From a virus: DNA of 64,000 nucleotides. Positions 1 to 64,000 of the stretch are shown here, piece by piece. The stretch's first letter is position 1. Every line of letters starts with the position of its first letter. The position numbers and the translations under genes are program-made. The stretch is taken from positions 124,001-188,000 of IMG/VR virus record IMGVR_UViG_3300047462_000282; one strand, 5' to 3'. The notes under the pieces are model-generated. The model saw nothing but the letters and a program-made list of their open reading frames with translations. It did not search any database and was not told the DNA's origin.

Positions 1-2
1 AT

Positions 3-677
3 CAATGGGGATTTGCTAATACCACTGACCACACTGATTTACCACCTGGCGCCGACATCCCAACTCAATTTGATAATAATGGAGCCCGCCAAGAGGGTCT
101 GAGCACTAGGTTGTTCATTGGAGAAAATTATAGATACGATGGCACCTATTACCCATCCATTTTAATCAAGAGTGGCGGTAGCAGATACGTACCAATCTCC
201 ATCAATAGAGACCAGGACGGCATTCAATATGAGGATGTCGTTTTTGAGGATGGATATGGAAATCAAACAATAGTTCACCGACCTAAAGCCCTAATTACTG
301 CAGGAGCTTGGGAAGGTACTATAAATATAGACGTAATGACCCGAAGTCTTCGATCTAGAGATGATTTGGTAGAATTAGTGGCTATGTGCTTTACAGAAGT
401 AACTTTTGACACTCTTTATGATGTAGGTTTAATAATTAAACCCATTACTATTGGGGCTGCCACTGAAACAGACGACAGAAACGATAAGCTATTTAGGCAA
501 ACTTTGACATTAGATATAAGGACCGAATGGAGACGTGAAATTCCTGTAGGTAATATAATTGACGCCATTTTCTTTACTGCAACGTTCGAAAATCTGGCTA
601 ACCCAAATAGTCCTATTGCCCCTAACCTCACTATCAATACTGAGACCAGCATTACGGACATGCTACTAAACACATGA
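3..677 (+). CDS. putative tail completion/terminator-type protein, 5' end outside window
   Basis: The reading frame is open from the first bases of the window, so the gene is truncated at its 5' end; about 224 residues are visible. An internal TTG at 111 could be mistaken for a start, but coding continues upstream of it without a stop. The visible part ends in a mixed alpha/beta region containing RSRDDLVELVAMCF and LFRQTLTLDIRTEWRR. This pattern of a helix followed by long beta strands resembles tail terminator or neck proteins (lambda gpU / T4 gp15 class). The position directly upstream of the sheath gene fits that role. The family assignment is inference from context and fold-like pattern; no diagnostic motif was recognised. 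The stop codon overlaps the start of the HNH gene as ATGA. Confidence 0.5.
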   Translation, partial: QWGFANTTDHTDLPPGADIPTQFDNNGARQEGLSTRLFIGENYRYDGTYYPSILIKSGGSRYVPISINRDQDGIQYEDVVFEDGYGNQTIVHRPKALITAGAWEGTINIDVMTRSLRSRDDLVELVAMCFTEVTFDTLYDVGLIIKPITIGAATETDDRNDKLFRQTLTLDIRTEWRREIPVGNIIDAIFFTATFENLANPNSPIAPNLTINTETSITDMLLNT

Positions 678-1276
678 GTACTTTTCGAGTATGTGGCAAA
701 TGCAAAATAAATAAAGAAGAGGACGAAGATAATTTTCGTTTGTGCAAATATAAGTGCGGTGGTACCTATTTTAAATCAACTTGCAAAGATTGTGAAAAAC
801 AACACTCTAGAGGTTATGCAAAAGAACATAGAGAAGAAAGAAAAAAGTATCAACAAGTGTTTTTGCAAGAGAACCCCAATTACATAAAACAATGGAAAAT
901 AGATAACAGAGACAGAATTAATAAACGCGAGAGAAAACGACGCCAAACTGATATTAATTTCAAATTAAAAAAGAATATTTCTCGTGCTATTGGACATGCT
1001 ATTTTAAAAGATGGCAACTCTGCTATCAAATTTTTGCCATACACTATAAGTGATTTAAAGTGTCATTTAGAGGTCCAGTTTGACAAGAATATGACTTGGG
1101 AAAACTATGGTTTCTACTGGCACATAGATCATATAGTTCCTCACAGCACATTTAAGTACAATTCAATGGAAGATGAAGAATTTAGAAAGTGCTGGTCTCT
1201 CGGTAATTTACGCCCCTTAGAGGCTAATCAGAATAGATTAGAAGGGGCGAGGAGAACCAGGCATAAAAACACATAA
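674..1276 (+). CDS. HNH homing-type endonuclease
   Basis: A 200-residue protein with an N-terminal zinc-binding region (CGKC near residue 7, CKDC near residue 37), a long basic helical linker rich in Lys/Arg/Glu, and a C-terminal HNH core. The core includes WHIDHIVPHS (paired His/Asp of the beta-beta-alpha metal fold) and NLRPLEANQNRLEG. This is a common free-standing phage endonuclease architecture that cleaves DNA and spreads its own gene. It sits between the tail-completion gene and the sheath gene, where it has no structural role, and its start overlaps the upstream stop by ATGA. The gene looks intact. A paralogue in decay lies at 51795-52428 and shares the zinc region and the HNH core (SMEDExFR motif), which supports the call. 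Confidence 0.85.
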   Translation: MSTFRVCGKCKINKEEDEDNFRLCKYKCGGTYFKSTCKDCEKQHSRGYAKEHREERKKYQQVFLQENPNYIKQWKIDNRDRINKRERKRRQTDINFKLKKNISRAIGHAILKDGNSAIKFLPYTISDLKCHLEVQFDKNMTWENYGFYWHIDHIVPHSTFKYNSMEDEEFRKCWSLGNLRPLEANQNRLEGARRTRHKNT

Positions 1277-1341
1277 ATTATGCGTTAGTATGCGAATAAT
1301 ACTATATAACAATAGAAACTCAGGATTAAAGGAAACGAACT
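1277..1341 (+). promoter_or_regulatory. leader of the tail sheath gene with TATATAA element and strong Shine-Dalgarno
   Basis: The 65-base gap carries a small inverted repeat (TAGTAT ... ATACTA around 1287-1304), then TATATAA at 1303-1309, and AAAGGA shortly before the ATG. The sheath is one of the most abundant virion proteins, so a dedicated promoter is plausible. The TATATAA element may be a late-type -10 box, but this is inference from one motif and its position. Confidence 0.3.
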
Positions 1342-4149
1342 ATGGCTAATATCCCAGGCGCAACAAATGTCCTACCAGGAGTATTTACTGATGTAATTAC
1401 TCAATCACGTGGAGTCGCGGTTCCTGGGGGTTCTCGTCTTGCTGCAATGATCGGCGAGGGCTCTACAGCTGAAACCATTGTTTCACAAGCTTTAGGTGGC
1501 GGTCAAGACGGCTTAGACCCAACTTATACTACCACGAATGGTGCGGATGGCAGACACTTCGCCTTAGTTAATTTTCCAATTATTTCCAACAGAACCACTC
1601 TTTTCAAGAATGGCATCCCGTTGGTCGGTTTAGAGTCTCTTATTGATTCCAACCCATTCAATACTAAATATGATTATAGAATTGATATTTCCACTGGTCA
1701 TATCGAGCTTCAACGCGGTTATTTGAAGGATCAAGGCGGAACCAATTTCCTTCCACTTAGCACTAACGTTGGTAATGGAACTTTGACTGGTCTATCTTTG
1801 TTGGATGCCAATGCTCCACCAGAGACCTGGACCGTTAGATGCTCTTCTGTTCAAAGAGACGCTTTCAATAACCCAATTTCTGGAACTGCTAAGTTCCTAG
1901 CAACCGGTTCTGTTTCTGGAGCTGTACTTGATGTTAATGGTAATCCAATTATTTGGGTAGCCAATGGGCAATCTGTTTCCAACGGAATTTTGCAATTCGC
2001 AGTTGTTGATGGAGTAACCCCATTTAGAGAGGGTGATGGCTTTAGCATCATCGTAGCTAGTGGTGTTTTGGTCAGAAATGATTCATTAACCGCCAGCTAT
2101 ATTCCAACATCTTTCCTTAACGATCCAGTTCTACTTCAAGGAATGGACGATGTTACCAATAGACACGGATTCCCAAGCATTAGCAACAATCTTTCCTTGG
2201 GCGCCCAACTAGCTTTTGCTAATAACACCCCAAACTTAATCACTGTACAAGCAGCGCCTCCTCTTCCAAGAAGAACATCTTATGTTTTGGATACAGATGT
2301 CAACTCTATATCACCAGATGATGCAGAATTTATCTTCCCACTACCAGTTGGTGTAGTACCAGATTTCAACTCTAACATCCACTTCTTTGTTAAGAATAAC
2401 ACTACTAACGTAGAAACTCAGATTCTTCCAAACAAGTTCCAGTATTATCTTTTGAATACAGCTGGTCAACCAACCACTCATCAATTCATTACCGATAATA
2501 CTCCAGCTCCTGGTGGAAACTCTTACGCTTATACCGTAATTCAGGACTTAGAGGATCTTAACTTCGGAGAAGACGGTTATATCGCAAGGAACCCATCTTT
2601 CCATAATCAAGGAACTTTTAGCACATCCTCCTTCAGCTTTGATGCAAGCTATGTTGGTAAGGTTCTAAGAATCATTGATTCTGAAAACTCTGGTAACTAT
2701 GGATACTTCCACGTTACTGCAGTTACTGGTGGTGCACTGTACTTCGTAGCTGACGGTGCAGTTATTTCCGGCTCATTGTTTGCTAACCCAACTTACCTAT
2801 CAGATTTCATCAACGAAAACCCAATTGCTTTCGTAACAACCGATCCAGCTACCTTGTTGCCAATTCCTGGAGGCTCAGCACTTGATGGTGTATTGACGAC
2901 TTCTGGACCAGGCTCTGGAACTGCAACTTTGACCAGCACATCAGTTGACTTTAGCGCCATTCCAGGCATGACCAATTGGAAAGTTCAGTTAAATGGATCT
3001 ACTGAAGCCGACCAAAACAATCCAGTCGGAAACAATGGTCTTTATGATGTAGTTTCAGTAGGATCTTATACTGTTACTCTTCGTAAGTCAGTTACTAGCG
3101 AGAATAATCTTGAGTACGAAGTACTTGATCCAACTGGAGTAAGCAACTACGTAGTTGTTAACCACAACGTAGTTCCAAATGGTAATCAACTTAGAGTTAC
3201 TATCGTAGATGCTCGTGATGCAACCTTCTTTGATGCAGGCTGGATCAATGCTCTTGCTTCTCTTGAGCCAGTAGAGTGTGATATTTTGGTTCCGCTACCA
3301 AAGCAAACCATTTCCGTCATTTTCCAGAATGCACTACACCACTGCTTAACCATGAGCAATATCCGTAACAAGAAAGAAAGAGTGTTGTTTATCGGAGCTA
3401 TTAGTGGATTGGAGCCAGAGAATTTGACTGGTGCACAACCTGCTGCAGTTGAAGACATTGGTATCTTGGAAGGAATCCAAGGAGAAACTGTAACTGACGT
3501 ACTAGCTGGTAACGTTGAAGACTTGACCAACTACTCAGTGCCAGATGCCTTCGGTAACACCTTTAGAGCAGTTTACTTCTATCCTGACCAGATTGTTGTA
3601 CAAGCAGGTTCAGATAACGTTTTGATTGATGGTTTCTATATTGCCGCAGCTGCTGCAGGTTATGAGTGCGCTGATGTCAGACTAGAAAATCCACTTACCA
3701 ATAAGGTACTAGGCGGATTTACCATCTTGAGAAACAAGATGTTCTCACAACAAATTCTAGAGTCACTAGCAACTGCTGGTGTAACTACCTTACAACCAGT
3801 TGCTGGCGGTGGAAGAGTTGTTTGGGGCATTACTACTACTCAGAGTGGTTTCCCAGAGGAACAAGAAATTTCTATCGTCTTCATCAGAGATAGAGTTGCC
3901 AAGACTTTAAGAGCTGGATTCCAAGGCTTTATTGGAACTCCACAAACTCCAGATACTGGAGCCGTCTTGAATACTCGTGCAGTCATTCTATTGAACTCCT
4001 TGGTATCACAAGGACTAATCACAGCTTACGCAGACCTAGCCGTAGTACAAGACAGTGTAGATCCAAGACAATGGGATATCTCGGTAAGAGTACAGCCAAC
4101 CTACCCAGTCAACTTCATCTACATCAGAGTAAGCTTGGGTCAACTATAA
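1342..4149 (+). CDS. tail sheath protein
   Basis: A 935-residue contractile tail sheath subunit. The N-terminus (MANIPGATNVLPGVF, then AVPGGSRLAAMIGEG) is typical of sheath proteins. The last ~120 residues form the conserved C-terminal sheath domain, with GRVVWGITTT, IVFIRDRVAKTLRAGFQGF, and a final strand ending NFIYIRVSLGQL. In known sheaths the C-terminal arm and N-terminal arm knit neighbouring subunits into a contractile mesh around the tube. At 935 residues it is much longer than minimal sheaths (about 400-500) and resembles those of large phages, with beta-rich insertions between residues ~110 and ~650 that probably project outward. One insertion (about residues 525-585) resembles modules in the baseplate proteins downstream. 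The start has a good AAAGGA site. Confidence 0.95.
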   Translation: MANIPGATNVLPGVFTDVITQSRGVAVPGGSRLAAMIGEGSTAETIVSQALGGGQDGLDPTYTTTNGADGRHFALVNFPIISNRTTLFKNGIPLVGLESLIDSNPFNTKYDYRIDISTGHIELQRGYLKDQGGTNFLPLSTNVGNGTLTGLSLLDANAPPETWTVRCSSVQRDAFNNPISGTAKFLATGSVSGAVLDVNGNPIIWVANGQSVSNGILQFAVVDGVTPFREGDGFSIIVASGVLVRNDSLTASYIPTSFLNDPVLLQGMDDVTNRHGFPSISNNLSLGAQLAFANNTPNLITVQAAPPLPRRTSYVLDTDVNSISPDDAEFIFPLPVGVVPDFNSNIHFFVKNNTTNVETQILPNKFQYYLLNTAGQPTTHQFITDNTPAPGGNSYAYTVIQDLEDLNFGEDGYIARNPSFHNQGTFSTSSFSFDASYVGKVLRIIDSENSGNYGYFHVTAVTGGALYFVADGAVISGSLFANPTYLSDFINENPIAFVTTDPATLLPIPGGSALDGVLTTSGPGSGTATLTSTSVDFSAIPGMTNWKVQLNGSTEADQNNPVGNNGLYDVVSVGSYTVTLRKSVTSENNLEYEVLDPTGVSNYVVVNHNVVPNGNQLRVTIVDARDATFFDAGWINALASLEPVECDILVPLPKQTISVIFQNALHHCLTMSNIRNKKERVLFIGAISGLEPENLTGAQPAAVEDIGILEGIQGETVTDVLAGNVEDLTNYSVPDAFGNTFRAVYFYPDQIVVQAGSDNVLIDGFYIAAAAAGYECADVRLENPLTNKVLGGFTILRNKMFSQQILESLATAGVTTLQPVAGGGRVVWGITTTQSGFPEEQEISIVFIRDRVAKTLRAGFQGFIGTPQTPDTGAVLNTRAVILLNSLVSQGLITAYADLAVVQDSVDPRQWDISVRVQPTYPVNFIYIRVSLGQL

Positions 4150-4163
4150 TTAGGAGAATATAA

Positions 4164-4847
4164 ATGGCTAACGCACCTAACACTCAGTCTACATTAACCG
4201 TACCAAACGGCGTAAATAAGACTAGTACAGCAATCTCAACAAATATCATCATTATGGTGAATAACACTCCTGTAGGAGCTATTCAATCTATGGCTATTGC
4301 CGAAAAGAGAAACATTAAGATGATTGATGAGGTTGGAACAGACGGTCATATTGACTCCGTACCAAACATGTCAACCAACGTTACAGGTACATGCCAAAGA
4401 ATCAGATTTGACAGATTAAGAATCACCGAAGCTTTTAGCAGAGGATTCGTACACGCTGCCTCTCAAGTTTACCCATTCGATATCGTTATCTTGGATAAGC
4501 AAAAGAGAGATCAAGGAAGCCAAATTTCTACTGTTATCAAGAACGTTTGGATTTCTGGATTAGACTATACCTACCAAGTCAGTGATTGGGTAATTACCGA
4601 TTCTATGACCTGGGAAGCAGAGACTATCTTCAGCGTACTTAACAATGGCAACTCTCAACCAGTGGCAGTTGGTGGTGAAAGAGGCATTACTCATATGGGC
4701 GCTGGTCCTAACGGTACTGTTAATATCACAAGCGGTGACGGCATTGTCAACATCGAACAACTTGTTGATACTGGTGCTAATGGCAGAAGAGGATCTCTTG
4801 ATGCATCCGGTCTTATCGACATTGGTTCTGCTGGCGATCTATTCTAA
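4164..4847 (+). CDS. tail tube protein
   Basis: A 227-residue protein immediately after the sheath gene, 14 bases downstream with TAGGAGAA as ribosome binding site. The order sheath then tube is nearly universal in contractile-tail phages. The central part (MVNNTPVGAIQSMAIAEKR, FDRLRITEAFSRGF, YPFDIVILDK) gives alternating strands that fit the hexameric tube fold with a conserved beta hairpin. The C-terminus is Gly/Ser-rich and could be flexible. Tube subunits stack inside the sheath and form the channel for DNA. The call rests mainly on order, size and strand pattern. A hairpin following the stop may end the highly expressed sheath-tube transcript. Confidence 0.85.
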   Translation: MANAPNTQSTLTVPNGVNKTSTAISTNIIIMVNNTPVGAIQSMAIAEKRNIKMIDEVGTDGHIDSVPNMSTNVTGTCQRIRFDRLRITEAFSRGFVHAASQVYPFDIVILDKQKRDQGSQISTVIKNVWISGLDYTYQVSDWVITDSMTWEAETIFSVLNNGNSQPVAVGGERGITHMGAGPNGTVNITSGDGIVNIEQLVDTGANGRRGSLDASGLIDIGSAGDLF

Positions 4848-4881
4848 TTAGTTTGAATAAAGGGTAATCCCCTAAATACGT

Positions 4882-4926
4882 AAAATATCCTGCAATTGAG
4901 ATATATAATCTCTTGTAGGATATTTT
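4882..4926 (+). terminator. long hairpin after the tube gene, likely transcription terminator
   Basis: AAAATATCCTGCAA pairs with TTGTAGGATATTTT (one G-T pair) and an inner GAGAT/ATCTC stem closes a five-base ATATA loop. GTTTTAG follows. The stem is long and nearly perfect but AT-rich. Placement between the abundant sheath/tube genes and the less abundant chaperone genes fits attenuation of transcription. Confidence 0.6.
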
Positions 4927-4944
4927 GTTTTAGTGGAGTTCAAC

Positions 4945-5637
4945 ATGCCTCAATATGATAGTCCCCTTGGTAGTAAAAAAATTGCTGGTCAACCAGCCCT
5001 AAGAGAGTTTGAAGTACCCGATGAAAGTGGGTATTCAGGACCAACAGGTGGAGGAAATTTTGCCCCATCTGTTACTAGACGTTATTCTAGTGAGCCAATG
5101 GATGAAAATGCCATTCGCGAATTTCAAGAAAGACTGCAAGCTCAAGCTGATCCAGATAGCAATCTCTCTGATGTAGAAATTGAAATCAAGAGACAAAGGG
5201 AGGCTAAGAGAAATACTGGCAAAGAGCGTCTAAATGACGGCGCCCGACGCCGTATTGATAGGCTGATTGGTATGACCCGTGGCAATCGTACTGCCGAAAT
5301 TGAGGGAAATACTTATGTTTTCCAAACTCTTAAATCCAAAGAAATGCGCGATGCCATGTCATCTGCCTCCGAGTTTGATGGTACAATCCAGTCTGTTTTT
5401 GAAATTAGACGCCAATTACTAGCCCGTTCTCTAGTAGAGATTGCAGGGGTAGAAATCAGCCAGTTTGTAGGCTCTGCTGACCTGGAAGCTAAATTTGCAT
5501 TAATCGATGAGATGGATGAGGCGCTGCTAAATAGGCTGTATAACGAATATCTATTAATGGCTAAGGAGTCTAGGGACCGCTTTACCATCAAGACGCCAGA
5601 AGAGGCGCAGGAGGTCGTTGAAGACCTAAAAAAATAA
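4945..5637 (+). CDS. tail assembly chaperone, short form (gpG-like)
   Basis: A 230-residue acidic and helical protein. I chose ATG 4945 over an upstream GTG at 4933 because GTGGAG at 4933-4938 reads as the ribosome binding site. Position between tube and tape measure is the canonical place for the lambda gpG/gpGT-type chaperones that coat the tape measure protein during tail assembly. The last sense codons are CTA AAA AAA followed by TAA, forming an A AAA AAA slippery heptamer in the correct phase. A -1 shift there enters the next reading frame, giving a longer product (see 5634-5996). Sequence alone does not identify a named family; order plus the slippery site make the assignment. Confidence 0.8.
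   Translation: MPQYDSPLGSKKIAGQPALREFEVPDESGYSGPTGGGNFAPSVTRRYSSEPMDENAIREFQERLQAQADPDSNLSDVEIEIKRQREAKRNTGKERLNDGARRRIDRLIGMTRGNRTAEIEGNTYVFQTLKSKEMRDAMSSASEFDGTIQSVFEIRRQLLARSLVEIAGVEISQFVGSADLEAKFALIDEMDEALLNRLYNEYLLMAKESRDRFTIKTPEEAQEVVEDLKK
5628..5634 (+). promoter_or_regulatory. programmed -1 ribosomal frameshift site A AAA AAA
   Basis: Seven A residues are phased as ctA AAA AAA in the upstream gene, exactly the X XXY YYZ arrangement for tandem slippage. After a -1 slip the next codon starts at 5634 and the new frame is open to 5996. TAA TAA follows directly in the zero frame, which would lengthen the pause. No strong downstream stem-loop was found by eye. Confidence 0.85.
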
Positions 5638-5996
5638 TAAATGAACCGGAACATCGATTTCATTGGTACCTTTGTAAAGAGGTGTTCAAGACAACCCCCG
5701 ATGATCCACGTATTACTGATATGGACCCGGTTCAAAAGATATGGATGTTCGAAAACTGGTGGGCTGACCAATTAGATAAAGCCGAACTAGCTAAAAACCA
5801 CGCATATCTATTAGCGTCTTTCTCTCATCCAGAGGCTGTCAAGCAGATACTTGGAGAGGGTAATGTACACGCATCGAGTGAAGAAGAGTTTGAAGAGTCT
5901 AGCAAGATAGTTAGAGACATGAATCTAAAGTTGCTAGGAATGGAACAAAAACCTGGTGTTAGGAAGAGAAGACGTCGCGGCACCGTAAAAGGATAA
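5634..5996 (+). CDS. T-domain extension of tail assembly chaperone (made by -1 frameshift)
   Basis: This is the second part of a gpGT-like fusion. From 5634 the frame reads IINEPEHRFHWYLCKEVF and continues through WMFENWWADQLDKAELA to the stop at 5996, adding about 120 residues to the 230 of the short form for a fusion of about 350. A separate start is unlikely: the first candidate (GTG 5682) lacks a properly spaced ribosome binding site, and the sequence upstream of it in the same frame is coding-like all the way back to the slippery site. In lambda the T domain recruits tail tube protein to the chaperone-coated tape measure; the same role is inferred here. The tape measure gene starts three bases downstream. 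Confidence 0.8.
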   Translation: MINEPEHRFHWYLCKEVFKTTPDDPRITDMDPVQKIWMFENWWADQLDKAELAKNHAYLLASFSHPEAVKQILGEGNVHASSEEEFEESSKIVRDMNLKLLGMEQKPGVRKRRRRGTVKG

Positions 5997-5999
5997 TAA

Positions 6000-8210
6000 A
6001 TGGCTGGCACAGACCCGACAGATCCAACAGCGCAAGCAACTGTAACCGAAGAGCATAATGCTACTCTTCAGGCTCAAGCTGAATTGACAGATAAAGCTGC
6101 TCATGCATTGAATGGATTTGCTAGTATTGCAGATAGTGCTAGAGGTGTATTTTCTAACTTACAAAATAAGTTGGGTACCCTCGGAATTAGCATGAAGCAA
6201 AATTATGAATTGACACAGCAACAAACACAAGCACTAGGCTTGCTAACTACTACATTATTGAGTACTAGATCTGCTTTTGATAATTTATCGGGAATTGACA
6301 CTACATATCTAAATACGTTTACTAAGCAGTTCAACGATTTGCAAGAAATTATGTTGAAGTCTCCAGGAAGCAAGGTAGCTGTGGCTGGAGCGAGTGCTTT
6401 ATCTGAAAGTCTAAATAAGCTTGGCGTTCCAATGGATACAATCAAAAAATTGGCATCAGCTGGAACGAGCGCACTTTTGGGATTTGCGGGAAAGTTTTTC
6501 GAAAGTGCTGATAACGCACTTAGATTACAAAATGTCTTTGTACAATTATCCGCTCAAACCGGTAATTTGCAGAATGTATATGATGCCGCAGGCGAGAGTC
6601 TTGATAAGATGAATCTTCTCTTAGTCCAACAGCAAAAGGCTGTAACTGATGCTGCGACTGCAACACAATTGCCTATCGAGGCAGTAGAACAGTATTACGC
6701 TGCCTTAGGAACCATTCCAGATGCTTTACAGAAGACAGTTCAGAGTGGAACTAATGCTGGTGAAAATGTCAGCATGCTAACTGCTACTATTCAGTATGCG
6801 ACTGGCAGTGGAAGAAAATATGCTGAAGTCATCGAAGATTTGAAACATGCCTACGAAGACTACAACTTGACTGGCGAGTCCGCCCTAAGATTTACGGCTA
6901 GAATGGGCGAGTTAGCTAACAATCTATATGTTCCATTGCAAGACGTAAGGAAATTTTTACTTGGTACTGCTGATGCCTTTAAGAGATTCGGTGATGAATC
7001 TGAAGGCGCTGCCAAGATGGTCAATCAATATGTTGGAGCTTTGAAAGCAACTGGTGTCAGTGGAACTGTTGCTCTGGATATGATGAATGATCTAACTGGC
7101 GGTATCAAGAATATGGGTATTGCTCAAAAAGCTTTCTTGTCATCACAAACGGGCGGAGCTGGTGGATTGCAAGGCGCCTTTCAAATTGAAAAGCTATTGA
7201 GAGAAGGCAAGATCGACGAAGTGTTTGGTAAGGTCAGACAACAGATGACCAAACAGTTTGGTCAAATTGTCACTCTAGATGAAGCTTCTAAGAGCCCTCA
7301 GGCAGCTGCGCAGTTGACTAAGCAGATGATGATTTTGAAACAGGGACCTCTTGGACAATTCGTCAAAGATGATCAGAGCGCCATCAGAATGCTCGAAGCC
7401 TTCTCAAAAGGCAAAACCGGCGCTCCTCCTGATTTGAGTGGCAAGGTAGTTCAAGACAACATGAAGCATGGCGTAGATTTGCAACAGAAGCCTGTTACTG
7501 AGTTAACTATATTCAGAAGTCTGTTAGAAGACATGCGTGGCATAGCAGGTATTGCTAACCTTGGCACAGCCCAACAGGCTTTAACAGCAGGTGTTGGCAC
7601 TCCAATGGAAGGAGCTGATGCTGCCGCTGAATTTAGAGATAATCTAAATGAGCACATGGTTCGTGGTGCAGCAGAAAGCGGTCGTACAACGGCTGGAGTT
7701 GCCACAGACTTACAGACAAAAATTCTTCAAGATAAGACGGGAGAATTTGCTGTTCAAATAGCTGACGAGTACACTAAGATGTTTGGAGAGTTGAGAAATG
7801 CTATCAAGGCACCCAAAGATAAGATTCAGTCTCTTATCAAGAGTGGTCACGTGGATGATGCTAACAAAATGGCAGTCCAATTAGTCGACGACATTCGTCA
7901 ACGCAAAGAGACGATGAATCGTGCCGGTACGATACCAAAGTTTGACTATAGTGATTTGACTGAAACTACGCCAGGCACTTTAGGAACGGCAACTTCTGGC
8001 GTTCTCGGTAAAACTGGGAAAAACACTACAGATCAAGCATCGAGAATAACTCAGGGCGGAGGCGCAAAAGTGCCCCTTACAAAGTCAGGCGGACACCTGG
8101 GAGAGATTACAGTTCACGTGGAAGGTTATTGTTTGGAATGTGGCGAAAAGATGAAAGGCACTACGCAAAGCACTGCTGTGAACGTAGGGCAAAGAGCGAA
8201 AAAATCATAA
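6000..8210 (+). CDS. tail tape measure protein
   Basis: A 736-residue protein, mainly helical and Ala/Gln/Leu-rich (for example ELTQQQTQALGLLTTTLLST), following the chaperone pair as tape measure genes do. Such proteins fill the tube lumen, set tail length and leave first at infection. At roughly 1.5 angstrom per residue this one would specify a tail of about 110 nm, an estimate from length only. A moderately hydrophobic stretch occurs near residues 150-170 (SAGTSALLGFAGKFF). The C-terminus contains a CxxC pair (GYCLECGEKM), possibly half of a metal site, not usual for the family. Ribosome binding site AAAGGA lies within the end of the previous gene. Function is inferred from gene order and composition. 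Confidence 0.75.
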   Translation: MAGTDPTDPTAQATVTEEHNATLQAQAELTDKAAHALNGFASIADSARGVFSNLQNKLGTLGISMKQNYELTQQQTQALGLLTTTLLSTRSAFDNLSGIDTTYLNTFTKQFNDLQEIMLKSPGSKVAVAGASALSESLNKLGVPMDTIKKLASAGTSALLGFAGKFFESADNALRLQNVFVQLSAQTGNLQNVYDAAGESLDKMNLLLVQQQKAVTDAATATQLPIEAVEQYYAALGTIPDALQKTVQSGTNAGENVSMLTATIQYATGSGRKYAEVIEDLKHAYEDYNLTGESALRFTARMGELANNLYVPLQDVRKFLLGTADAFKRFGDESEGAAKMVNQYVGALKATGVSGTVALDMMNDLTGGIKNMGIAQKAFLSSQTGGAGGLQGAFQIEKLLREGKIDEVFGKVRQQMTKQFGQIVTLDEASKSPQAAAQLTKQMMILKQGPLGQFVKDDQSAIRMLEAFSKGKTGAPPDLSGKVVQDNMKHGVDLQQKPVTELTIFRSLLEDMRGIAGIANLGTAQQALTAGVGTPMEGADAAAEFRDNLNEHMVRGAAESGRTTAGVATDLQTKILQDKTGEFAVQIADEYTKMFGELRNAIKAPKDKIQSLIKSGHVDDANKMAVQLVDDIRQRKETMNRAGTIPKFDYSDLTETTPGTLGTATSGVLGKTGKNTTDQASRITQGGGAKVPLTKSGGHLGEITVHVEGYCLECGEKMKGTTQSTAVNVGQRAKKS

Positions 8211-8219
8211 GGAATTTAC

Positions 8220-9122
8220 ATGGCTACAACTACACTGAATGAACTTACAACGGCAGTTAATCAGGCACAAAACGCACTGAATAACAATAATGGCGCTCTT
8301 AGTCAAAGTCAAACAGCTTCTTTCAAGTCTGATGGCTTCTTGGTTCCCGCCACCTTTTCACCAGATGGAAATGGACTTCCTTTCACTAAAGTTCCTAGCT
8401 ACAAACCCGCTCAACTTAAAAGAAACATCATTACTTGGTTCGTTCCTGAATTTGGTATTGTCAGAATGTATGTTAACCCAGAAAATATTAGTTATGTTAA
8501 CAGAAAGTTAATCACTAAGGATAGAACAAAGGGAGGGTTTACTTTGCAATATTGGGGAGAAGACCTAACTACTATAAATCTATCAGGTACTACTGGTAGT
8601 TCTGGAATTGAAGGAATTAATGCTCTGTATGAGATATATAGAGCTGAACAATTAGCATTTGATGGTACTGGATTAATGCTTGCTGCCAATAATGCTTCGG
8701 CTGATCTAGCAAACAACTTAGTTAGTGGTGCTGGTGGCGCTTTGGGTGGAACTATCAATGGATTATTTGGAGGAGACCCTAATTCTCCTACTGCTGCCGC
8801 AGGTGGATCTGGATTACTAGGTGGTATATTAGGAATGAACTCCCCTAACAATAACTTGTCCGCTAAAAATATTCCTTCTTTAGCTCAATTAGCTTTCACA
8901 GTAGAAATGTATTATAATGGATGGGTTTACAGAGGGTTCTTTGAAAATATGACAATCAACGAAAGAGCTAACAACTTCTTGCTCGAATATCAGATGACTT
9001 TCACTGCTACTCAGAGAAGAGGCTACAGAGTCAATTATTTTCCTTGGACTCACAGTGCCAAGGATGGTCCAAGCGACTATACTACTCCAAATTCTTTCTC
9101 TGGAAATATTACTTCAGGATAA
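8220..9122 (+). CDS. baseplate/tail-tube adaptor-like structural protein
   Basis: A 300-residue protein between tape measure and hub genes. It has two conserved-looking parts: an N-terminal beta region around residues 65-150 (GIVRMYVNPENISYVNRK, GGFTLQYWGEDLTTINLSG) and a C-terminal region after residue 220 (AFTVEMYYNGWVYRGFFEN, NNFLLEYQMTFTATQ), separated by a Gly/Ala/Asn-rich linker near residues 165-210. NPENI-containing strands followed by an aromatic-rich strand resemble tube-initiator or hub-adaptor proteins of contractile injection systems (CIS tube / T4 gp53-gp48 class). That assignment is by pattern and position only. The start has AAGGAATT upstream. The real hub start lies just downstream. 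Confidence 0.5.
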   Translation: MATTTLNELTTAVNQAQNALNNNNGALSQSQTASFKSDGFLVPATFSPDGNGLPFTKVPSYKPAQLKRNIITWFVPEFGIVRMYVNPENISYVNRKLITKDRTKGGFTLQYWGEDLTTINLSGTTGSSGIEGINALYEIYRAEQLAFDGTGLMLAANNASADLANNLVSGAGGALGGTINGLFGGDPNSPTAAAGGSGLLGGILGMNSPNNNLSAKNIPSLAQLAFTVEMYYNGWVYRGFFENMTINERANNFLLEYQMTFTATQRRGYRVNYFPWTHSAKDGPSDYTTPNSFSGNITSG

Positions 9123-9124
9123 CA

Positions 9125-12100
9125 ATGACCTTTTTGGGCGCCTTAGCAGATCAAATTAATAATCAATTTTCTATTGGCGAAAACACCGACCATACTTTGG
9201 ATGCTGTCGTAAACGGACAGAACCAAAAGTATGGTTCCTTGGGTGATTTTGCTACGAAATTTGATCAATCTGCCGAGCGTAGATATGTTGAAGAAGGGTA
9301 TCTCCGTAGAGATCCTTATAATACTGATCCAAAACAGTTTGAAATATTGATGCAAGAACCAAATATAACTGTTTTAGTTAAAAAGAGAATGTTCTCTTCT
9401 ATTAACGAAAATTATCGTCCTGATTATATGGATGCAGACGAAAAGCTTTACTATAAAGCAATGAAGATTTTGTTTCAAAACAAATGTCGTCAAATTGCTG
9501 CTCTTGAGAAGCTATCTAAAATTCAACAAATTACTGACGCTGTGGGTAATATCTCAGACCAGCTACTGCCCATTATCATTACATTATCAGATGAAGCTAC
9601 TGGAACTGGTAGCGGTGTGGGTGGCAACAACCTGTTTGGACAAATCAACTCCAACGGTGATGTAACTAATTTTACCAAAGCTATCGATAGAATTAGAAGA
9701 CTATATGCTTTCAATACTACCAATCAAAGTACCACTTGGATTACTGATCCCACCAATCTATTCCAATCACAGTTCGGACAAGGTACTGGCGTCATTGAAC
9801 TAACTAACGTCATGACTTTTAGCACCAATGTGGGCACTGATTTGAGATCTCCCGGCTCCTTCAGCTTCAACATCAGCGACCCTTATGAGTCGATGTTGAT
9901 TACTGAATACGATATAGAAAGAGCTTTAAGTGATGCTACTAACTCTTATTACAACCACAAGATTTATCAGTTTGGTCAAGATAGTGCCGTACAAGTTATC
10001 AATGATACGCAAACTAGACTCAATCAACTAAGAAGCGCCCGAGGAGTCAGCCCCATCACCATCAAGACAAATCCAGATACCTTACTTGGCAGAAGAGTAA
10101 TAGCGGTCTTTGACAGATTAGGTATTGAGCTTCCATTCCAGTACAACGCAGGATTTGCTGGTCTTGGAAGTGGCGTAACAGTAGCCGATGCATACCTACA
10201 GGGTGGTGCAGTGGCGGGTATTGATGGCTTGAGCACCACTCCCCAAAATAGTTTAGGCTCTAATACTACTGTGATTGCCGCATCTCCAGAAGCTGAGTTG
10301 TCCGTATTTCAAAGACTAATCACTGCCATATTTAACAAGTTACAGCTCGATGCAAATTCCAAAAATGCCTTTCAAACAACCAACAGAGCCACCAACTATC
10401 CAAGAAGAAAATTGAAGTTCAACTTCTCTGGAAAATTGATTGTTCAGCCAATGGATACTGTTCATATCTACATGAACTCAAAGAGCAGATTTGATACCAA
10501 GTTACTATCAGGCTTGCAAAACATGTTCAGTGGTGTGGGTATTTTGCAGAATTTGAACAACACCATTATTGATTTCAAAAATCAAGCTAATACCTTATTC
10601 AATCCATCTGGTAGTGTCCAGGTACAAGTTGAAAAATCTGCTTTCGTTGGTCCCGACTTCCCTAATTTTTTGTGGGCACTTCTTAGGGGGCAGTTTGTTA
10701 CTGAAAGAGAAGGAACCCACGTTTTTGCCGGTGTAATCGAAGGTGCTACCGACAACTGGTCGGATGGCAAATTTACTGTTGATGTACGAGGTAAGGATAA
10801 CTCTACTTATTTCGACATGGGCAAAGTCAATTTTAAGCCTGGTGTGGATGTTTTTAACGGAGCTTTGTTCGATCCGCTAACTCCTTTCAAGACCAAGTTC
10901 GACACCATTAGTAGCAACGCCAAAGATAACACTCCAGAACTATTGGATGAAAACAAGGTGCTCTTGGGCACATCTCAAGATAACAGTTCGCCTCTTGTCA
11001 AGTTTAAATTAGGACCTAATGTAGGACAAGCCGCTCATGCAGACAGCTTCATTCAAAACACTAGCATCGATAAGGGCACGGGTGCTGTCAGTAAAGTTTT
11101 TTATGCCCCTGACGGACTAGTCTATAAATGGAAAGAGGGTATCGGCACTCTAGTTCAATTTGGTAACTCTATCGATCTTAATGATCCTAACAAAGTTGGT
11201 TACCCAGCTTTAACTAAGGAGCCATTTGCTGGACAGGACGTGATGAACGTTCTTTCTCTGTTGATTACTGGTCAACCATATAACTTTACTACCTACTGGC
11301 GTGCTGTTTCCAATTTTGACGGCTTTCAGCGCGATCCTCAAAGTCAGCAAGATGGAGCCTATTCCTATTTTGATGCTTTGCGTACCGATTTGAAAAAGAA
11401 CAACATCATTTGGGGTAACTTCGTGCCATTCAAAGGGTTGTCGGTAGATGAGCAGTCTTTTGCTAAGGCTATGAAAGCACAATTTAGCATAGTAGCTCGT
11501 AACCAAGAACTAGATTCAAAGCTACAAAAATTGTCCGAAGCCAAACGACAAGCTGTCATGTTCGGTGCATCTTCAGTTCTAACAGTTGGAGACAAAACTA
11601 AATTTGACCAGGATCATGCCAAGGCACAGTCGATTGTTCAAACACTGCAAACTCAGATTGATGGCTTAGTAGCAGCAATTCAAACGGATAATCAATCCAA
11701 CAATGCATTGGTAACCGCTGGCAGCGATGTTTCCTACGACTCCAATGAGTTCTTAAATAACTCGAACAATCAATTGTCGGATCCTTCATTTAGAAAGATG
11801 TTCAGAAGACAAATTAACTATTTGACTCGCAGAATGTCTTACAATGTCCGTGCTAATGCAGATAAAAACCTGTTCATTGTCGATGATTATTATGACAAAG
11901 ACTATGATTTGCTAGCGTATGAGCAGTCCTTGGCAGATGGTATCAAACTATACAATAACGAATTCACCAGCGTGAGAGAAAAGATTACCGCTACTGCTGA
12001 TCTTCTCAACCTAGAGGTATTTGCTGACACTCAAGGACATATTAGAGTTAGACCTCCTCAGTACAACAGGATGCCCAGCTCTATTTTTTATAGAATGATA

Positions 12101-14182
12101 TTCCTAAAGCAAGCATTAGGAGTACAAGTATATCCACAGTTCTTAGAAGATCTATTCACCGATCAAATCAATACTCTAATACAGAGAATTGAAATAGTTG
12201 AGGACCAAATTAGACTGGATTGTGCTGTACTGGGTTACAATGACGATGATTCTTCTAAAGCTTTTATTTTGAGCAACGGCTCTACTTCTGGTACTGGTGA
12301 TAGTTTCGGATTCTTGTCTGACACCAATGGCAGAATTTCAGATTTAGTTTCCACTATGAATGCGGCTAATCCAGATCAAAGAGATGCTATCAATCAGTCC
12401 AGCAGAACATTTACCACATTGCAGAATCAAGCAGTTTCTACCAAGGATGTTTTTACCGACACCCAGAAGTACAGGGCAGTCATTCAAGCAATCACCACCG
12501 GAAAACTGAACCAAGCAGGATACGGTATCTATGATGTTCCTCAATACAGCACGAACGCCCGAATCGATGAATTGATACAAAGAATCAAGACTAACTCTGG
12601 TCAACAGATTTCGCGTGATAACTATCTAATTAGCAGTTCGTTGTTGGATAACGGTGTCGTTGCGCCAGCCGGTCAATCCATTGATATTTTTAAGGTGACC
12701 AGTGAGCTATCTGACAAAATCAAAGAGAGACAAAAGGTTCTCAAGCTGTTGTATGGAGCCGTCAAAAATTCCATTGAAGCCAGATCACTAGATGATGATA
12801 TCACAACTAGTAGTGCCATGCTAACTCCAGGAAATTTTGCTAACTCACATGTTCCAGAAATTTTCGAGCACATGATCCAAGATGAGACTTACGATGATTA
12901 TGGACCAGGTTCTGGATCTAGGTACGTCATCAAGCGCGCTCAAATTAGGAGCATCACTATCTCGGAAACTCCGCCTGATTTTACGCTGGTGGAAGTAAGA
13001 GGCATCCTCAATCCGTTTGCGCCAAACGCTCTTCCAGAAGGACTTAACTCTTTTCCAAATGGAGGAAATGGATTGGTCACTGCCGCCGCCGTCGATTATG
13101 ATACGTGGAGAAATTATGGATTCAGGCAGCAGAATCCCATCAACGTTCCATTTCTTAGCGATCCCAACTCTCAGTGTGCCCCTTATGCTAGCATGATTTT
13201 GAGTCGTGCTCGTCGTAATATTTTAAGAGGAAGCATCACAATTTCCGGTAATGAGTTTCAGCAGCCAGGCGAAGTAATTTACCTAGAAGATAGAGGAATG
13301 CTTTTCTACGTCAGCTCAGTTAGACACAATTTTAACTACGCCAGCGGCTTCACTACGACTATGGATTTGACGTTTGGTCACAGTCCAGGTGAGTATATTC
13401 CAACTACTGTAGACGTTATTGGAAAGCTAATCTATAACAACAGAGATATATCTGGATACATTGTTCAAAGACAGTCTAGTTCATCTAACGATTCCAATAT
13501 TGGAGTTGTACAGAGAGATGATAATACCACGACAGCAACAAGTTCCGGAAATCCTGGTACCTCCTCAGCTAACGTATCTCTACAGAACGCTAATAATTCA
13601 ACTATTAGCAATATCCTATATACATCTGCATACATGATAAATGCAAATAGCGTTAGAGGAAATAACGTTCAGGCTAGTGTTGATTTGAGAATTTATTATG
13701 ACTCTAACAACCAGCCAGATTCCAATCTAATGGATTTTGCCAACAGCATCAAGACGCTGTTGACTAGCGACAATACTGGACCAAAGCAGCAATTGCAGGG
13801 TGTTACCGGCGTTCAGTCTAACCCTCGTTTGCAACCGTCCGATGTCAATGTAGTTACCATAAAGCTAGATGATGACACGGTTATGAGTTCACCATCACAA
13901 AAGGCTATTGATGCAGCCCGCAATAAAATGGCTAATTCCAGTCTTAGTGGAGGAGGAGCTTCACCACCAAGTGGCAATAGTAGCGGTGGCACTGCAACTA
14001 GCACTGGAGCAACTCAAAGCACAACTGGAGCCTCACCAGCATCCCCACAACAGAAAGATAAACTTAGAGCAGCATTGTTCAAGTATGTGGTAGATTGTTG
14101 GCTCAAATTTGTACCAGTACCACCACAACAGTCACAAACTAACAGTACCAGCACAGGTACAGATACTGGTCCAGGTTCCTAA
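9125..14182 (+). CDS. giant baseplate hub-like protein
   Basis: A 1685-residue protein starting at ATG 9125, preceded by AGGATAAC; an in-frame start at 9044 lies inside the upstream gene and is unlikely. Visible features: GSFSFNISDPYESMLITEYD near residue 245, reminiscent of hub domain strands; KLIVQPMDTVHIYMNSKSRF near residue 440 and FAGVIEGATDNWSDGKFTVDVRG near 540, which look like the two beta barrels of gp27/gpD-type hubs; a Gln/Lys-rich helical segment near 780-860; and a low-complexity Ser/Gly/Thr tail with SGGGASPPSGNSSGGTA. It is much larger than T4 gp27 (about 390 residues), so it may fuse hub and additional functions. It overlaps the spike gene by one base (TAATG). Hub identity is inferred from context and these segments. 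Confidence 0.6.
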   Translation: MTFLGALADQINNQFSIGENTDHTLDAVVNGQNQKYGSLGDFATKFDQSAERRYVEEGYLRRDPYNTDPKQFEILMQEPNITVLVKKRMFSSINENYRPDYMDADEKLYYKAMKILFQNKCRQIAALEKLSKIQQITDAVGNISDQLLPIIITLSDEATGTGSGVGGNNLFGQINSNGDVTNFTKAIDRIRRLYAFNTTNQSTTWITDPTNLFQSQFGQGTGVIELTNVMTFSTNVGTDLRSPGSFSFNISDPYESMLITEYDIERALSDATNSYYNHKIYQFGQDSAVQVINDTQTRLNQLRSARGVSPITIKTNPDTLLGRRVIAVFDRLGIELPFQYNAGFAGLGSGVTVADAYLQGGAVAGIDGLSTTPQNSLGSNTTVIAASPEAELSVFQRLITAIFNKLQLDANSKNAFQTTNRATNYPRRKLKFNFSGKLIVQPMDTVHIYMNSKSRFDTKLLSGLQNMFSGVGILQNLNNTIIDFKNQANTLFNPSGSVQVQVEKSAFVGPDFPNFLWALLRGQFVTEREGTHVFAGVIEGATDNWSDGKFTVDVRGKDNSTYFDMGKVNFKPGVDVFNGALFDPLTPFKTKFDTISSNAKDNTPELLDENKVLLGTSQDNSSPLVKFKLGPNVGQAAHADSFIQNTSIDKGTGAVSKVFYAPDGLVYKWKEGIGTLVQFGNSIDLNDPNKVGYPALTKEPFAGQDVMNVLSLLITGQPYNFTTYWRAVSNFDGFQRDPQSQQDGAYSYFDALRTDLKKNNIIWGNFVPFKGLSVDEQSFAKAMKAQFSIVARNQELDSKLQKLSEAKRQAVMFGASSVLTVGDKTKFDQDHAKAQSIVQTLQTQIDGLVAAIQTDNQSNNALVTAGSDVSYDSNEFLNNSNNQLSDPSFRKMFRRQINYLTRRMSYNVRANADKNLFIVDDYYDKDYDLLAYEQSLADGIKLYNNEFTSVREKITATADLLNLEVFADTQGHIRVRPPQYNRMPSSIFYRMIFLKQALGVQVYPQFLEDLFTDQINTLIQRIEIVEDQIRLDCAVLGYNDDDSSKAFILSNGSTSGTGDSFGFLSDTNGRISDLVSTMNAANPDQRDAINQSSRTFTTLQNQAVSTKDVFTDTQKYRAVIQAITTGKLNQAGYGIYDVPQYSTNARIDELIQRIKTNSGQQISRDNYLISSSLLDNGVVAPAGQSIDIFKVTSELSDKIKERQKVLKLLYGAVKNSIEARSLDDDITTSSAMLTPGNFANSHVPEIFEHMIQDETYDDYGPGSGSRYVIKRAQIRSITISETPPDFTLVEVRGILNPFAPNALPEGLNSFPNGGNGLVTAAAVDYDTWRNYGFRQQNPINVPFLSDPNSQCAPYASMILSRARRNILRGSITISGNEFQQPGEVIYLEDRGMLFYVSSVRHNFNYASGFTTTMDLTFGHSPGEYIPTTVDVIGKLIYNNRDISGYIVQRQSSSSNDSNIGVVQRDDNTTTATSSGNPGTSSANVSLQNANNSTISNILYTSAYMINANSVRGNNVQASVDLRIYYDSNNQPDSNLMDFANSIKTLLTSDNTGPKQQLQGVTGVQSNPRLQPSDVNVVTIKLDDDTVMSSPSQKAIDAARNKMANSSLSGGGASPPSGNSSGGTATSTGATQSTTGASPASPQQKDKLRAALFKYVVDCWLKFVPVPPQQSQTNSTSTGTDTGPGS

Positions 14183-16218
14183 TGCCGAATCCAAATCTGT
14201 TCAATGAAGAAGTCGGGTTATTACACCGTGGTTGGATTGATAGTTACGACGCTAAAACGGATCGTATTTTTGTTAAATTAAACGTAGGTCCAATAACTAG
14301 CAACAACCCAGCTATCGGCATGCCCGCCCCTCATACCATGTTCTTTAACAATGGTATGTTGATAACTACTATGCCATCTCCTGGCACCCCCGTAACAGTA
14401 GCTCAGGGCAGTGGTGGTCAGTATCATTTCGTTTCTTTCTTAGCCGAAGATTTGACTATTCTTCCTACATTGACTCTTGGAGAGATGTTAATCCAAGCTA
14501 ATGATACCACTAAAATTACACTAAATGATAGTTTCGATATCTTACTTGGATCTGATGGAAATAGATTTCATGTAAACACAGATCGTAGCTATATTAGTAG
14601 TAATTTTGATAATGAGTTTAATTTTACTCAAGCTGTTAGAAAAGTAAATGGTATAGTAAAAAGAGATTTAGTTCTTAATACCAATTTCGATCAAGATTCA
14701 AAATTAGAGAGTGATAACTACGATGCGCAGTTTTTCGTAATCGGACTTGACCCAACTGCAAGTTCCAACTCTGTCATTACTGGTTCTACCAAGAATCCGC
14801 CTTTTGTAGAAGATAGAGAGTTAGTTTATGAATTTCAGTATGATTCTAATATTACTGATGATCTAAATGAATCTACCCTTTATAGTAGTACTGGCACTAA
14901 AACTCAATCATTCAGCTTTCCTAATCGTCGCACTAGCAGGGCAGATACTCTAAGTTTAACTTTAGCCTCTCCTAATTACTTGATGGAAACTATCAAAGGT
15001 ACAGTAGTAGATATCTTTGGTAACATTTTAGATCTTAATAGAAGCCCTTTGCTTAAGTCGAGATCAGTCAATAAAAATCAAGCAACTATCCGTTCTGATC
15101 AAAATAGTAATACAGTTCAATCTTTCCTAAATATTAAGGCAATGGAAAGAAGAAGTATTGCTTATCATTTCGAGATCAATGCTCGTAAAGATTTGAGCGG
15201 AAGTAACGGTCAAATTTCTTTGCCAGATATTAACTCTAATGATGATCATGCTAGAAGTCGTAGCCGATTCTTTGTAGATATTGACAAAGAAGGTCAATTC
15301 AAGATCAATGTGCCAGCCTCCAGTGAAACTGGTAACATTCCATTACTGACTAGATATGAGAACTATTCTACTTTTGGTTCTGAGGATAATAATAATCCAA
15401 ACAAGTTAATATTCAGAGATGATAACCTAGATATTTTTCAGGATTCTTTTGCTGCCCCTACAGCTACACCATCAACTACTGGTTTTGACTATGCACCAGA
15501 TAAAGGCTCTGTCCAATTAAAGGATGGAGATGCAGATGGCGCCCCAATTGATAGAATTACTGGTTCACACATCAAGCATGGTACCGCTTATCATGACATT
15601 TTACAAACCTGTTATGTGCATCAGTCCAATGACTTTATCAACTATCAATCAGGCACAACTCAACCGCTAACCGTGGATCTTAGCACCATTAAGCCCCTAA
15701 CTAAAATCGTTTCCCCAGTTATCATGCTATCTGGCACTGGAGCTAATGCTGGCGGTCGTAGCGGTTCCATGAATTTTGATGGTTCAGTAGAGGTGAATAT
15801 TGGGGCAAATACCATAGACAGACAATCTTTGTGGATGGATATGGCTGGTGGTATGGTTGCTCATATTGGTAGAGGTTTGGCGGATTCTAATGGTAGCATG
15901 CGCAGCGCCGCTGTCAATATGGATGGTGATTTTTATATGCAAATTGGTGGTTTCGGTGTAACCGGAGACCAAAGATTTGCAAAAGAATTTAATGGAAGTT
16001 ATGGAGCAGTGCTAGATCTAAGAATCATGACTGCAACTGGTAACGTCCATATGTTCAGATGTGACAACAATGGAGTAACTTTAATGACTCCTGGTAACAT
16101 GGCATTTCACGCAGCTGGAGATATTAAATTCACTTCAGATCATAACATTATTTTGGAATCTGAAACCTTGATTGCGCAAGGGAGAATGATTCTAAAAGAG
16201 TTCGGCGGATCTATATGA
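14182..16218 (+). CDS. baseplate central spike protein, OB-fold plus beta-helix
   Basis: A 678-residue protein. The first ~100 residues (HRGWIDSYDAKTDRIFVKLN ... ITTMPSPGTPVTVAQGSGG) have the pattern of the OB-fold domain at the head of gp5/gpV/VgrG-type spikes. The last ~160 residues are rich in short repeated strands with Gly and Asn, e.g. RQSLWMDMAGGMVAHIGRG and GNVHMFRCDNNGVTLMTPGN, consistent with a trimeric beta-helix needle. No lysozyme domain was seen between them. The middle (residues ~150-450) is beta-rich and unassigned. It follows the hub gene by a one-base overlap; hub and spike trimers stack in known baseplates. Confidence 0.7.
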   Translation: MPNPNLFNEEVGLLHRGWIDSYDAKTDRIFVKLNVGPITSNNPAIGMPAPHTMFFNNGMLITTMPSPGTPVTVAQGSGGQYHFVSFLAEDLTILPTLTLGEMLIQANDTTKITLNDSFDILLGSDGNRFHVNTDRSYISSNFDNEFNFTQAVRKVNGIVKRDLVLNTNFDQDSKLESDNYDAQFFVIGLDPTASSNSVITGSTKNPPFVEDRELVYEFQYDSNITDDLNESTLYSSTGTKTQSFSFPNRRTSRADTLSLTLASPNYLMETIKGTVVDIFGNILDLNRSPLLKSRSVNKNQATIRSDQNSNTVQSFLNIKAMERRSIAYHFEINARKDLSGSNGQISLPDINSNDDHARSRSRFFVDIDKEGQFKINVPASSETGNIPLLTRYENYSTFGSEDNNNPNKLIFRDDNLDIFQDSFAAPTATPSTTGFDYAPDKGSVQLKDGDADGAPIDRITGSHIKHGTAYHDILQTCYVHQSNDFINYQSGTTQPLTVDLSTIKPLTKIVSPVIMLSGTGANAGGRSGSMNFDGSVEVNIGANTIDRQSLWMDMAGGMVAHIGRGLADSNGSMRSAAVNMDGDFYMQIGGFGVTGDQRFAKEFNGSYGAVLDLRIMTATGNVHMFRCDNNGVTLMTPGNMAFHAAGDIKFTSDHNIILESETLIAQGRMILKEFGGSI

Positions 16219-16225
16219 GGACAAT

Positions 16226-16588
16226 ATGACAAAACTTAACCCTATCATTTATCGTAAATTAATGGCTCAAGCAGAAGAAGCTAAAGAGCAAGGCTTGACT
16301 AAGCTAGCTAATAGTATCGCAGAGGCAATAGCTGAAGAGCCTGAGGAACAATTAAAAGAATATTCTTATGCTCAATTACAGGATGATGTTCATAAGCAAT
16401 TATGGAAAGCAGCCACCCTCATGATGAAGTATTATGATCTTGATTCTACTGATGTTCAAAAATTAGATAAAAATATTACAGTTTGGGCATCTGAGATGTT
16501 GGATGAAATGGAGCAAACATTAGGTGTTGATTCAATGATTAAAGGTCCTTTGGAACCAAAGCTTCCAGGCGAAAAACAAATAACCTGA
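16226..16588 (+). CDS. small helical protein of the baseplate cluster, unknown
   Basis: A 120-residue, acidic, apparently all-helical protein (MAQAEEAKEQGLTKLANSIA, then QLWKAATLMMKYYDLDS). GAGGACAAT precedes the start. No family was recognised. Its place between spike and the hydrophobic tail protein suggests a minor structural part or assembly factor, but nothing in the sequence shows which. Confidence 0.7.
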   Translation: MTKLNPIIYRKLMAQAEEAKEQGLTKLANSIAEAIAEEPEEQLKEYSYAQLQDDVHKQLWKAATLMMKYYDLDSTDVQKLDKNITVWASEMLDEMEQTLGVDSMIKGPLEPKLPGEKQIT

Positions 16589-16604
16589 TATATAAACAAT
16601 TACA

Positions 16605-18722
16605 ATGCCTTGTTCGCCAAACGACGTTTCCCTTCCAAATCCAAGTGGTCCTAGTGGTCCTGCCATTAAAGGATTTGGAGTTCCGTCTATCGCGAGCTTG
16701 CCAAATACAGCTCCCTTCCCAGACGGATTCCCAGAAGATTTGTTAAACATTTTAAATACTTTAGAGTTCTTGGTTCCTCCTGGAGCGCTGAAGCCTCAAT
16801 TGAATCCAAATTTCGGTAAAGATGTTTTCGACGGCATTATGAAAATGCTTGATCAATTCATGCCATTTTTAATGCTGTATAAATTCTTTTTACCAGTATT
16901 GAATCTTATTATTTGCATAATTGAAGTTCTGTGTGCATTAATGAATCCATTCGCTTTAATCAACGCACTTATTAGATTATTTAAAGTTTGTATTCCTGAA
17001 TTTTTAAATATATTTCCAGTATTCGCAATGATCATTATGATCATTTCTTTGCTTCTTTTGTTGCTTGCTTTAGTTGAGTACTTGATTGAGCAGATTCTTA
17101 AATTAGTAAATTCAATTCTACAAAATATCAATGCTCTTCAGATGGCATTCCAGAACGCAGACTCTAGCGGTGTGCAGGCGATTGCCAAAAAGCTTGGTTC
17201 TCTTCTATGTATCTTCCAAAACTTCTTTGTCCTATTGTCAGTTTTCGGAATTATTATTGATGTCATCAAAGACATTCTTGAGCTTGTATTCTCTATCCCA
17301 CCTTGCCAAGATGGCAACTCTGGCGACAGTGGATGCTGCACCCCAAACACCTGCCCAACTATTGTACAAAGTCAGTACACAAGAACCACTGGTGAGTTTA
17401 AGTATTTGGGTGAAGTGGACTTAGGAACCTCCATTGCTGGACTTAGTATTCCTGTTCGTGGCGAGAGCTGGCAGTTGTTTGACGTTCAGCAGCCTCAACC
17501 TGAGCAATTTAGAAATATCTTTGATGCGTTCGATATTACCACCGCACCACCAAAGCCAATTTTCTTCCCAACAGATTCTACTTACAACTCTCAAACAGCT
17601 CCAGCCCAGGCTGCATACACGCTAGATTTGAGATTGTTCTACAATCCATTAAATTGGGGCAGAACCGGAACTGCACGCTTCATTAGATTCAAGAGCTGCA
17701 TCATGACTAATGTGCCAAGTATAAATCTGAAGGAAGGCGATAACAGTAATAAGACTGTTAATAATGCAGTCGCTTTATTAGCTGGTGGATTGGGATATGA
17801 AGACGATGGAACCACAGTTCTTACGGGCTTCGGTACCGATGGAACCACTCCAATTTCTGACCAAGCTACTCTAGAAAATTTCATACATACGGCAACAGTG
17901 TCTAGCTTAATACCAAACCTTTCAATTCATGATGGTTACACATTTGACAATATGGAATACACCTTCAAACCAAACATTGCTGTTTTGTTGCAAAAGAATT
18001 TGGTTACCTTGGGATGCGTTCCTGATATCGCTTTAAATAGAGACTTCATCAATACTGTTGTCGCAGGTGATGCAGCACTCAAATCACAGCAACTATCACA
18101 GCTGGTGTTTCCAGACCCCGCAGCCGCTCAACAATGTCTTACAACTGCACTCTCCGCCCTTCGCTCTAATCTAACAACTGAAGGTGTCGCTCAATTCCAG
18201 GCAACTGCCAACGTATGTTTGCAAAAGCTTCAGGATGATACAAACGCTGCACTAAATGATGTTATTGGTATCGGTTTCGATCCTTGCAGCAGCACTTTTA
18301 CATTAACTCCAACCGTTCAATTTACCACCAATGATATTCTTGTGTCTGTTAGCTTGAACGAAAAGAATGGCATCAACTTGACGACCGGCATGTCCGCCTC
18401 CGTAGCTACAGATTTGGCTAACAGAATCAAAGGTCATGTCACATTCGGAAATATCAGCAATTTTACTTACGATGGCACTCAGGCTTTCACTGCTCTACTT
18501 ACCAGCGATTCTCCTGGTACTGGACAACTGATGATTTCTTTTGATAATCAAACGTTCTGCACCAACACTATTCCGGCAGATACGACTACACCTCCAACTC
18601 ATACGCTTCAATCACAAACTTATCAGTTCGTTTACTCTCCAAGCATCACTCCAACCGGAGAAGGCGACACCACTGGTGCTCCAAGACGTGACCTAGGCGA
18701 CCTAGCTAGAGACGGTATCTAA
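16605..18722 (+). CDS. hydrophobic tail/baseplate protein with several membrane-like segments
   Basis: A 705-residue protein. Residues ~85-240 are strongly hydrophobic, with at least three segments long enough to span a membrane: FFLPVLNLIICIIEVLCALM, FPVFAMIIMIISLLLLLLAL and FFVLLSVFGIIIDVIKDIL. A Pro-rich N-terminus (MPCSPNDVSLPNPSGPSGPA) precedes them, and a Cys-cluster follows (SGCCTPNTCPT). The remainder is beta-rich and soluble-looking. I do not recognise the family. Position among baseplate genes rather than lysis genes suggests a virion component that could insert into the host membrane during DNA delivery; this is inference. The ATG lacks a clear Shine-Dalgarno; TATATAA at 16589-16595 lies just upstream. 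It overlaps the next gene by one base. Confidence 0.65.
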   Translation: MPCSPNDVSLPNPSGPSGPAIKGFGVPSIASLPNTAPFPDGFPEDLLNILNTLEFLVPPGALKPQLNPNFGKDVFDGIMKMLDQFMPFLMLYKFFLPVLNLIICIIEVLCALMNPFALINALIRLFKVCIPEFLNIFPVFAMIIMIISLLLLLLALVEYLIEQILKLVNSILQNINALQMAFQNADSSGVQAIAKKLGSLLCIFQNFFVLLSVFGIIIDVIKDILELVFSIPPCQDGNSGDSGCCTPNTCPTIVQSQYTRTTGEFKYLGEVDLGTSIAGLSIPVRGESWQLFDVQQPQPEQFRNIFDAFDITTAPPKPIFFPTDSTYNSQTAPAQAAYTLDLRLFYNPLNWGRTGTARFIRFKSCIMTNVPSINLKEGDNSNKTVNNAVALLAGGLGYEDDGTTVLTGFGTDGTTPISDQATLENFIHTATVSSLIPNLSIHDGYTFDNMEYTFKPNIAVLLQKNLVTLGCVPDIALNRDFINTVVAGDAALKSQQLSQLVFPDPAAAQQCLTTALSALRSNLTTEGVAQFQATANVCLQKLQDDTNAALNDVIGIGFDPCSSTFTLTPTVQFTTNDILVSVSLNEKNGINLTTGMSASVATDLANRIKGHVTFGNISNFTYDGTQAFTALLTSDSPGTGQLMISFDNQTFCTNTIPADTTTPPTHTLQSQTYQFVYSPSITPTGEGDTTGAPRRDLGDLARDGI

Positions 18723-20509
18723 TGGGAGTACCAGGTAAAATACTCAACCAGGCAAATTACCAGACTTCTCAAAATTATGAGATAGACATAGACAAGGTGT
18801 ATTCCGATTACATTACCGTCATCGATAGTCTTAGAAGCATTGTTAACATCCAAGTCAATCAATCCGTACTCAACGTGTTTGATGAAAAGACTTTAACAAC
18901 TATCAACTCTCGTGTGAAAGTAGAGAAAACTCCACAGGAGAGTCGAGCCCATGCCTTCTATCGATGGATCGGATTTCCTGTAGTAGGAACTGACAATCAA
19001 TATTACAACCCTGGTTTGGACACTATTTCTGGTACCAAGAATATAACTAAGGCTCAAAAAGTTACAATTGCCAATCAGCCTCTAAATGGGTTTAGGGGAA
19101 TTTCTTTACAGAGAGAAAATTACACCAACGCTATCAACAAAATCTTTAGCGTCACGCCACCAACAATCACTTCTATCGCGCTAGCTCTTACGTCCAGTAC
19201 GCACACGCGCTCATTTACAATCCCTATTACCAGTGATGATCCCTTTGATTTCTCACCAGCTAACCAAGGATTCACTGCGGATTTGCGAAGCGTTATCGGC
19301 AGAAATGATCAGGTACTGCTAGTTAATTATATGGATGCATTTGGCAACACACCAATTGTAAATGCTGACGGCAGTCTACCTCCAGGTAGCGATACTAATC
19401 CGCTAAGGCGTAACAGATTCCATTTTATCAAGCCGTTCATGGTGGATCCTAGGATCGATTTTAGTCTTAATCCCACTTCTAGCATAGTCGCCGTTCCATT
19501 CGTGCCTTCTAAAGCTAACTTGCTGGTAGGAGAAAATACTTACGTAAAAACTCCCATTCTAGAGAAAATAATTCGTCAGAGATTTGCCGCGCAAGATCAA
19601 GTGTCTACTACCACCACAGCCGGTAAAGATATCATCAATTACATTCTAAGTATCCCTGCTGTTAAGAATGAGAAAATTATTCAACAAATGGCATCTGGTG
19701 ATATTTATAAATTAGGAGACCAAATTCAGTTCCTAAAATATCTGAACATTATTCAAGCCATGTGTGTAAAGCTAGTAGAAGCTCAAAAGAAAATACAAAT
19801 TGTTCAATCTAGATATTATTGGTTACCTCTCCCAAATTCTAACTCTACCAGTGGTACGCTCGGACCTGAAGGCGGTTCGGCAATTACTCCGCCATTCTTT
19901 TCCACGACGCTTCCTTATGGAGATAACAACAGTTTCATTACTGATGCCGACAATGCAATCGACTTGGCTCTTTTGAACCAGGGCTCTAATACCCTCAACT
20001 TCTTGTCTGCTAACCTAAATCTCAACGCAAATAACGTAGCATCACCTGATTTGGGAAATACCGATTCACAAGCCGATAAGGGTGCTTTGACTAGCCCAAC
20101 TGATGATAATAGTCAGGCTTTGGGAGACCTTGTCACTGACGAACTAAATGCACTGATTAAGAAGAGAACCCATGACATGACCATTGCTGCCGAATCTTTA
20201 CGCACAATAGAAATCATTATGGGCGAGTGGAGCGGTTTAGGGTTTTGTGATATTGTTGCTATTTTGGGCGCCCTTTATACAATGCCCAAGACCAGTTTGT
20301 TGGGCTTTCTGGATAGCGATGCTTTTTCCAGAATGAAGACCTCTCTGCAACTGGAAGACCAACTTGGGTCCAACACTATAATTCCACAGGTAACTAATCC
20401 TGGAATTAATCAGGCGCAAACAGACTTCATAGCAAAAGTCAAAGATTTCTACAACTTAATGGATAAAATCTACCAGGACTTGGCTAAAAGTCAGAGCTTG
20501 AGCACCTAA
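18722..20509 (+). CDS. baseplate cluster structural protein, unknown
   Basis: A 595-residue protein overlapping the previous stop (TAATG). Helical N-terminus (IDKVYSDYITVIDSLRSIVN), a beta-rich middle, a Ser/Gly/Asn-rich linker near residues 370-400, and a helical C-terminal third containing TNELNALIKKRTHDM-like sequence and ending in SQSLST. No named family was recognised. Tight coupling to the hydrophobic protein upstream suggests the two proteins act together, possibly as partners in the virion. Confidence 0.65.
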   Translation: MGVPGKILNQANYQTSQNYEIDIDKVYSDYITVIDSLRSIVNIQVNQSVLNVFDEKTLTTINSRVKVEKTPQESRAHAFYRWIGFPVVGTDNQYYNPGLDTISGTKNITKAQKVTIANQPLNGFRGISLQRENYTNAINKIFSVTPPTITSIALALTSSTHTRSFTIPITSDDPFDFSPANQGFTADLRSVIGRNDQVLLVNYMDAFGNTPIVNADGSLPPGSDTNPLRRNRFHFIKPFMVDPRIDFSLNPTSSIVAVPFVPSKANLLVGENTYVKTPILEKIIRQRFAAQDQVSTTTTAGKDIINYILSIPAVKNEKIIQQMASGDIYKLGDQIQFLKYLNIIQAMCVKLVEAQKKIQIVQSRYYWLPLPNSNSTSGTLGPEGGSAITPPFFSTTLPYGDNNSFITDADNAIDLALLNQGSNTLNFLSANLNLNANNVASPDLGNTDSQADKGALTSPTDDNSQALGDLVTDELNALIKKRTHDMTIAAESLRTIEIIMGEWSGLGFCDIVAILGALYTMPKTSLLGFLDSDAFSRMKTSLQLEDQLGSNTIIPQVTNPGINQAQTDFIAKVKDFYNLMDKIYQDLAKSQSLST

Positions 20510-20537
20510 ACATCTATACAATTTTTGATATATAGGT

Positions 20538-21014
20538 ATGCCTTTTAAAGATAAACAGAAAAGCAAAGAATATATGTCTCAGTACTATCAAGACAATAGG
20601 GCGTCTCTTGATTTATCCTCTAAAGACAGAAGAAAAACTCATACATACATCAGTAAAAAGAAAATTAGAGATAAAAAATGGAGAGATGCACATCCTGAAG
20701 AAATGTTGTTACGTGCGGCGAAACAACGTTCCAAAAGAAAAAATATAGAATTTTCTATAGATAAAAGCGATATACACATACCTAGTATTTGTCCAATATT
20801 AGAAATTCCTCTCGTGAGATCAGATGGTCTTTTCACAGACAATAGTCCCTCTTTAGATAGAATCGATTCTTCTAAAGGATATGTAAAAGGCAATGTATGG
20901 GTAATTAGTTGGCGCGCCAATAGTATTAAAAGTGATGCATCAATAGAGGAGTTAACTAAAGTAGTATCTGCTCTCACAACAAAATTGCATGAAATCAACA
21001 ATATTCTAGCATAA
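20538..21014 (+). CDS. HNH-type endonuclease
   Basis: A 158-residue basic protein. The N-terminal half is Lys/Arg-rich and helical (KEYMSQYYQDNRASL). The C-terminal half has CPILEIPL followed by SPSLDRIDSSKGYVKGNVWV and SWRANSIKSDAS, the signature of a widespread phage HNH-like endonuclease group in which SLDRI and GNVW flank the active site. It is inserted between structural genes of the baseplate cluster, as homing endonucleases often are, and looks intact. TATATAGG precedes the ATG, with only a weak AGG for ribosome binding. Confidence 0.75.
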   Translation: MPFKDKQKSKEYMSQYYQDNRASLDLSSKDRRKTHTYISKKKIRDKKWRDAHPEEMLLRAAKQRSKRKNIEFSIDKSDIHIPSICPILEIPLVRSDGLFTDNSPSLDRIDSSKGYVKGNVWVISWRANSIKSDASIEELTKVVSALTTKLHEINNILA

Positions 21015-21033
21015 ATAGATAGGAGAGCCGGAT

Positions 21034-21465
21034 ATGTCCTTTGACTTAAAGATACAAGGTGGAAACTTGGTAATTAACAATGGTTTGCTTCAAACCGTAG
21101 TTGATACTGAGAAGCTTATTCAAGACATTCTAAAGCTATGTCTGACTACAGCTGGCTCCAATCCATTGCATCCTTGGTATGGCTCTTTTGTTACGAGGAC
21201 ATTAGTGGGAAATCCATTACATACAACTATTTTGGTTCAAATTGCTAAATCTCAATTAATTACAGCCTTGCAGAACCTTAAAGATTTACAGGATATTCAA
21301 TTAAAGTCCTTTCAAAGAGTAAGTGCAGATGAACAAATTGCTGGGATTTTGGATATATCTGTAAATAGAAATCAGATTGATCCTAGACTGTTTAATGTCA
21401 CGGTGAAAGCCCTAACTAAGGGACTCAAACCCATCACCACATCTTTTAGCGTGAATACGATCTGA
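21034..21465 (+). CDS. baseplate wedge subunit, gp25-like
   Basis: A 143-residue protein of the gp25/gpW lysozyme-like wedge family. Features are an N-terminal strand pair (DLKIQGGNLVINNGLLQTV), then KLIQDILKLCLTTAGSNPL and HPWYGSFVTRTLVGN, the family's TxxGExxxxPxxG-like core in diverged form, and a terminal strand DISVNRNQIDPRLFNVTVKA. Gp25-like proteins sit at the inner baseplate and start sheath assembly. The gene directly precedes the J-like wedge gene, the usual order. AGGAGAG is the ribosome binding site. Confidence 0.85.
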   Translation: MSFDLKIQGGNLVINNGLLQTVVDTEKLIQDILKLCLTTAGSNPLHPWYGSFVTRTLVGNPLHTTILVQIAKSQLITALQNLKDLQDIQLKSFQRVSADEQIAGILDISVNRNQIDPRLFNVTVKALTKGLKPITTSFSVNTI

Positions 21466-21486
21466 AGTCTACTTTAAGGATAAAAT

Positions 21487-24400
21487 ATGGTAACCATACG
21501 TTCTGTAAACGAAATTATCTTAAGCCTAATAGACTTTTATAGATTGGCTCAGCCTGATTTAGACACAAAACCCGGCACAGTGGCTAGGGATTTGTTTGTA
21601 GATGGTCCTTCTAGTCAGCTAGCCCTATTGTATGACGAATTGTCTGGAGTGTCTAATCAACAATCAATGAGATTGGTTGTAGGCACAGATCTAGATAAGC
21701 TGGCTAAGAACTTTGGTGTTGTAAGAAAACAATCTACCCCATCTACTGGCGTTGCCCTATTAACATTTTCAGCTATTAACGCCCCTATTGGTATTAACAA
21801 GGGCGATACGGTTGTTGCTAATAATGGATTCTCTTACAGTATTGCTGCTGGTATTTCGGTCACACCAGCATCTGCCAACTTCTATCGTTCCGTTGCTAGT
21901 AAGTTTAGTAGCCAATTAGCTTTCGTAGGTATTACCGATCAATTTGCCGTAGAAGTAACCGTTGTAGCTACAACAGCTGGTACTGCTGGAAACGTCGGTG
22001 CTTATTCCTTGAATCAAAGTAATATCCCTGGTGTATCTAACGTAACCAATATTAACTCTTTTTCGGGTGGAACGGATCAAGAAAACGACGCTACCTTTAG
22101 AAATCGTGTTCTAGCCTCTTTTAGCGGCTCCAGCGTAGGAACTACCTTAGGCTATCTAAACGTCGCTCTAGGTACCACTGGAGTCTCAGACGCTGCCGTT
22201 ATTGGACCGGGCAACCCATTGATGACTAGAGATGGCACTATCACTACAGCAGCTGCAGATGGAACCCTTACCATCGTTTCTGAGGGAACAGGCGGTAAAG
22301 TAGATGTAGTTGTATTGGGAGCTAACTTAGTCCAAAATACCGACAGTTTCATTTATCAAGATAAGAGTAATAACAACGATCCTACGAGCGTAAAGAACAA
22401 CGTAGTATTGGGTCAAATTTCTGCCGACCTCAATAAGACCATTAATCAAAAGAGACTTGATGATATTGCTAATGGACAACTTCCAGCCCAACCTGTGGAT
22501 ACTATTCTGCAGGTAACTGGATCTGTTAGTGGCGCCAATTTCTTACCAATGACCACAGATTCCTTTGGCAGGGTTTCTGGTAATTTCCAACTTTTAAAGG
22601 ACACAGGCGTTTACGGCGGCAGTCCATTCGGTTTTGATACTTTCCACTGGGTCAGCAACAAGATTACCAATTTTAGCGAAGATAGAATTAAGGGACAATA
22701 TAACGGACAAGATACAACTACTTTCACAGATGTACTTCAAGTTCCAGAAGTTCAACAGAATTTAGCTATCACTAATGAAAATAGTACTGTTACAAGTGAT
22801 CGTTCTATCATCCAACTGCTACACACCCCCGCTACCAACGTAACCAGAGTATTCAATGTTAACACTGGTGAAAGATACATTATCACAAATCAAAACTTTG
22901 ATAATACTGGGACATTCAATACTACTGGCAGAATACAGATTTCTGGAAATACCCTCCCAGCTCCAAGCGACACACTGCAAGTGGACTATAGTTGGATTGT
23001 AAGCTATGACAGATACTCTGATTATGATGGTTTAGTTAACTCACTTAATCCTCGTCCAGTTACAGACAGCGTGGATTGGGGTTTGGGTAATGCTATTAAA
23101 AATGAATTAGTTTCATTCAGTGACTCTGGTAATCCTAACTTTTTCCAGGGCACTGTCAGCCACCCAGTAGATACAGTTATCTCTGCAAAGAAGTTTTTGG
23201 AAATTGACGGTACAGTTACGCAGGTCACCTCTGGAACTTTTGTCAACAGACTCGCTGTTGTATTTACCAATTTGGCAGTAGTAACAACTTCTGTTGATTC
23301 TATTGTTTTGAAAAATACCAATGAAGAGGTTTATGCAACTGCTCAAGGGGACGGTAACGTTGCCAATACAACTATTGTAGTTGGTATCCAATTACTAAAT
23401 CAGACGACAGTTGTTTTACCAAGCGATACTACAGCTCAAGCAGGAGATAGAGTTACTGGTATTTTGAATAGCGTAGACGTATTTTATTCCACTCTAACTC
23501 AAGGCAGTAGCAGCGCTAATCAGATTACCATTCCGTCCTCTTTGGTCAACACTTCCGCTGGCACTATCAATTTGGATGTTACATACATCACTAGCTTGTC
23601 AGATCTATTTTCCTCAGCTACTACTTCACTTCCAACTAGTAGAGTTGGAAATGGTTATTTCTTAAATAGTAATGTAGGATTTAATAACTTTAGCCCAGTT
23701 AATATCTTTAGAAGAGAAAATCAGATAGTACAAAAGAATCTAAGTAATCAGATCTTGATAGAACTTAATTTACCAAGTACAGATTTTTCTTTGATTGGCT
23801 CTCAGATATTAAGTGTGGTCAGATTATCGGACGGTCTAGAAATTTGGACACCAGATAATCAAGGAACAATCGTTATCGGTTCTGACGGTAATTATCAGCT
23901 TATTTTCTCTGGTATTAATACGCCAGTTAGTGGAGATAGGGTCCTGGCTGTTTATCAAGCAACAGATATTAGAAGATTTCAGCCATTTAGTTTTACCAAT
24001 GAAATTATCAAATACAGAATTGATAAGCTGGCAATAGATCCTGCTACTGGTAAATTTACGGTAGCCATCAATAAGCCAGAAGCGCAATCTGGAGTTAACT
24101 TCTGTGTCATTGAGCCTAACACTGATATTGTATTATTTTCTATCACTGATGGCTATGTGTCACCAAATGCAGATGGTACTGCTACATTGTCTAGCTTGTC
24201 TGTCAACTTTGATACCTTGGCTGATTTAACCAATAAGAAAATCAAAATTTATGGATCTAGTTTGCTAGGTCAAACAACTTTTAATAACAATGGTCAGTGG
24301 GACATTCTTTCTTATGATGTCGTTACTAACAAAATAACCATTGGAGAAGGTCTAAGCAAAGTAACTCCCGACCAAATTTCCATCATCAGACTTTTGGATG

Positions 24401-25599
24401 GTCAAGAGGTATGGAATTATACTGGAACCATAGACGTCACCGATAATAAAGTGTTATTTCCAGTAGTTCCTCCAGCTGCAGTTGGAGATTCTGTTGTAGT
24501 AATGTTCTTTGAATTTGATTCTCTAAGAAGAGGACCGACCCGCATTACAGGAACAATTGCTGACCAGATCATCAATACTGGTATCGTTACAGCAGCGGGT
24601 ACCACGCTAGCAGATGCTCAAAACATTGTTTTCACTGCAACTAACACTGGATTGAAGCTTAATTTGGCAGAAGCCATGAGAACTGCATTGAACCTTAGTT
24701 CATCTGCAACTCTACCAACCAATGTTAGAATTGCCAGAATCATCAAGGTAGAAAAAGTTGTTACTGCCAGTGTTACCGACAATACGGTTCTAGAAGTCTT
24801 GGTTACTTATGATACAACCAACACTACTATTCAAAATAACTTATTGTATTCTAATGATATGATAGCAGATCCAACTCTAGCAAATACAGAATTTGTTTTA
24901 CCAGCAACATCTAATAACACACAAAATGTTCAAACTCATAATTTACCATCAATAGGTGATAAAATTAGAGTAACTTTCTATTACACAACTGATAATGATC
25001 AAGAAAGTTTATCATATACTCGAAATGGAACGTTATATACCAATAAGAAGTTTGCGTTTATTAACAAGATCTATGTGGCTAGCGGATTTACCGCATCTCA
25101 ATCTACTAAGTTTACTGCCACATCTTTTACGCAACCAAGTCTAGGCGCCCGTTACAAGGTCTTTTATGATTACCTGGCACCAAAACAAAACGAAAGAATT
25201 GTAGTTAACTACAACTACAATAAGCTGGTCAGCGACGTCACTTTCAACCTGGAAGAAACCAGACCAATTAATGCAGACGTACTGGCAAGAGAAGCAAAGC
25301 TTGTTCAATTAGACTTAACTATGAATGTCGTAATTGATCCAAACTTTACCAGTTCTACCACAACTGTTTTACAGAATTTGCGTAACCAACTGACCTCTGC
25401 TCTTACCACAACTACACTAGGACTAACTGTGGACCAACCAACTCTTATCAACGTAGCTCAGGCAGTACAAGGAATTTCTAGGGCTAGAATTTTGTACTTC
25501 AATAAAACTGGAGCAGCAGGTTCTGTACAAAAAATAGTAGCACAAGAAGATGAATTCTTTGAACCAAACAATATAGTAATAAATACTGAAACAAGATAA
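21487..25599 (+). CDS. baseplate J-like wedge protein (gp6-like) with large beta insertions
   Basis: A 1370-residue protein. The N-terminal ~300 residues match the baseplate J family: SVNEIILSLIDFYRLAQPDL, the NKGDTVVANNGFSY strand pair, and the diagnostic SFSGGTDQENDATFRNRVL near residue 190. J-like/gp6 proteins form the ring of the baseplate wedge. Canonical members have roughly 300-650 residues; here ~800 residues of beta-rich modules are inserted or appended, including two similar units around residues 775-840 and 965-1035 (VVRLSDGLEIWTPDNQG versus IIRLLDGQEVWNYTG). The C-terminal part (VLAREAKLVQLDLTMNVVID, near residue 1260) returns to J-like features. One insertion at ~895-955 resembles a sheath insertion. 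Start ATG follows AAGGATAA. Confidence 0.85.
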   Translation: MVTIRSVNEIILSLIDFYRLAQPDLDTKPGTVARDLFVDGPSSQLALLYDELSGVSNQQSMRLVVGTDLDKLAKNFGVVRKQSTPSTGVALLTFSAINAPIGINKGDTVVANNGFSYSIAAGISVTPASANFYRSVASKFSSQLAFVGITDQFAVEVTVVATTAGTAGNVGAYSLNQSNIPGVSNVTNINSFSGGTDQENDATFRNRVLASFSGSSVGTTLGYLNVALGTTGVSDAAVIGPGNPLMTRDGTITTAAADGTLTIVSEGTGGKVDVVVLGANLVQNTDSFIYQDKSNNNDPTSVKNNVVLGQISADLNKTINQKRLDDIANGQLPAQPVDTILQVTGSVSGANFLPMTTDSFGRVSGNFQLLKDTGVYGGSPFGFDTFHWVSNKITNFSEDRIKGQYNGQDTTTFTDVLQVPEVQQNLAITNENSTVTSDRSIIQLLHTPATNVTRVFNVNTGERYIITNQNFDNTGTFNTTGRIQISGNTLPAPSDTLQVDYSWIVSYDRYSDYDGLVNSLNPRPVTDSVDWGLGNAIKNELVSFSDSGNPNFFQGTVSHPVDTVISAKKFLEIDGTVTQVTSGTFVNRLAVVFTNLAVVTTSVDSIVLKNTNEEVYATAQGDGNVANTTIVVGIQLLNQTTVVLPSDTTAQAGDRVTGILNSVDVFYSTLTQGSSSANQITIPSSLVNTSAGTINLDVTYITSLSDLFSSATTSLPTSRVGNGYFLNSNVGFNNFSPVNIFRRENQIVQKNLSNQILIELNLPSTDFSLIGSQILSVVRLSDGLEIWTPDNQGTIVIGSDGNYQLIFSGINTPVSGDRVLAVYQATDIRRFQPFSFTNEIIKYRIDKLAIDPATGKFTVAINKPEAQSGVNFCVIEPNTDIVLFSITDGYVSPNADGTATLSSLSVNFDTLADLTNKKIKIYGSSLLGQTTFNNNGQWDILSYDVVTNKITIGEGLSKVTPDQISIIRLLDGQEVWNYTGTIDVTDNKVLFPVVPPAAVGDSVVVMFFEFDSLRRGPTRITGTIADQIINTGIVTAAGTTLADAQNIVFTATNTGLKLNLAEAMRTALNLSSSATLPTNVRIARIIKVEKVVTASVTDNTVLEVLVTYDTTNTTIQNNLLYSNDMIADPTLANTEFVLPATSNNTQNVQTHNLPSIGDKIRVTFYYTTDNDQESLSYTRNGTLYTNKKFAFINKIYVASGFTASQSTKFTATSFTQPSLGARYKVFYDYLAPKQNERIVVNYNYNKLVSDVTFNLEETRPINADVLAREAKLVQLDLTMNVVIDPNFTSSTTTVLQNLRNQLTSALTTTTLGLTVDQPTLINVAQAVQGISRARILYFNKTGAAGSVQKIVAQEDEFFEPNNIVINTETR

Positions 25600-25600
25600 T

Positions 25601-28600
25601 ATGCAGATCCTTCGAATTGTAAGCGTTCAAGTAATAGATAGCACTAACATAAGTGTCAAATTCACTGAAGATTTGACTCCTAATCTAGTTACTTCTAACG
25701 TTTCCATAATTTCTGAAACGCCTAACGTGCCTGACTCTCAGGCGCAGATAATAAAGGTGTCCCAAGACACCTTGAATATCATATGTCAACCATTGACACC
25801 ACTGGCTGCCTATTATGTAACTTTCCAATCAGTTCAATCTCATATTTTTGAGTCTGTCAATGGCGATGCGCAAATTTCTGCAGATGGTGTCAGCAATAGA
25901 TATTTGATTAATGGACCTTTGGGACCAGACAATCCAGTACAGAATTATCTAACAAGTTACTTTAATGATAATATCTATAATTTGGGAGACTCCAATACAG
26001 TAGTTAGCAAGTATATTCAGTCCCTATCCGTTGCCCTGGCTCGTGCTCTGTACGATATTCGTCAAGTTAAGAATGAAAATTATCTTTCGTTTACCGTTAC
26101 TGATGAGAGAAAAATTAGAGGTGCAGGACCTTTCGATAGACTCAATGAAGAGGCTGCCTATGAAATTAGCAGAGTTGGTCTGGGTCCAAGCACCGCCTCT
26201 GCCCAACAAACATTTCCATTTACTGATTTCCCAAGTTATCCTGTCACCCTTCAAAAACAGACAGCACTGGAAACATTGCATCCAAATTCTCTCGATCTTA
26301 CGGGGGACTTCAACATTAACTCTCTAACATTGAATTTGAGCAATGCACCAGTTACTAGATTAACCAGTGTAGTATTCACATTCAATGATGCGTCTACATT
26401 TACCTATAGTATTTCAACTTTAGGATATCAAATTCTAGATTCTAGATATGACCAAGATTTTGGGTTTACATATCAACAATTAGCAAATAATCAACTCAGA
26501 TTAAGCGATAAAATATTGAGCGATCCAACTTTTGCTCTTGATAACATTTTAAAGGTTGATGTTCAGTATGAATATAAGAATTTGGGAATAGTAGTTGATC
26601 CTACTTCAGTTACAGTTACAACTGTTCTAGAATCAATTAGAGAAACTCTGCCTCCTATTATCAACATTTTTAGTTTGCAGTATGCTCCAATAGTTACATC
26701 TAGTGGCGCCGTTTCTACTTCTGGCGGGGTCACCTTCCTTGATCCCAACTCTAATATTCCTGGTGCTGTTCATCCGGCATTTGTTGTTGAGATTCCATTC
26801 AGACTAAGTGCACTGCCATTTGCTCCAGGTCAGTATGCTATTGATTACACTCTTGGTCAGGTATATGTATATGGTAATGATCTTACTAATAACGGTACTG
26901 GTCCGTTCCCACCTCTAGCAACCTATTTTTATCAACTCACTTATAAGAATGACTTAGATTATACTTATGACCCAGATACTTCTGATTTGGTAGCACTACC
27001 TCCTGGCAATCTTGTAACCAACACCGGAAATATTAATTTTAATTATGAACAGGTATTAATTCCTGGCATCGATTATAATTCAGATTTACATATAGAAGTT
27101 TTAGAAGAAAGAATTCAAAACAGATTATTGGCTCTTAACGTAATTCAGGCAGTAAACTCTCCAATTACTAATGTTTTTAGAATCTTCAATGAAACTTCTG
27201 GAGAGATTTATACTCTAGACAGATGGAATGATAATAAAATCTATTTCAGATACAATAATCCACCTAATGTAGTATCGCAAACTGGTGAGAGAGCCTCTTT
27301 TAATACTATCACGAATGAATTATTGTTTGTAAATACTACCCTGACCACTTCAGGCGGTCTTAAGGTCTTTAAAATCTTTTTGAATAATAACACTCTGGCG
27401 TCTTCTACAGAAGATAGCTTGGCATCATTCTTTAATACCAGCTTGGTGTTTACTAATGGTAACGTATTCGTAGTAGAGAGATGGTTTACTCGTGAACTTG
27501 CTGAAGCCTCTAACGTTAATAGGCTAGTCAATGTTGGCGATTACATGGTAGATTATGCTAATGGTGTGGTCTATGTTGCAGTCTCCAATACACAAGGCTT
27601 GAGCATAGGTACAGCTACCTATAAGAATGACAGTGTTTCTCCACAGTTTCCACATGTTATCAGTGTAGAAGATATTTACTACCGTATCAGCGCTCTCAAT
27701 CCTAAGAACAAGAGTTTTGCTTTTACATCTTTCGGTGATGGAACTATTGTTCCCACCTCTTTAGATCCGTCAGATGAGCTGTATTTGAATAGCGCAGTTG
27801 GTGCACCATATCAAATTCTAAATGGCGCCGTTGGTATTTTTTCTCCATCTTTCGTGGCTGGAGTAACCAATCAAGTAAAATTTGTCAGATCGGTTTATGA
27901 GTATAGTGATATTCTTCATAGCACTGCTCCACTAAATTTTGCATTTAGCACCACCAGTAGCGGATTCAATATTACAGTCAATCCGATCTCCAAGGAAGTA
28001 TTTACTAATATTCAAACAGATGGAAGTAATCTGTTCCTTGATGTAAATGAGAATATTCCATTCTTATCTTCTAACATTACCTACACTTTCAATTTGGTGA
28101 GAGTATCCGATAATGCTGTACTTGGCGCATCATCGATAGTTGCTGGTAATCCAGTGAAGTTAATTTTAAATGCAACAAATACGCCAGTTGTTGGTCAATT
28201 AGTTAAAATTGATTATACATTCACTATCAACAATCTATCTCGCGTAGTAATTGATTACAATAAAGGTGATTACTTCGTTGATTATACCTACATTGCCGAT
28301 GAAATCATCATTAGCTATGAGTATGGCGACAACTTCCTAGACTTCCGTACAAGTCAAACAGTTCCAGAAAATACACAGTACTTCGTAACCTACAAAGCGG
28401 GAGCCCTGAGAGATGCATTGCTCAAGAACTTTGGTACGCTAGTCAATGTTCCACAGCTGTCAAATTTTGATATTGATTTTCCTAGAGAAAGATACCGTGA
28501 CGCATTGGTAGCTGCATTATCTTCTTTCATTCAAGGACCTACGGTTAATGCTATCAAAAATATTGGTAAGACCATCTCTCATATTGAACCAGAAGTTATT

Positions 28601-31600
28601 GAATCAGTGTTTCAAAACTGGTCTCTCGGCAGCAGTATACTTAATCCAGAGCCTCTTGTCACCACCGGCACTATTGAATTATTGCCTGGAAAATTTGGTG
28701 ACGGAACATTGGTGAGCGAGCCTAACCAAACCATTACATTCCCGGCAAACTCTAATCTGAGACTAGAAGAAGGTACGTTTGAAAGTTGGATCGTTCCGCA
28801 ATGGAATGGATTAGATAATGATGCCGATTTGACTTTTAATATTACTCAGGACGGATATCAAATCAATCCTAGAAATGTTTTTATTGGAGCTTCAGAATAT
28901 CATCCAACTATTGTTAATGGTACTTTTACTCTTGACAAGAACTCTAATGTTTTAGGAACTCCTAATACTAATAAAGATGGTATATTCATTTATTACAATA
29001 AAGATATTTCTGGAAACTTCAACAGATGGTACATCAGAGTAATTGATGGCTATGTCAGCCCCTGTAGCTCGGCTTTCCAGTTCAAAATTACATCAACCGG
29101 ATCCTTTTATGATAGCAAAAGCTTAGTGCTTCCAAAGCCATCAAATTTGAGCATCACAACTGGTGTGAACACATTGAGTTTCAAAATTGGTGCAGATGGT
29201 TATGCAGATGAGGGCGTTACATTCGTTTCAGATCTTGATCATTATCTTTTGGATTTCGGAGAGGCTAAGACTAAGAATCGTCTATCCATCTACAAAGATG
29301 TAAGCGGATACATGAACTTCCGCGCGTATGATAGAGATAAAACTTCTTATTCTGTGAGTGCAGACGTATCTTCTTGGAATACAAACATGCCTCATCATGT
29401 TGCTGCTTCTTGGAAACTAAATACTGCTAATGGTAGAGATGAGCTGCATCTATTCTTAGATGGATTTGAAGTACCAAACATTATTAGGTATGGTCAGAAA
29501 TTACAGCCATATCTTCATGAAAAATTCAGAACAGTTGATCCTGAAGAAATTGCCGGTTCAGTTACTCGTGACATTGTAGCCGGAACTGATTTGTACACTG
29601 CCTTGGGTAGTCCGCTGGTTACCTCTACTATCAATTTCAGTGCCTACAATATTTTTAATGGAGACACAATTTTTATTGATGAAATTGGATTTAATCCAGC
29701 AGGATATCAAATCATCAATATCAACGGTCAAAACTTGACTCTTAATGCTCCAATGCCATCGACATTGACCAATGCAAGATTTTCTGTTAATAGAACTGCT
29801 TTCACAGTCAGCTCTGATATTGATGTCGCGCCGAATATTGAAGTAACCACCATTCATGCGTTTATCTCAGGCAATGACTTGTCTGGCACTTCCTGTACTA
29901 ATTTGGTACAATCACTCAGCCTCAACTTTACTACATTGGGCGTTCAACCAGGATATTCAATTAAAATTGATAGCATTACATCTCCTGTTGTATTCGCTAT
30001 CTTAGCAGTGTCTGGTAACACCCTAACTATCAATGGACCTCTTCCATCCAATGTTTCTAGCGGAGTATTTCAGATTTATTCTAATACTGAAAATGAAATT
30101 CCTGGAGTTAGAGCACTTCGACCAGCATACTCTATTTCCAAAGATGCAAATTTCAATAATATATTGACAGTTTCTAATGATGTATTTGCTGGAGATATAA
30201 TTTTAGTTAGAACTTTAGGGTTTAATCACAGACGTATTAAGAAACAGTATTATGTTTGGAGCGATGGTTATGAAAATGTTTTGATGACATCTTTGCCTCC
30301 GCCAATTTCTTTGGATGAAGCGCACATAACTAAAGTCATTCTGTCACCATACGCAGTTTTCTCAGATGGATATTTCCCGGCTGATGACGTAGCTGATACA
30401 TCCTCTGGATTATTTGATTCCGGTGGCATTAAAGATGGTTACGATGGTTATTTTGTGCCACTGTACCAAACTACCAATACTGTAATTGGTAGAACTTTAA
30501 CGGTAAATATTGCCGGTACTGCTGCTAACATAACTTTCCCAGCCACTGTTACCATTAATGGTTGTACTGCTGGCAACGTATTGGTAAATGAAACTATAAC
30601 ATTCAATTCATTTGGATCTTTAGATAGCACTAACAGATATATTTACATCAATTTTATTCATGTGAGTGCATCTCCAACCAGCTCTAAGAAGTCCCTGACT
30701 ATTGGTGTAAAAGAAAAGTATCCAATGACTGTCAGTGAGGGCGGTGAGTTGGTTCCAGTGGTTCGATTTAGCTACCCAATAGCTGTTGGTTATAATTTGA
30801 GCAGCACCGGACCAAATACTGTTACAGACCCTTATAATCAATTCAGCGGTTTGGATATCAATAATTATTTGTATATCCAATCTGGACCAGCTGCTGGATA
30901 TTACGTAATTTCTGGACTATCAGCAGATAGACATAGTATTACCCTTAAGACCTCAATCCCTGCTTTCACGAACTCTTCTTATCAGGTGCTTAATGTTAGC
31001 GACTATAGAAGCGGTTTGCAGAACGGATTCTTTACTTTCGAAGATGGCTATAACCTACCAGGAGTCCCATACTTCTTGTCAGAGGGATTCTATGAGTTGG
31101 ATTATTCTACCTACACCAGCATTAGAATTTCTCCACTGCATGAACACGCTTACTTGGGCAGTGATTTTACGGGAACTCATCAGCTCAATGGAATCATAGA
31201 CCAAGTTAAAATTTACTCTGTAATGTTGACCGATACTCGTGTAGGTGAGACCATTCCAGCTAACCAAAATTCAATTACTAAAGATTTCAATTCATTGAAA
31301 CCATTGAAGTCTGATTCTACTACACTAATGCTTTTGTCAATGGATAGCTTCCCACTGACAAACAGTGCTAATTCATATATTATTCCGCCATTTGATAAGC
31401 AACACTTCCAATCTTCTATAGTTGTTAATGAAAACTTTGGTCAAAGTATTGTTATTACTAGAGATCCAATCATTGTTCCTAATAATGGTATATTGGATAC
31501 TAGAAAACAAGGAACTGTTGAATTCTGGGTCAATCCATTCTTTGATTCAGCCAATGATCCACACCAAAGATTCTACTTTGATGCCTTTGGTGCTATCATT

Positions 31601-32755
31601 GAAGATGCGGTTAGCGTTAATAACACGGCAGTAAAGATATCTACACCAGCCAGCCAAATATTAAGTGTCACACTAAAATCTGGCGATCCTCGTATTGATT
31701 ATTTCGCAGGTGGCAAACTAGAAATTGATACGCAACGCGCTATTCAGGAAGAAGGCGTCAGCATGACCAATAGCTCCGTAGTTACTGGTCAGCCTATCCT
31801 TCAGATAATTACAGTTAAAATCATTGGAGATCTAACTGGAACAGATTATTTTGCTAATGGTACTGTAGGCACCGATCAAAAGACTATTTATCTAGGTAAA
31901 ACTTTACCTGCAAGCAACTTGCCATTATTGATCACATATCAAACTACTGCTAATAATAATGATACGCTAGATACACAGGTTATTAGACTTAATAGGAAGT
32001 TACCAAATCAAAATACTCATGTAGTTGTTAAGTATATTCCAAAGGGACTACAAGGCGATCGTATTTCTATTTGGAAAGATACATTTGGTTACGTTAACTT
32101 TGGTGTCTCTGCTTCTGGAACAGATTTCTTGGTTAGAGCCCCAACACGCTGGGCTCGCAATACCTGGCATCGTGTCAAAGCTAGCTACAAATTTAATGGT
32201 GGGGTCGGTGCAGACGAACTTAGGTTGTTCTTGGATGGATACGAGTGGACTAACGTATTATTTGGAACTGGTCTAGTCTTTGGTCAATTCCCAATTGTTA
32301 TGGGCTCTTCCATGCCAGGTGATGGCTACAATGTCGTAGGAAACATCAATTTCAAGGATCCAATCAATGAATTATTCATTGGTAGCGATTATACAGGAGC
32401 TAACCCTCTATTTGCCTTAATTGATAATTTTAGAATAAGCGATTTGTCAAGACCTCTTTATGCTCCTTATGGGGAGTCTTTGGACGTGAATTACAGCAGT
32501 AATTTATCAACCGTAATACCTGTTACAGTTGATTTATTTACCACTTATCTGCTAGATTTTAACTCTTTGCTGACCTTAAACAATAATTTCAGCATATTAA
32601 ATAACCGAAAAACTGGCTCATTTGACTTTTCTGTAAATATTATAGATTCCTTTGGTATAGTTAATAGTAACATAAAGAGCCAGGAAGCCCTGGAAGAGCT
32701 AATAAATGTCCTCAAGCCAGCTAATTCTAGAGTATTTATACAGTACATTAGGTGA
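25601..32755 (+). CDS. giant baseplate/tail protein with LamG-like regions
   Basis: A 2384-residue protein starting two bases after the J-like stop. The position matches the tail protein I / gp7 class of wedge proteins. Near residue 130-200 a helical segment (YIQSLSVALARALYDIRQVK) could be the wedge-binding part. The rest is a chain of beta modules. Two regions look like laminin-G/concanavalin-type lectin folds: about residues 1020-1300 (TFESWIVPQWNG ... DELHLFLDGFEVPN) and about 1905-2290 (GTVEFWVNPFFDSAND ... DELRLFLDGYEWTNV). Such folds often bind glycans, so the protein may take part in host recognition; this is inference. The tripeptide DGY occurs ten times. The C-terminus (EALEELINVLKPANSRVFIQ) is helical and wedge-like. 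Confidence 0.75.
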   Translation: MQILRIVSVQVIDSTNISVKFTEDLTPNLVTSNVSIISETPNVPDSQAQIIKVSQDTLNIICQPLTPLAAYYVTFQSVQSHIFESVNGDAQISADGVSNRYLINGPLGPDNPVQNYLTSYFNDNIYNLGDSNTVVSKYIQSLSVALARALYDIRQVKNENYLSFTVTDERKIRGAGPFDRLNEEAAYEISRVGLGPSTASAQQTFPFTDFPSYPVTLQKQTALETLHPNSLDLTGDFNINSLTLNLSNAPVTRLTSVVFTFNDASTFTYSISTLGYQILDSRYDQDFGFTYQQLANNQLRLSDKILSDPTFALDNILKVDVQYEYKNLGIVVDPTSVTVTTVLESIRETLPPIINIFSLQYAPIVTSSGAVSTSGGVTFLDPNSNIPGAVHPAFVVEIPFRLSALPFAPGQYAIDYTLGQVYVYGNDLTNNGTGPFPPLATYFYQLTYKNDLDYTYDPDTSDLVALPPGNLVTNTGNINFNYEQVLIPGIDYNSDLHIEVLEERIQNRLLALNVIQAVNSPITNVFRIFNETSGEIYTLDRWNDNKIYFRYNNPPNVVSQTGERASFNTITNELLFVNTTLTTSGGLKVFKIFLNNNTLASSTEDSLASFFNTSLVFTNGNVFVVERWFTRELAEASNVNRLVNVGDYMVDYANGVVYVAVSNTQGLSIGTATYKNDSVSPQFPHVISVEDIYYRISALNPKNKSFAFTSFGDGTIVPTSLDPSDELYLNSAVGAPYQILNGAVGIFSPSFVAGVTNQVKFVRSVYEYSDILHSTAPLNFAFSTTSSGFNITVNPISKEVFTNIQTDGSNLFLDVNENIPFLSSNITYTFNLVRVSDNAVLGASSIVAGNPVKLILNATNTPVVGQLVKIDYTFTINNLSRVVIDYNKGDYFVDYTYIADEIIISYEYGDNFLDFRTSQTVPENTQYFVTYKAGALRDALLKNFGTLVNVPQLSNFDIDFPRERYRDALVAALSSFIQGPTVNAIKNIGKTISHIEPEVIESVFQNWSLGSSILNPEPLVTTGTIELLPGKFGDGTLVSEPNQTITFPANSNLRLEEGTFESWIVPQWNGLDNDADLTFNITQDGYQINPRNVFIGASEYHPTIVNGTFTLDKNSNVLGTPNTNKDGIFIYYNKDISGNFNRWYIRVIDGYVSPCSSAFQFKITSTGSFYDSKSLVLPKPSNLSITTGVNTLSFKIGADGYADEGVTFVSDLDHYLLDFGEAKTKNRLSIYKDVSGYMNFRAYDRDKTSYSVSADVSSWNTNMPHHVAASWKLNTANGRDELHLFLDGFEVPNIIRYGQKLQPYLHEKFRTVDPEEIAGSVTRDIVAGTDLYTALGSPLVTSTINFSAYNIFNGDTIFIDEIGFNPAGYQIININGQNLTLNAPMPSTLTNARFSVNRTAFTVSSDIDVAPNIEVTTIHAFISGNDLSGTSCTNLVQSLSLNFTTLGVQPGYSIKIDSITSPVVFAILAVSGNTLTINGPLPSNVSSGVFQIYSNTENEIPGVRALRPAYSISKDANFNNILTVSNDVFAGDIILVRTLGFNHRRIKKQYYVWSDGYENVLMTSLPPPISLDEAHITKVILSPYAVFSDGYFPADDVADTSSGLFDSGGIKDGYDGYFVPLYQTTNTVIGRTLTVNIAGTAANITFPATVTINGCTAGNVLVNETITFNSFGSLDSTNRYIYINFIHVSASPTSSKKSLTIGVKEKYPMTVSEGGELVPVVRFSYPIAVGYNLSSTGPNTVTDPYNQFSGLDINNYLYIQSGPAAGYYVISGLSADRHSITLKTSIPAFTNSSYQVLNVSDYRSGLQNGFFTFEDGYNLPGVPYFLSEGFYELDYSTYTSIRISPLHEHAYLGSDFTGTHQLNGIIDQVKIYSVMLTDTRVGETIPANQNSITKDFNSLKPLKSDSTTLMLLSMDSFPLTNSANSYIIPPFDKQHFQSSIVVNENFGQSIVITRDPIIVPNNGILDTRKQGTVEFWVNPFFDSANDPHQRFYFDAFGAIIEDAVSVNNTAVKISTPASQILSVTLKSGDPRIDYFAGGKLEIDTQRAIQEEGVSMTNSSVVTGQPILQIITVKIIGDLTGTDYFANGTVGTDQKTIYLGKTLPASNLPLLITYQTTANNNDTLDTQVIRLNRKLPNQNTHVVVKYIPKGLQGDRISIWKDTFGYVNFGVSASGTDFLVRAPTRWARNTWHRVKASYKFNGGVGADELRLFLDGYEWTNVLFGTGLVFGQFPIVMGSSMPGDGYNVVGNINFKDPINELFIGSDYTGANPLFALIDNFRISDLSRPLYAPYGESLDVNYSSNLSTVIPVTVDLFTTYLLDFNSLLTLNNNFSILNNRKTGSFDFSVNIIDSFGIVNSNIKSQEALEELINVLKPANSRVFIQYIR

Positions 32756-32762
32756 GTAATAG

Positions 32763-35700
32763 ATGACCAAACGCAATCCGGTTTCAGCCCAACAAAATAT
32801 CTGGTTTGACTCTCAACAAGTAGATGATAGTGATTTGACTTTAGAGCAAGAGTTTAATACCACCATCGAATCTGGTATCATCCAAGATCATGTCGGTACA
32901 GGTATTTTGCCTGAAGTACTAGAGCAGAACATTCTATGGGACTCTACTTTAACCTCTGGATTTTTAGATGGTAAAGCAATTTTTACCCAAAATCAGCCAT
33001 CTGACAATAACTTCGGTAATCAACTAGAAATTGATCTTAGTGGATCAATTACGGGCGGCAGAAGAGTTGTCAAAGTAGGCATCATTGGTTTGGACTTCCA
33101 GAGTAACCTACAATATGAAATTTTCTATTTTAAGGCAAATGAGTCACAAATAAGTCAAAAGCATTTTACCAAAATTTTAGTGCTTATGTTCAACGATTTT
33201 ATTGGTGACCCTGACCTGTCTTTCAATTTGGGCGGCAAAATGGTCATCAAGGAAGCTCGCCCAATGACACTATCCAGAAGTCCCATCATGGTGGCTCAGG
33301 ATCAGCAGCCAAATCTATTTTTTAGAGACTTCTTCCTGGATGGACCTATTTCTTTACAATCCATGTTGCAAGCGGCTATGCCACTGTACAACATTGATAG
33401 TTTAAATATTCAAACCGCACCTCTAGACAATAAGGTCATACTAGCCAATGATGTAACTACTCAAATTGGTCAAAAGTTTTTAGCAACGACCAATAATATT
33501 CAAAAAGTAACATTGTTACTTTCTGTTCAGAACCAAAATAATCCTAGTGATTTGGTTTGGAACGGAGATTTGGTAGTCAGTATTTTCCCATTGCAATCAA
33601 GTGTGGAGTGTGCCAGTGACGTTGCCCCTAGCTCTCCAATTGATTTCGCACCAGCTAACGTTCCAGTTGCTCAAATTAGTTTTAACTATGCTACCCTAAG
33701 TCAAGCAGGCGTAGTGCTTGATTCAGTTCCACAACCAGTGGACTTTGTTTTCAGCAACAGCCCAATAGCTGCTGGTAACGTTTTGATTCCTAATGCTTAT
33801 TATGCAGCCACAATCAAAAGAAGCGGCTCCGCCAATAAATGTGATATTTTAATTGCCACTGGTGGTGACCTTACCGCTAACTCCAGGATTACGACTTTCG
33901 CAGGAACGTTGTGGGTTGATATTCCAGAACAAGACTTGTGGTTCAGAGTTTGGACTGATGCTGCCAAGGTATCTGATGGTCAGGCTTATGAGTCTGGTCA
34001 TGGTATGATTTTACCTAAGACCACCCTAGATTCAACTACTCAGGCTACCGTAGATTATTCTTTGCAAAATATTCAGTTCACTGGCAACGGAGTATTCAGT
34101 GCAGTAGTTTCTGCAGTTACCTCCGAGACCACACCAATTCCAGATCAGAAGACTGGCAATCCGGTTTTGACGAGACAACAGTTTGTACCACAAGTTCAAT
34201 TACTCAATACTATTGATTTAACAAACTTGGAAAATACTGCTGACCCATTAATCATTGGTGCAATTGCCGATAAGAATAGAAATTTCTTTGATTCTATTTC
34301 AGCTTTAATTAAATCCAATCTATACAGCGCCACCATGGCACATGATGAGTTGCTTATTAGAATTGTAGACGATCCAACTGATCCAGTTAGATTTGATAGC
34401 ACTGTTACCAGCCTACAAACAAATCTATTGAATGGTGATTTTGTCGGCGCCCAGATTTTCCCCGATGCAACGAATCCTAACGTATTCTATAGAATTGCTG
34501 ACGCAAAATTATGCTCAATGATTTTGGGAGACGTAAATGGTGATGGTATTATCGATCTAAATGATTTAGATATTTTAACATCTTATATTGGTTATAATAT
34601 GAATAATGGTTTACCATTACATTCTAGTATAACTGAGATTGATGGATATCACACGACTTTTACCAATGGTTATATTACATATACTCAACCATTTACTAAT
34701 CTATTCGGAATTCAATTTAAATTAGTTAATCCAATAGATGGATATGTAATAGCAGATGGTTATGATGGTGTATTGGTAGCCAATCCAAATGATCCAAGAC
34801 TTGCCCAGTTTACTAGTGCTACAGTTTCATTTAATACTATTCTTGGTCTTGATACCTATAAATTAGTTATTTATAATACTGGAAATAATGAATCTGATTT
34901 TGGTGGATTTGATATCACTTCTCTTGATACTACATTAGATGTAATTACGATACGAAAAGTAGTATTGACTGGTGATGTATTAGCAGAAATGTTAAGAGCA
35001 GATGTAGATGGAGATTTTGCAGTTACGCTTACTGACGGATACATTCTACAAAGCTATATTGAAAGAATGGTTCTGACCACTTCTCCAACCTCTACATATC
35101 CTGCTCCCGCCACTAATCCATATACTAAAGTTGGCACTAAGTTCAATGTTATCAGATTTAGATTGGAAAATTTTATAGACAGAACAGATGACTACTCTTC
35201 TGTTACTGTTGGAAGATCTTCTGTCGTACACCCACCACCTGATATATTCGAGAATGATGGATATTTTGCAAGCCATGATTTCTATCATAATCCGGTTCCA
35301 ATAAGTATAGAAAAAGAATTAACATGGGATGAATCTCTAATTGTAACAAATAGTAGGTCTAGATTTGTTCCTAGTGTTTTCAATATGATTAATGGATTCA
35401 TGACTAATTCTTGTGAATTGGAAGGAATTCAGTGTAATATTTATGGAAGCCCTCCAGCATTTGATTCTGGTAGAGTGGATTACTTCGTACCTGACAATCT
35501 TATTATTGGAGAAGGTGGCGAGATTCAAAGACCTGACGGAAATTTTTATAAGGTAGACTTTGAAGTTGGAACCATTGTTCTAGAAATTCCTGATGGATTG
35601 TTCGGTTCCGAAAGAACCATTAACATTCTAAATGATTTCATTGCCGATTATACAGGAGATGGAATTACTCGTTTGGGATTCCCTGCAATGAGATTTGCAG

Positions 35701-36302
35701 ATTGTTCTTTCGTAGGTCAAAATGCATTAACAAATGATCAATTAAGATTTTCAGTTTCTGTTCAGTCCTTTTCTCCTAATACAAACGGATTAAGTACTGA
35801 TGGATACGCTGGAGTTATAGTTGATGGAAAGATGGGCGTAGCAATTGATTATGCTACTGGCTTACTGACACTTAACTTCACTAACCTGTATCAAGATGCA
35901 GTTCTACAAACTTTGAGTACTAAAGTACAGGTCAACGTCTTCTTGAAGAAGGGCGGATTCAACAATCAGCCATTGTTCGTCGATTCTACTAAAGTTCAGA
36001 ACATGTTGAAATTGATTAGTGTTTTCAGTGGTGCCAACGAAGGCGGACCTTCAGCGCTAGTAGATTTGGCAGCCGACGTAACCGATGTATTGCCATTAGT
36101 TCACGGTGGTACTGGATTGAACTCAACTGGAGTAAATGGAATGGTATTGATGAGTAATGGTAGTTCATTGAGTTATCAATTCGTATCATCACCATTCGTA
36201 CAGTATACTCCAGCAAGCTCAGCCAATTGGAACAATAGCCCGCCAGCTACAGTGCAGGCAGCTCTTGATCGTATTGCCGCCGAGATAGGACCAATTCCAT
36301 AA
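32763..36302 (+). CDS. tail fibre/baseplate-distal protein with split dockerin-like motif
   Basis: An 1179-residue protein. The N-terminus (MTKRNPVSAQQNIWFDSQQV) probably attaches to the baseplate. Around residue 590 lies GDVNGDGIIDLNDLDILTSY, a textbook dockerin/EF-hand calcium loop plus helix. A second, weaker copy, ADVDGDFAVTLTDGYILQSY, occurs near residue 745, so the pair is separated by ~135 residues instead of the usual ~10. The inserted part includes FTSATVSFNTILGLDTYKLV, similar to a sheath insertion module. The last ~70 residues have HGGTGLNSTGVNGMVLMSNG, a motif common at phage fibre C-termini, and an AALDRIA helix. Likely a fibre or fibre connector at the tail tip; receptor unknown. 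Confidence 0.7.
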   Translation: MTKRNPVSAQQNIWFDSQQVDDSDLTLEQEFNTTIESGIIQDHVGTGILPEVLEQNILWDSTLTSGFLDGKAIFTQNQPSDNNFGNQLEIDLSGSITGGRRVVKVGIIGLDFQSNLQYEIFYFKANESQISQKHFTKILVLMFNDFIGDPDLSFNLGGKMVIKEARPMTLSRSPIMVAQDQQPNLFFRDFFLDGPISLQSMLQAAMPLYNIDSLNIQTAPLDNKVILANDVTTQIGQKFLATTNNIQKVTLLLSVQNQNNPSDLVWNGDLVVSIFPLQSSVECASDVAPSSPIDFAPANVPVAQISFNYATLSQAGVVLDSVPQPVDFVFSNSPIAAGNVLIPNAYYAATIKRSGSANKCDILIATGGDLTANSRITTFAGTLWVDIPEQDLWFRVWTDAAKVSDGQAYESGHGMILPKTTLDSTTQATVDYSLQNIQFTGNGVFSAVVSAVTSETTPIPDQKTGNPVLTRQQFVPQVQLLNTIDLTNLENTADPLIIGAIADKNRNFFDSISALIKSNLYSATMAHDELLIRIVDDPTDPVRFDSTVTSLQTNLLNGDFVGAQIFPDATNPNVFYRIADAKLCSMILGDVNGDGIIDLNDLDILTSYIGYNMNNGLPLHSSITEIDGYHTTFTNGYITYTQPFTNLFGIQFKLVNPIDGYVIADGYDGVLVANPNDPRLAQFTSATVSFNTILGLDTYKLVIYNTGNNESDFGGFDITSLDTTLDVITIRKVVLTGDVLAEMLRADVDGDFAVTLTDGYILQSYIERMVLTTSPTSTYPAPATNPYTKVGTKFNVIRFRLENFIDRTDDYSSVTVGRSSVVHPPPDIFENDGYFASHDFYHNPVPISIEKELTWDESLIVTNSRSRFVPSVFNMINGFMTNSCELEGIQCNIYGSPPAFDSGRVDYFVPDNLIIGEGGEIQRPDGNFYKVDFEVGTIVLEIPDGLFGSERTINILNDFIADYTGDGITRLGFPAMRFADCSFVGQNALTNDQLRFSVSVQSFSPNTNGLSTDGYAGVIVDGKMGVAIDYATGLLTLNFTNLYQDAVLQTLSTKVQVNVFLKKGGFNNQPLFVDSTKVQNMLKLISVFSGANEGGPSALVDLAADVTDVLPLVHGGTGLNSTGVNGMVLMSNGSSLSYQFVSSPFVQYTPASSANWNNSPPATVQAALDRIAAEIGPIP

Positions 36303-36315
36303 TTTATTGGACGGG

Positions 36316-36343
36316 TTGACAAGTATTTTCGCAGATTTACATT
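36316..36343 (+). promoter_or_regulatory. candidate sigma-70-type promoter
   Basis: A perfect TTGACA at 36316-36321 is followed after 16 bases by TACATT (four of six matches to TATAAT). It lies in the gap between the last tail gene and the first gene of the glycosylation block, where a new transcription unit is expected. The predicted start of transcription would fall almost on ATG 36350. Motif-only evidence. Confidence 0.35.
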
Positions 36344-36349
36344 GTCGCC

Positions 36350-37058
36350 ATGTTATTTTTACGCAAACTGCTCAAACTTCCCTCGCCAGTTGATCTTGGG
36401 TGGTCAACTACGAATGCACTTGAAATGCGTGATTTTTCGCCTCAGGGGGAAAACCTGGGAAGATTGGCACGAGACTGTTCAAAAAATGCATCCCGTCAAA
36501 TACTTTATTGCGGAAACTGCGACCGATTTTTTACAACAGAAAATTTGGTGGAGACTTAAACATCCAGTGGAAAAATTTCACTATTGGTTTGTTTCTCATT
36601 TCGTTCCTAGCCGCCGCTACCATATGTTAGACTTACGTCAACCATGCCCCAAAGGGGAGATGAACGTTGATTGCTATAAATATGGGTGGCGTGATGTAGA
36701 TGCACGAATGCTATTTGCCATGTTCAATCTATTGAATGAATTTGTAACTGGTGAACTGCCTCACTATTATTGTCCTACTGAAGAAGACGTAGCAAAAGAT
36801 CCGACCCTTAAAGAACAACGTAATGTTGTTCTTGAAGTTAATGCAATTCATCATTGGTGGAATGTAACTAGAAAAGAAGACCACCGTGCCTATGATAGCT
36901 TGCTACATCAATGGAGCCAGATACGTAAAATTTCTGGCAAAACAGAAGAGGCTGCCAGATTATTCAAAATCTTGGGCACTGTTGAAAAAGATAATGAAGA
37001 TAAAGTTGATGAAATGATTGCTCGCCTAATGAAAATCAGACGCTCTCTGTGGACCTGA
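36350..37058 (+). CDS. conserved phage protein of unknown function, frameshifted near 36445-36453
   Basis: The coding sequence appears to run in two frames. From ATG 36350 it reads MLFLRKLLKLPSPVDLGWST and reaches SPQG; after removing one G of the GGGGG run at 36445-36449 it continues KTWEDWHETVQKMHPVKYF and on to the stop at 37058, about 235 residues. Read uncorrected, the first frame stops at 36559, and the second frame would need a TTG start at 36342 or ATG at 36414 with a poor Cys-rich N-terminus. The body (HYWFVSHFVPSRRYHMLDLR, YKYGWRDVDARMLFAMFNLL) resembles a phage protein type I have seen in large phages, of unknown function. Whether the extra G is a sequencing error, a mutation or a +1 frameshift site cannot be decided here. 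Confidence 0.65.
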
Positions 37059-37071
37059 TATAGAAAGATTC

Positions 37072-38208
37072 ATGAAAATATGTTGGTTTGGTTTTCTTGG
37101 CAAGAATCATAGTTGGTCTATCGTTGCTCAAAATCTATCTAGAGAATTTATCAGAATGGGACACCATGTTGATTTATTCTCTACTAATGGTACTAAACAT
37201 TTCCCCGATGATTTAAAGCCCTATCTCAAAGGGCAAATAGAAGAAGGACAAGGAATTACAGCAGAAGATTACGTATCAAAAATTGGTTCAAAATTAGAAC
37301 AAACTTATGATATGCAGTTATCATATACTGCTCTAAGAAATTTTGACACTTATTTTATTCGAGGAAATAAAAATAGATTTGGTATTTGGAATTATGAAAC
37401 TACAGTCTTGCCAAAAGCATTCGCTAAATATGCTAGAGGAGTAGACAAAGTATTACCGTCTTCTGAATTCTCTAAAAAGATTTTTACTGATAACGGAATG
37501 TCACCGGACTTACAAGTTGTAGTACCACATGGTATCCATTTAGACCGATTTCAAAATCTGGGAAAGTATCCACTCAAGACTAAAAAGAAATACAAGATTC
37601 TTTGTAATATTGCTCAGCCCCATTTAAGAAAGAATATACCAGGTTTATTAAGCGCTTGGGCTAAAGCATTTACTAAAAATGATGATGTATGTTTAGTATT
37701 GAAGATTTCTAGAAAGGGACCCAATCCTATGTATGATGTGCCTTTTGATGAAATCTTTAATGAGTTCAGAAAGTCACATAAAGATTTGGCTGAAATCGAA
37801 ATAATCGATACGTTTATTACTGATATTGAAACTCTGTATAATGCCTGTGATGTGGTGCTTACTATGGCACACACTGAATGTTTTTGGATGCCAGGACTAG
37901 AGGCATTTGCTGCTAATAAGATAGTGATTGCACCACGTTATGGTGGGCAGCTAGATTATATGAATGATGGAAACTCAATTTTGATTGATGGTAAAATTAT
38001 TCGAGCCGATATCAGAATGCAATATTGGGAACCCTCTCCATATGCAGCATGTTTTAATCCAGATGTAGATCAATGTGCTGCTAAACTAAAAGATGTCATC
38101 AATAATTATGACGATTACCTAAAAAAGTTTTCTCCTGGAATGCAAGAAATGGCTCATAAGCTAACGTGGGAAAATGCTGCCAAACAAATTATAAGTTTAT
38201 GTAAATAA
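37072..38208 (+). CDS. glycosyltransferase, GT4-like (GT-B fold)
   Basis: A 378-residue glycosyltransferase. The N-terminal Rossmann-like domain begins MKICWFGFLGKNHSWSIVAQ with a Gly-rich loop, and the C-terminal domain carries ILCNIAQPHLRKNIPGLL and the nucleotide-sugar binding segment TECFWMPGLEAFAANKIVIA, in which E-x7-E-like spacing is typical of GT4 enzymes. It would move a sugar from a nucleotide donor to an unknown acceptor in the cytoplasm. It starts a block of sugar genes (a GT2 gene follows nine bases downstream), so it may modify virion proteins, phage DNA or a host glycan. GAAAGATT precedes the ATG. Confidence 0.85.
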   Translation: MKICWFGFLGKNHSWSIVAQNLSREFIRMGHHVDLFSTNGTKHFPDDLKPYLKGQIEEGQGITAEDYVSKIGSKLEQTYDMQLSYTALRNFDTYFIRGNKNRFGIWNYETTVLPKAFAKYARGVDKVLPSSEFSKKIFTDNGMSPDLQVVVPHGIHLDRFQNLGKYPLKTKKKYKILCNIAQPHLRKNIPGLLSAWAKAFTKNDDVCLVLKISRKGPNPMYDVPFDEIFNEFRKSHKDLAEIEIIDTFITDIETLYNACDVVLTMAHTECFWMPGLEAFAANKIVIAPRYGGQLDYMNDGNSILIDGKIIRADIRMQYWEPSPYAACFNPDVDQCAAKLKDVINNYDDYLKKFSPGMQEMAHKLTWENAAKQIISLCK

Positions 38209-38216
38209 GGATCAAT

Positions 38217-38915
38217 ATGACCGTTTTAAGTATAGTAATTCCTGTTTTTAATAAGTGGAATTTTACCAAATCCTGTTTAAATGACTTAAGTCAACTGTCT
38301 AATGAACATGAAATCATTGTCATAGACAATGCTAGCAGTGATGAAACAAATAAAGAGATGATGGAATTAGAACGCTCTTTACAAATGAAAGATACTCTAG
38401 TTTATGTAAGGAATGAAGAGAATACCTTTCATTCAAAAGCGTGCAATCAAGGATTCAGAATAGCTCTTGGTGAAAATATTCTATTCTTAAACAATGATAT
38501 CAGAGTAAGATCAAACCATGCAAATTGGACTAAATCAGTTATAGATGCATGTAACGCTACCAATGGTTTGGTAGGTCCTACTATGGGTCTATTAGATAAT
38601 GATTTGAACTTCGTAAAAGAATCAAATCAACAGCTAACCGGTAACTCATATTTAGGCGGATGGTGCATTGCTGGTAAAAGAGAAGTTTGGGACCAACTAA
38701 GAATTGGTAATACCAAGCAAATTTGGAACGAAGAGTTCCCATTCTATTTCAATGATACTGATTTGAGTTTCCGCGCACGTCAGAAAAAGGTTCCTTTGAC
38801 TGTTGTTTCATTGCCGGATGTCACTCATTTTGGTAAGATATCAGCAGCTCAAATTAATATTCCTAAGTTGTACAAAGAAGGAAGGCAAGTTTTCATTAAG
38901 AAATGGGGTAAGTAA
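38217..38915 (+). CDS. glycosyltransferase, GT2-like (GT-A fold)
   Basis: A 232-residue family 2 type enzyme. It opens with VLSIVIPVFNKWNFTKSCLN, has IIVIDNASSDET for nucleotide binding, and NILFLNNDIRV, the DxD-like metal motif region (NND). The acceptor-side segment WNEEFPFYFNDTDLSFRARQ contains the ND/ED-type catalytic acidic residues expected in this class. Ribosome binding site AAGGATC. It lies directly after the GT4-like gene and probably forms one operon with it. A LAGLIDADG gene on the opposite strand abuts its stop. Confidence 0.85.
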   Translation: MTVLSIVIPVFNKWNFTKSCLNDLSQLSNEHEIIVIDNASSDETNKEMMELERSLQMKDTLVYVRNEENTFHSKACNQGFRIALGENILFLNNDIRVRSNHANWTKSVIDACNATNGLVGPTMGLLDNDLNFVKESNQQLTGNSYLGGWCIAGKREVWDQLRIGNTKQIWNEEFPFYFNDTDLSFRARQKKVPLTVVSLPDVTHFGKISAAQINIPKLYKEGRQVFIKKWGK

Positions 38916-39629
38916 TCATTTAGCATACGTAATTTTTATATGGTGTCCGTATTTAGTTAAACGATCATCTAAATAGCGTGGTACATGAGTAGCTTTGTAT
39001 GTTTCATATAATTCATATTTCCTATCTAAAAATACAGTAGTGTTCTGATAAATCCATTCACAAAATTTTGATACCTGCCTGCTGCCACCAAAATCCAATC
39101 GGCAAGTATTACCAGTATATCTTTCTGGAAAATACATTTGAGAATTGACATCCAACTTTTTAAGTAAATGCTGTAATTGTATATTAAATTCTTTTGTCGA
39201 AACTATACTAACATTAAGTTGATCTTGGTGAATATTAATACAACCATCACCATCAAAATATCCTCTTACAAAATGTCGTATTAACTTTTCGTCTAACCAA
39301 CATGGAAAAACGATATTGAAGCTTTTTGCTCCGTGACATCCCTTTTCTTTTAAACTATTCGATAAATACCTGCCATTCAATTCTAATCTGTAAGCCCTGT
39401 ATTTGCCTTTGTTTTTAAGTTGCAAAAATGGCTCTCGTGGTCTTCCAAAGAATTTTGCGCATTTATACAGATGTTCTTTGTCTTTTTCTTGTAGTTCGAT
39501 AATAATTTGCCCAGTCTTTTCTTTGTTATATGCATCGGCATAGAAGAACCCAAGCCAATAAGCCTTTTCTTCTGTATCGATGCTGTCCATTAAATTCTGA
39601 TTTGTAGAATATTTAGTTTTGTATGCCAT
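38916..39629 (-). CDS. LAGLIDADG homing endonuclease, opposite strand
   Basis: The only convincing minus-strand gene of the window. About 237 residues from ATG 39629 (an upstream in-frame TTG at 39653 would add eight residues; neither has a good ribosome binding site). It has two LAGLIDADG-type motifs, AYWLGFFYADA near the N-terminus and LIRHFVRGYFDGDGCI in the middle, each ending in the acidic residue that binds metal at the active site. That makes it a single-chain, two-motif enzyme. It is free-standing, inserted convergently after the GT2 gene and divergently from the DNA glycosylase gene. Its orientation against the phage transcription units suggests recent or independent arrival and possibly its own promoter. 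Confidence 0.85.
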   Translation of the reverse strand: MAYKTKYSTNQNLMDSIDTEEKAYWLGFFYADAYNKEKTGQIIIELQEKDKEHLYKCAKFFGRPREPFLQLKNKGKYRAYRLELNGRYLSNSLKEKGCHGAKSFNIVFPCWLDEKLIRHFVRGYFDGDGCINIHQDQLNVSIVSTKEFNIQLQHLLKKLDVNSQMYFPERYTGNTCRLDFGGSRQVSKFCEWIYQNTTVFLDRKYELYETYKATHVPRYLDDRLTKYGHHIKITYAK

Positions 39630-39694
39630 GAAAGAATAACCAACTATGCCCAAGATTACCGAAATAAATTTTTATCAAAATCTGGAGGTGCGCT

Positions 39695-40528
39695 GTGCCA
39701 GAGGGGGTTGAAGTCAAGATTAGTGTTGATTTGATTAAACCATTTATAAAAGGTAGATTGGTAACGGGGATTGAAATATATCCAACAGGTAGATACATCA
39801 AACATCCTCTTGTTGGATTAACAGATTTTCAAAATCATATTTCGACTGGCAATATCAGTATCATCGATGTTGCTTCGAAAGGTAAATTTATGTATTGGGA
39901 ATTTACTAATTTCCATTACATGATGTGTACTTTTGGTATGACTGGTCAATGGTCTCCTTTCAAAGGAAAACACCCCTGTCTAGCTATTAAGTATCTAAAT
40001 GATAACAAAGAGACATCCGTTTACTTCAATGATGCTCGCCATTTTGGCACTATTAAATTCGTCAACACATTTGCTCGCCTAAATGCTAAGAGGGCAGAGT
40101 TGGGGTGGGATCCATTAAGTGATGAAATGAACGAGCCATGGATGAATTATGTCTTTAATGAATGTAAGAAAACTAACAAATGCATTGGTGAATTATTATT
40201 GAATCAAAGAGTATTTGCTGGAGTTGGTAACTACATCCGTGCCGAGGCGTTATATCTAGCAAAGATATCTCCATGGCGAATCGCCAATGTGATATCAAAA
40301 GAGCAAATGCACACTTTATGTCAGGCTTTAGTTGATGTTATGAGTGAATCATACAAACATCGTGGGGCAACGATTCGTACTTACAAAGATGCTTTTGGAG
40401 AATCAGGTGAGTATGCCGGTCATTTTAAGGTGTATGGTCGACAAACAGATCCGCTCGGTAATCCTATTTTAAGAAAATTGACACCAGATAAAAGAACTAT
40501 GCATTGGTGTCCAGCTGTTCAGCTATGA
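39695..40528 (+). CDS. Fpg/Nei-type DNA glycosylase with degenerate zinc finger
   Basis: A 277-residue base-excision repair enzyme. GTG start at 39695 with TGGAGGTG upstream; the start gives MPEGVEVKI, in which the Pro after Met is the catalytic nucleophile and the next Glu is conserved. VASKGKFMYW carries the conserved Lys, and LLLNQRVFAGVGNYIRAEAL is the helix-two-turn-helix. The C-terminal finger region reads VYGRQTDPLGNPILRKLT then RTMHWCPAVQ: the finger Arg is kept but the first three of four zinc cysteines are missing. It therefore resembles zincless-finger Nei proteins. It would remove oxidised bases and cut at abasic sites, protecting phage DNA. Confidence 0.9.
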   Translation: MPEGVEVKISVDLIKPFIKGRLVTGIEIYPTGRYIKHPLVGLTDFQNHISTGNISIIDVASKGKFMYWEFTNFHYMMCTFGMTGQWSPFKGKHPCLAIKYLNDNKETSVYFNDARHFGTIKFVNTFARLNAKRAELGWDPLSDEMNEPWMNYVFNECKKTNKCIGELLLNQRVFAGVGNYIRAEALYLAKISPWRIANVISKEQMHTLCQALVDVMSESYKHRGATIRTYKDAFGESGEYAGHFKVYGRQTDPLGNPILRKLTPDKRTMHWCPAVQL

Positions 40529-40538
40529 GGTATTTATC

Positions 40539-41528
40539 ATGTCATTGTCTACAAAAATTCTATTAATTCTTGGCGCTATTCTTGTTTTCTGCAGCATGGG
40601 ATTCATTATCTTTAAGCAGGTAGAAAATTCAAATAGACAGTTAGCAATTGAAACTCAAATCACTCAGCAAAAACAACTTATTGATGGAATAGTTCGTAGC
40701 CAAAGTCAATGGGCAACCAAAGCTGATATGGATAAGTTTATTACCGATCAGGGCGTAAATCTTAAAGCCATTCAAGATGACTTGGATAAACTTAATGCAA
40801 ATGTTACTGCCGCCAATCATGTTGTAATCGTCAGCAATGGTCAAACGGGAAATAATCTTCCAAGCACTGGGACTGGTGCAACTAATCCAAACCCAACGCA
40901 AACTACCTGTCCAGACGGCACTTCCTGCGATCCAAACGGATATCAAAAGAAGGAACAAGACCTAGCCTTGAATGAAGATTTTGGAACTTCTAAAGTACCC
41001 ATTGGTACTGTTGGATTCAGTGCTTGGCAAAAGGCTCCTTGGAATGTTGATATCAAGCCAAGAGAATATGATCTTACCAATGTAATTGGAACTGATGAGA
41101 ACCAAAAGGTATACGTCTATAATAAATTTAATGTAAAGGTAGATGGAAAAACTTATGATGTTCCAATCAAAACAGCTAATACTGTACAAGAATATCCGAC
41201 CGCTAAATTCAGTTTTTGGAATCCAAGATTGTTTTTGGGTGTCGAAGGTGGAATCGGAGTCAATCCGGTTAGAGGTGAGTTCTCTCCAAGCTTGAGCGTT
41301 GGCATCATGTCGTACGGTCAATACAAAACCAATCCAGATTTTTCTGTTTTAGAAGTCGGTGTGGCTTATGGTACAGTTAGCCAAAGACCACAAATAGTGG
41401 TTACACCGGTTGCTTACAATGTAGGCAAACATATTCCACTAATGAGCAACATGTACATTGGACCAACTGTAAGTGCTGGAACTGATGGTAACGTAACCTT
41501 TGGAGTAGGATTAAGGGTGGGACTATGA
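40539..41528 (+). CDS. membrane-anchored protein: TM helix, coiled coil, beta-rich domain
   Basis: A 329-residue protein. Residues ~6-26 (ILLILGAILVFCSMGFIIFK) form one membrane helix, likely with the rest outside the cytoplasm. A Gln-rich helical or coiled-coil segment follows to ~residue 90, then a Thr/Asn/Gly/Pro linker containing two Cys (CPDGTSC). The final ~180 residues are a beta-rich domain with repeated Gly-containing strands (LFLGVEGGIGVNPVRGEFSP ... VTFGVGLRVGL) and a terminal hydrophobic strand, similar in style to outer-membrane barrel proteins. I do not know the function; spanin-like or superinfection roles are possibilities only. GAGGT precedes the ATG and the stop overlaps the next gene (ATGA). 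Confidence 0.7.
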   Translation: MSLSTKILLILGAILVFCSMGFIIFKQVENSNRQLAIETQITQQKQLIDGIVRSQSQWATKADMDKFITDQGVNLKAIQDDLDKLNANVTAANHVVIVSNGQTGNNLPSTGTGATNPNPTQTTCPDGTSCDPNGYQKKEQDLALNEDFGTSKVPIGTVGFSAWQKAPWNVDIKPREYDLTNVIGTDENQKVYVYNKFNVKVDGKTYDVPIKTANTVQEYPTAKFSFWNPRLFLGVEGGIGVNPVRGEFSPSLSVGIMSYGQYKTNPDFSVLEVGVAYGTVSQRPQIVVTPVAYNVGKHIPLMSNMYIGPTVSAGTDGNVTFGVGLRVGL

Positions 41529-42358
41529 TTTATCTTTTAACTTTAACTTGGAATGCTGAAGACAAACTAACTAAGCTTAAGGAATCTCTTCTTCCAGCTT
41601 TAGATGGATTGGATTATGCTTGGTTTATCAAAGACAATGCCTCTAAAGACAATACCGTCGCTGTTGCATCTACTTGGGGAGATAAAGTCAAGGTAATAGC
41701 TTATCAGAACAATCATCAAAATTTTGCTGCTGGCATGAATCATTTGTTCAATGCGGCATCTCCTCAAGATAATGATTATGTAATGTTGCTCAATAATGAT
41801 ATTATCTTTAATGATAAAGACTCAATCAAAAAGATGGTTGAAGTTATTAAGAATGATGATTCTGTAGGAGTAGTTGGCGCACGATTGTTATATACAGATA
41901 CAGATGTTTTACAACATGGTGGAGTCGTATTCAATAATGGTCATAGAATGCCCATTCATTTTAGAGCTGGTCAAAAGAGCGACGCAAATGCAGAGAAGAA
42001 TAGATTGTTTCAAGTGGTAACTGGTGCAGTTGCTTTGACTAAGGCAGAGTATTTCAAAAATACCTGGGAGAAAAACCCCTCTGGTATTAAAGGGATGGAT
42101 GAAGGTTTTCATTGGGCATTTGACGATGTGGATATGTGCTTGTCCATCGCTCACAATATGAATAAGAAGATTGTATATTGTGGTGAAACCAGCATCTTCC
42201 ATGAAGAGAGTGCCTCCCTCAAAAAGAATCCAGCCAATCGTTTATTTCTTAATTCCAATGTACAAAGACTTAAGAGCAAATGGGAATCTAAATATAAATT
42301 AGATCAAAATGATTATACAGCAGATTCCAGACATAATCTTTATCGAAAGAAAGAATAA
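41525..42358 (+). CDS. glycosyltransferase, GT2-like
   Basis: A 277-residue family 2 type glycosyltransferase. MIYLLTLTWNAEDKLTKLKE opens the fold, FIKDNASKDNTV is the nucleotide-binding loop, and YVMLLNNDIIFNDKDS contains the metal-binding acidic motif. GVVGARLLYTDTDVLQHGGV and HWAFDDVDMCLSIAHNM match rhamnosyltransferase-like members of the group. It overlaps the genes on both sides (ATGA and TAATG), and the next gene is an RmlB-like dehydratase, so a deoxysugar such as one derived from dTDP-4-keto-6-deoxyglucose is a reasonable guess for the donor; that is inference from context. Confidence 0.85.
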   Translation: MIYLLTLTWNAEDKLTKLKESLLPALDGLDYAWFIKDNASKDNTVAVASTWGDKVKVIAYQNNHQNFAAGMNHLFNAASPQDNDYVMLLNNDIIFNDKDSIKKMVEVIKNDDSVGVVGARLLYTDTDVLQHGGVVFNNGHRMPIHFRAGQKSDANAEKNRLFQVVTGAVALTKAEYFKNTWEKNPSGIKGMDEGFHWAFDDVDMCLSIAHNMNKKIVYCGETSIFHEESASLKKNPANRLFLNSNVQRLKSKWESKYKLDQNDYTADSRHNLYRKKE

Positions 42359-43317
42359 TGACTGAAAAAAAGAAAGTTCTTATTACTGGCTCTTGTGGTT
42401 TCATCTTTGGTAATTTTCTTAGACGTGCCATTCATGAAAGACAGCCTTATAATTTTGTTAGTATTGATAGAGTTAGTGGTAATGCTAATGCACTTTACCA
42501 AAATAAGAATCATGAATTTCATGTAGCTGATATTAGAGATCAGCACGTTATAGATATCCTCTTTCAATTTGAAAGACCAGATATTGTTATTCATGGGGCT
42601 GCCGAGAGCTTTGTGGACTATTCTTTAACTGATCCTAATTCTTTTGTTACTTCCAATATACTGGGAACTCAGGTAATTATCAACGCCTGCCTCAAACATG
42701 GTGTTGAGCGCCTAATTTATGTGTCCACTGACGAAGTATATGGTCAGTTAACCAAAGAGACAGATGCCCCTTGGACGGAAGAATCTCCGCTTAATCCTAG
42801 GAATCCTTATTCAGCCTCCAAGGCTGCTGGGGAGTTGATGGTAAAAGCAGCCCATGCTTCGCATGGATTAATTTATAACATTACCCGAAGCTCTAATAAC
42901 TACGGACCCCGCCAGACGCCCGAGAAGCTCATTCCTAAGGCGATAAAGTGCATCCTGCATGACCAAAAGATTCCCATTTACGGACAAGGGCTTCAAATTA
43001 GGGATTGGACTCATGTTTTTGATAATTGTGCTGCCATTTTGACAGTTCTAAACAATGGCAAGCCAAACGAAACTTATAACATTTCAGCCAACCAAGAGTT
43101 TCCCAACATTGAAGTAATTCAAAAAATTTGCAATGCGATGGGTACGGGACATGATTTGATTTCTTTCATTGATGACCCCCGTGGCGGACATGATTTTAGG
43201 TATTCAATTAATTCTTCCAAGATTAGAGAATTAGGATGGAAGCCTTCATACAAATTTAAAGAAGGAATTATTGATACTGTTGAATGGTACAAGACTAATA
43301 AATACGTGCTGAAGTGA
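42358..43317 (+). CDS. NAD-dependent epimerase/dehydratase, RmlB-like
   Basis: A 319-residue short-chain dehydrogenase/reductase of the extended type. The NAD-binding motif is TGSCGFIFG (residues ~10-18), followed by the acidic residue region SIDRVS. The active site has YVSTDEVYG (Thr plus Asp/Glu as in dTDP-glucose 4,6-dehydratases) and NPYSASKAAGE (Tyr151 and Lys155). SNNYGPRQTPEKLIP is the substrate-domain motif of RmlB-like enzymes. It probably makes a 4-keto-6-deoxy sugar nucleotide for the adjacent glycosyltransferases. Start overlaps the upstream stop (TAATG). Confidence 0.88.
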   Translation: MTEKKKVLITGSCGFIFGNFLRRAIHERQPYNFVSIDRVSGNANALYQNKNHEFHVADIRDQHVIDILFQFERPDIVIHGAAESFVDYSLTDPNSFVTSNILGTQVIINACLKHGVERLIYVSTDEVYGQLTKETDAPWTEESPLNPRNPYSASKAAGELMVKAAHASHGLIYNITRSSNNYGPRQTPEKLIPKAIKCILHDQKIPIYGQGLQIRDWTHVFDNCAAILTVLNNGKPNETYNISANQEFPNIEVIQKICNAMGTGHDLISFIDDPRGGHDFRYSINSSKIRELGWKPSYKFKEGIIDTVEWYKTNKYVLK

Positions 43318-43341
43318 TATAAGTAGGCGCAGGAGATAAGA

Positions 43342-44706
43342 ATGCCAGCAACGTCCGTAACAGAAGAAGTTAAACAAGAAGAAGTAGTTGATGATATTTC
43401 ATCACAAGAAGTTAAGGCTGCCTCAGATCAAGTTGATCAAAGTAAATTAGCAGCACTAAAAGCCAAAAGTCAAGCCAAGCAACAGGAGAGTAAGATGGCA
43501 GCAAAAATAGTTTCGAAGAAAGATAGAAGCATAGTCCTTGGAGTATTAGGTTCAGGTCAAGCCGGATCTAGATTAGCTGAGGCATTTTATAAGTTAGGTT
43601 ATGATGCAGTTGCCGTAAATACTGCCATGCAAGATTTGAAGTTCATTGATATTCCAGATTCTAATAAATTGCTTCTTGAGTACGGTTTGGGTGGCGCTGC
43701 CAAAGAAGTCGAGATTGGTAAAGCTGCTGCTGAGTCTCATCGTGGCGAGATTACTCAATTGATCAACGACAAATTGGCTAGCTCCCAAGTCAACGTATTG
43801 TGTCTTAGCTTAGGTGGTGGTTCTGGTGCGGGTTCCTGTGAGACCCTTGTAGATATAATGTCCAGTCTTGGTAAACCATTGGTTGTAATGACTGTTCTAC
43901 CAATGGATACAGAGGACGCCCAGACTAAGGCTAATGCTTTAGAAACTCTTTCTAAGCTAGCAAAACTTACCCAATCTAAAAAGGTTAACAATCTAATTGT
44001 TGTTGACAATGCTAAGATTGAAGCAATTTATCATGATGTAAATCAAGTTGATTTTTATGGTATTGCTAATAAGGCAATTGTTGAAACCATTGATGTGTTC
44101 AATACACTTTCCTCCATGCCATCGTCGGTCAAAGGACTCGATCCGATGGAATGGGGAAAGCTATTCACCGATGGTGAAGGTCTCACGATTTATGGTGAGC
44201 TTACTGTCGATAATTTTTCTGAGGACACCGCTATTGCAGAGGCTGTCGTTAATAACTTGAACGGCAACTTGCTTGCAGGTGGTTTTGACCTCAAGCAATC
44301 TAGATATGTCGGAATTATCATTGCTGCAAACAAAGATGTTTGGGCAAAGATTCCAAGCTCTAGTATTACTTATGCTATGGCAATGGTTAATGATCAATGC
44401 GGAACTCCTAAAGGAGTTTTTAAGGGAATCTATACTGTAGAGACTCCTGACCCAGTTGTCAAGGTCTATTCTATGTTCTCTGGACTTGGTTTGCCAGACT
44501 CTCGCGTTACTCAACTAAAGAAGGATGCGCAAGAGCACATGCAAACTGTCAAGGGCAAGGATGACGCCCGTAACTTAAATCTACAACTAGAGACTGGTAC
44601 GAATGAAACTATTTCGGCTGCTCAGAAAATCAAAGAAAAGATTTCTCAGAAGTCTTCTGCTTTCGGCAAGTTAGTTGGTGGAGTGGTTGATAGGAGAAAG
44701 CCATGA
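43342..44706 (+). CDS. tubulin/FtsZ-like GTPase
   Basis: A 454-residue protein. A ~60-residue Lys/Gln/Glu-rich N-terminal extension precedes a Rossmann GTPase domain with GVLGSGQAGSRLAEAFYKLG (residues ~67 onward) and the tubulin/FtsZ signature in the form GGGSGAG at residues 158-164. The segment NQVDFYG (residues 234-240) aligns with the T7 synergy loop of FtsZ (NxDFxD); the first Asp is kept, the second acidic position is Gly. Phage tubulins position DNA or the phage nucleus in some jumbo phages; that role is not shown here. AGGAGAT precedes the ATG. The stop overlaps an Sm-like gene (ATGA), suggesting co-expression. Confidence 0.82.
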   Translation: MPATSVTEEVKQEEVVDDISSQEVKAASDQVDQSKLAALKAKSQAKQQESKMAAKIVSKKDRSIVLGVLGSGQAGSRLAEAFYKLGYDAVAVNTAMQDLKFIDIPDSNKLLLEYGLGGAAKEVEIGKAAAESHRGEITQLINDKLASSQVNVLCLSLGGGSGAGSCETLVDIMSSLGKPLVVMTVLPMDTEDAQTKANALETLSKLAKLTQSKKVNNLIVVDNAKIEAIYHDVNQVDFYGIANKAIVETIDVFNTLSSMPSSVKGLDPMEWGKLFTDGEGLTIYGELTVDNFSEDTAIAEAVVNNLNGNLLAGGFDLKQSRYVGIIIAANKDVWAKIPSSSITYAMAMVNDQCGTPKGVFKGIYTVETPDPVVKVYSMFSGLGLPDSRVTQLKKDAQEHMQTVKGKDDARNLNLQLETGTNETISAAQKIKEKISQKSSAFGKLVGGVVDRRKP

Positions 44707-44954
44707 AAACGCATATCAACGACTACTTAAAAGAGTTAGTTGGTAAAGAAATTGAAGTAGTTCTTCAGGGAAGATCTATAATTGGTATTCTGCAACCAGT
44801 AGAAGGTTGGTTTATTCGTCTTAAACCAACTGTAAAATGGCTAGAAGATCAAATTGTTCATGTTTATGCAATTAGCGCAATAAAAGTATATACTGAACGT
44901 TCTATTAGAGATAATGATGATTTAGATCAGTGTGAAGATTCTGGAGTAAGATAA
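44703..44954 (+). CDS. Sm/Lsm-like small protein
   Basis: An 83-residue protein. LVGKEIEVVLQGRSIIGILQ fits the Sm1 pattern (Gly, alternating hydrophobics, then GxL), and QIVHVYAISAIKVYT fits the short Sm2 strands. Sm-like proteins form rings and often bind RNA, as Hfq does, but some bind other partners. The gene overlaps both the tubulin-like gene and the His-rich gene. Assignment is by pattern only; an alternative is an unrelated small beta barrel. Confidence 0.55.
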   Translation: MKTHINDYLKELVGKEIEVVLQGRSIIGILQPVEGWFIRLKPTVKWLEDQIVHVYAISAIKVYTERSIRDNDDLDQCEDSGVR

Positions 44955-45259
44955 TGACTACCACTAAGAAAAAAGCTAAACCAATGTTCAGCCTGAAGAC
45001 CTATCTCTTAAAGAAGGCACAAAAGAAGCTTGCTAAGTTAGAGTTTCGCGCCGAAAAGCGTGAAGTTAAGAAGCCTGGTAAGAAACATGTTCACACTCAT
45101 GACCATGCTCACGAGCATGATCACGAACATGAGCATGCGGAGGCTGCCACTCCTGAAAGTGTGTTTTTCGAAACTCCTGCCGAGCAAGTAGCCGAATTGT
45201 TTGATGAACAGACACTTGAAGATCCTGAAGCTAATGAAGTCTTAGGGGAGGCTCAATGA
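44954..45259 (+). CDS. His-rich, probably metal-binding small protein
   Basis: A 101-residue protein. A basic N-terminal half (KAKPMFSLKTYLLKKAQKKL) is followed by a run of alternating His with Asp/Glu/Ala between residues ~38 and 58 (ten or more His; HDHAHEHDHEHEH), then an acidic tail (ESVFFETPAEQVAELFDE). Such His/Asp/Glu runs bind zinc, nickel or copper in known chaperones and transporters. No enzymatic domain was seen. It overlaps the Sm-like gene (TAATG) and the lysozyme gene (ATGA). Confidence 0.7.
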   Translation: MTTTKKKAKPMFSLKTYLLKKAQKKLAKLEFRAEKREVKKPGKKHVHTHDHAHEHDHEHEHAEAATPESVFFETPAEQVAELFDEQTLEDPEANEVLGEAQ

Positions 45260-46083
45260 CTGTAAGAGGCGTAGACGTTTCCTCTGTTCAGGGAGATGTT
45301 GATTTCAACTGGTTGGTTAAGCAAGGTATACAATTCGTTATTATAAAGTGCTATACTGGAAATGATGGAAAAGATCCTTTCTATGAGAAGAATTTAGCAG
45401 GCGCTGCGGCAGCTGGATTGAAGTTTGGAATATACCATTTCATTTATCCGCTGCCATCTGATCCTGCTCATCCCGGACGCGATCCTAAGGCTCAAGCCGC
45501 TTTGCATTATAAAGCAGCAGGAGATCAAAAGATAGTCTGTTGTGATTTAGAATGGCCAGAACCACAAGATTGGTTAAAGTGGCATGTAGATGGTCAATTC
45601 ATTGCTAAATGGACATTAGAGTATTTAGCAGAATATGAAAGGCTTAGTGGTGTCAGACCATTAATCTATACATATTATTTCTATGCTCAAGCATGTAATC
45701 TTCCACCACAGTTTGCACAATATAAATTGTGGGATGCTAACTTTGAACATCCACCAAAGGTTCCAAAGCCTTGGACTGATTGGGTCATGCAACAAGAAGG
45801 CGGGGGCACTACCGGTGTAACCATGAGACTTCCTAATGGAATTCCTGTTGATACCGACTTGGCTAAAGATTTATCTCTATGGGGTGATGTTCCTGCCGCC
45901 GCTGTAGCTCCAACTCCAGTCCAAACTCCAGTGGTAGTTGCACCAGAGCCAGTTGCTCCTGCTGTAGTTCCTGAACCAGCACCAACACCTGTTGCTCCAG
46001 CTCTTCCAACTCCAGCTACTGGCAGTATTGTAGCCAACATAGTACAATTCATCCTTAAACTTTTGGGTATTAAGACTCAATAA
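45256..46083 (+). CDS. GH25 lysozyme (endolysin-like) with Pro/Ala linker and amphipathic C-terminus
   Basis: A 275-residue muramidase. GVDVSSVQGDVDF at the N-terminus and IVCCDLEWPEP (Asp97, Glu99) carry the acidic residues of glycosyl hydrolase family 25, which cuts the beta-1,4 bond between MurNAc and GlcNAc. RPLIYTYYFYAQA and LWDANFEHPP are further family strands. From residue ~213 a ~45-residue linker of repeated Pro/Ala/Val leads to a final amphipathic hydrophobic helix (IVANIVQFILKLLGIKTQ), an arrangement suited to membrane association. It may be the lysis enzyme or a tail-associated lysozyme; no holin was recognised beside it. GGGGAGG gives a strong ribosome binding site. Confidence 0.88.
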   Translation: MTVRGVDVSSVQGDVDFNWLVKQGIQFVIIKCYTGNDGKDPFYEKNLAGAAAAGLKFGIYHFIYPLPSDPAHPGRDPKAQAALHYKAAGDQKIVCCDLEWPEPQDWLKWHVDGQFIAKWTLEYLAEYERLSGVRPLIYTYYFYAQACNLPPQFAQYKLWDANFEHPPKVPKPWTDWVMQQEGGGTTGVTMRLPNGIPVDTDLAKDLSLWGDVPAAAVAPTPVQTPVVVAPEPVAPAVVPEPAPTPVAPALPTPATGSIVANIVQFILKLLGIKTQ

Positions 46084-46098
46084 AATGTCGAGAAAAAG

Positions 46099-46123
46099 GT
46101 ACTAGTTATATATGATCTAGTAC
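46099..46123 (+). terminator. hairpin between lysozyme and helicase genes
   Basis: GTACTAG pairs with CTAGTAC around an 11-base AT-rich loop. It lies in the 58-base gap after the lysozyme gene. There is no T run after it, so it could equally be an operator, an RNA processing site or a weak terminator. Confidence 0.35.
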
Positions 46124-46141
46124 ACTTAGCTCGGCAGGGTC

Positions 46142-47638
46142 ATGTCTAAAATCGTAATCAAGGGTAACACCTCTCAAATCATAGAAGAGTCAGATGTAGC
46201 GCATGTTTTAGCGCTCGATAAGCACCTATCCTTTTACATTCAAGGAGCAGAACATACTGCTGCCTTCAAGGGATTCATCAATCGAGATGGTGACTTTGTT
46301 AAATGGGACGGCTTTAAAAAGTTATTAACTCCTACTCTACGGTTCCCAACTGGATTGGTTGAGAGGGTTAAAGACTTTTATAAAGAAGCTGGAAAAGAAA
46401 TTGAGATTATCGATAAGCGCCCTACCAAATCAACTGGCACGGAAAGAAACATATTAGATAATCTTAAAAAATTATACAAGGATCCGTACCCATATCAATT
46501 AGAAATTCTTGATGTCATTGACAAAAACGACAGAGGGATTATTAAAGTAGCTACAGGTGGAGGCAAGAGTTTAATTGCAGCACTTATTGCTGCAAAATTA
46601 GGAAAGAAAACTATTATTTATGTTATTGGTAAAGATTTACTATACCAATTTCATGATTTTCTTTCTGTAGCATTTGACGAAAAGATTGGTATTATAGGTG
46701 ACGGTAAATGTGATATTCACGATATCAACGTTGCCAGTATTTGGACAGTAGGTCAAGCCATCGGCATGCAGAAGAAGGAAATTCTGCTAGAGAACGATGA
46801 TGACGAAGAGTCTGTTGGCAAAGATAAGTATGCCAGCATTGTCAAAATGATGAAGGAAACTAAGGTTCACATCATTGATGAATGCCACATGTCAGCATGT
46901 GAAACCATTCAACAGATTTTCAAGCACTCAGCCCCAGAACACCTTTACGGATTAAGTGGTAGTCCTTGGCGCGATGATGGTGCCGATTTAATGATCGAAT
47001 CCATTCTTGGCAAATATATTGTTAATATTTCAGCTTCCTATTTGATTGAGCGTGACTATCTAGCACAGCCTCTTATTAGATTTAGAGTAGTTCCAACTTA
47101 TCCAGATGTATTAGAAAGAGTTTATCCTTCTGTATACAAAAAATATGTAGTTGAAAATGACGTCCGTAATGGTCTCATTTTAGACGCAGCTAAGACTATG
47201 GTAGACAAGGGATACCAAACACTTGTTCTATTCAGTAGTTTAAAGCACGGTAAGATTCTGTATGATCTATTCAAGCAGCACATGAGATGTGCCATATTGG
47301 ATGGAAGTAATACAAAAGAAGAACGAGAACAAGTTAAAAAAGATTTAATGGAGCACAAAATTGATTGTGTTCTAGCTTCCAAGATTTTTGATATAGGGGT
47401 AGACATCCCCAGTTTGTCGGGTCTTGTCATCGCATGCGGCGGCAAGTCTACTGTCAAAGCACTCCAACGCGTAGGACGAGTTATTAGAAAGTATCCGGGC
47501 AAAAAGTTTGCGGTGATTGTAGATTTTATTGATCAAGCTCCTTTCCTAGATAATCATTCTAAGACTAGATACAGAATATATAAATCAGAAGAAGGGTTTG
47601 ATGTGAGTTATCCATTAGCCAAAAAGAAGAAGAAATAA
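46142..47638 (+). CDS. SF2 DNA/RNA helicase, UvsW-like
   Basis: A 498-residue helicase. After a ~100-residue N-terminal region comes YPYQLEILDVI (Q-like motif), Walker A ATGGGKS (about residues 138-144), DECH as motif II near residue 246, LSGSPWRDD as motif III, LASKIFDIGVDIPSL as motif V, and QRVGRVIRK as motif VI near residue 442. This complete motif set places it in superfamily 2 with T4 UvsW and related proteins, which remodel branched DNA and help recombination-dependent replication. It opens the replication block. The C-terminus ends in a Lys run. CAGGG lies before the ATG. Confidence 0.88.
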   Translation: MSKIVIKGNTSQIIEESDVAHVLALDKHLSFYIQGAEHTAAFKGFINRDGDFVKWDGFKKLLTPTLRFPTGLVERVKDFYKEAGKEIEIIDKRPTKSTGTERNILDNLKKLYKDPYPYQLEILDVIDKNDRGIIKVATGGGKSLIAALIAAKLGKKTIIYVIGKDLLYQFHDFLSVAFDEKIGIIGDGKCDIHDINVASIWTVGQAIGMQKKEILLENDDDEESVGKDKYASIVKMMKETKVHIIDECHMSACETIQQIFKHSAPEHLYGLSGSPWRDDGADLMIESILGKYIVNISASYLIERDYLAQPLIRFRVVPTYPDVLERVYPSVYKKYVVENDVRNGLILDAAKTMVDKGYQTLVLFSSLKHGKILYDLFKQHMRCAILDGSNTKEEREQVKKDLMEHKIDCVLASKIFDIGVDIPSLSGLVIACGGKSTVKALQRVGRVIRKYPGKKFAVIVDFIDQAPFLDNHSKTRYRIYKSEEGFDVSYPLAKKKKK

Positions 47639-47645
47639 GGGCTGT

Positions 47646-48234
47646 TTGTTTTATTTGTATATTTATAAAAATCTAATCAATGGTATGATTTACATTGGGC
47701 AGACTAAAAATATTGAAATAAGGGATCAAAGACATTGCAATGATAAAGTAATGAGAATTGATAGAGCTATAAGAAAATACGGACGACAAAATTTTCTATT
47801 AAGTATAATATTAACATCAAAAAACTGAAGAACAGATAGTTTTCGCTGAAATTGATTGGATTGCACGTGCCCGTTTGATATTAGGCTCTGATATGGTTTA
47901 CAATATAGCTAATGGCGGATCTAATGGCTGGAATGGATTGAAGCACTCTGAAAAATCTCGTAAAAAAATGAGTGAGACTCATAAAGGAATGCATGTTGGT
48001 AATAAAAATATTATGTTTGGCAAACAGCACAAATCTACAAGTAAAGATTTAATATCTCAAAATAGAAAAGGAAAATCTGTTGGAGAAGATCGCCCAACAG
48101 CAATTCTTACGAAAGAGTTAGTAGAATTAATTAGGACTGATAAAAGATCTGAAAGAACTCTTGCTAAATTATATGGCGTTTCTAGATCAACTATTAATAG
48201 TATAAAACGTGGTATAAATTGGAAATCATCATGA
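47646..48234 (+). pseudogene. GIY-YIG homing endonuclease, frameshifted at 47819-47824
   Basis: The first frame (TTG start 47646, AAGGG upstream) gives FYLYIYKNLINGMIYIGQT, the GIY-YIG core, and runs into TGA at 47826. Removing one A of the six-A run at 47819-47824 joins it to TEEQIVFAEIDWIARARLIL and MVYNIANGG, the rest of the catalytic module. NUMOD3-like DNA-binding repeats follow (KHSEKSRKKMSETHKG) and a helix-turn-helix near the end (LAKLYGVSRSTINSIKRG). The complete protein would have about 195 residues. The stop overlaps the next gene as ATGA, so the ancestral gene fitted the operon well. Broken by mutation, by sequencing error, or rescued by slippage. Confidence 0.82.
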
Positions 48235-48836
48235 CTAATAAAAATAAAGAAAGCACAGGCGGAGAGCTAACTGATTACCCTAATGAGAAGTACCGCCAGT
48301 TCTTCGAGAAATTTGCCGAGATAGAAACAATGGATGTGAAAGATTGGAAACCAGTTCACATCCTTGCTTATTTCTGCAAAAAGTATCAAGCTCAATATAC
48401 AACTAAATACCAATTCAAATTCAATAGTCCTTCCCCTGCCAAGTGTTTCGAAGTATTTCAAGTCAAAAGACTAGCTATGCTTCTAAGTAGTAACCCCAAT
48501 ATCCTAAAAGAATATATTGATTGGATTTATGAGACCAAGGTGGTGCAAGCTAAGAGGCGTTTGACTTCTATTTCTTTCATGACACATGAAGGTGTAGTGC
48601 AAGACTATAAGATGAACATTTTGTTGAAGGGTAAAAAGAATCTTAATGTAGATCGCTCTACACCGCTACCAGATGTCTATAAGAAAGCCTTTGCCGAAGC
48701 TGGCACAGTAATCAATACATATGGCGAGTTAGCATTCGTATCTCAAATGGATCCAATGCCTGTCGCATTATCTGTGGCTTTCCAGAAGATAGTTGCTGAG
48801 GGATTTGATGTAGAGGTATTAGGGAGGATCGTATGA
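48231..48836 (+). CDS. replication-block protein of unknown function
   Basis: A 201-residue protein. I chose ATG 48231, which overlaps the GIY-YIG stop, rather than an in-frame TTG at 48219. It is mixed helical with HILAYFCKKYQAQYTTKYQF, FEVFQVKRLAMLLSSNPNIL and a C-terminal helix (MPVALSVAFQKIVAEGFDVE). No domain was recognised. It sits directly upstream of an Sm-like gene, a DnaC-like loader and the replicative helicase, with ATGA overlap to the next gene, so a role as a replisome accessory protein is likely but unproven. Confidence 0.7.
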   Translation: MTNKNKESTGGELTDYPNEKYRQFFEKFAEIETMDVKDWKPVHILAYFCKKYQAQYTTKYQFKFNSPSPAKCFEVFQVKRLAMLLSSNPNILKEYIDWIYETKVVQAKRRLTSISFMTHEGVVQDYKMNILLKGKKNLNVDRSTPLPDVYKKAFAEAGTVINTYGELAFVSQMDPMPVALSVAFQKIVAEGFDVEVLGRIV

Positions 48837-49408
48837 TTCCAGAGACTGGACAGCACGTTAAATGTTTGCTTAGAAATGGTGCAATAGCAGAAGGTATTGT
48901 TGAAGAATGGTTCGGCAATTATGTTAAACTAATATCTTTAGATCATGGAAGTGTTTTAATTATACATCATCCAGACCAAGATATAATGCTTACTAAGATT
49001 GTTTTGGATGATGATATTGCGGAGGATTACAAGGAGCCTGCCGAGTCTATTACTGGGGTTCCTGCGCCATCTGACGAAGATCCTCCAAGTGGTGCTTTTA
49101 TATCCTATAAAGATGGTGGAATAACTTGGACCAATCCTGAAGAACTTCAGGCTGAATTTGAAGAAGTATTAGAACAACCAAGTAGTGATCCTAATCGCAT
49201 TAAAAGGCTAGCTGATCTTAGAATTATGATGGCTGAAGCTGATAGAAAGATCATTGAAGACAAACTAAAAGACCATAATATAAATGAAGTGAAGAAGGTA
49301 GAATATGGATATCCCGGATTTTTCAAGAAGTCAAGCGCTCAACAACATCCCGCCCCGCAAACTCAAGGAGGCACTGGACGCCGTAAGCAACGACCAGTCG
49401 ATGAATGA
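48833..49408 (+). CDS. Sm-like N-domain protein overlapping the helicase loader gene
   Basis: A 191-residue protein. The first ~60 residues (GQHVKCLLRNGAIAEGIVEE, NYVKLISLDHGSVLIIHHP) have the strand pattern of an Sm-like or related small beta barrel. A long acidic, helical region follows (EELQAEFEEVLEQPSSDPNR, RIMMAEADRKIIEDKLKDHN), and the tail is basic and Gln/Pro-rich (QQHPAPQTQGGTGRRKQRP). The last 104 bases also encode the N-terminus of the loader in another frame. ATGA overlap with the upstream gene. Function unknown; context says DNA replication. Confidence 0.65.
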   Translation: MIPETGQHVKCLLRNGAIAEGIVEEWFGNYVKLISLDHGSVLIIHHPDQDIMLTKIVLDDDIAEDYKEPAESITGVPAPSDEDPPSGAFISYKDGGITWTNPEELQAEFEEVLEQPSSDPNRIKRLADLRIMMAEADRKIIEDKLKDHNINEVKKVEYGYPGFFKKSSAQQHPAPQTQGGTGRRKQRPVDE

Positions 49409-50009
49409 TGACGAGAAGCACGTCAGACTAATTGCCATCAATCGATATGCGGAAAGTAATATTCCTCTTGAATATTGGACTCTCAAGATGGATCGAGACT
49501 TTGTAGGCGACTCTCGTTTGCTCGCCAAATACAACGAATATATTGCTGATCTAAAAAACTCTTATATTACTGGATCTTCTATTTGTTTTGCTGGTGGTCA
49601 TGGTCTAGGTAAAACCATGACAATAACTGCCGTCTTGAAAAAAGCAAGTCAGAAAGGTTTTACCTGCCTGTATACCACACTGAGTGATATAGTATCTGTC
49701 CTTACGCAAGCTTCTGGTGAAGACCGCTACATAGCTCGCCGTGAACTCGCTTTGGTGGACTTCTTGGCAATCGATGAATTCGATCCTCGCTTCATGTCTT
49801 CAGAGAATGCAGCCAATCTATATGCTCGTAGTTTGGAAAGTGTCTTTAGGACTCGTAGCCAAAACAAAATTCCTACATTGATGTGTACTAATAGTCCCAA
49901 TGTAGTATCCAGTTTTCATGGTCCTCTCAAAGAGAGCATTGATAGTTTGATGAAGGGCTATTTGAAAATATTCCCAGTAATGGGTGAAGATTTTAGAAAG
50001 AGGAAATAA
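49305..50009 (+). CDS. DnaC/IstB-like helicase loader ATPase
   Basis: A 234-residue AAA+ type ATPase. Walker A is GGHGLGKT (about residues 97-104), Walker B is FLAIDEFD (about 152-159), and sensor-1 region is IPTLMCTNSPN. The N-terminal ~90 residues (KLKEALDAVSNDQSMNDDEK ... ESNIPLEYWTLKM) match the helical helicase-binding part of DnaC-like proteins. It would load the DnaB-like helicase encoded two genes downstream. ATG 49305 has AAGAAGG at suitable distance and is preferred over ATG 49401, which has none, despite the 104-base overlap with the upstream gene. Confidence 0.85.
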   Translation: MDIPDFSRSQALNNIPPRKLKEALDAVSNDQSMNDDEKHVRLIAINRYAESNIPLEYWTLKMDRDFVGDSRLLAKYNEYIADLKNSYITGSSICFAGGHGLGKTMTITAVLKKASQKGFTCLYTTLSDIVSVLTQASGEDRYIARRELALVDFLAIDEFDPRFMSSENAANLYARSLESVFRTRSQNKIPTLMCTNSPNVVSSFHGPLKESIDSLMKGYLKIFPVMGEDFRKRK

Positions 50010-50398
50010 TGTATAGTCCTAAAAAAGAAATATTAGTGAAATCTCTGTGTAGATTATCTGCCGCCTTGTGCTCTTATACTAAGCAGCCTTGTGACTGTAA
50101 GTTCATGAGGGAAGGTGATGATGTTGCTAGGGGCTCTGAAAATGGTTCGGGTTGCCCGGAAGCCATGGTAGCTGCCGAATTAATTTCACACATGACTCAG
50201 CAAGAATTTGATGCTATTGCTAAAAGAGCGGGCATCATTCCTGATTCTGATGTTGTTATTGATGCAGTTGCACTGAAGAAGCATTTTCAGGAAGAGCTTT
50301 GGAAAAAAGAACAAGAAGATGCTAAACTATTGATTCCTATTAAAAGAAATAGAAAGTCAGCATATGTGCCAGGCAAATTGCCAAAGGGAACTCTATGA
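50009..50398 (+). CDS. small Cys-containing protein of the replication block
   Basis: A 129-residue protein overlapped at both ends by its neighbours (TAATG upstream, ATGA downstream). It contains a cluster of cysteines in the first half (SLCRL, LCSYTKQPCDCKFM, GSGCPEAM) that could bind zinc or an iron-sulfur cluster, followed by a helical middle and a basic tail (PIKRNRKSAYVPGKLPKG). No family was recognised. Between the loader and the helicase genes a replication role is expected but not shown. Confidence 0.7.
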   Translation: MYSPKKEILVKSLCRLSAALCSYTKQPCDCKFMREGDDVARGSENGSGCPEAMVAAELISHMTQQEFDAIAKRAGIIPDSDVVIDAVALKKHFQEELWKKEQEDAKLLIPIKRNRKSAYVPGKLPKGTL

Positions 50399-51798
50399 GT
50401 AATGAGTTAGATCTAGTTATCCTAAAGACACTAGTCACAAATAAGAAGCATGCATTGGATTTCGTAAATGAATGCGATCCAAAGTTGTTTGTGCCCGAGG
50501 TATGGAATTTTGCCAACCTAGCAGTTAGCTATGTCCGTACTTATAAGGAAGTTCCAACTCAAAGAGTCATGGTTGAGAAGTTGTCTAAAGGCAACAATGA
50601 AAAACTAATTGATCATGTTAAAAAGATGTGGGAACAACTTGATCGAATCAGTTATGATGATAGAGAATATAAGCATGATTTAGAGAAGATTAAGAAAAGG
50701 TATGCTGAGAAACAAATTCTAACTATGAAGGACAGCTTCTCTAAGTTAGAGGCTGGTAGCATGGATGTTTCTAGAGCTATTACAGATATGCAAAAGACGG
50801 TTCAGTCTATTAAGTCATTGAGCCAAGTAAAAGCATATGAACGTAAGACTCTAAAAGAAGCTGTTCCTATTTTTAGAGAAGAGTATAATGCTAAGTTAGA
50901 AGATCCCAAGTTTGACCAAGGTATTACTACAGGTTATTCCTACCTAGATCGTGTAACGGATGGTTTGCGTCCAGGAGAGTTGTTGCTCATTGGTGGCGAA
51001 TCTGGTGGTGGTAAGTCCATGTTATTGATGAACATGGCAATTCAGATTTGGATGCAGAATAATAATATTGATATGACCAGTAATTTTGGTCCTGGCAATA
51101 GCGTGTTGTATTTCTCTTTAGAAATGCCATTCAAGCCTTGCTTGAATCGTGTGTTAGCTAGAATGTCAGCTAGCCCATCTAAGCAGATTAGAAATGCGAC
51201 GCTTGGTCCAGACGATGCCGGTAAGCTAAAGAAGTCTTTAAAGTTCATCAATAATTATCCATACGAATTTGAAATTATCGATATTCCTAGAGGCGCTACC
51301 ATGGAAAGCCTGGAGCTAATCTACGAAGAAGCTAAAGCTAAATTCGATCCTAAGATAATTGTTATCGACTATCTAGGATTGATGGATTACGATGGCACGG
51401 ATATGGAAGACTGGCTGAAGCTAGGTAAGATTGCAGAGAAGATTCATGAATTTGCAAGAGTTCATAACTGCATCGTTCTAAGCGCAGTTCAGTTGAATCG
51501 TACCAAGGGTGCCAAGGAAGAGGATAAGATTGGATTGCATCGTATTGGTCGTTCCGCTTTGATTATGCAGAATGCCAACATTGCAGTTCAAATCGAAACC
51601 CGCCCTAATGAAAAAAGCTATCCAGATATGAAGTACCATTTGATCAAGAATCGTGATGGTGAATTGGGTGAAGGCAGAATTATTAAAAATCTAGCTTGCG
51701 GCACTCTACTGGACGATAAGGTAGAGGAAGATCCAACGACCTTTGAGATGCGTGATATAGATGACATATCTACGAAAATCGAATTGTTGGACATATGA
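50395..51798 (+). CDS. replicative DNA helicase, DnaB-like
   Basis: A 467-residue RecA-fold helicase. The N-terminal ~150 residues are helical, as in the DnaB/T4 gp41 N-terminal domain. TGYSYLDRVTDGLRPGELLL leads into Walker A GGESGGGKS (about residues 200-208); VLYFSLEMP is motif 1a; IIVIDYLGLMD near residue 320 is Walker B; IVLSAVQLNR is motif 3 and the HRIGRSALIMQNAN segment includes the sensor region. It would unwind DNA at the fork, loaded by the DnaC-like protein. The TGA stop overlaps an ATG that starts a decayed HNH gene. Confidence 0.92.
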   Translation: MSNELDLVILKTLVTNKKHALDFVNECDPKLFVPEVWNFANLAVSYVRTYKEVPTQRVMVEKLSKGNNEKLIDHVKKMWEQLDRISYDDREYKHDLEKIKKRYAEKQILTMKDSFSKLEAGSMDVSRAITDMQKTVQSIKSLSQVKAYERKTLKEAVPIFREEYNAKLEDPKFDQGITTGYSYLDRVTDGLRPGELLLIGGESGGGKSMLLMNMAIQIWMQNNNIDMTSNFGPGNSVLYFSLEMPFKPCLNRVLARMSASPSKQIRNATLGPDDAGKLKKSLKFINNYPYEFEIIDIPRGATMESLELIYEEAKAKFDPKIIVIDYLGLMDYDGTDMEDWLKLGKIAEKIHEFARVHNCIVLSAVQLNRTKGAKEEDKIGLHRIGRSALIMQNANIAVQIETRPNEKSYPDMKYHLIKNRDGELGEGRIIKNLACGTLLDDKVEEDPTTFEMRDIDDISTKIELLDI

Positions 51799-52428
51799 AA
51801 AAAAACTTGTATAAAATGCGGGCAGGACAAGAACACTAATGATGGCTATTTTAGTTTTATAAAAAAGACGCAGAAGTATGATAATACATGTAAGGAATGC
51901 AATAAAGCATATCAAGAAAATTATCGTTCTGAACATAAGAAAGAACTGCTCGATAAAAAGAAAGAATACTACAAGGATAATAGGAGCACGATCCGCCAAA
52001 AACAAAAGGTACACCGAAAAAAGAATATAGACTCATATAAAGAAAAAGATCATAAGTATTATTCTTTAAATAGGAAAAAGATAATTGCGCAAAAATTAGT
52101 ATACAAAAGAAAGAAGGCACAAGTAGATGCCGTGTTTGCCCTGCGAAACACAGTCTCCAGGGCTATTGCTCTAATGCTCTCCTCACGAAATGGTACGAAA
52201 CATCGAAAATCTTGTTTGCAGTATTTAGATTATTCTATAGAGCAATTGAAAAATCACATTGAAGCCCAATTTGAGTCATGGATGAATTGGAATAATCGTG
52301 GGACTTATATAGCCGATCACTGGGACGATAACGACCCTACGACATGGACTTGGCAGCTAGATCATATTATTCCGCAATCAGAATTACCGTACTCATCTAT
52401 GGAGGATGAGAACTTTAGAATTTGTTAA
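51795..52428 (+). pseudogene. decayed HNH endonuclease: frameshifted start and missing C-terminus
   Basis: ATG 51795 overlaps the helicase stop but enters a 14-codon frame ended by TAA. Removing one A from the eight-A run at 51798-51805 opens a long frame: MKKTCIKCGQ, a second Cys pair (TCKECNKAYQENY), a basic linker, FALRNTVSRAIALML, and the HNH core WQLDHIIPQSELPYSSMEDE. It then stops at FRIC, exactly where the intact relative at 674-1276 continues with WSLGNLRPL. The C-terminal ~30 residues are therefore lost, replaced by part of another endonuclease gene. This explains the stretch of more than 300 bases between the helicase gene and the next frame. Unlikely to be active. Confidence 0.85.
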
Positions 52429-53054
52429 CAATAAAGATAAAATCATAATACAATGCAAAAAACATGGTGCATTTGAGCAAACTATAGCATCGCATTTATT
52501 TGGCTGTGGCTGTCCACAATGCGGAAGTGAAACTAGAGCAATTAAAAATACTTTAAGCACACAAGAATTTATTATAATGGCTGAGCAAAAACACAATGGT
52601 AAATATAATTACTCAACTACTATTTACCACAATGCAAAAGAGCCAATAGAAATAGTATGCAAAAAACATGGAAGATTTTATCAAAAACCAAACGATCATT
52701 TAGATGGTCATGGATGTCCGAAGTGTAATAGGGTCATCTCTTCTATTGAATCTAAATGGCTAGATTTTATTGGCATACCGGATGATAAACAGCATAGATC
52801 GGTAACAATTAAGATAGGTAAAATAACATTTAGAGTAGATGGATTTAATCAAAATACTAAAACAGTTTATGAGTTTTATGGAGATTTTTGGCACGGCAAC
52901 CCGGTATTTTATCCTCCAAATGGCTATTGCAAAGTAACTAAAAAAAACTTTTGGAGAAATGTATTCTAATACTTTGAATAAAGAAAAAATATTAAAAGAG
53001 AATGGGTATGTTGTTATTAGTATTTGGGAAAATGATTTTAGGAAAATGTTATGA
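52406..53054 (+). pseudogene. EDxHD/Vsr-like homing endonuclease with zinc repeats, truncated and frameshifted
   Basis: Two repeats of the form CKKHGxFxQ ... GCPxC (IIIQCKKHGAFEQT ... GCGCPQCG; IVCKKHGRFYQKPNDHLDG ... GCPKCN) are typical DNA-binding modules in this group. A Vsr-like nuclease domain follows: SIESKWLDFIGIPDD, FRVDGFNQNTKTVYEFYGDF, WHGNP. The frame stops at 52969, but removing one A of the eight-A run at 52940-52947 gives TFGEMYSNTLNKEKILKENG and VVISIWENDF up to TGA 53052-53054, the expected family end. The N-terminus is also cut: coding begins within the strand before the first repeat (EFVNNKDK), fused to the HNH remnant. The corrected stop overlaps the next start as ATGA. Confidence 0.85.
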
Positions 53055-53233
53055 GTAGTACTGAAAAAATTGTTGCTGAGGCTGTGCGTATTGAATATGA
53101 GGAAAAGACCGGAAAGCTCTATATTGTCTTTGAAGTAAAAGATGAAAAGCACAAGCAAGATATCAAAAAGAACTGGACTAAAGATATAGAATATAGACTG
53201 ATAGATAAGTCGTTAGTAGAAGAAAGTGAATAA
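53051..53233 (+). CDS. small unknown protein
   Basis: A 60-residue protein starting at an ATGA overlap with the corrected end of the endonuclease pseudogene. An N-terminal helix is followed by a hairpin (EEKTGKLYIVFEVKDE) and a charged helix. Acidic and basic residues are about equal. Pattern similar to the 55-residue protein at 60581-60748 only in size. Function unknown. Confidence 0.6.
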   Translation: MSSTEKIVAEAVRIEYEEKTGKLYIVFEVKDEKHKQDIKKNWTKDIEYRLIDKSLVEESE

Positions 53234-53234
53234 T

Positions 53235-53573
53235 ATGCCAACCTATGAATTTCAATGTAGAGCAGTAATAGAAGGTGAAACCCAATGCAACCATGAATGG
53301 GAAGAGTGGCTTTCCATTAAAGCACCAACTCCTGACGAATGTCCTAAGTGCAAAGCCAAGGGTCAGGTTGTGCGATTGATTAGCGGTGGCTCTGGTAGAG
53401 GCACTGTAGAGCTGACCGGACAAGATTTAGTTGATAAGGTTAAGGGAGATATTCGCACTCTTAAGAGCGATGCTGCTGCAAAAGAAAAAGTATATGCTAA
53501 CTTACTAGGTGAAGATAAGTATCAGCAGTTGCAAACCAGAATGGATCAGCAAAAGAGAGATAGACGTAGATGA
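53235..53573 (+). CDS. FmdB-like zinc ribbon protein
   Basis: A 112-residue protein from ATG 53235 (an in-frame GTG at 53226 is less likely). It opens MPTYEFQCRAV, the usual beginning of FmdB-type zinc ribbons, with metal ligands in FQC ... QCNHEWEEW and ECPKCKAKG. A Gly/Ser linker (ISGGSGRGTVELTG) leads to a charged helical tail. Such small ribbons are thought to act in regulation or nucleic-acid binding; no specific role is known here. A second protein with the same MPTY opening lies at 53802-54020. Confidence 0.75.
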   Translation: MPTYEFQCRAVIEGETQCNHEWEEWLSIKAPTPDECPKCKAKGQVVRLISGGSGRGTVELTGQDLVDKVKGDIRTLKSDAAAKEKVYANLLGEDKYQQLQTRMDQQKRDRRR

Positions 53574-53782
53574 GCAATACGAAGCGTTCTTATTTTCGCG
53601 CACAATTAATCGCTGCCAGCTGGGCAGTCCAAGATTTATTGGAGCAAATTGAGGGCGTGGAAAATGATCTTAAATCGTCACTTGAGGACAGACTAGCCAA
53701 AACTAAAAAGATTCGAGAAGAATTAAGTAAAGTTGGCATGGAAATTGACAATATTAAAAGAGAAATTAGATTACGATATTAA
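53570..53782 (+). CDS. small coiled-coil protein
   Basis: A 70-residue, entirely helical protein with heptad-like spacing (VQDLLEQIEGVENDLKSSLE, IREELSKVGMEIDNIKREI). ATGA overlap with the upstream gene. Its last codons lie inside a 20-base direct repeat (53751-53795), and its stop is produced by the second repeat copy. Without the duplication the frame would run on into the next zinc-ribbon gene. Function unknown. Confidence 0.6.
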   Translation: MSNTKRSYFRAQLIAASWAVQDLLEQIEGVENDLKSSLEDRLAKTKKIREELSKVGMEIDNIKREIRLRY

Positions 53783-53795
53783 AAGAGAAATTAGA
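53751..53795 (+). repeat. 20-base tandem direct repeat, period 25
   Basis: ATATTAAAAGAGAAATTAGA occurs at 53751-53770 and again at 53776-53795, separated by TTACG. The copies are identical, so the duplication is recent. It lies across the boundary of the coiled-coil and zinc-ribbon genes. Confidence 0.9.
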
Positions 53796-53801
53796 GGAAA
53801 A

Positions 53802-54020
53802 ATGCCAACCTACCTTTATGAGTGCCCAATTCACGGAGAATTTGAACATCAACATTCTATCAATGAAGAGTTGGAATATTGTCCTCAATGTGAGACAGAA
53901 GCCGAAGGCGATTTAACACTTGGTGGTCGCAAAACTTTTCAAAAAGTTAAGAAACTCATTGCAGGTGGTGGAAGCTTCATTCTGAATGGCGGTGGTTGGG
54001 CGAAGGACAATTACAGTTAA
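53802..54020 (+). CDS. second FmdB-like zinc ribbon protein
   Basis: A 72-residue protein from ATG 53802, with AGAGGAAAA as ribosome binding site. MPTYLYECPIHGEFEHQHS supplies the first Cys and His ligands and YCPQCETEAEG the second pair, giving a compact zinc ribbon. The C-terminal half is basic then Gly-rich (KLIAGGGSFILNGGGW). The Gly-rich ending is similar in style to many FmdB-type proteins. Function unknown; possibly a paralogue of 53235-53573. Confidence 0.7.
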   Translation: MPTYLYECPIHGEFEHQHSINEELEYCPQCETEAEGDLTLGGRKTFQKVKKLIAGGGSFILNGGGWAKDNYS

Positions 54021-54024
54021 TACC

Positions 54025-54180
54025 ATGCCAAAGAAGTCTAAAAATTCAGATGATACAAAGCAGAAGCTGCAACAAATGGCAGACCTGTTGAAATTGGCTC
54101 TAACTTTAGATGATGAAGAGATCATTAAGAACACAATCGAGTCAGTCATTGAATTATTAGAGGAACAAATCGCCAAGTGA
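54025..54180 (+). CDS. small helical protein
   Basis: A 51-residue protein from ATG 54025 (MPKKSKNSDDTKQKLQQMAD) with a basic start and an acidic helical remainder (LTLDDEEIIKNTIESVIELL). Four bases separate it from the zinc-ribbon stop. No strong ribosome binding site was seen, so translation may be coupled to the gene upstream. Function unknown. Confidence 0.5.
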   Translation: MPKKSKNSDDTKQKLQQMADLLKLALTLDDEEIIKNTIESVIELLEEQIAK

Positions 54181-54271
54181 ATTCGTGGCGTTACAGATTT
54201 TTTATCTATATTATTAGTGCGTATCAATAATCCAGTATACATTTACTTTCGACATTAAGCGAGAAAAAAGA
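54181..54271 (+). promoter_or_regulatory. leader of the sigma factor gene
   Basis: A 91-base AT-rich gap, long for this genome. It contains TATATTATTAG around 54207-54217, which could be a -10 element, but no matching -35 box was found. GCGAGAAAAAAGA precedes the ATG. A promoter is likely here; its exact position is uncertain. Confidence 0.3.
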
Positions 54272-54901
54272 ATGCTAACAGAACAAGAAGCTCAAGACCT
54301 TATGACCAAATTAATTGATCTCAGAGTGCAGGTAAAAGAGACTGCCGATCCAAAGATCACTAATGAATTGAAGAGGCATGAAAAGGTTTGCATGGAGAAG
54401 TTTAGATACCTTGTAACCATGAAGACTGGTCGTTACAAGGCATTCAGCAATTATGATGATTTGAATCAAGAAGGGTTCGAGGCTCTTATCAAAGCCATGA
54501 ACAACTACAACCCTAAGAAGGGTTCTTTCTTTTGGTGGGCACATAAATACATCGACACTAGAATTTCTAGAAGCGCCAATTTGCACACCACAATTAGATA
54601 TCCATTAAAGGTCGCAAAGAACACCACACCTCACAAAGAGTCTGTGATGCCTTTGATGATCGAGGAGAGATACTGTCCAGATAAAGAGCTGGAAGAGTCT
54701 CAAGCTACACAGGCTATTCACGGCGCAATCTCTGTATTGAATCAACGGCAGAAAGAAGTCATTAATCTAGCATTTGGATTCGATGGTGATAAACCAATGT
54801 CGATTAACAAGATATGCAAAAAGTTAGGTATATCTCGATTATCTTGCATAAAGATGATTAACGGCGCTCTTTCCTCTATGAAAGACACCATCAAAATATA
54901 A
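54272..54901 (+). CDS. RNA polymerase sigma factor, sigma-70 family
   Basis: A 209-residue protein with sigma region 2 (SNYDDLNQEGFEALIKAMNN, YNPKKGSFFWWAHKYIDTRI, the second being the core-binding and -10 melting part) and region 4 (LNQRQKEVINLAFGFDG, MSINKICKKLGISRLSCIKM, a helix-turn-helix for -35 contacts). It lacks regions 1 and 3, like small phage sigma factors such as T4 gp55 and SPO1 gp28/gp34-type proteins. It would redirect the host polymerase to middle or late phage promoters. Its targets may include the TATATAA-type elements noted elsewhere, but that is speculation. Confidence 0.85.
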   Translation: MLTEQEAQDLMTKLIDLRVQVKETADPKITNELKRHEKVCMEKFRYLVTMKTGRYKAFSNYDDLNQEGFEALIKAMNNYNPKKGSFFWWAHKYIDTRISRSANLHTTIRYPLKVAKNTTPHKESVMPLMIEERYCPDKELEESQATQAIHGAISVLNQRQKEVINLAFGFDGDKPMSINKICKKLGISRLSCIKMINGALSSMKDTIKI

Positions 54902-54903
54902 AC

Positions 54904-54920
54904 AACTAGCGGAACTAGTT
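54904..54920 (+). terminator. small hairpin after sigma factor gene
   Basis: AACTAG and CTAGTT form a six-base stem around CGGAA, followed by TTAAC. It lies four bases past the sigma stop. It is short, so it is a weak terminator candidate at best. Confidence 0.35.
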
Positions 54921-54959
54921 TTAACGGATTAAATAACTTAATTCTCGTAAGGGTGAATT

Positions 54960-57464
54960 ATGGGTGTATACACTTATTCTCAGGTTTTGGAAGCATCAAC
55001 AGAGTATTTTCAAGGTGACGAATTTGCGGCAAAAGTTTTTGTTGACAAATATGCTTTGCAGAACTTAAAAGGTGAGTATTTGGAGCTAACTCCATCTGAC
55101 ATGCACAAGCGCTTGTCAAAGGAGTTTGCCAGGATTGAACAAAAATATCCCAATCCTATTTCTGAAGAAAACATTTTTTCATTGTTAGATCATTTTAAAT
55201 TTATCGTACCACAAGGAAGTCCAATGTCTGCCATTGGAAATCCATATCAAATGCAAAGTCTCTCTAATTGCTTTGTCATTCAGGGGGTGCATTCTGATAA
55301 ACTAGATTCTTACGGCGGCATTATGTTAGCCGATCAGGAGCTAGCACAAATCATGAAGCGTCGCGGTGGGTGCGGATTAGATATTTCCGGCATTCGTCCC
55401 AAAGATGTAGTAACTAACAACGCCGCCAAGACCACTGATGGTCTAGCGGTTTTTATGATGAGGTATTCTAATACCTGTCGTGAAGTTGCTCAGAATGGTC
55501 GTCGTGGAGCAGAAATGCAAACACTAGATGGCAACCATCCAGAGATTGAAACCTTTATCAATATTAAAAGAGATTTGACTAAAGTAACTGGCGCTAATAT
55601 TTCTCTTAGACTCAGTGATGAGTTTATGAATGCTGTCAAGAATGAATCAGAATATAGTTTACGTTGGCCAGTAGATAAAAAGCCCGAAGAAGCTAAGGTA
55701 GTTAAGAAAGTCCATATGAAATCCATATGGGATCAGATCATAGACTCTGCTTGGTCGTCAGCCGAACCGGGTCTTTTGTTTTGGGATACAGTTCAGAGAA
55801 ATACTCCATCTGACATTTATGCTGCATTTGGTCACAAATCGATCTGTACCAATCCGTGTGGAGAAATTGTGCTACCAGCCTATGATGCTTGCAGATTGCT
55901 GGTTCTCAACCTTTCATCTTACGTCAAAAATCCTTTCACGAAAGATGCCGTCTTCGATTTTAAAAAGTTTCATCAACATACCATTATTGCTCAGCGCTTG
56001 ATGGATGACATTATTGATTTAGAATTAGAAGCTATTGATCGTATTATTGCCAAAGTAAAGGCTGATCCTGAACCCGAAGAAGTAAAGCGGGTAGAATTGA
56101 ATTTGTGGAAAAAGATTCGTGCTATGAACATTAGCGGACGTCGTACTGGTTTAGGCATTACTGCATTAGGCGACGCTTTAGCCATGTTAGGAATCAAATA
56201 TGGGGAAAAGTCTGCCGTTGACATGACCTATAAAATCTATCGTGCATTAGCAGTCGGATCTCATTCTTCATCCTGTATTCTAGCAAAGGAAAGAGGCGCT
56301 TTCCCAATTTTTGATTATGAATTAGAAAAGGATCACCCCTACCTCAATAGTATTTTTGATGACTGTGTTCCAGAAATTAAAAAGATGTGGAAGAAGTATG
56401 GTCGCCGCAACATAGCTAATACTACTACAGCTCCTGCCGGATCGGTTTCCGCATTAACCCAAACTACTTCTGGCATTGAGCCCGTGTACATGCTTGCTTA
56501 TGTTCGTCGCAAGAAGCATAACCCATCTGATAAGAATGCTCGTGTTGACTTCGTAGATGCTATGGGTGATCAGTGGCAAGAATTTACAGTTTATCATCAC
56601 GGCGTCAAAAAGTGGATGGATGCTACTGGAGAGACGAATGTTGAGAAGTCTCCATATTGGGGAGCTACCTCTAACGAAATTGATTGGATGGCATCTGTTG
56701 ATATGCAAGCCGCTGCTCAAAAATCAGTTGATCATAGCATCAGCAAGACTTGTAATCTTCCTGAAAATGCCACCAAAGAATTAGTATCCAAGGTCTATAT
56801 GAGAGCTTGGGAAGCTGGCTGCAAAGGATTTACTGTCTATCGTGATAAATCTAGAGATGGTGTTTTGATCAACAAAGATGATGCCAAGAAGAAAGTCGAT
56901 GGAAGACCAACAGATATTGAAATCTGTGATGCTCCTAAGCGCCCTGTAACGCTTACATGTGATATTAAGAAGGTTAGAATTAGTGGAGAGGCGTGGACCA
57001 TCTTCGTTGGTGTACTCAATGGCAAACCATACGAAGTATTCGGAGGACTTTCTAAGTATGTCGATATTCCTAATAAATACAAAACTGGAAGAATTGCTAA
57101 GAATGGTAAAGTGGATGGATTAACCACTTATAATTTGATTCTTGGTGAAGGTGAAGATGAAATGACAATCAAAGATATTGCGAACGTCTTTGAGAATACT
57201 ACCTTCGGCGCCTTTACTCGTACTATCTCCCTGGCACTACGTCATGGTACTCCATTACAATACGTAGTAGAACAGCTGCTAAAAGATAAACATTCTGAAA
57301 TTACATCATTTTCTAAAGTAGTTGCTAGAGTGCTCAAGAACTACATTGTGGATGGAACTAAATCTACTATGGAAAGAAAATGCCCTTCTTGTAATAAAGA
57401 TAATTCATTTGCTTATCAGGAAAAGTGCTTAACCTGTACAAATTGTGGCTGGAGTAAATGTTGA
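54960..57464 (+). CDS. ribonucleotide reductase, class II (adenosylcobalamin-type)
   Basis: An 834-residue reductase that makes deoxyribonucleotides from ribonucleotides. Motifs: MQSLSNCFVIQGVHS (first redox Cys), RRGGCGLDISGIRP, NPCGEIVLPAYDACRLL (the CGE loop with catalytic Cys and Glu, near residue 300), and TTTAPAGSVSALTQTTSGIE (phosphate binding). The C-terminus ends in a Cys-rich ribbon (RKCPSCNKDN ... CLTCTNCGWSKC), typical of vitamin-B12-dependent NrdJ proteins. No small radical-generating subunit or NrdG activase gene is nearby, in agreement with class II. The enzyme would work with or without oxygen but needs cobalamin from the host. AAGGGTG precedes the ATG. Confidence 0.88.
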   Translation: MGVYTYSQVLEASTEYFQGDEFAAKVFVDKYALQNLKGEYLELTPSDMHKRLSKEFARIEQKYPNPISEENIFSLLDHFKFIVPQGSPMSAIGNPYQMQSLSNCFVIQGVHSDKLDSYGGIMLADQELAQIMKRRGGCGLDISGIRPKDVVTNNAAKTTDGLAVFMMRYSNTCREVAQNGRRGAEMQTLDGNHPEIETFINIKRDLTKVTGANISLRLSDEFMNAVKNESEYSLRWPVDKKPEEAKVVKKVHMKSIWDQIIDSAWSSAEPGLLFWDTVQRNTPSDIYAAFGHKSICTNPCGEIVLPAYDACRLLVLNLSSYVKNPFTKDAVFDFKKFHQHTIIAQRLMDDIIDLELEAIDRIIAKVKADPEPEEVKRVELNLWKKIRAMNISGRRTGLGITALGDALAMLGIKYGEKSAVDMTYKIYRALAVGSHSSSCILAKERGAFPIFDYELEKDHPYLNSIFDDCVPEIKKMWKKYGRRNIANTTTAPAGSVSALTQTTSGIEPVYMLAYVRRKKHNPSDKNARVDFVDAMGDQWQEFTVYHHGVKKWMDATGETNVEKSPYWGATSNEIDWMASVDMQAAAQKSVDHSISKTCNLPENATKELVSKVYMRAWEAGCKGFTVYRDKSRDGVLINKDDAKKKVDGRPTDIEICDAPKRPVTLTCDIKKVRISGEAWTIFVGVLNGKPYEVFGGLSKYVDIPNKYKTGRIAKNGKVDGLTTYNLILGEGEDEMTIKDIANVFENTTFGAFTRTISLALRHGTPLQYVVEQLLKDKHSEITSFSKVVARVLKNYIVDGTKSTMERKCPSCNKDNSFAYQEKCLTCTNCGWSKC

Positions 57465-57490
57465 TACTAATTGTACGGCATTAAAATGAG

Positions 57491-57877
57491 ATGAAAGGTA
57501 CAATACTTCTCAACCACAGCGAGAATACTAAGCAAGTAGAGGAAGAAGAAAAGACTCGTTTTCTACGAAGCATACTCGAACAAATGGGCGTCCCGATCCA
57601 AGAATTTTGGACGACAGATAGCGCCTTGTCGGTTGAGCAAAGAATAAAACTACGAGGTATCCTTGCTACTTACGGCATCCAGGTTATAGATGACTTGGAT
57701 GGAACCATGCAAGTATACGTTGAAGGCGAGCGAGTAGCCGAATGGTATAAGTGTACCTACAAGCTGAAAAGAGACCTTCGTGAACTTGATCCAAGGAAAC
57801 AATTATACTTGGAAATGGAAGTAAATTGTTGGTCACTATTTGAAGAAGCAGATTCCCAAGAGAAAACAGAAAAATGA
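57491..57877 (+). CDS. conserved-looking small protein upstream of PhoH
   Basis: A 128-residue protein with a charged helical first half (EEEEKTRFLRSILEQMGVPI) and a beta/helix second half (IQVIDDLDGTMQVYVEGERV, then LKRDLRELDPRKQLYLEME). It has ATGA overlap with the PIN-PhoH gene, so the two are probably translated together. ATG 57491 follows GAGATG-rich sequence; no strong ribosome binding site was seen. No family was recognised. Confidence 0.65.
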   Translation: MKGTILLNHSENTKQVEEEEKTRFLRSILEQMGVPIQEFWTTDSALSVEQRIKLRGILATYGIQVIDDLDGTMQVYVEGERVAEWYKCTYKLKRDLRELDPRKQLYLEMEVNCWSLFEEADSQEKTEK

Positions 57878-59178
57878 GAAAAATTTACATTCTTGATACT
57901 TCGGCTCTAATCTATGATCCTTGCGCTTGGAAGCAGTTCCCAAATTGTGATGTCATCATTCCAATTGCAGTATTGAATGAGCTAGACAAATTGAAAAAGC
58001 AATCCGGTGAAGCTGGTAGAAATGCCCGTGTTTGCATTCGCTTACTAGATGAGACCAGCGAAAAGCTCGACATTAGCACCGGTATTACATTAGACAATGA
58101 TGTATTGCTTAAAATTGATGCAACATATCGCGATCTAAGCGGCTCAAGTGGGTTGGGAGATCCAACATATGTAGATACTCAAATTCTAGCTTGCGCCATT
58201 GATACTTGGTCTGCTCATCCAGAACATGATGTAACTCTGGTCAGCAATGATATTAATTTAAGAGTTAAAGCTAAGTCTAGAAATATTGATGCCATTTCTC
58301 ATGAAGGCGATCGTTATTCATTGAGTGATTTGTATTCTGGTACGCGTGTTATTGTTCACGAAGAAGCTGGTATTGAATTGATCAAGAATGGCGTTATCGA
58401 TCCCCAAACATACGGATTTAATTTACACGCACATGAATGTGTATTGTTTGAAGGTCCAGATGGCGATGGGATTGCTATGGGTCGCAAGACAGATGATGAT
58501 AAGATCAAACTAATTAGAAAATCTTATCCTTGGAACATTTCTTCCAGAAACAAAGAACAGGCTTTTGCCATTGATTTGATCATGGATAAGAAAGTTGATT
58601 TGGTTACTTTGATTGGTCGCGCTGGTACTGGTAAAAGCTTGGTTGTATTGGCATCCGCTTTAGAGCTAGTCATCAGCAGAAAAGAATATGATAAGTTTAT
58701 TATTTACCGCCCAATTCAGCCGGTCGGAAATGATATCGGTTATCTGCCAGGCACTATGGAAGAAAAGCTCGCTCCTTGGTTCCAGGCAATCATGGATAAC
58801 TTTGAACTTCTATTTGGAAACAAGGTTGGATTTGATTGGAAAAGAGATTTAGAAATGTTCCAAAAGAAGGGTAAAATTGAAATGGAAGCTATTACCTATA
58901 TTAGAGGTAGAAGTATTCCAAATGCAATTATCCTAATTGATGAATGCCAAAACCTTAGCAAGGAAGAGGTTAAAACCATTCTAACCAGAGCTGGTGACGG
59001 TACCAAAATTATTTTGACTGGTGATATAGAACAGATCGATAATTCTCTACTAGATGCAACTAGTAACGGATTAACCCATGTAATTGAAAGATTTAAGGAC
59101 TCTGACCTAGCTGGTCACGTCACCTTTACACAGGGAGAGAGAAGCAAGTTAGCTTCTACAGCAGCCGAAATATTGTAA
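57874..59178 (+). CDS. PIN-domain and PhoH-type ATPase fusion
   Basis: A 434-residue protein. Residues ~1-145 are a PIN nuclease domain: ILDTSALIYDP with the first acidic residue, PIAVLNELDKLKK with the second, and DTQILACAID / LVSNDINLRVKA with the remaining acidic cluster. The C-terminal half is a PhoH ATPase with Walker A GRAGTGKS (about residues 248-255), YLPGTMEEKLAPWFQAIMD, IRGRSIPNAIILIDECQN (Walker B near residue 355) and LTGDIEQID. PIN-PhoH fusions act as RNA-unwinding ribonucleases in characterised bacteria, and PhoH genes are common in marine phages. The host substrate is unknown. Confidence 0.9.
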   Translation: MRKIYILDTSALIYDPCAWKQFPNCDVIIPIAVLNELDKLKKQSGEAGRNARVCIRLLDETSEKLDISTGITLDNDVLLKIDATYRDLSGSSGLGDPTYVDTQILACAIDTWSAHPEHDVTLVSNDINLRVKAKSRNIDAISHEGDRYSLSDLYSGTRVIVHEEAGIELIKNGVIDPQTYGFNLHAHECVLFEGPDGDGIAMGRKTDDDKIKLIRKSYPWNISSRNKEQAFAIDLIMDKKVDLVTLIGRAGTGKSLVVLASALELVISRKEYDKFIIYRPIQPVGNDIGYLPGTMEEKLAPWFQAIMDNFELLFGNKVGFDWKRDLEMFQKKGKIEMEAITYIRGRSIPNAIILIDECQNLSKEEVKTILTRAGDGTKIILTGDIEQIDNSLLDATSNGLTHVIERFKDSDLAGHVTFTQGERSKLASTAAEIL

Positions 59179-59186
59179 GGAGTTTT

Positions 59187-59489
59187 ATGAGCACCGAGAC
59201 AGAACAAGTACCAGCAGTTATCCCAGTTCCAGAAACACCAAAGGCAGCTGAAAAGATGTCTGAATTAGATAGAATGGCACTAGAGCTTGCTAAGTCTAGA
59301 AAGCTCGTTGCAACTGCCGAGGCTAAAACAGCTTTAGCCAACAATGATAATGCTGAACTCAATTACAAATATGTAGTTTTACAGCTGTACATGAAGTATG
59401 GTTTGACTGAAGCTGATGCTATTAGTGAGAATGGCGATATTCATCGCGGTGCTGCTGCAGCCGCCGCTAAACAACAAGCAGGCATCTAA
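59187..59489 (+). CDS. small helical protein, unknown
   Basis: A 100-residue protein with a Pro/Val-rich N-terminus (EQVPAVIPVPETPKAAEKMS) and a helical body (LDRMALELAKSRKLVATAEA, YVVLQLYMKYGLTEADAISE) ending in an Ala run. AAGGAG is a good ribosome binding site. One-base overlap with the next gene (TAATG). Similar proteins occur in other phages as unknowns, to my recollection; no function can be given. Confidence 0.65.
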   Translation: MSTETEQVPAVIPVPETPKAAEKMSELDRMALELAKSRKLVATAEAKTALANNDNAELNYKYVVLQLYMKYGLTEADAISENGDIHRGAAAAAAKQQAGI

Positions 59490-59767
59490 TGGATTTAAGA
59501 GAGCTAGTTAATCTTATCACTGTTAGGCAGTATGTTGTTAATTCAACTGCCAATCCAGCTTTGGATAAAGCAGCCGTTAATTATATGAACGGTGCGCTAT
59601 TAATGATTGATAAGAAGATTGTTGAACTTCTACAAGGTAAAGAATTTAGACAATATATTAATTATGGTGATGTCAGATCTGCTATTAAAGAGGTTGTTAA
59701 AAATACCAACATCAAGTCTGGTCTTAGGCGCAATCCACAAACGGGTCAGCTGGAAAAGATTAAGTAA
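59489..59767 (+). CDS. small protein, unknown
   Basis: A 92-residue helical protein (LRELVNLITVRQYVVNSTAN, NYMNGALLMIDKKIVELLQG) with a basic C-terminal tail (LRRNPQTGQLEKIK). Its start overlaps the previous stop, so translation is coupled. No domain was recognised. Confidence 0.65.
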   Translation: MDLRELVNLITVRQYVVNSTANPALDKAAVNYMNGALLMIDKKIVELLQGKEFRQYINYGDVRSAIKEVVKNTNIKSGLRRNPQTGQLEKIK

Positions 59768-59789
59768 TTCTTTATTAAGGTAAGTTAAA

Positions 59790-60584
59790 ATGAGATTGGA
59801 ATCAAAGAACTCATTCAGCACTAATGGGCTGTTTAAGTTAAAGGGACAGGATTGGCTTGACAAACAGCGTGAAGCTGGTAGAATCGCAGCCAAAGTTTTA
59901 CGCCATTTGGAATTATTAGTTCAAGGCATGACACGTTACTCTTTAGTCGAACTCAATATCATAGCTGAGGACATGATAGAAAAAGCTGGAGGAATTCCTA
60001 CCTTCAAAGATTATAAGGGATTTCCAGCTGGCGTATGTATTTCTGTCAACAAACAACTAGTTCATGGTATACCGACTGACTACAAGCTACAAGAAGGTGA
60101 TATCGTAAGTTTTGATTTGGGCGTTACTATTGGTGGCGCTATTGCTGATACAGCGATAACATGTATTTATGGAGCGCCAAAATCTGAGATGCATGTCAAG
60201 CTAGTTAAAGCTACTGAAGAGGCTTTGATGAAGGGCATTCAGTCTATTGCGGTTGGCAAGAAGTTAGGCTGTATTGGTTATGCCATTTCTAGATGCGCTA
60301 AAGGACATGGTTTTGGATTAGTTAACAATTATGGTGGACATGGTTTGGATTGGGATACGCCGCACGCTGCCCCATTCGTAGCCAACAAAGCAGACCCTGA
60401 AGAAGGATTTCGCATTCAACCAGGACTTGCCATCGCCATCGAGCCAATGCTTGTTATAGGATCCCCAACCACTAAGACGGCTGCTGATGGTTGGACCGTG
60501 GAAACCAATGACATAGGCGCACACTTTGAACATAGCATCTTCGTTCATGAAGATCATGTTGAAATTATTACGGAGAGATCATGA
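59790..60584 (+). CDS. map: methionine aminopeptidase, type I
   Basis: A 264-residue enzyme that removes the initiator methionine from new proteins. All five metal ligands are visible with spacing close to the E. coli enzyme: Asp109 in VSFDLG, Asp120 in GAIADTAIT, His184 in GGHGLDWDTPH, Glu218 in IAIEPML and Glu247 in HFEHSIFV. A substrate-contact His lies in the TPHAAP segment. It lacks the N-terminal zinc extension of some homologues. Its presence beside nucleotide metabolism genes suggests the phage boosts maturation of its own proteins. AAGGTAAG precedes the ATG; the stop overlaps the next small gene. Confidence 0.92.
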   Translation: MRLESKNSFSTNGLFKLKGQDWLDKQREAGRIAAKVLRHLELLVQGMTRYSLVELNIIAEDMIEKAGGIPTFKDYKGFPAGVCISVNKQLVHGIPTDYKLQEGDIVSFDLGVTIGGAIADTAITCIYGAPKSEMHVKLVKATEEALMKGIQSIAVGKKLGCIGYAISRCAKGHGFGLVNNYGGHGLDWDTPHAAPFVANKADPEEGFRIQPGLAIAIEPMLVIGSPTTKTAADGWTVETNDIGAHFEHSIFVHEDHVEIITERS

Positions 60585-60748
60585 AGATCACTTTTACCGA
60601 CAAAAGCTATATTGAGTGTCGAAAAGAAAATGGTAAGATTACTATAATGATTTCCGCAAAAGATCATCAAAATCCTCTCAAAAAGATTACTAATACAGTA
60701 GAACTTACTGAAGAAGAATTTAAGCAACTTATTTCCAATTTGGGCTAA
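60581..60748 (+). CDS. 55-residue unknown protein
   Basis: A small frame in an otherwise gene-free gap, starting at an ATGA overlap with the methionine aminopeptidase stop. It reads MKITFTDKSYIECRKENGKI, then TIMISAKDHQNP and a C-terminal helix (NTVELTEEEFKQLISNLG). The pattern of strands plus helix and the tight packing support a real gene. Two bases separate it from the next start. Function unknown. Confidence 0.65.
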   Translation: MKITFTDKSYIECRKENGKITIMISAKDHQNPLKKITNTVELTEEEFKQLISNLG

Positions 60749-60750
60749 TT

Positions 60751-61233
60751 ATGTTTAGGTACAGTCAAGATGAATACATTGCATCTGAGCAAATACAAAG
60801 TGCTTATAAAATGTTGGCTGGCATTCAAGAAAAATGTAAGATTAAAGAGTCTCCAGAAATAGACAAACTATTTACTGGCTTGAACATAGATTCGTATATA
60901 GTATTGAAAGACATTAATAAAATGTCGAAGGAATGTAAGGATGAGATTGTATTCGCTGGAATTTCCCGAGACAATTACAACGCATCTAGTGCTCTTTGGG
61001 AATTGAAGAAAGGGTATGATTTCTTCAAAGAACAAAATAAAACATGGGGTGATACGATTCCCTATATTGAAGTGTCTTTTACTGACAGTTTCAAAACCTT
61101 AGATGGCGCTACTGATTGGCGGCTGCAACACATATTTTTATTCTTCTTCACTAAATACCATGACTATGAAGGTGCTAGAGATTGTGTACTCTATTACCTC
61201 AAGAAATTTCAAAACCTAAAGGCGTTCTTATGA
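60751..61233 (+). CDS. unknown protein
   Basis: A 160-residue, mainly helical protein (EYIASEQIQSAYKMLAGIQE, ASSALWELKKGYDFFKEQNK) with an aromatic C-terminal part (LQHIFLFFFTKYHDYEGARD). No family was recognised. Its stop overlaps the ATG of a ten-codon relic that once began the downstream kinase-like gene, so it probably was co-transcribed with that gene before the endonuclease arrived. Confidence 0.65.
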   Translation: MFRYSQDEYIASEQIQSAYKMLAGIQEKCKIKESPEIDKLFTGLNIDSYIVLKDINKMSKECKDEIVFAGISRDNYNASSALWELKKGYDFFKEQNKTWGDTIPYIEVSFTDSFKTLDGATDWRLQHIFLFFFTKYHDYEGARDCVLYYLKKFQNLKAFL

Positions 61234-61262
61234 AAGTTTACTTTGTCGGCATAACCTGCTAA
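61230..61262 (+). pseudogene. orphan start of the P-loop kinase gene, separated by a homing endonuclease
   Basis: Ten codons, MKVYFVGITC, then TAA. The peptide resembles the start of the P-loop protein at 62100 (MRIYFIGSHSVGKST). Its ATG overlaps the previous stop as ATGA, the normal operon junction here. I read it as the old start left behind when the LAGLIDADG gene was inserted together with a rewritten start. Confidence 0.55.
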
Positions 61263-61290
61263 TATTTACCTATCATTACAGGAGAAATAA

Positions 61291-62103
61291 ATGGCTAGCA
61301 AATATAGTTGGCTTACTAAAGAGCTTCTTGAGAAAGATTATATGAAACTTGGAAGTGCCGTTGCGATAGCAAACAAGTATGGTATGACTGATAAAACTGC
61401 TAGAAGACTTCTTAAAATAAATGGCATTCAAACTAAAACAAGATATGATCATAAATATATTGTCGATCATGATTTCTTTTCGAGAGACAATGAACAAAGT
61501 TTTTATATTGCAGGATTTATTGCTGCTGATGGAAGCTTGACTTCTGCCAAATATTCAAAAATTCTTAAAATAAGTTTAGCAGTTAAAGATGCATCGCATC
61601 TTGAATTAATTAAAATGGTATTGGGCAGTGATCATAAAACAGAAAAATATATTAAGAAATATAAAACTAAAAAAGGTATTAAATGGTCTAAATGTGTTGC
61701 TGTGCAAATAACTAGCTCTAAATTATTTCAAGATTTAAAAAGATTTAATATTATTCCCAATAAAACTGCAACATACTACATGCCTGATTGGTTATTAAAT
61801 CATCCACTACTAAATCATTTTATGAGAGGATATTTTGACGGTGATGGGTCATTCTATCTAGATAAAAGAAATAATAGCTTACATTTTAAGATGGTAGGGA
61901 CGAAAATTTTTCTGGAACAGTATAAAAAATCATTAAACTCACTATTAAAACTCAATTCTAATTCTAAAATTGGCAAAACAAAATCAATATATAGATTAGA
62001 GTATAGTGGCAAAGAAGATGTCAAAAATATTACAAATTTACTATACAATAAAGCTACGCTATATCTTACACGTAAATACATACTTGCTGGAAGTTTAACA
62101 TGA
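61291..62103 (+). CDS. LAGLIDADG homing endonuclease with N-terminal helix-turn-helix
   Basis: A 270-residue protein. An N-terminal helix-turn-helix (GSAVAIANKYGMTDKTARRL) recalls the NUMOD-type DNA-binding parts of homing enzymes. The two LAGLIDADG motifs are FYIAGFIAADGSL (about residues 70-82) and HFMRGYFDGDGSF (about 175-187), each with the metal-binding acidic residue. The gene is inserted at the start of the kinase-like gene and its TGA overlaps that gene's ATG. CAGGAGAAATAA is a good ribosome binding site. A strongly A/T-rich third codon position sets it apart from neighbours, in agreement with transfer. Confidence 0.88.
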   Translation: MASKYSWLTKELLEKDYMKLGSAVAIANKYGMTDKTARRLLKINGIQTKTRYDHKYIVDHDFFSRDNEQSFYIAGFIAADGSLTSAKYSKILKISLAVKDASHLELIKMVLGSDHKTEKYIKKYKTKKGIKWSKCVAVQITSSKLFQDLKRFNIIPNKTATYYMPDWLLNHPLLNHFMRGYFDGDGSFYLDKRNNSLHFKMVGTKIFLEQYKKSLNSLLKLNSNSKIGKTKSIYRLEYSGKEDVKNITNLLYNKATLYLTRKYILAGSLT

Positions 62104-62663
62104 GAATATATTTTATAGGATCTCATTCGGTTGGTAAAAGCACTCTTGCTCGATATGCATCAGAAAAATATAATGTCCCACTTATACCAGAAGTAGCTAG
62201 AGCTATTTTATCAGAAAAAGAGTTACAATTAGATACCCTTCGATATGATATGAAACTGGTAGATGAATATCAGTCGGCTATCTTTTATAGGCAGTTGGAA
62301 GAGGAGGCAAAACATGACGAATTTGTGTCTGACAGAAGCTTTGACTGCCTAGCCTATGCAGCCCAGCATACTCGCATCCTACCTAATTTACTAAATTCTT
62401 CTGAGCTATCTGACTACATCGCTAAGCTTTCAGACCCAGACTCGTTTATATTCTTTGTACGCCCGTCTAAAGCCACTTTGAAAGCTGACGGGGTTAGAGA
62501 AAATCTGACGTGGGACGGAGTGGTAGCAATTGATGCTATGGTTAAGTTTTTATTGGAAATGTGGCAATTAAGGTATTTTCAAATTAATATAGACAATATG
62601 CAAGAACGTACTCGATTTATCGATTCTATTTTAAGCCTCTATAAGGGAACGTTGCCCGCCTAA
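62100..62663 (+). CDS. P-loop nucleotide kinase-like ATPase (NadR-type AAA)
   Basis: A 187-residue protein. MRIYFIGSHSVGKSTLARYA contains Walker A GSHSVGKST near residue 7. IPEVARAILSE, EYQSAIFYRQLEEEAKHDEF and VSDRSFDCLAY match NadR-like or thymidylate-kinase-like P-loop proteins, where the Asp in SDRS acts in metal or substrate binding. IFFVRPSKATLKADGVREN is the likely lid region. The substrate is unknown; nucleotide or nicotinamide-riboside kinases are possible. Its start overlaps the LAGLIDADG stop, and an older start relic is at 61230. Confidence 0.75.
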   Translation: MRIYFIGSHSVGKSTLARYASEKYNVPLIPEVARAILSEKELQLDTLRYDMKLVDEYQSAIFYRQLEEEAKHDEFVSDRSFDCLAYAAQHTRILPNLLNSSELSDYIAKLSDPDSFIFFVRPSKATLKADGVRENLTWDGVVAIDAMVKFLLEMWQLRYFQINIDNMQERTRFIDSILSLYKGTLPA

Positions 62664-62683
62664 GAATATACTAAAGATTTGGC

Positions 62684-62712
62684 ATCCTTTTGAGCAATAG
62701 CGCCAAAAGGAT
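62684..62712 (+). promoter_or_regulatory. hairpin sequestering the ribosome binding site of the collagen-like gene
   Basis: ATCCTTTTG (62684-62692) pairs perfectly with CAAAAGGAT (62704-62712), burying AAAGGA, the ribosome binding site of ATG 62718. An alternative stem, TTTGGC (62678-62683) with GCCAAA (62702-62707), excludes the first. No T run follows, so translational control is more likely than termination. Confidence 0.5.
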
Positions 62713-62717
62713 ATTGA

Positions 62718-64000
62718 ATGCCAATCTTGAGACCAGGATACGTTAGATGGGATGGAACTAAATACGTTACCGATCCCGACGTACAAATCATAGGACCAAT
62801 CGGACCAGACGGTCCTCCAGGTCCAACAGGTCCCGCAGGTCCCGCAGGTCCAACAGGTCCTAACGGAGGTCCTATCGGTCCAACGGGTCCAACAGGTCCT
62901 ACCGGACCTCAGGGTCCAACAGGTCCCGCAGGTCCACAAGGTCCGACCGGAACTATTGGTTCAACAGGCATTCAAGGAGTTACTGGTCCAACGGGTCCAG
63001 CAGGCGCTACAGGTCCACAAGGTCCAACAGGAACAATAGGTCCAGCAGGCTCTCAGGGAGGCACTGGAGCAACTGGTCCGGGTGGTGCTCCTGCATATAC
63101 GACTACTACATCTAGCTTTACCCAGCCAGCTGCTAATGCTAGCGTTACCGTTTCAGTCGTAACTACTACTTGGGCAGCTGATGGAGAAACTGTCTTTATT
63201 AGCACTGGCGGTTATTACAAAATAACTTCTCATACTGGTAATCAAATTACTGTCACCAATTTAGCAGTTGCGGGCAATGCTTCACCAGGAGCCACAATTA
63301 GCGGTAACGTATTAGTTACTCCTGCTGGCACACCAGGTGTTACTGGTGTAGCAGGTCCAACTGGAACTCCAGGCACTAATGGAACCAATGGTGCTAACGG
63401 AATTAACGGATTACCAGCTGTTACACAACTTGTTGCCGGATATACTCAACCTGCTGTTGGTACTCAAATATCTGTGTCAATTGCAACTGCTACTTGGGTT
63501 GTTGCAGGCGAGAATATATTTGTTGCAAGTGGTGGTTACTATCAAGTAGCGAGTGTTGTCTCTGATATACAACTTCTTGTTACTAATCTTGGTTATAATA
63601 CTAACTCTTCGCCTGGTGTTTTCATTGGTGGTGGTGGCTTAGTTTCTCCAGCAGGCGTTCAAGGTCCAACAGGAGCAGGAGTACAGGGTCCAACAGGTCC
63701 AACTGGTCCTGCTGGCATAACTGGTGCAACAGGTCCTGCAGGCGCAACTGGAAGCATTGGTCCACAAGGTCCAACTGGTCCAACAGGTCCAGCAGGAGCT
63801 ACAGGTCCTACCGGACCTCAGGGTCCAAGTGGAACTATAGGAACTACAGGTCCGACAGGTCCTGCTGGCGCAACTGGACCAACAGGACCTGCTGGTGCAG
63901 CTGGTCCTCAAGGTGTTACGGGAGCTACTGGTCCAACAGGTCCAGCAGGAGCAACCGGACCAACCGGTCCTCAAGGCGCAACCGGTCCAACAGGTCCAGC
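62718..64000 (+). CDS. collagen-like tail fibre protein, 3' end outside window
   Basis: At least 427 residues, open to the window end. After a short head ([17 protein letters not shown]) come Gly-X-Y repeats, mainly GPTGPAG-type, from ~residue 26 to ~120, with one register break (PNGGPIG). Then a globular unit ([20 protein letters not shown] ... [12 protein letters not shown], 63093-63330), a short Gly-rich linker, a second similar unit ([20 protein letters not shown] ... [12 protein letters not shown], 63418-63650), and a second long Gly-X-Y stretch to the end. Collagen-like triple helices form shafts of phage fibres; the repeated units resemble knobs seen in other collagen-like phage and bacterial proteins. 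Gene order suggests an accessory fibre or decoration protein. Confidence 0.88.

Follow-up and report, generated by a model that had tools for sequence, protein, structure and literature searches.

Four genes within a single stretch of phage DNA change reading frame at or beside a homopolymer run, which raises the question of whether these breaks are errors, a form of regulated expression, or real mutations. The stretch (the window, 64 kb) corresponds to bases 124001-188000 of an IMG/VR phage record of 193,526 bases (193.5 kb), from an uncultured large phage (G000). An earlier sequence-only reading had pointed to a G5 run at 36445-36449, an A6 run at 47819-47824, and A8 runs at 51798-51805 and 52940-52947. 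All four runs are present at these positions, and the ORF translations shift frame at or beside each of them. We consider it about 90% probable that the breaks are real inactivating mutations, three of them reflecting the decay of homing endonucleases by replication slippage and deletion, and the fourth a separate indel in another type of gene. The features concerned are the following.

36350-37058, + strand: accessory phage gene split into two frames (intact single-frame homologs lie upstream of the same glycosyltransferase)
36443-36453, + strand: frame-change site including G5, net five bases shorter than in relatives (spacing between flanking conserved codons)
47646-48234, + strand: putative free-standing GIY-YIG/NUMOD3 homing endonuclease gene, frame-broken (Pfam; site comparison)
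47819-47824, + strand: A6 run where the GIY-YIG frame changes, net +1 relative to locus L212 (alignment)
51795-52428, + strand: remnant of an endonuclease VII-like HNH gene, frame-broken after the start codon and without the C-terminal NLRPL (PHROG 1035/2340; homologs at the site)
51798-51805, + strand: A8 run immediately after the HNH start codon (sequence; comparison with locus L176)
52406-53053, + strand: remnant of a DUF723/DUF4379 zinc-repeat endonuclease with a Vsr-like catalytic domain, first half of repeat 1 lost and frame broken before the last segment (Pfam; PHROG; relatives)
52415-52428, + strand: fusion junction between the HNH and DUF723 remnants (where one homology ends and the other begins)
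52940-52947, + strand: A8 run where the DUF723 frame changes (5-7 A, in frame, in relatives sharing the motif)

Homopolymer length is a common type of sequencing or assembly error, and such an error could have added a base to genes that the phage carries intact. The longest runs in the window are indeed found at two of the four sites, as the two A8 runs are its only runs of at least 8 bases and both lie at breaks. However, a second contig, IMGVR_UViG_3300049215_000223 (G001, 178.7 kb), overlaps G000 across 103.7 kb (G000 89779-193526) with 0 mismatches and 0 gaps. The whole window falls inside this overlap and all four runs recur in G001, which makes random assembly error at the runs very unlikely. 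G001 extends past the end of G000 and the contig ends differ between the two, so they were presumably assembled separately; nevertheless, G001 may derive from a related sample sequenced on the same platform, which would leave its independence from G000 incomplete. Reads carrying one base fewer at the runs had been proposed as the decisive observation against real breaks; we approximated this through the second assembly alone, where the breaks stand.

The core genes of the window provide a second line of evidence. Two syntenic relatives, G002 (42 kb) and G003 (55 kb), share about 66-76% DNA identity with the window across most matched stretches, G002 coverage starting after the first 14.7 kb of the window, and further relatives (L-numbered loci) were found by scans with neighbouring core genes. 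Compared with the G002 and G003 proteins, only the 36350 gene, the GIY-YIG gene, and one antisense ORF are matched in two frames, and all other core genes covered keep a single frame. The 26 A/T runs of at least 6 bases in core genes are likewise unbroken and include three A7 runs, in agreement with the earlier remark that long runs elsewhere remain in frame. Together with the truncation of the HNH and DUF723 genes and a net loss of five bases at the G5 site, none of which is a homopolymer error, these observations make sequencing or assembly error improbable.

The record carries several other features. A TubZ/FtsZ-like tubulin homolog is encoded at 43342-44706 (Pfam Tubulin 2.9e-14, TubZ-like_C 3.6e-7), with plasmid RepX (4ei7) as its best solved relative, and a phage-encoded formamidopyrimidine-DNA glycosylase homolog at 39695-40528. 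A collagen-like GPTGP repeat protein occupies 62718-64000 and runs past the window end. Long internal repeats of about 73-92% identity, with many off-diagonal matches in the contig comparison, occur at L034:10200-15400 (G000 about 90200-95400).

The first of the three endonuclease genes is an insertion at the junction of a helicase gene and the gene that follows it. Its first piece matches Pfam GIY-YIG (E=1.3e-7) and its second NUMOD3 (8e-7), both above the cut-off, so that the GIY-YIG catalytic domain and the NUMOD3 DNA-binding motif follow in this order, one on each side of the break. The frame is not continuous, the shift at A6 separating the GIY-YIG region from a conserved AEIDWI segment. 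In L212 this junction, with the helicase gene before it and the same next gene after it, is occupied by an intact ortholog (61% identical). Between a common TCA and GAAATTGA, L212 has 27 bases and the window 28, a net +1 located at or near the A6 run. In G002 the site is empty, the helicase and the next gene being adjacent. The start codon is TTG in the window and ATG in L212; apart from this change and the run, the window copy has no lesion, which counts against long-standing decay and suggests that the break may be very recent. A GIY-YIG gene of G003 (L018:9598-10224) contains an in-frame TAA near the position of the window frame change.

The HNH gene directly follows a DnaB-like helicase gene. 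Open endonuclease VII-like genes occur at the same DnaB site in L100, L101, L104, and L176, the first two running off the end of the compared stretch and the last two serving as intact examples; in G002 the site is empty. The N-terminal zinc-finger-like cysteines and the LDHIIPQ core are present in the window copy, as judged from PHROG 1035/2340 and from comparison with L100, L104, and L176. The L176 ortholog, 60% identical, starts with GTG-AAA-AAA, relative to which the window has one additional base at A8, and this run after the ATG leaves the start codon in a different frame from the remainder of the gene. In the window, homology stops at MEDENFR, whereas most examined relatives go on with an NLRP segment, and L176 continues beyond this stopping point (KKCWALENLRPLSAKQNHLDGVNRTRHK). 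Judged from these alignments, the gene is broken twice, by the A8 frame change and by the loss of its C-terminus. Since the HNH frame is in register with DnaB past its TGA, we also considered readthrough from the helicase gene, and rejected it because the intact relatives at this site use their own GTG or ATG start. Elsewhere in G000, an HNH gene at 23353-24030 (L031:3353-4030) is broken by an internal deletion and a frame change between similar A-rich stretches.

The third gene matches Pfam DUF723 and DUF4379, as well as PHROG 681/559 (E about 1e-25), and contains the DUF723/DUF4379 repeats and the FYGDFWHG motif common to its relatives. At about 30 DUF723/Vsr-like endonuclease loci the frame is open across the run, and in relatives with the FYGDFWHG motif it continues as far as a terminal IWE-type motif. 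Where these relatives also have a KK(T/S)(F/Y)G segment, the homologous run consists of 5-7 A and is in frame, with A7 in L129, L143, and L152 compared to A8 (+1) in the window. The N-terminal half of the first repeat is also missing: the two-repeat relatives L126 and L129 begin with a half-repeat HxxxYDYS that is absent from the window copy, and its frame, broken at A8, does not stay open to the IWE motif. The HNH homology ends at ...MEDENFR and the DUF723 homology starts at ...EFVNNKDK in a different frame, as a single deletion spanning these two neighbouring genes could have produced. Both A8 runs thus sit in this collapsed pair.

Relative to intact homologs, all three endonuclease frames show a net +1 at an A run, and the two that are fused are truncated as well. 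The claim of one extra base therefore holds at A6 and at both A8 runs but lacks support at G5, where the window is five bases shorter than the alignable relatives. The further claim that removing one base restores a full frame does not hold for the HNH gene, whose frame ends before the NLRPL segment, or for the DUF723 gene, in which half of the first zinc repeat is absent. In the related phages whose run lengths were compared, the homologs are open at the homologous positions or differently broken. The HNH gene in L083 is also broken, and among the many lesions of the DUF723 gene in L099 is a frame change at this very A run. Of the explanations listed initially, real decay of selfish genes is backed by three observations: the breaks recur in a second assembly, the same sites hold intact orthologs in other phages, and these and neighbouring endonuclease genes carry unrelated lesions.

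Breaks are concentrated in the endonuclease genes of the window, affecting 3 of 7 compared to 1 of 48 other genes (Fisher p = 0.005). A/T runs of at least 6 bases are about 7 times denser in these genes, but only about 5% of 20-base intervals within them wholly hold such a run; it is therefore unlikely that all three breaks lie at runs by chance, and replication slippage is the likely mutation. We propose that putative free-standing homing endonuclease genes, inserted at gene junctions and dispensable to the phage, are decaying, and that the +1 changes would have arisen by DNA polymerase slippage on the A runs that are dense in these A-rich, lysine-rich genes. Weak selection on endonucleases once they are inserted, as in the homing cycle, may have allowed these changes to persist. 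The assignment of homing to all three genes is putative, being made from their sequences and sites.

Programmed transcriptional slippage or +1 recoding, which would keep the expression of toxic nucleases low, predicts out-of-frame runs conserved in diverged homologs. No homolog with a retained out-of-frame run was seen, which disfavours this explanation. In some systems a polymerase could slip on a run as long as A8, and T7 RNA polymerase slips on short runs (PMC6260861). Bacterial (E. coli) RNA polymerase, however, requires no fewer than 7 T, and for A a still longer run, which makes A6 and G5 unsuitable (PMC6260861). The phage encodes a Sigma-70-like factor with regions 2 and 4 (54272-54901), which suggests that it uses the host polymerase. 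In addition, the restored HNH frame would still be without its NLRPL segment. Long poly(A) runs do rescue frames in endosymbionts (PMC5009743). Taken together, programmed slippage or recoding is very improbable here. In the DUF723/Vsr-like gene, slippage at A8 could still yield some protein with an intact catalytic domain and so maintain a low endonuclease activity, which we regard as very doubtful.

Mononucleotide runs do change length during replication, and reversible on/off switching of the nuclease genes through run length (phase variation) would also produce frames broken at runs. Nevertheless, runs of 5-8 bases are short for switching, the two assemblies show no length difference, and truncation affects two of the three endonuclease genes as well, making this explanation extremely improbable.

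The 36350 gene differs from the other three, and its presence among the broken genes counts against a single explanation for all four. All four genes are really broken, but the initial description fits only three of them, and decay of selfish genes does not cover this one, which is not an endonuclease. Pfam and PHROG searches gave no assignment for its product. Nine aligned relatives have one open frame, closely followed by the same glycosyltransferase (at this locus L075 and L077 look identical, and one of the two was aligned). Between the conserved codons flanking the G5 break, the alignable relatives have 15 bases and the window 10, and a single 5-base deletion is a simpler account than the less probable combination of an extra G and two lost codons. 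The only relative in the phage collection, LR745208, is distant (33.6%), and its shorter N-terminus gave no placement of the indel. The shared direction of the four frame changes, which had been presented as a common feature, is weak evidence: four like changes arise with a 1-in-8 chance, and one of them, the net -5 at G5, probably arose differently. We therefore dropped directional bias as an argument.

In several other relatives no copy was found next to the glycosyltransferase, suggesting that the gene is probably dispensable. A rough rate test gave 7 unique residues in the window copy compared to 10 and 8 in two relatives; this lack of excess indicates that the break is probably recent or that the gene still partly works. 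An in-frame ATG at 36414 may start a shortened protein. In the reading we favor, a small indel unconnected with the endonuclease decay would have broken this accessory gene; it was probably a deletion of 5 bases, and probably a recent one.

These loci clearly illustrate that, across uncultured large phages, the same putative homing site can hold an intact gene, a broken gene, or none. They also suggest that a frameshift in an endonuclease gene of a metagenomic phage can reflect real decay, not error or recoding. Studies of homing-cycle turnover, the principle of which is already established, could make use of the helicase and DnaB junctions.

As in the poly(A) frameshifts that transcriptional slippage rescues in insect endosymbionts (cited in PMC5009743), the frame changes at an A run of an A-rich gene, whereas here the runs are short, the out-of-frame run is unconserved, and further truncations are present. 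The homing cycle, in which elements invade, become fixed, degenerate, and are lost (Goddard and Burt; review PMC1654191), was modelled for introns and inteins, unlike the free-standing, putative homing genes described here; nevertheless, these related phages include examples of all three states, intact, broken, and empty, at the same sites. The Vibrio phage ICP1 belongs to another phage group, and our data are metagenomic, without isolates. Its homing genes are reported to be unstable, with frameshifts, variable stops, and in-frame deletions (PMC10448857), and as in our window they adjoin essential genes, vary among relatives, and are broken by frameshifts, stops, or deletions. The nuclease classes here are GIY-YIG/NUMOD3, endonuclease VII-like HNH, and DUF723/Vsr-like, and DUF723-type repeats occur in ICP1 too (PMC10448857).
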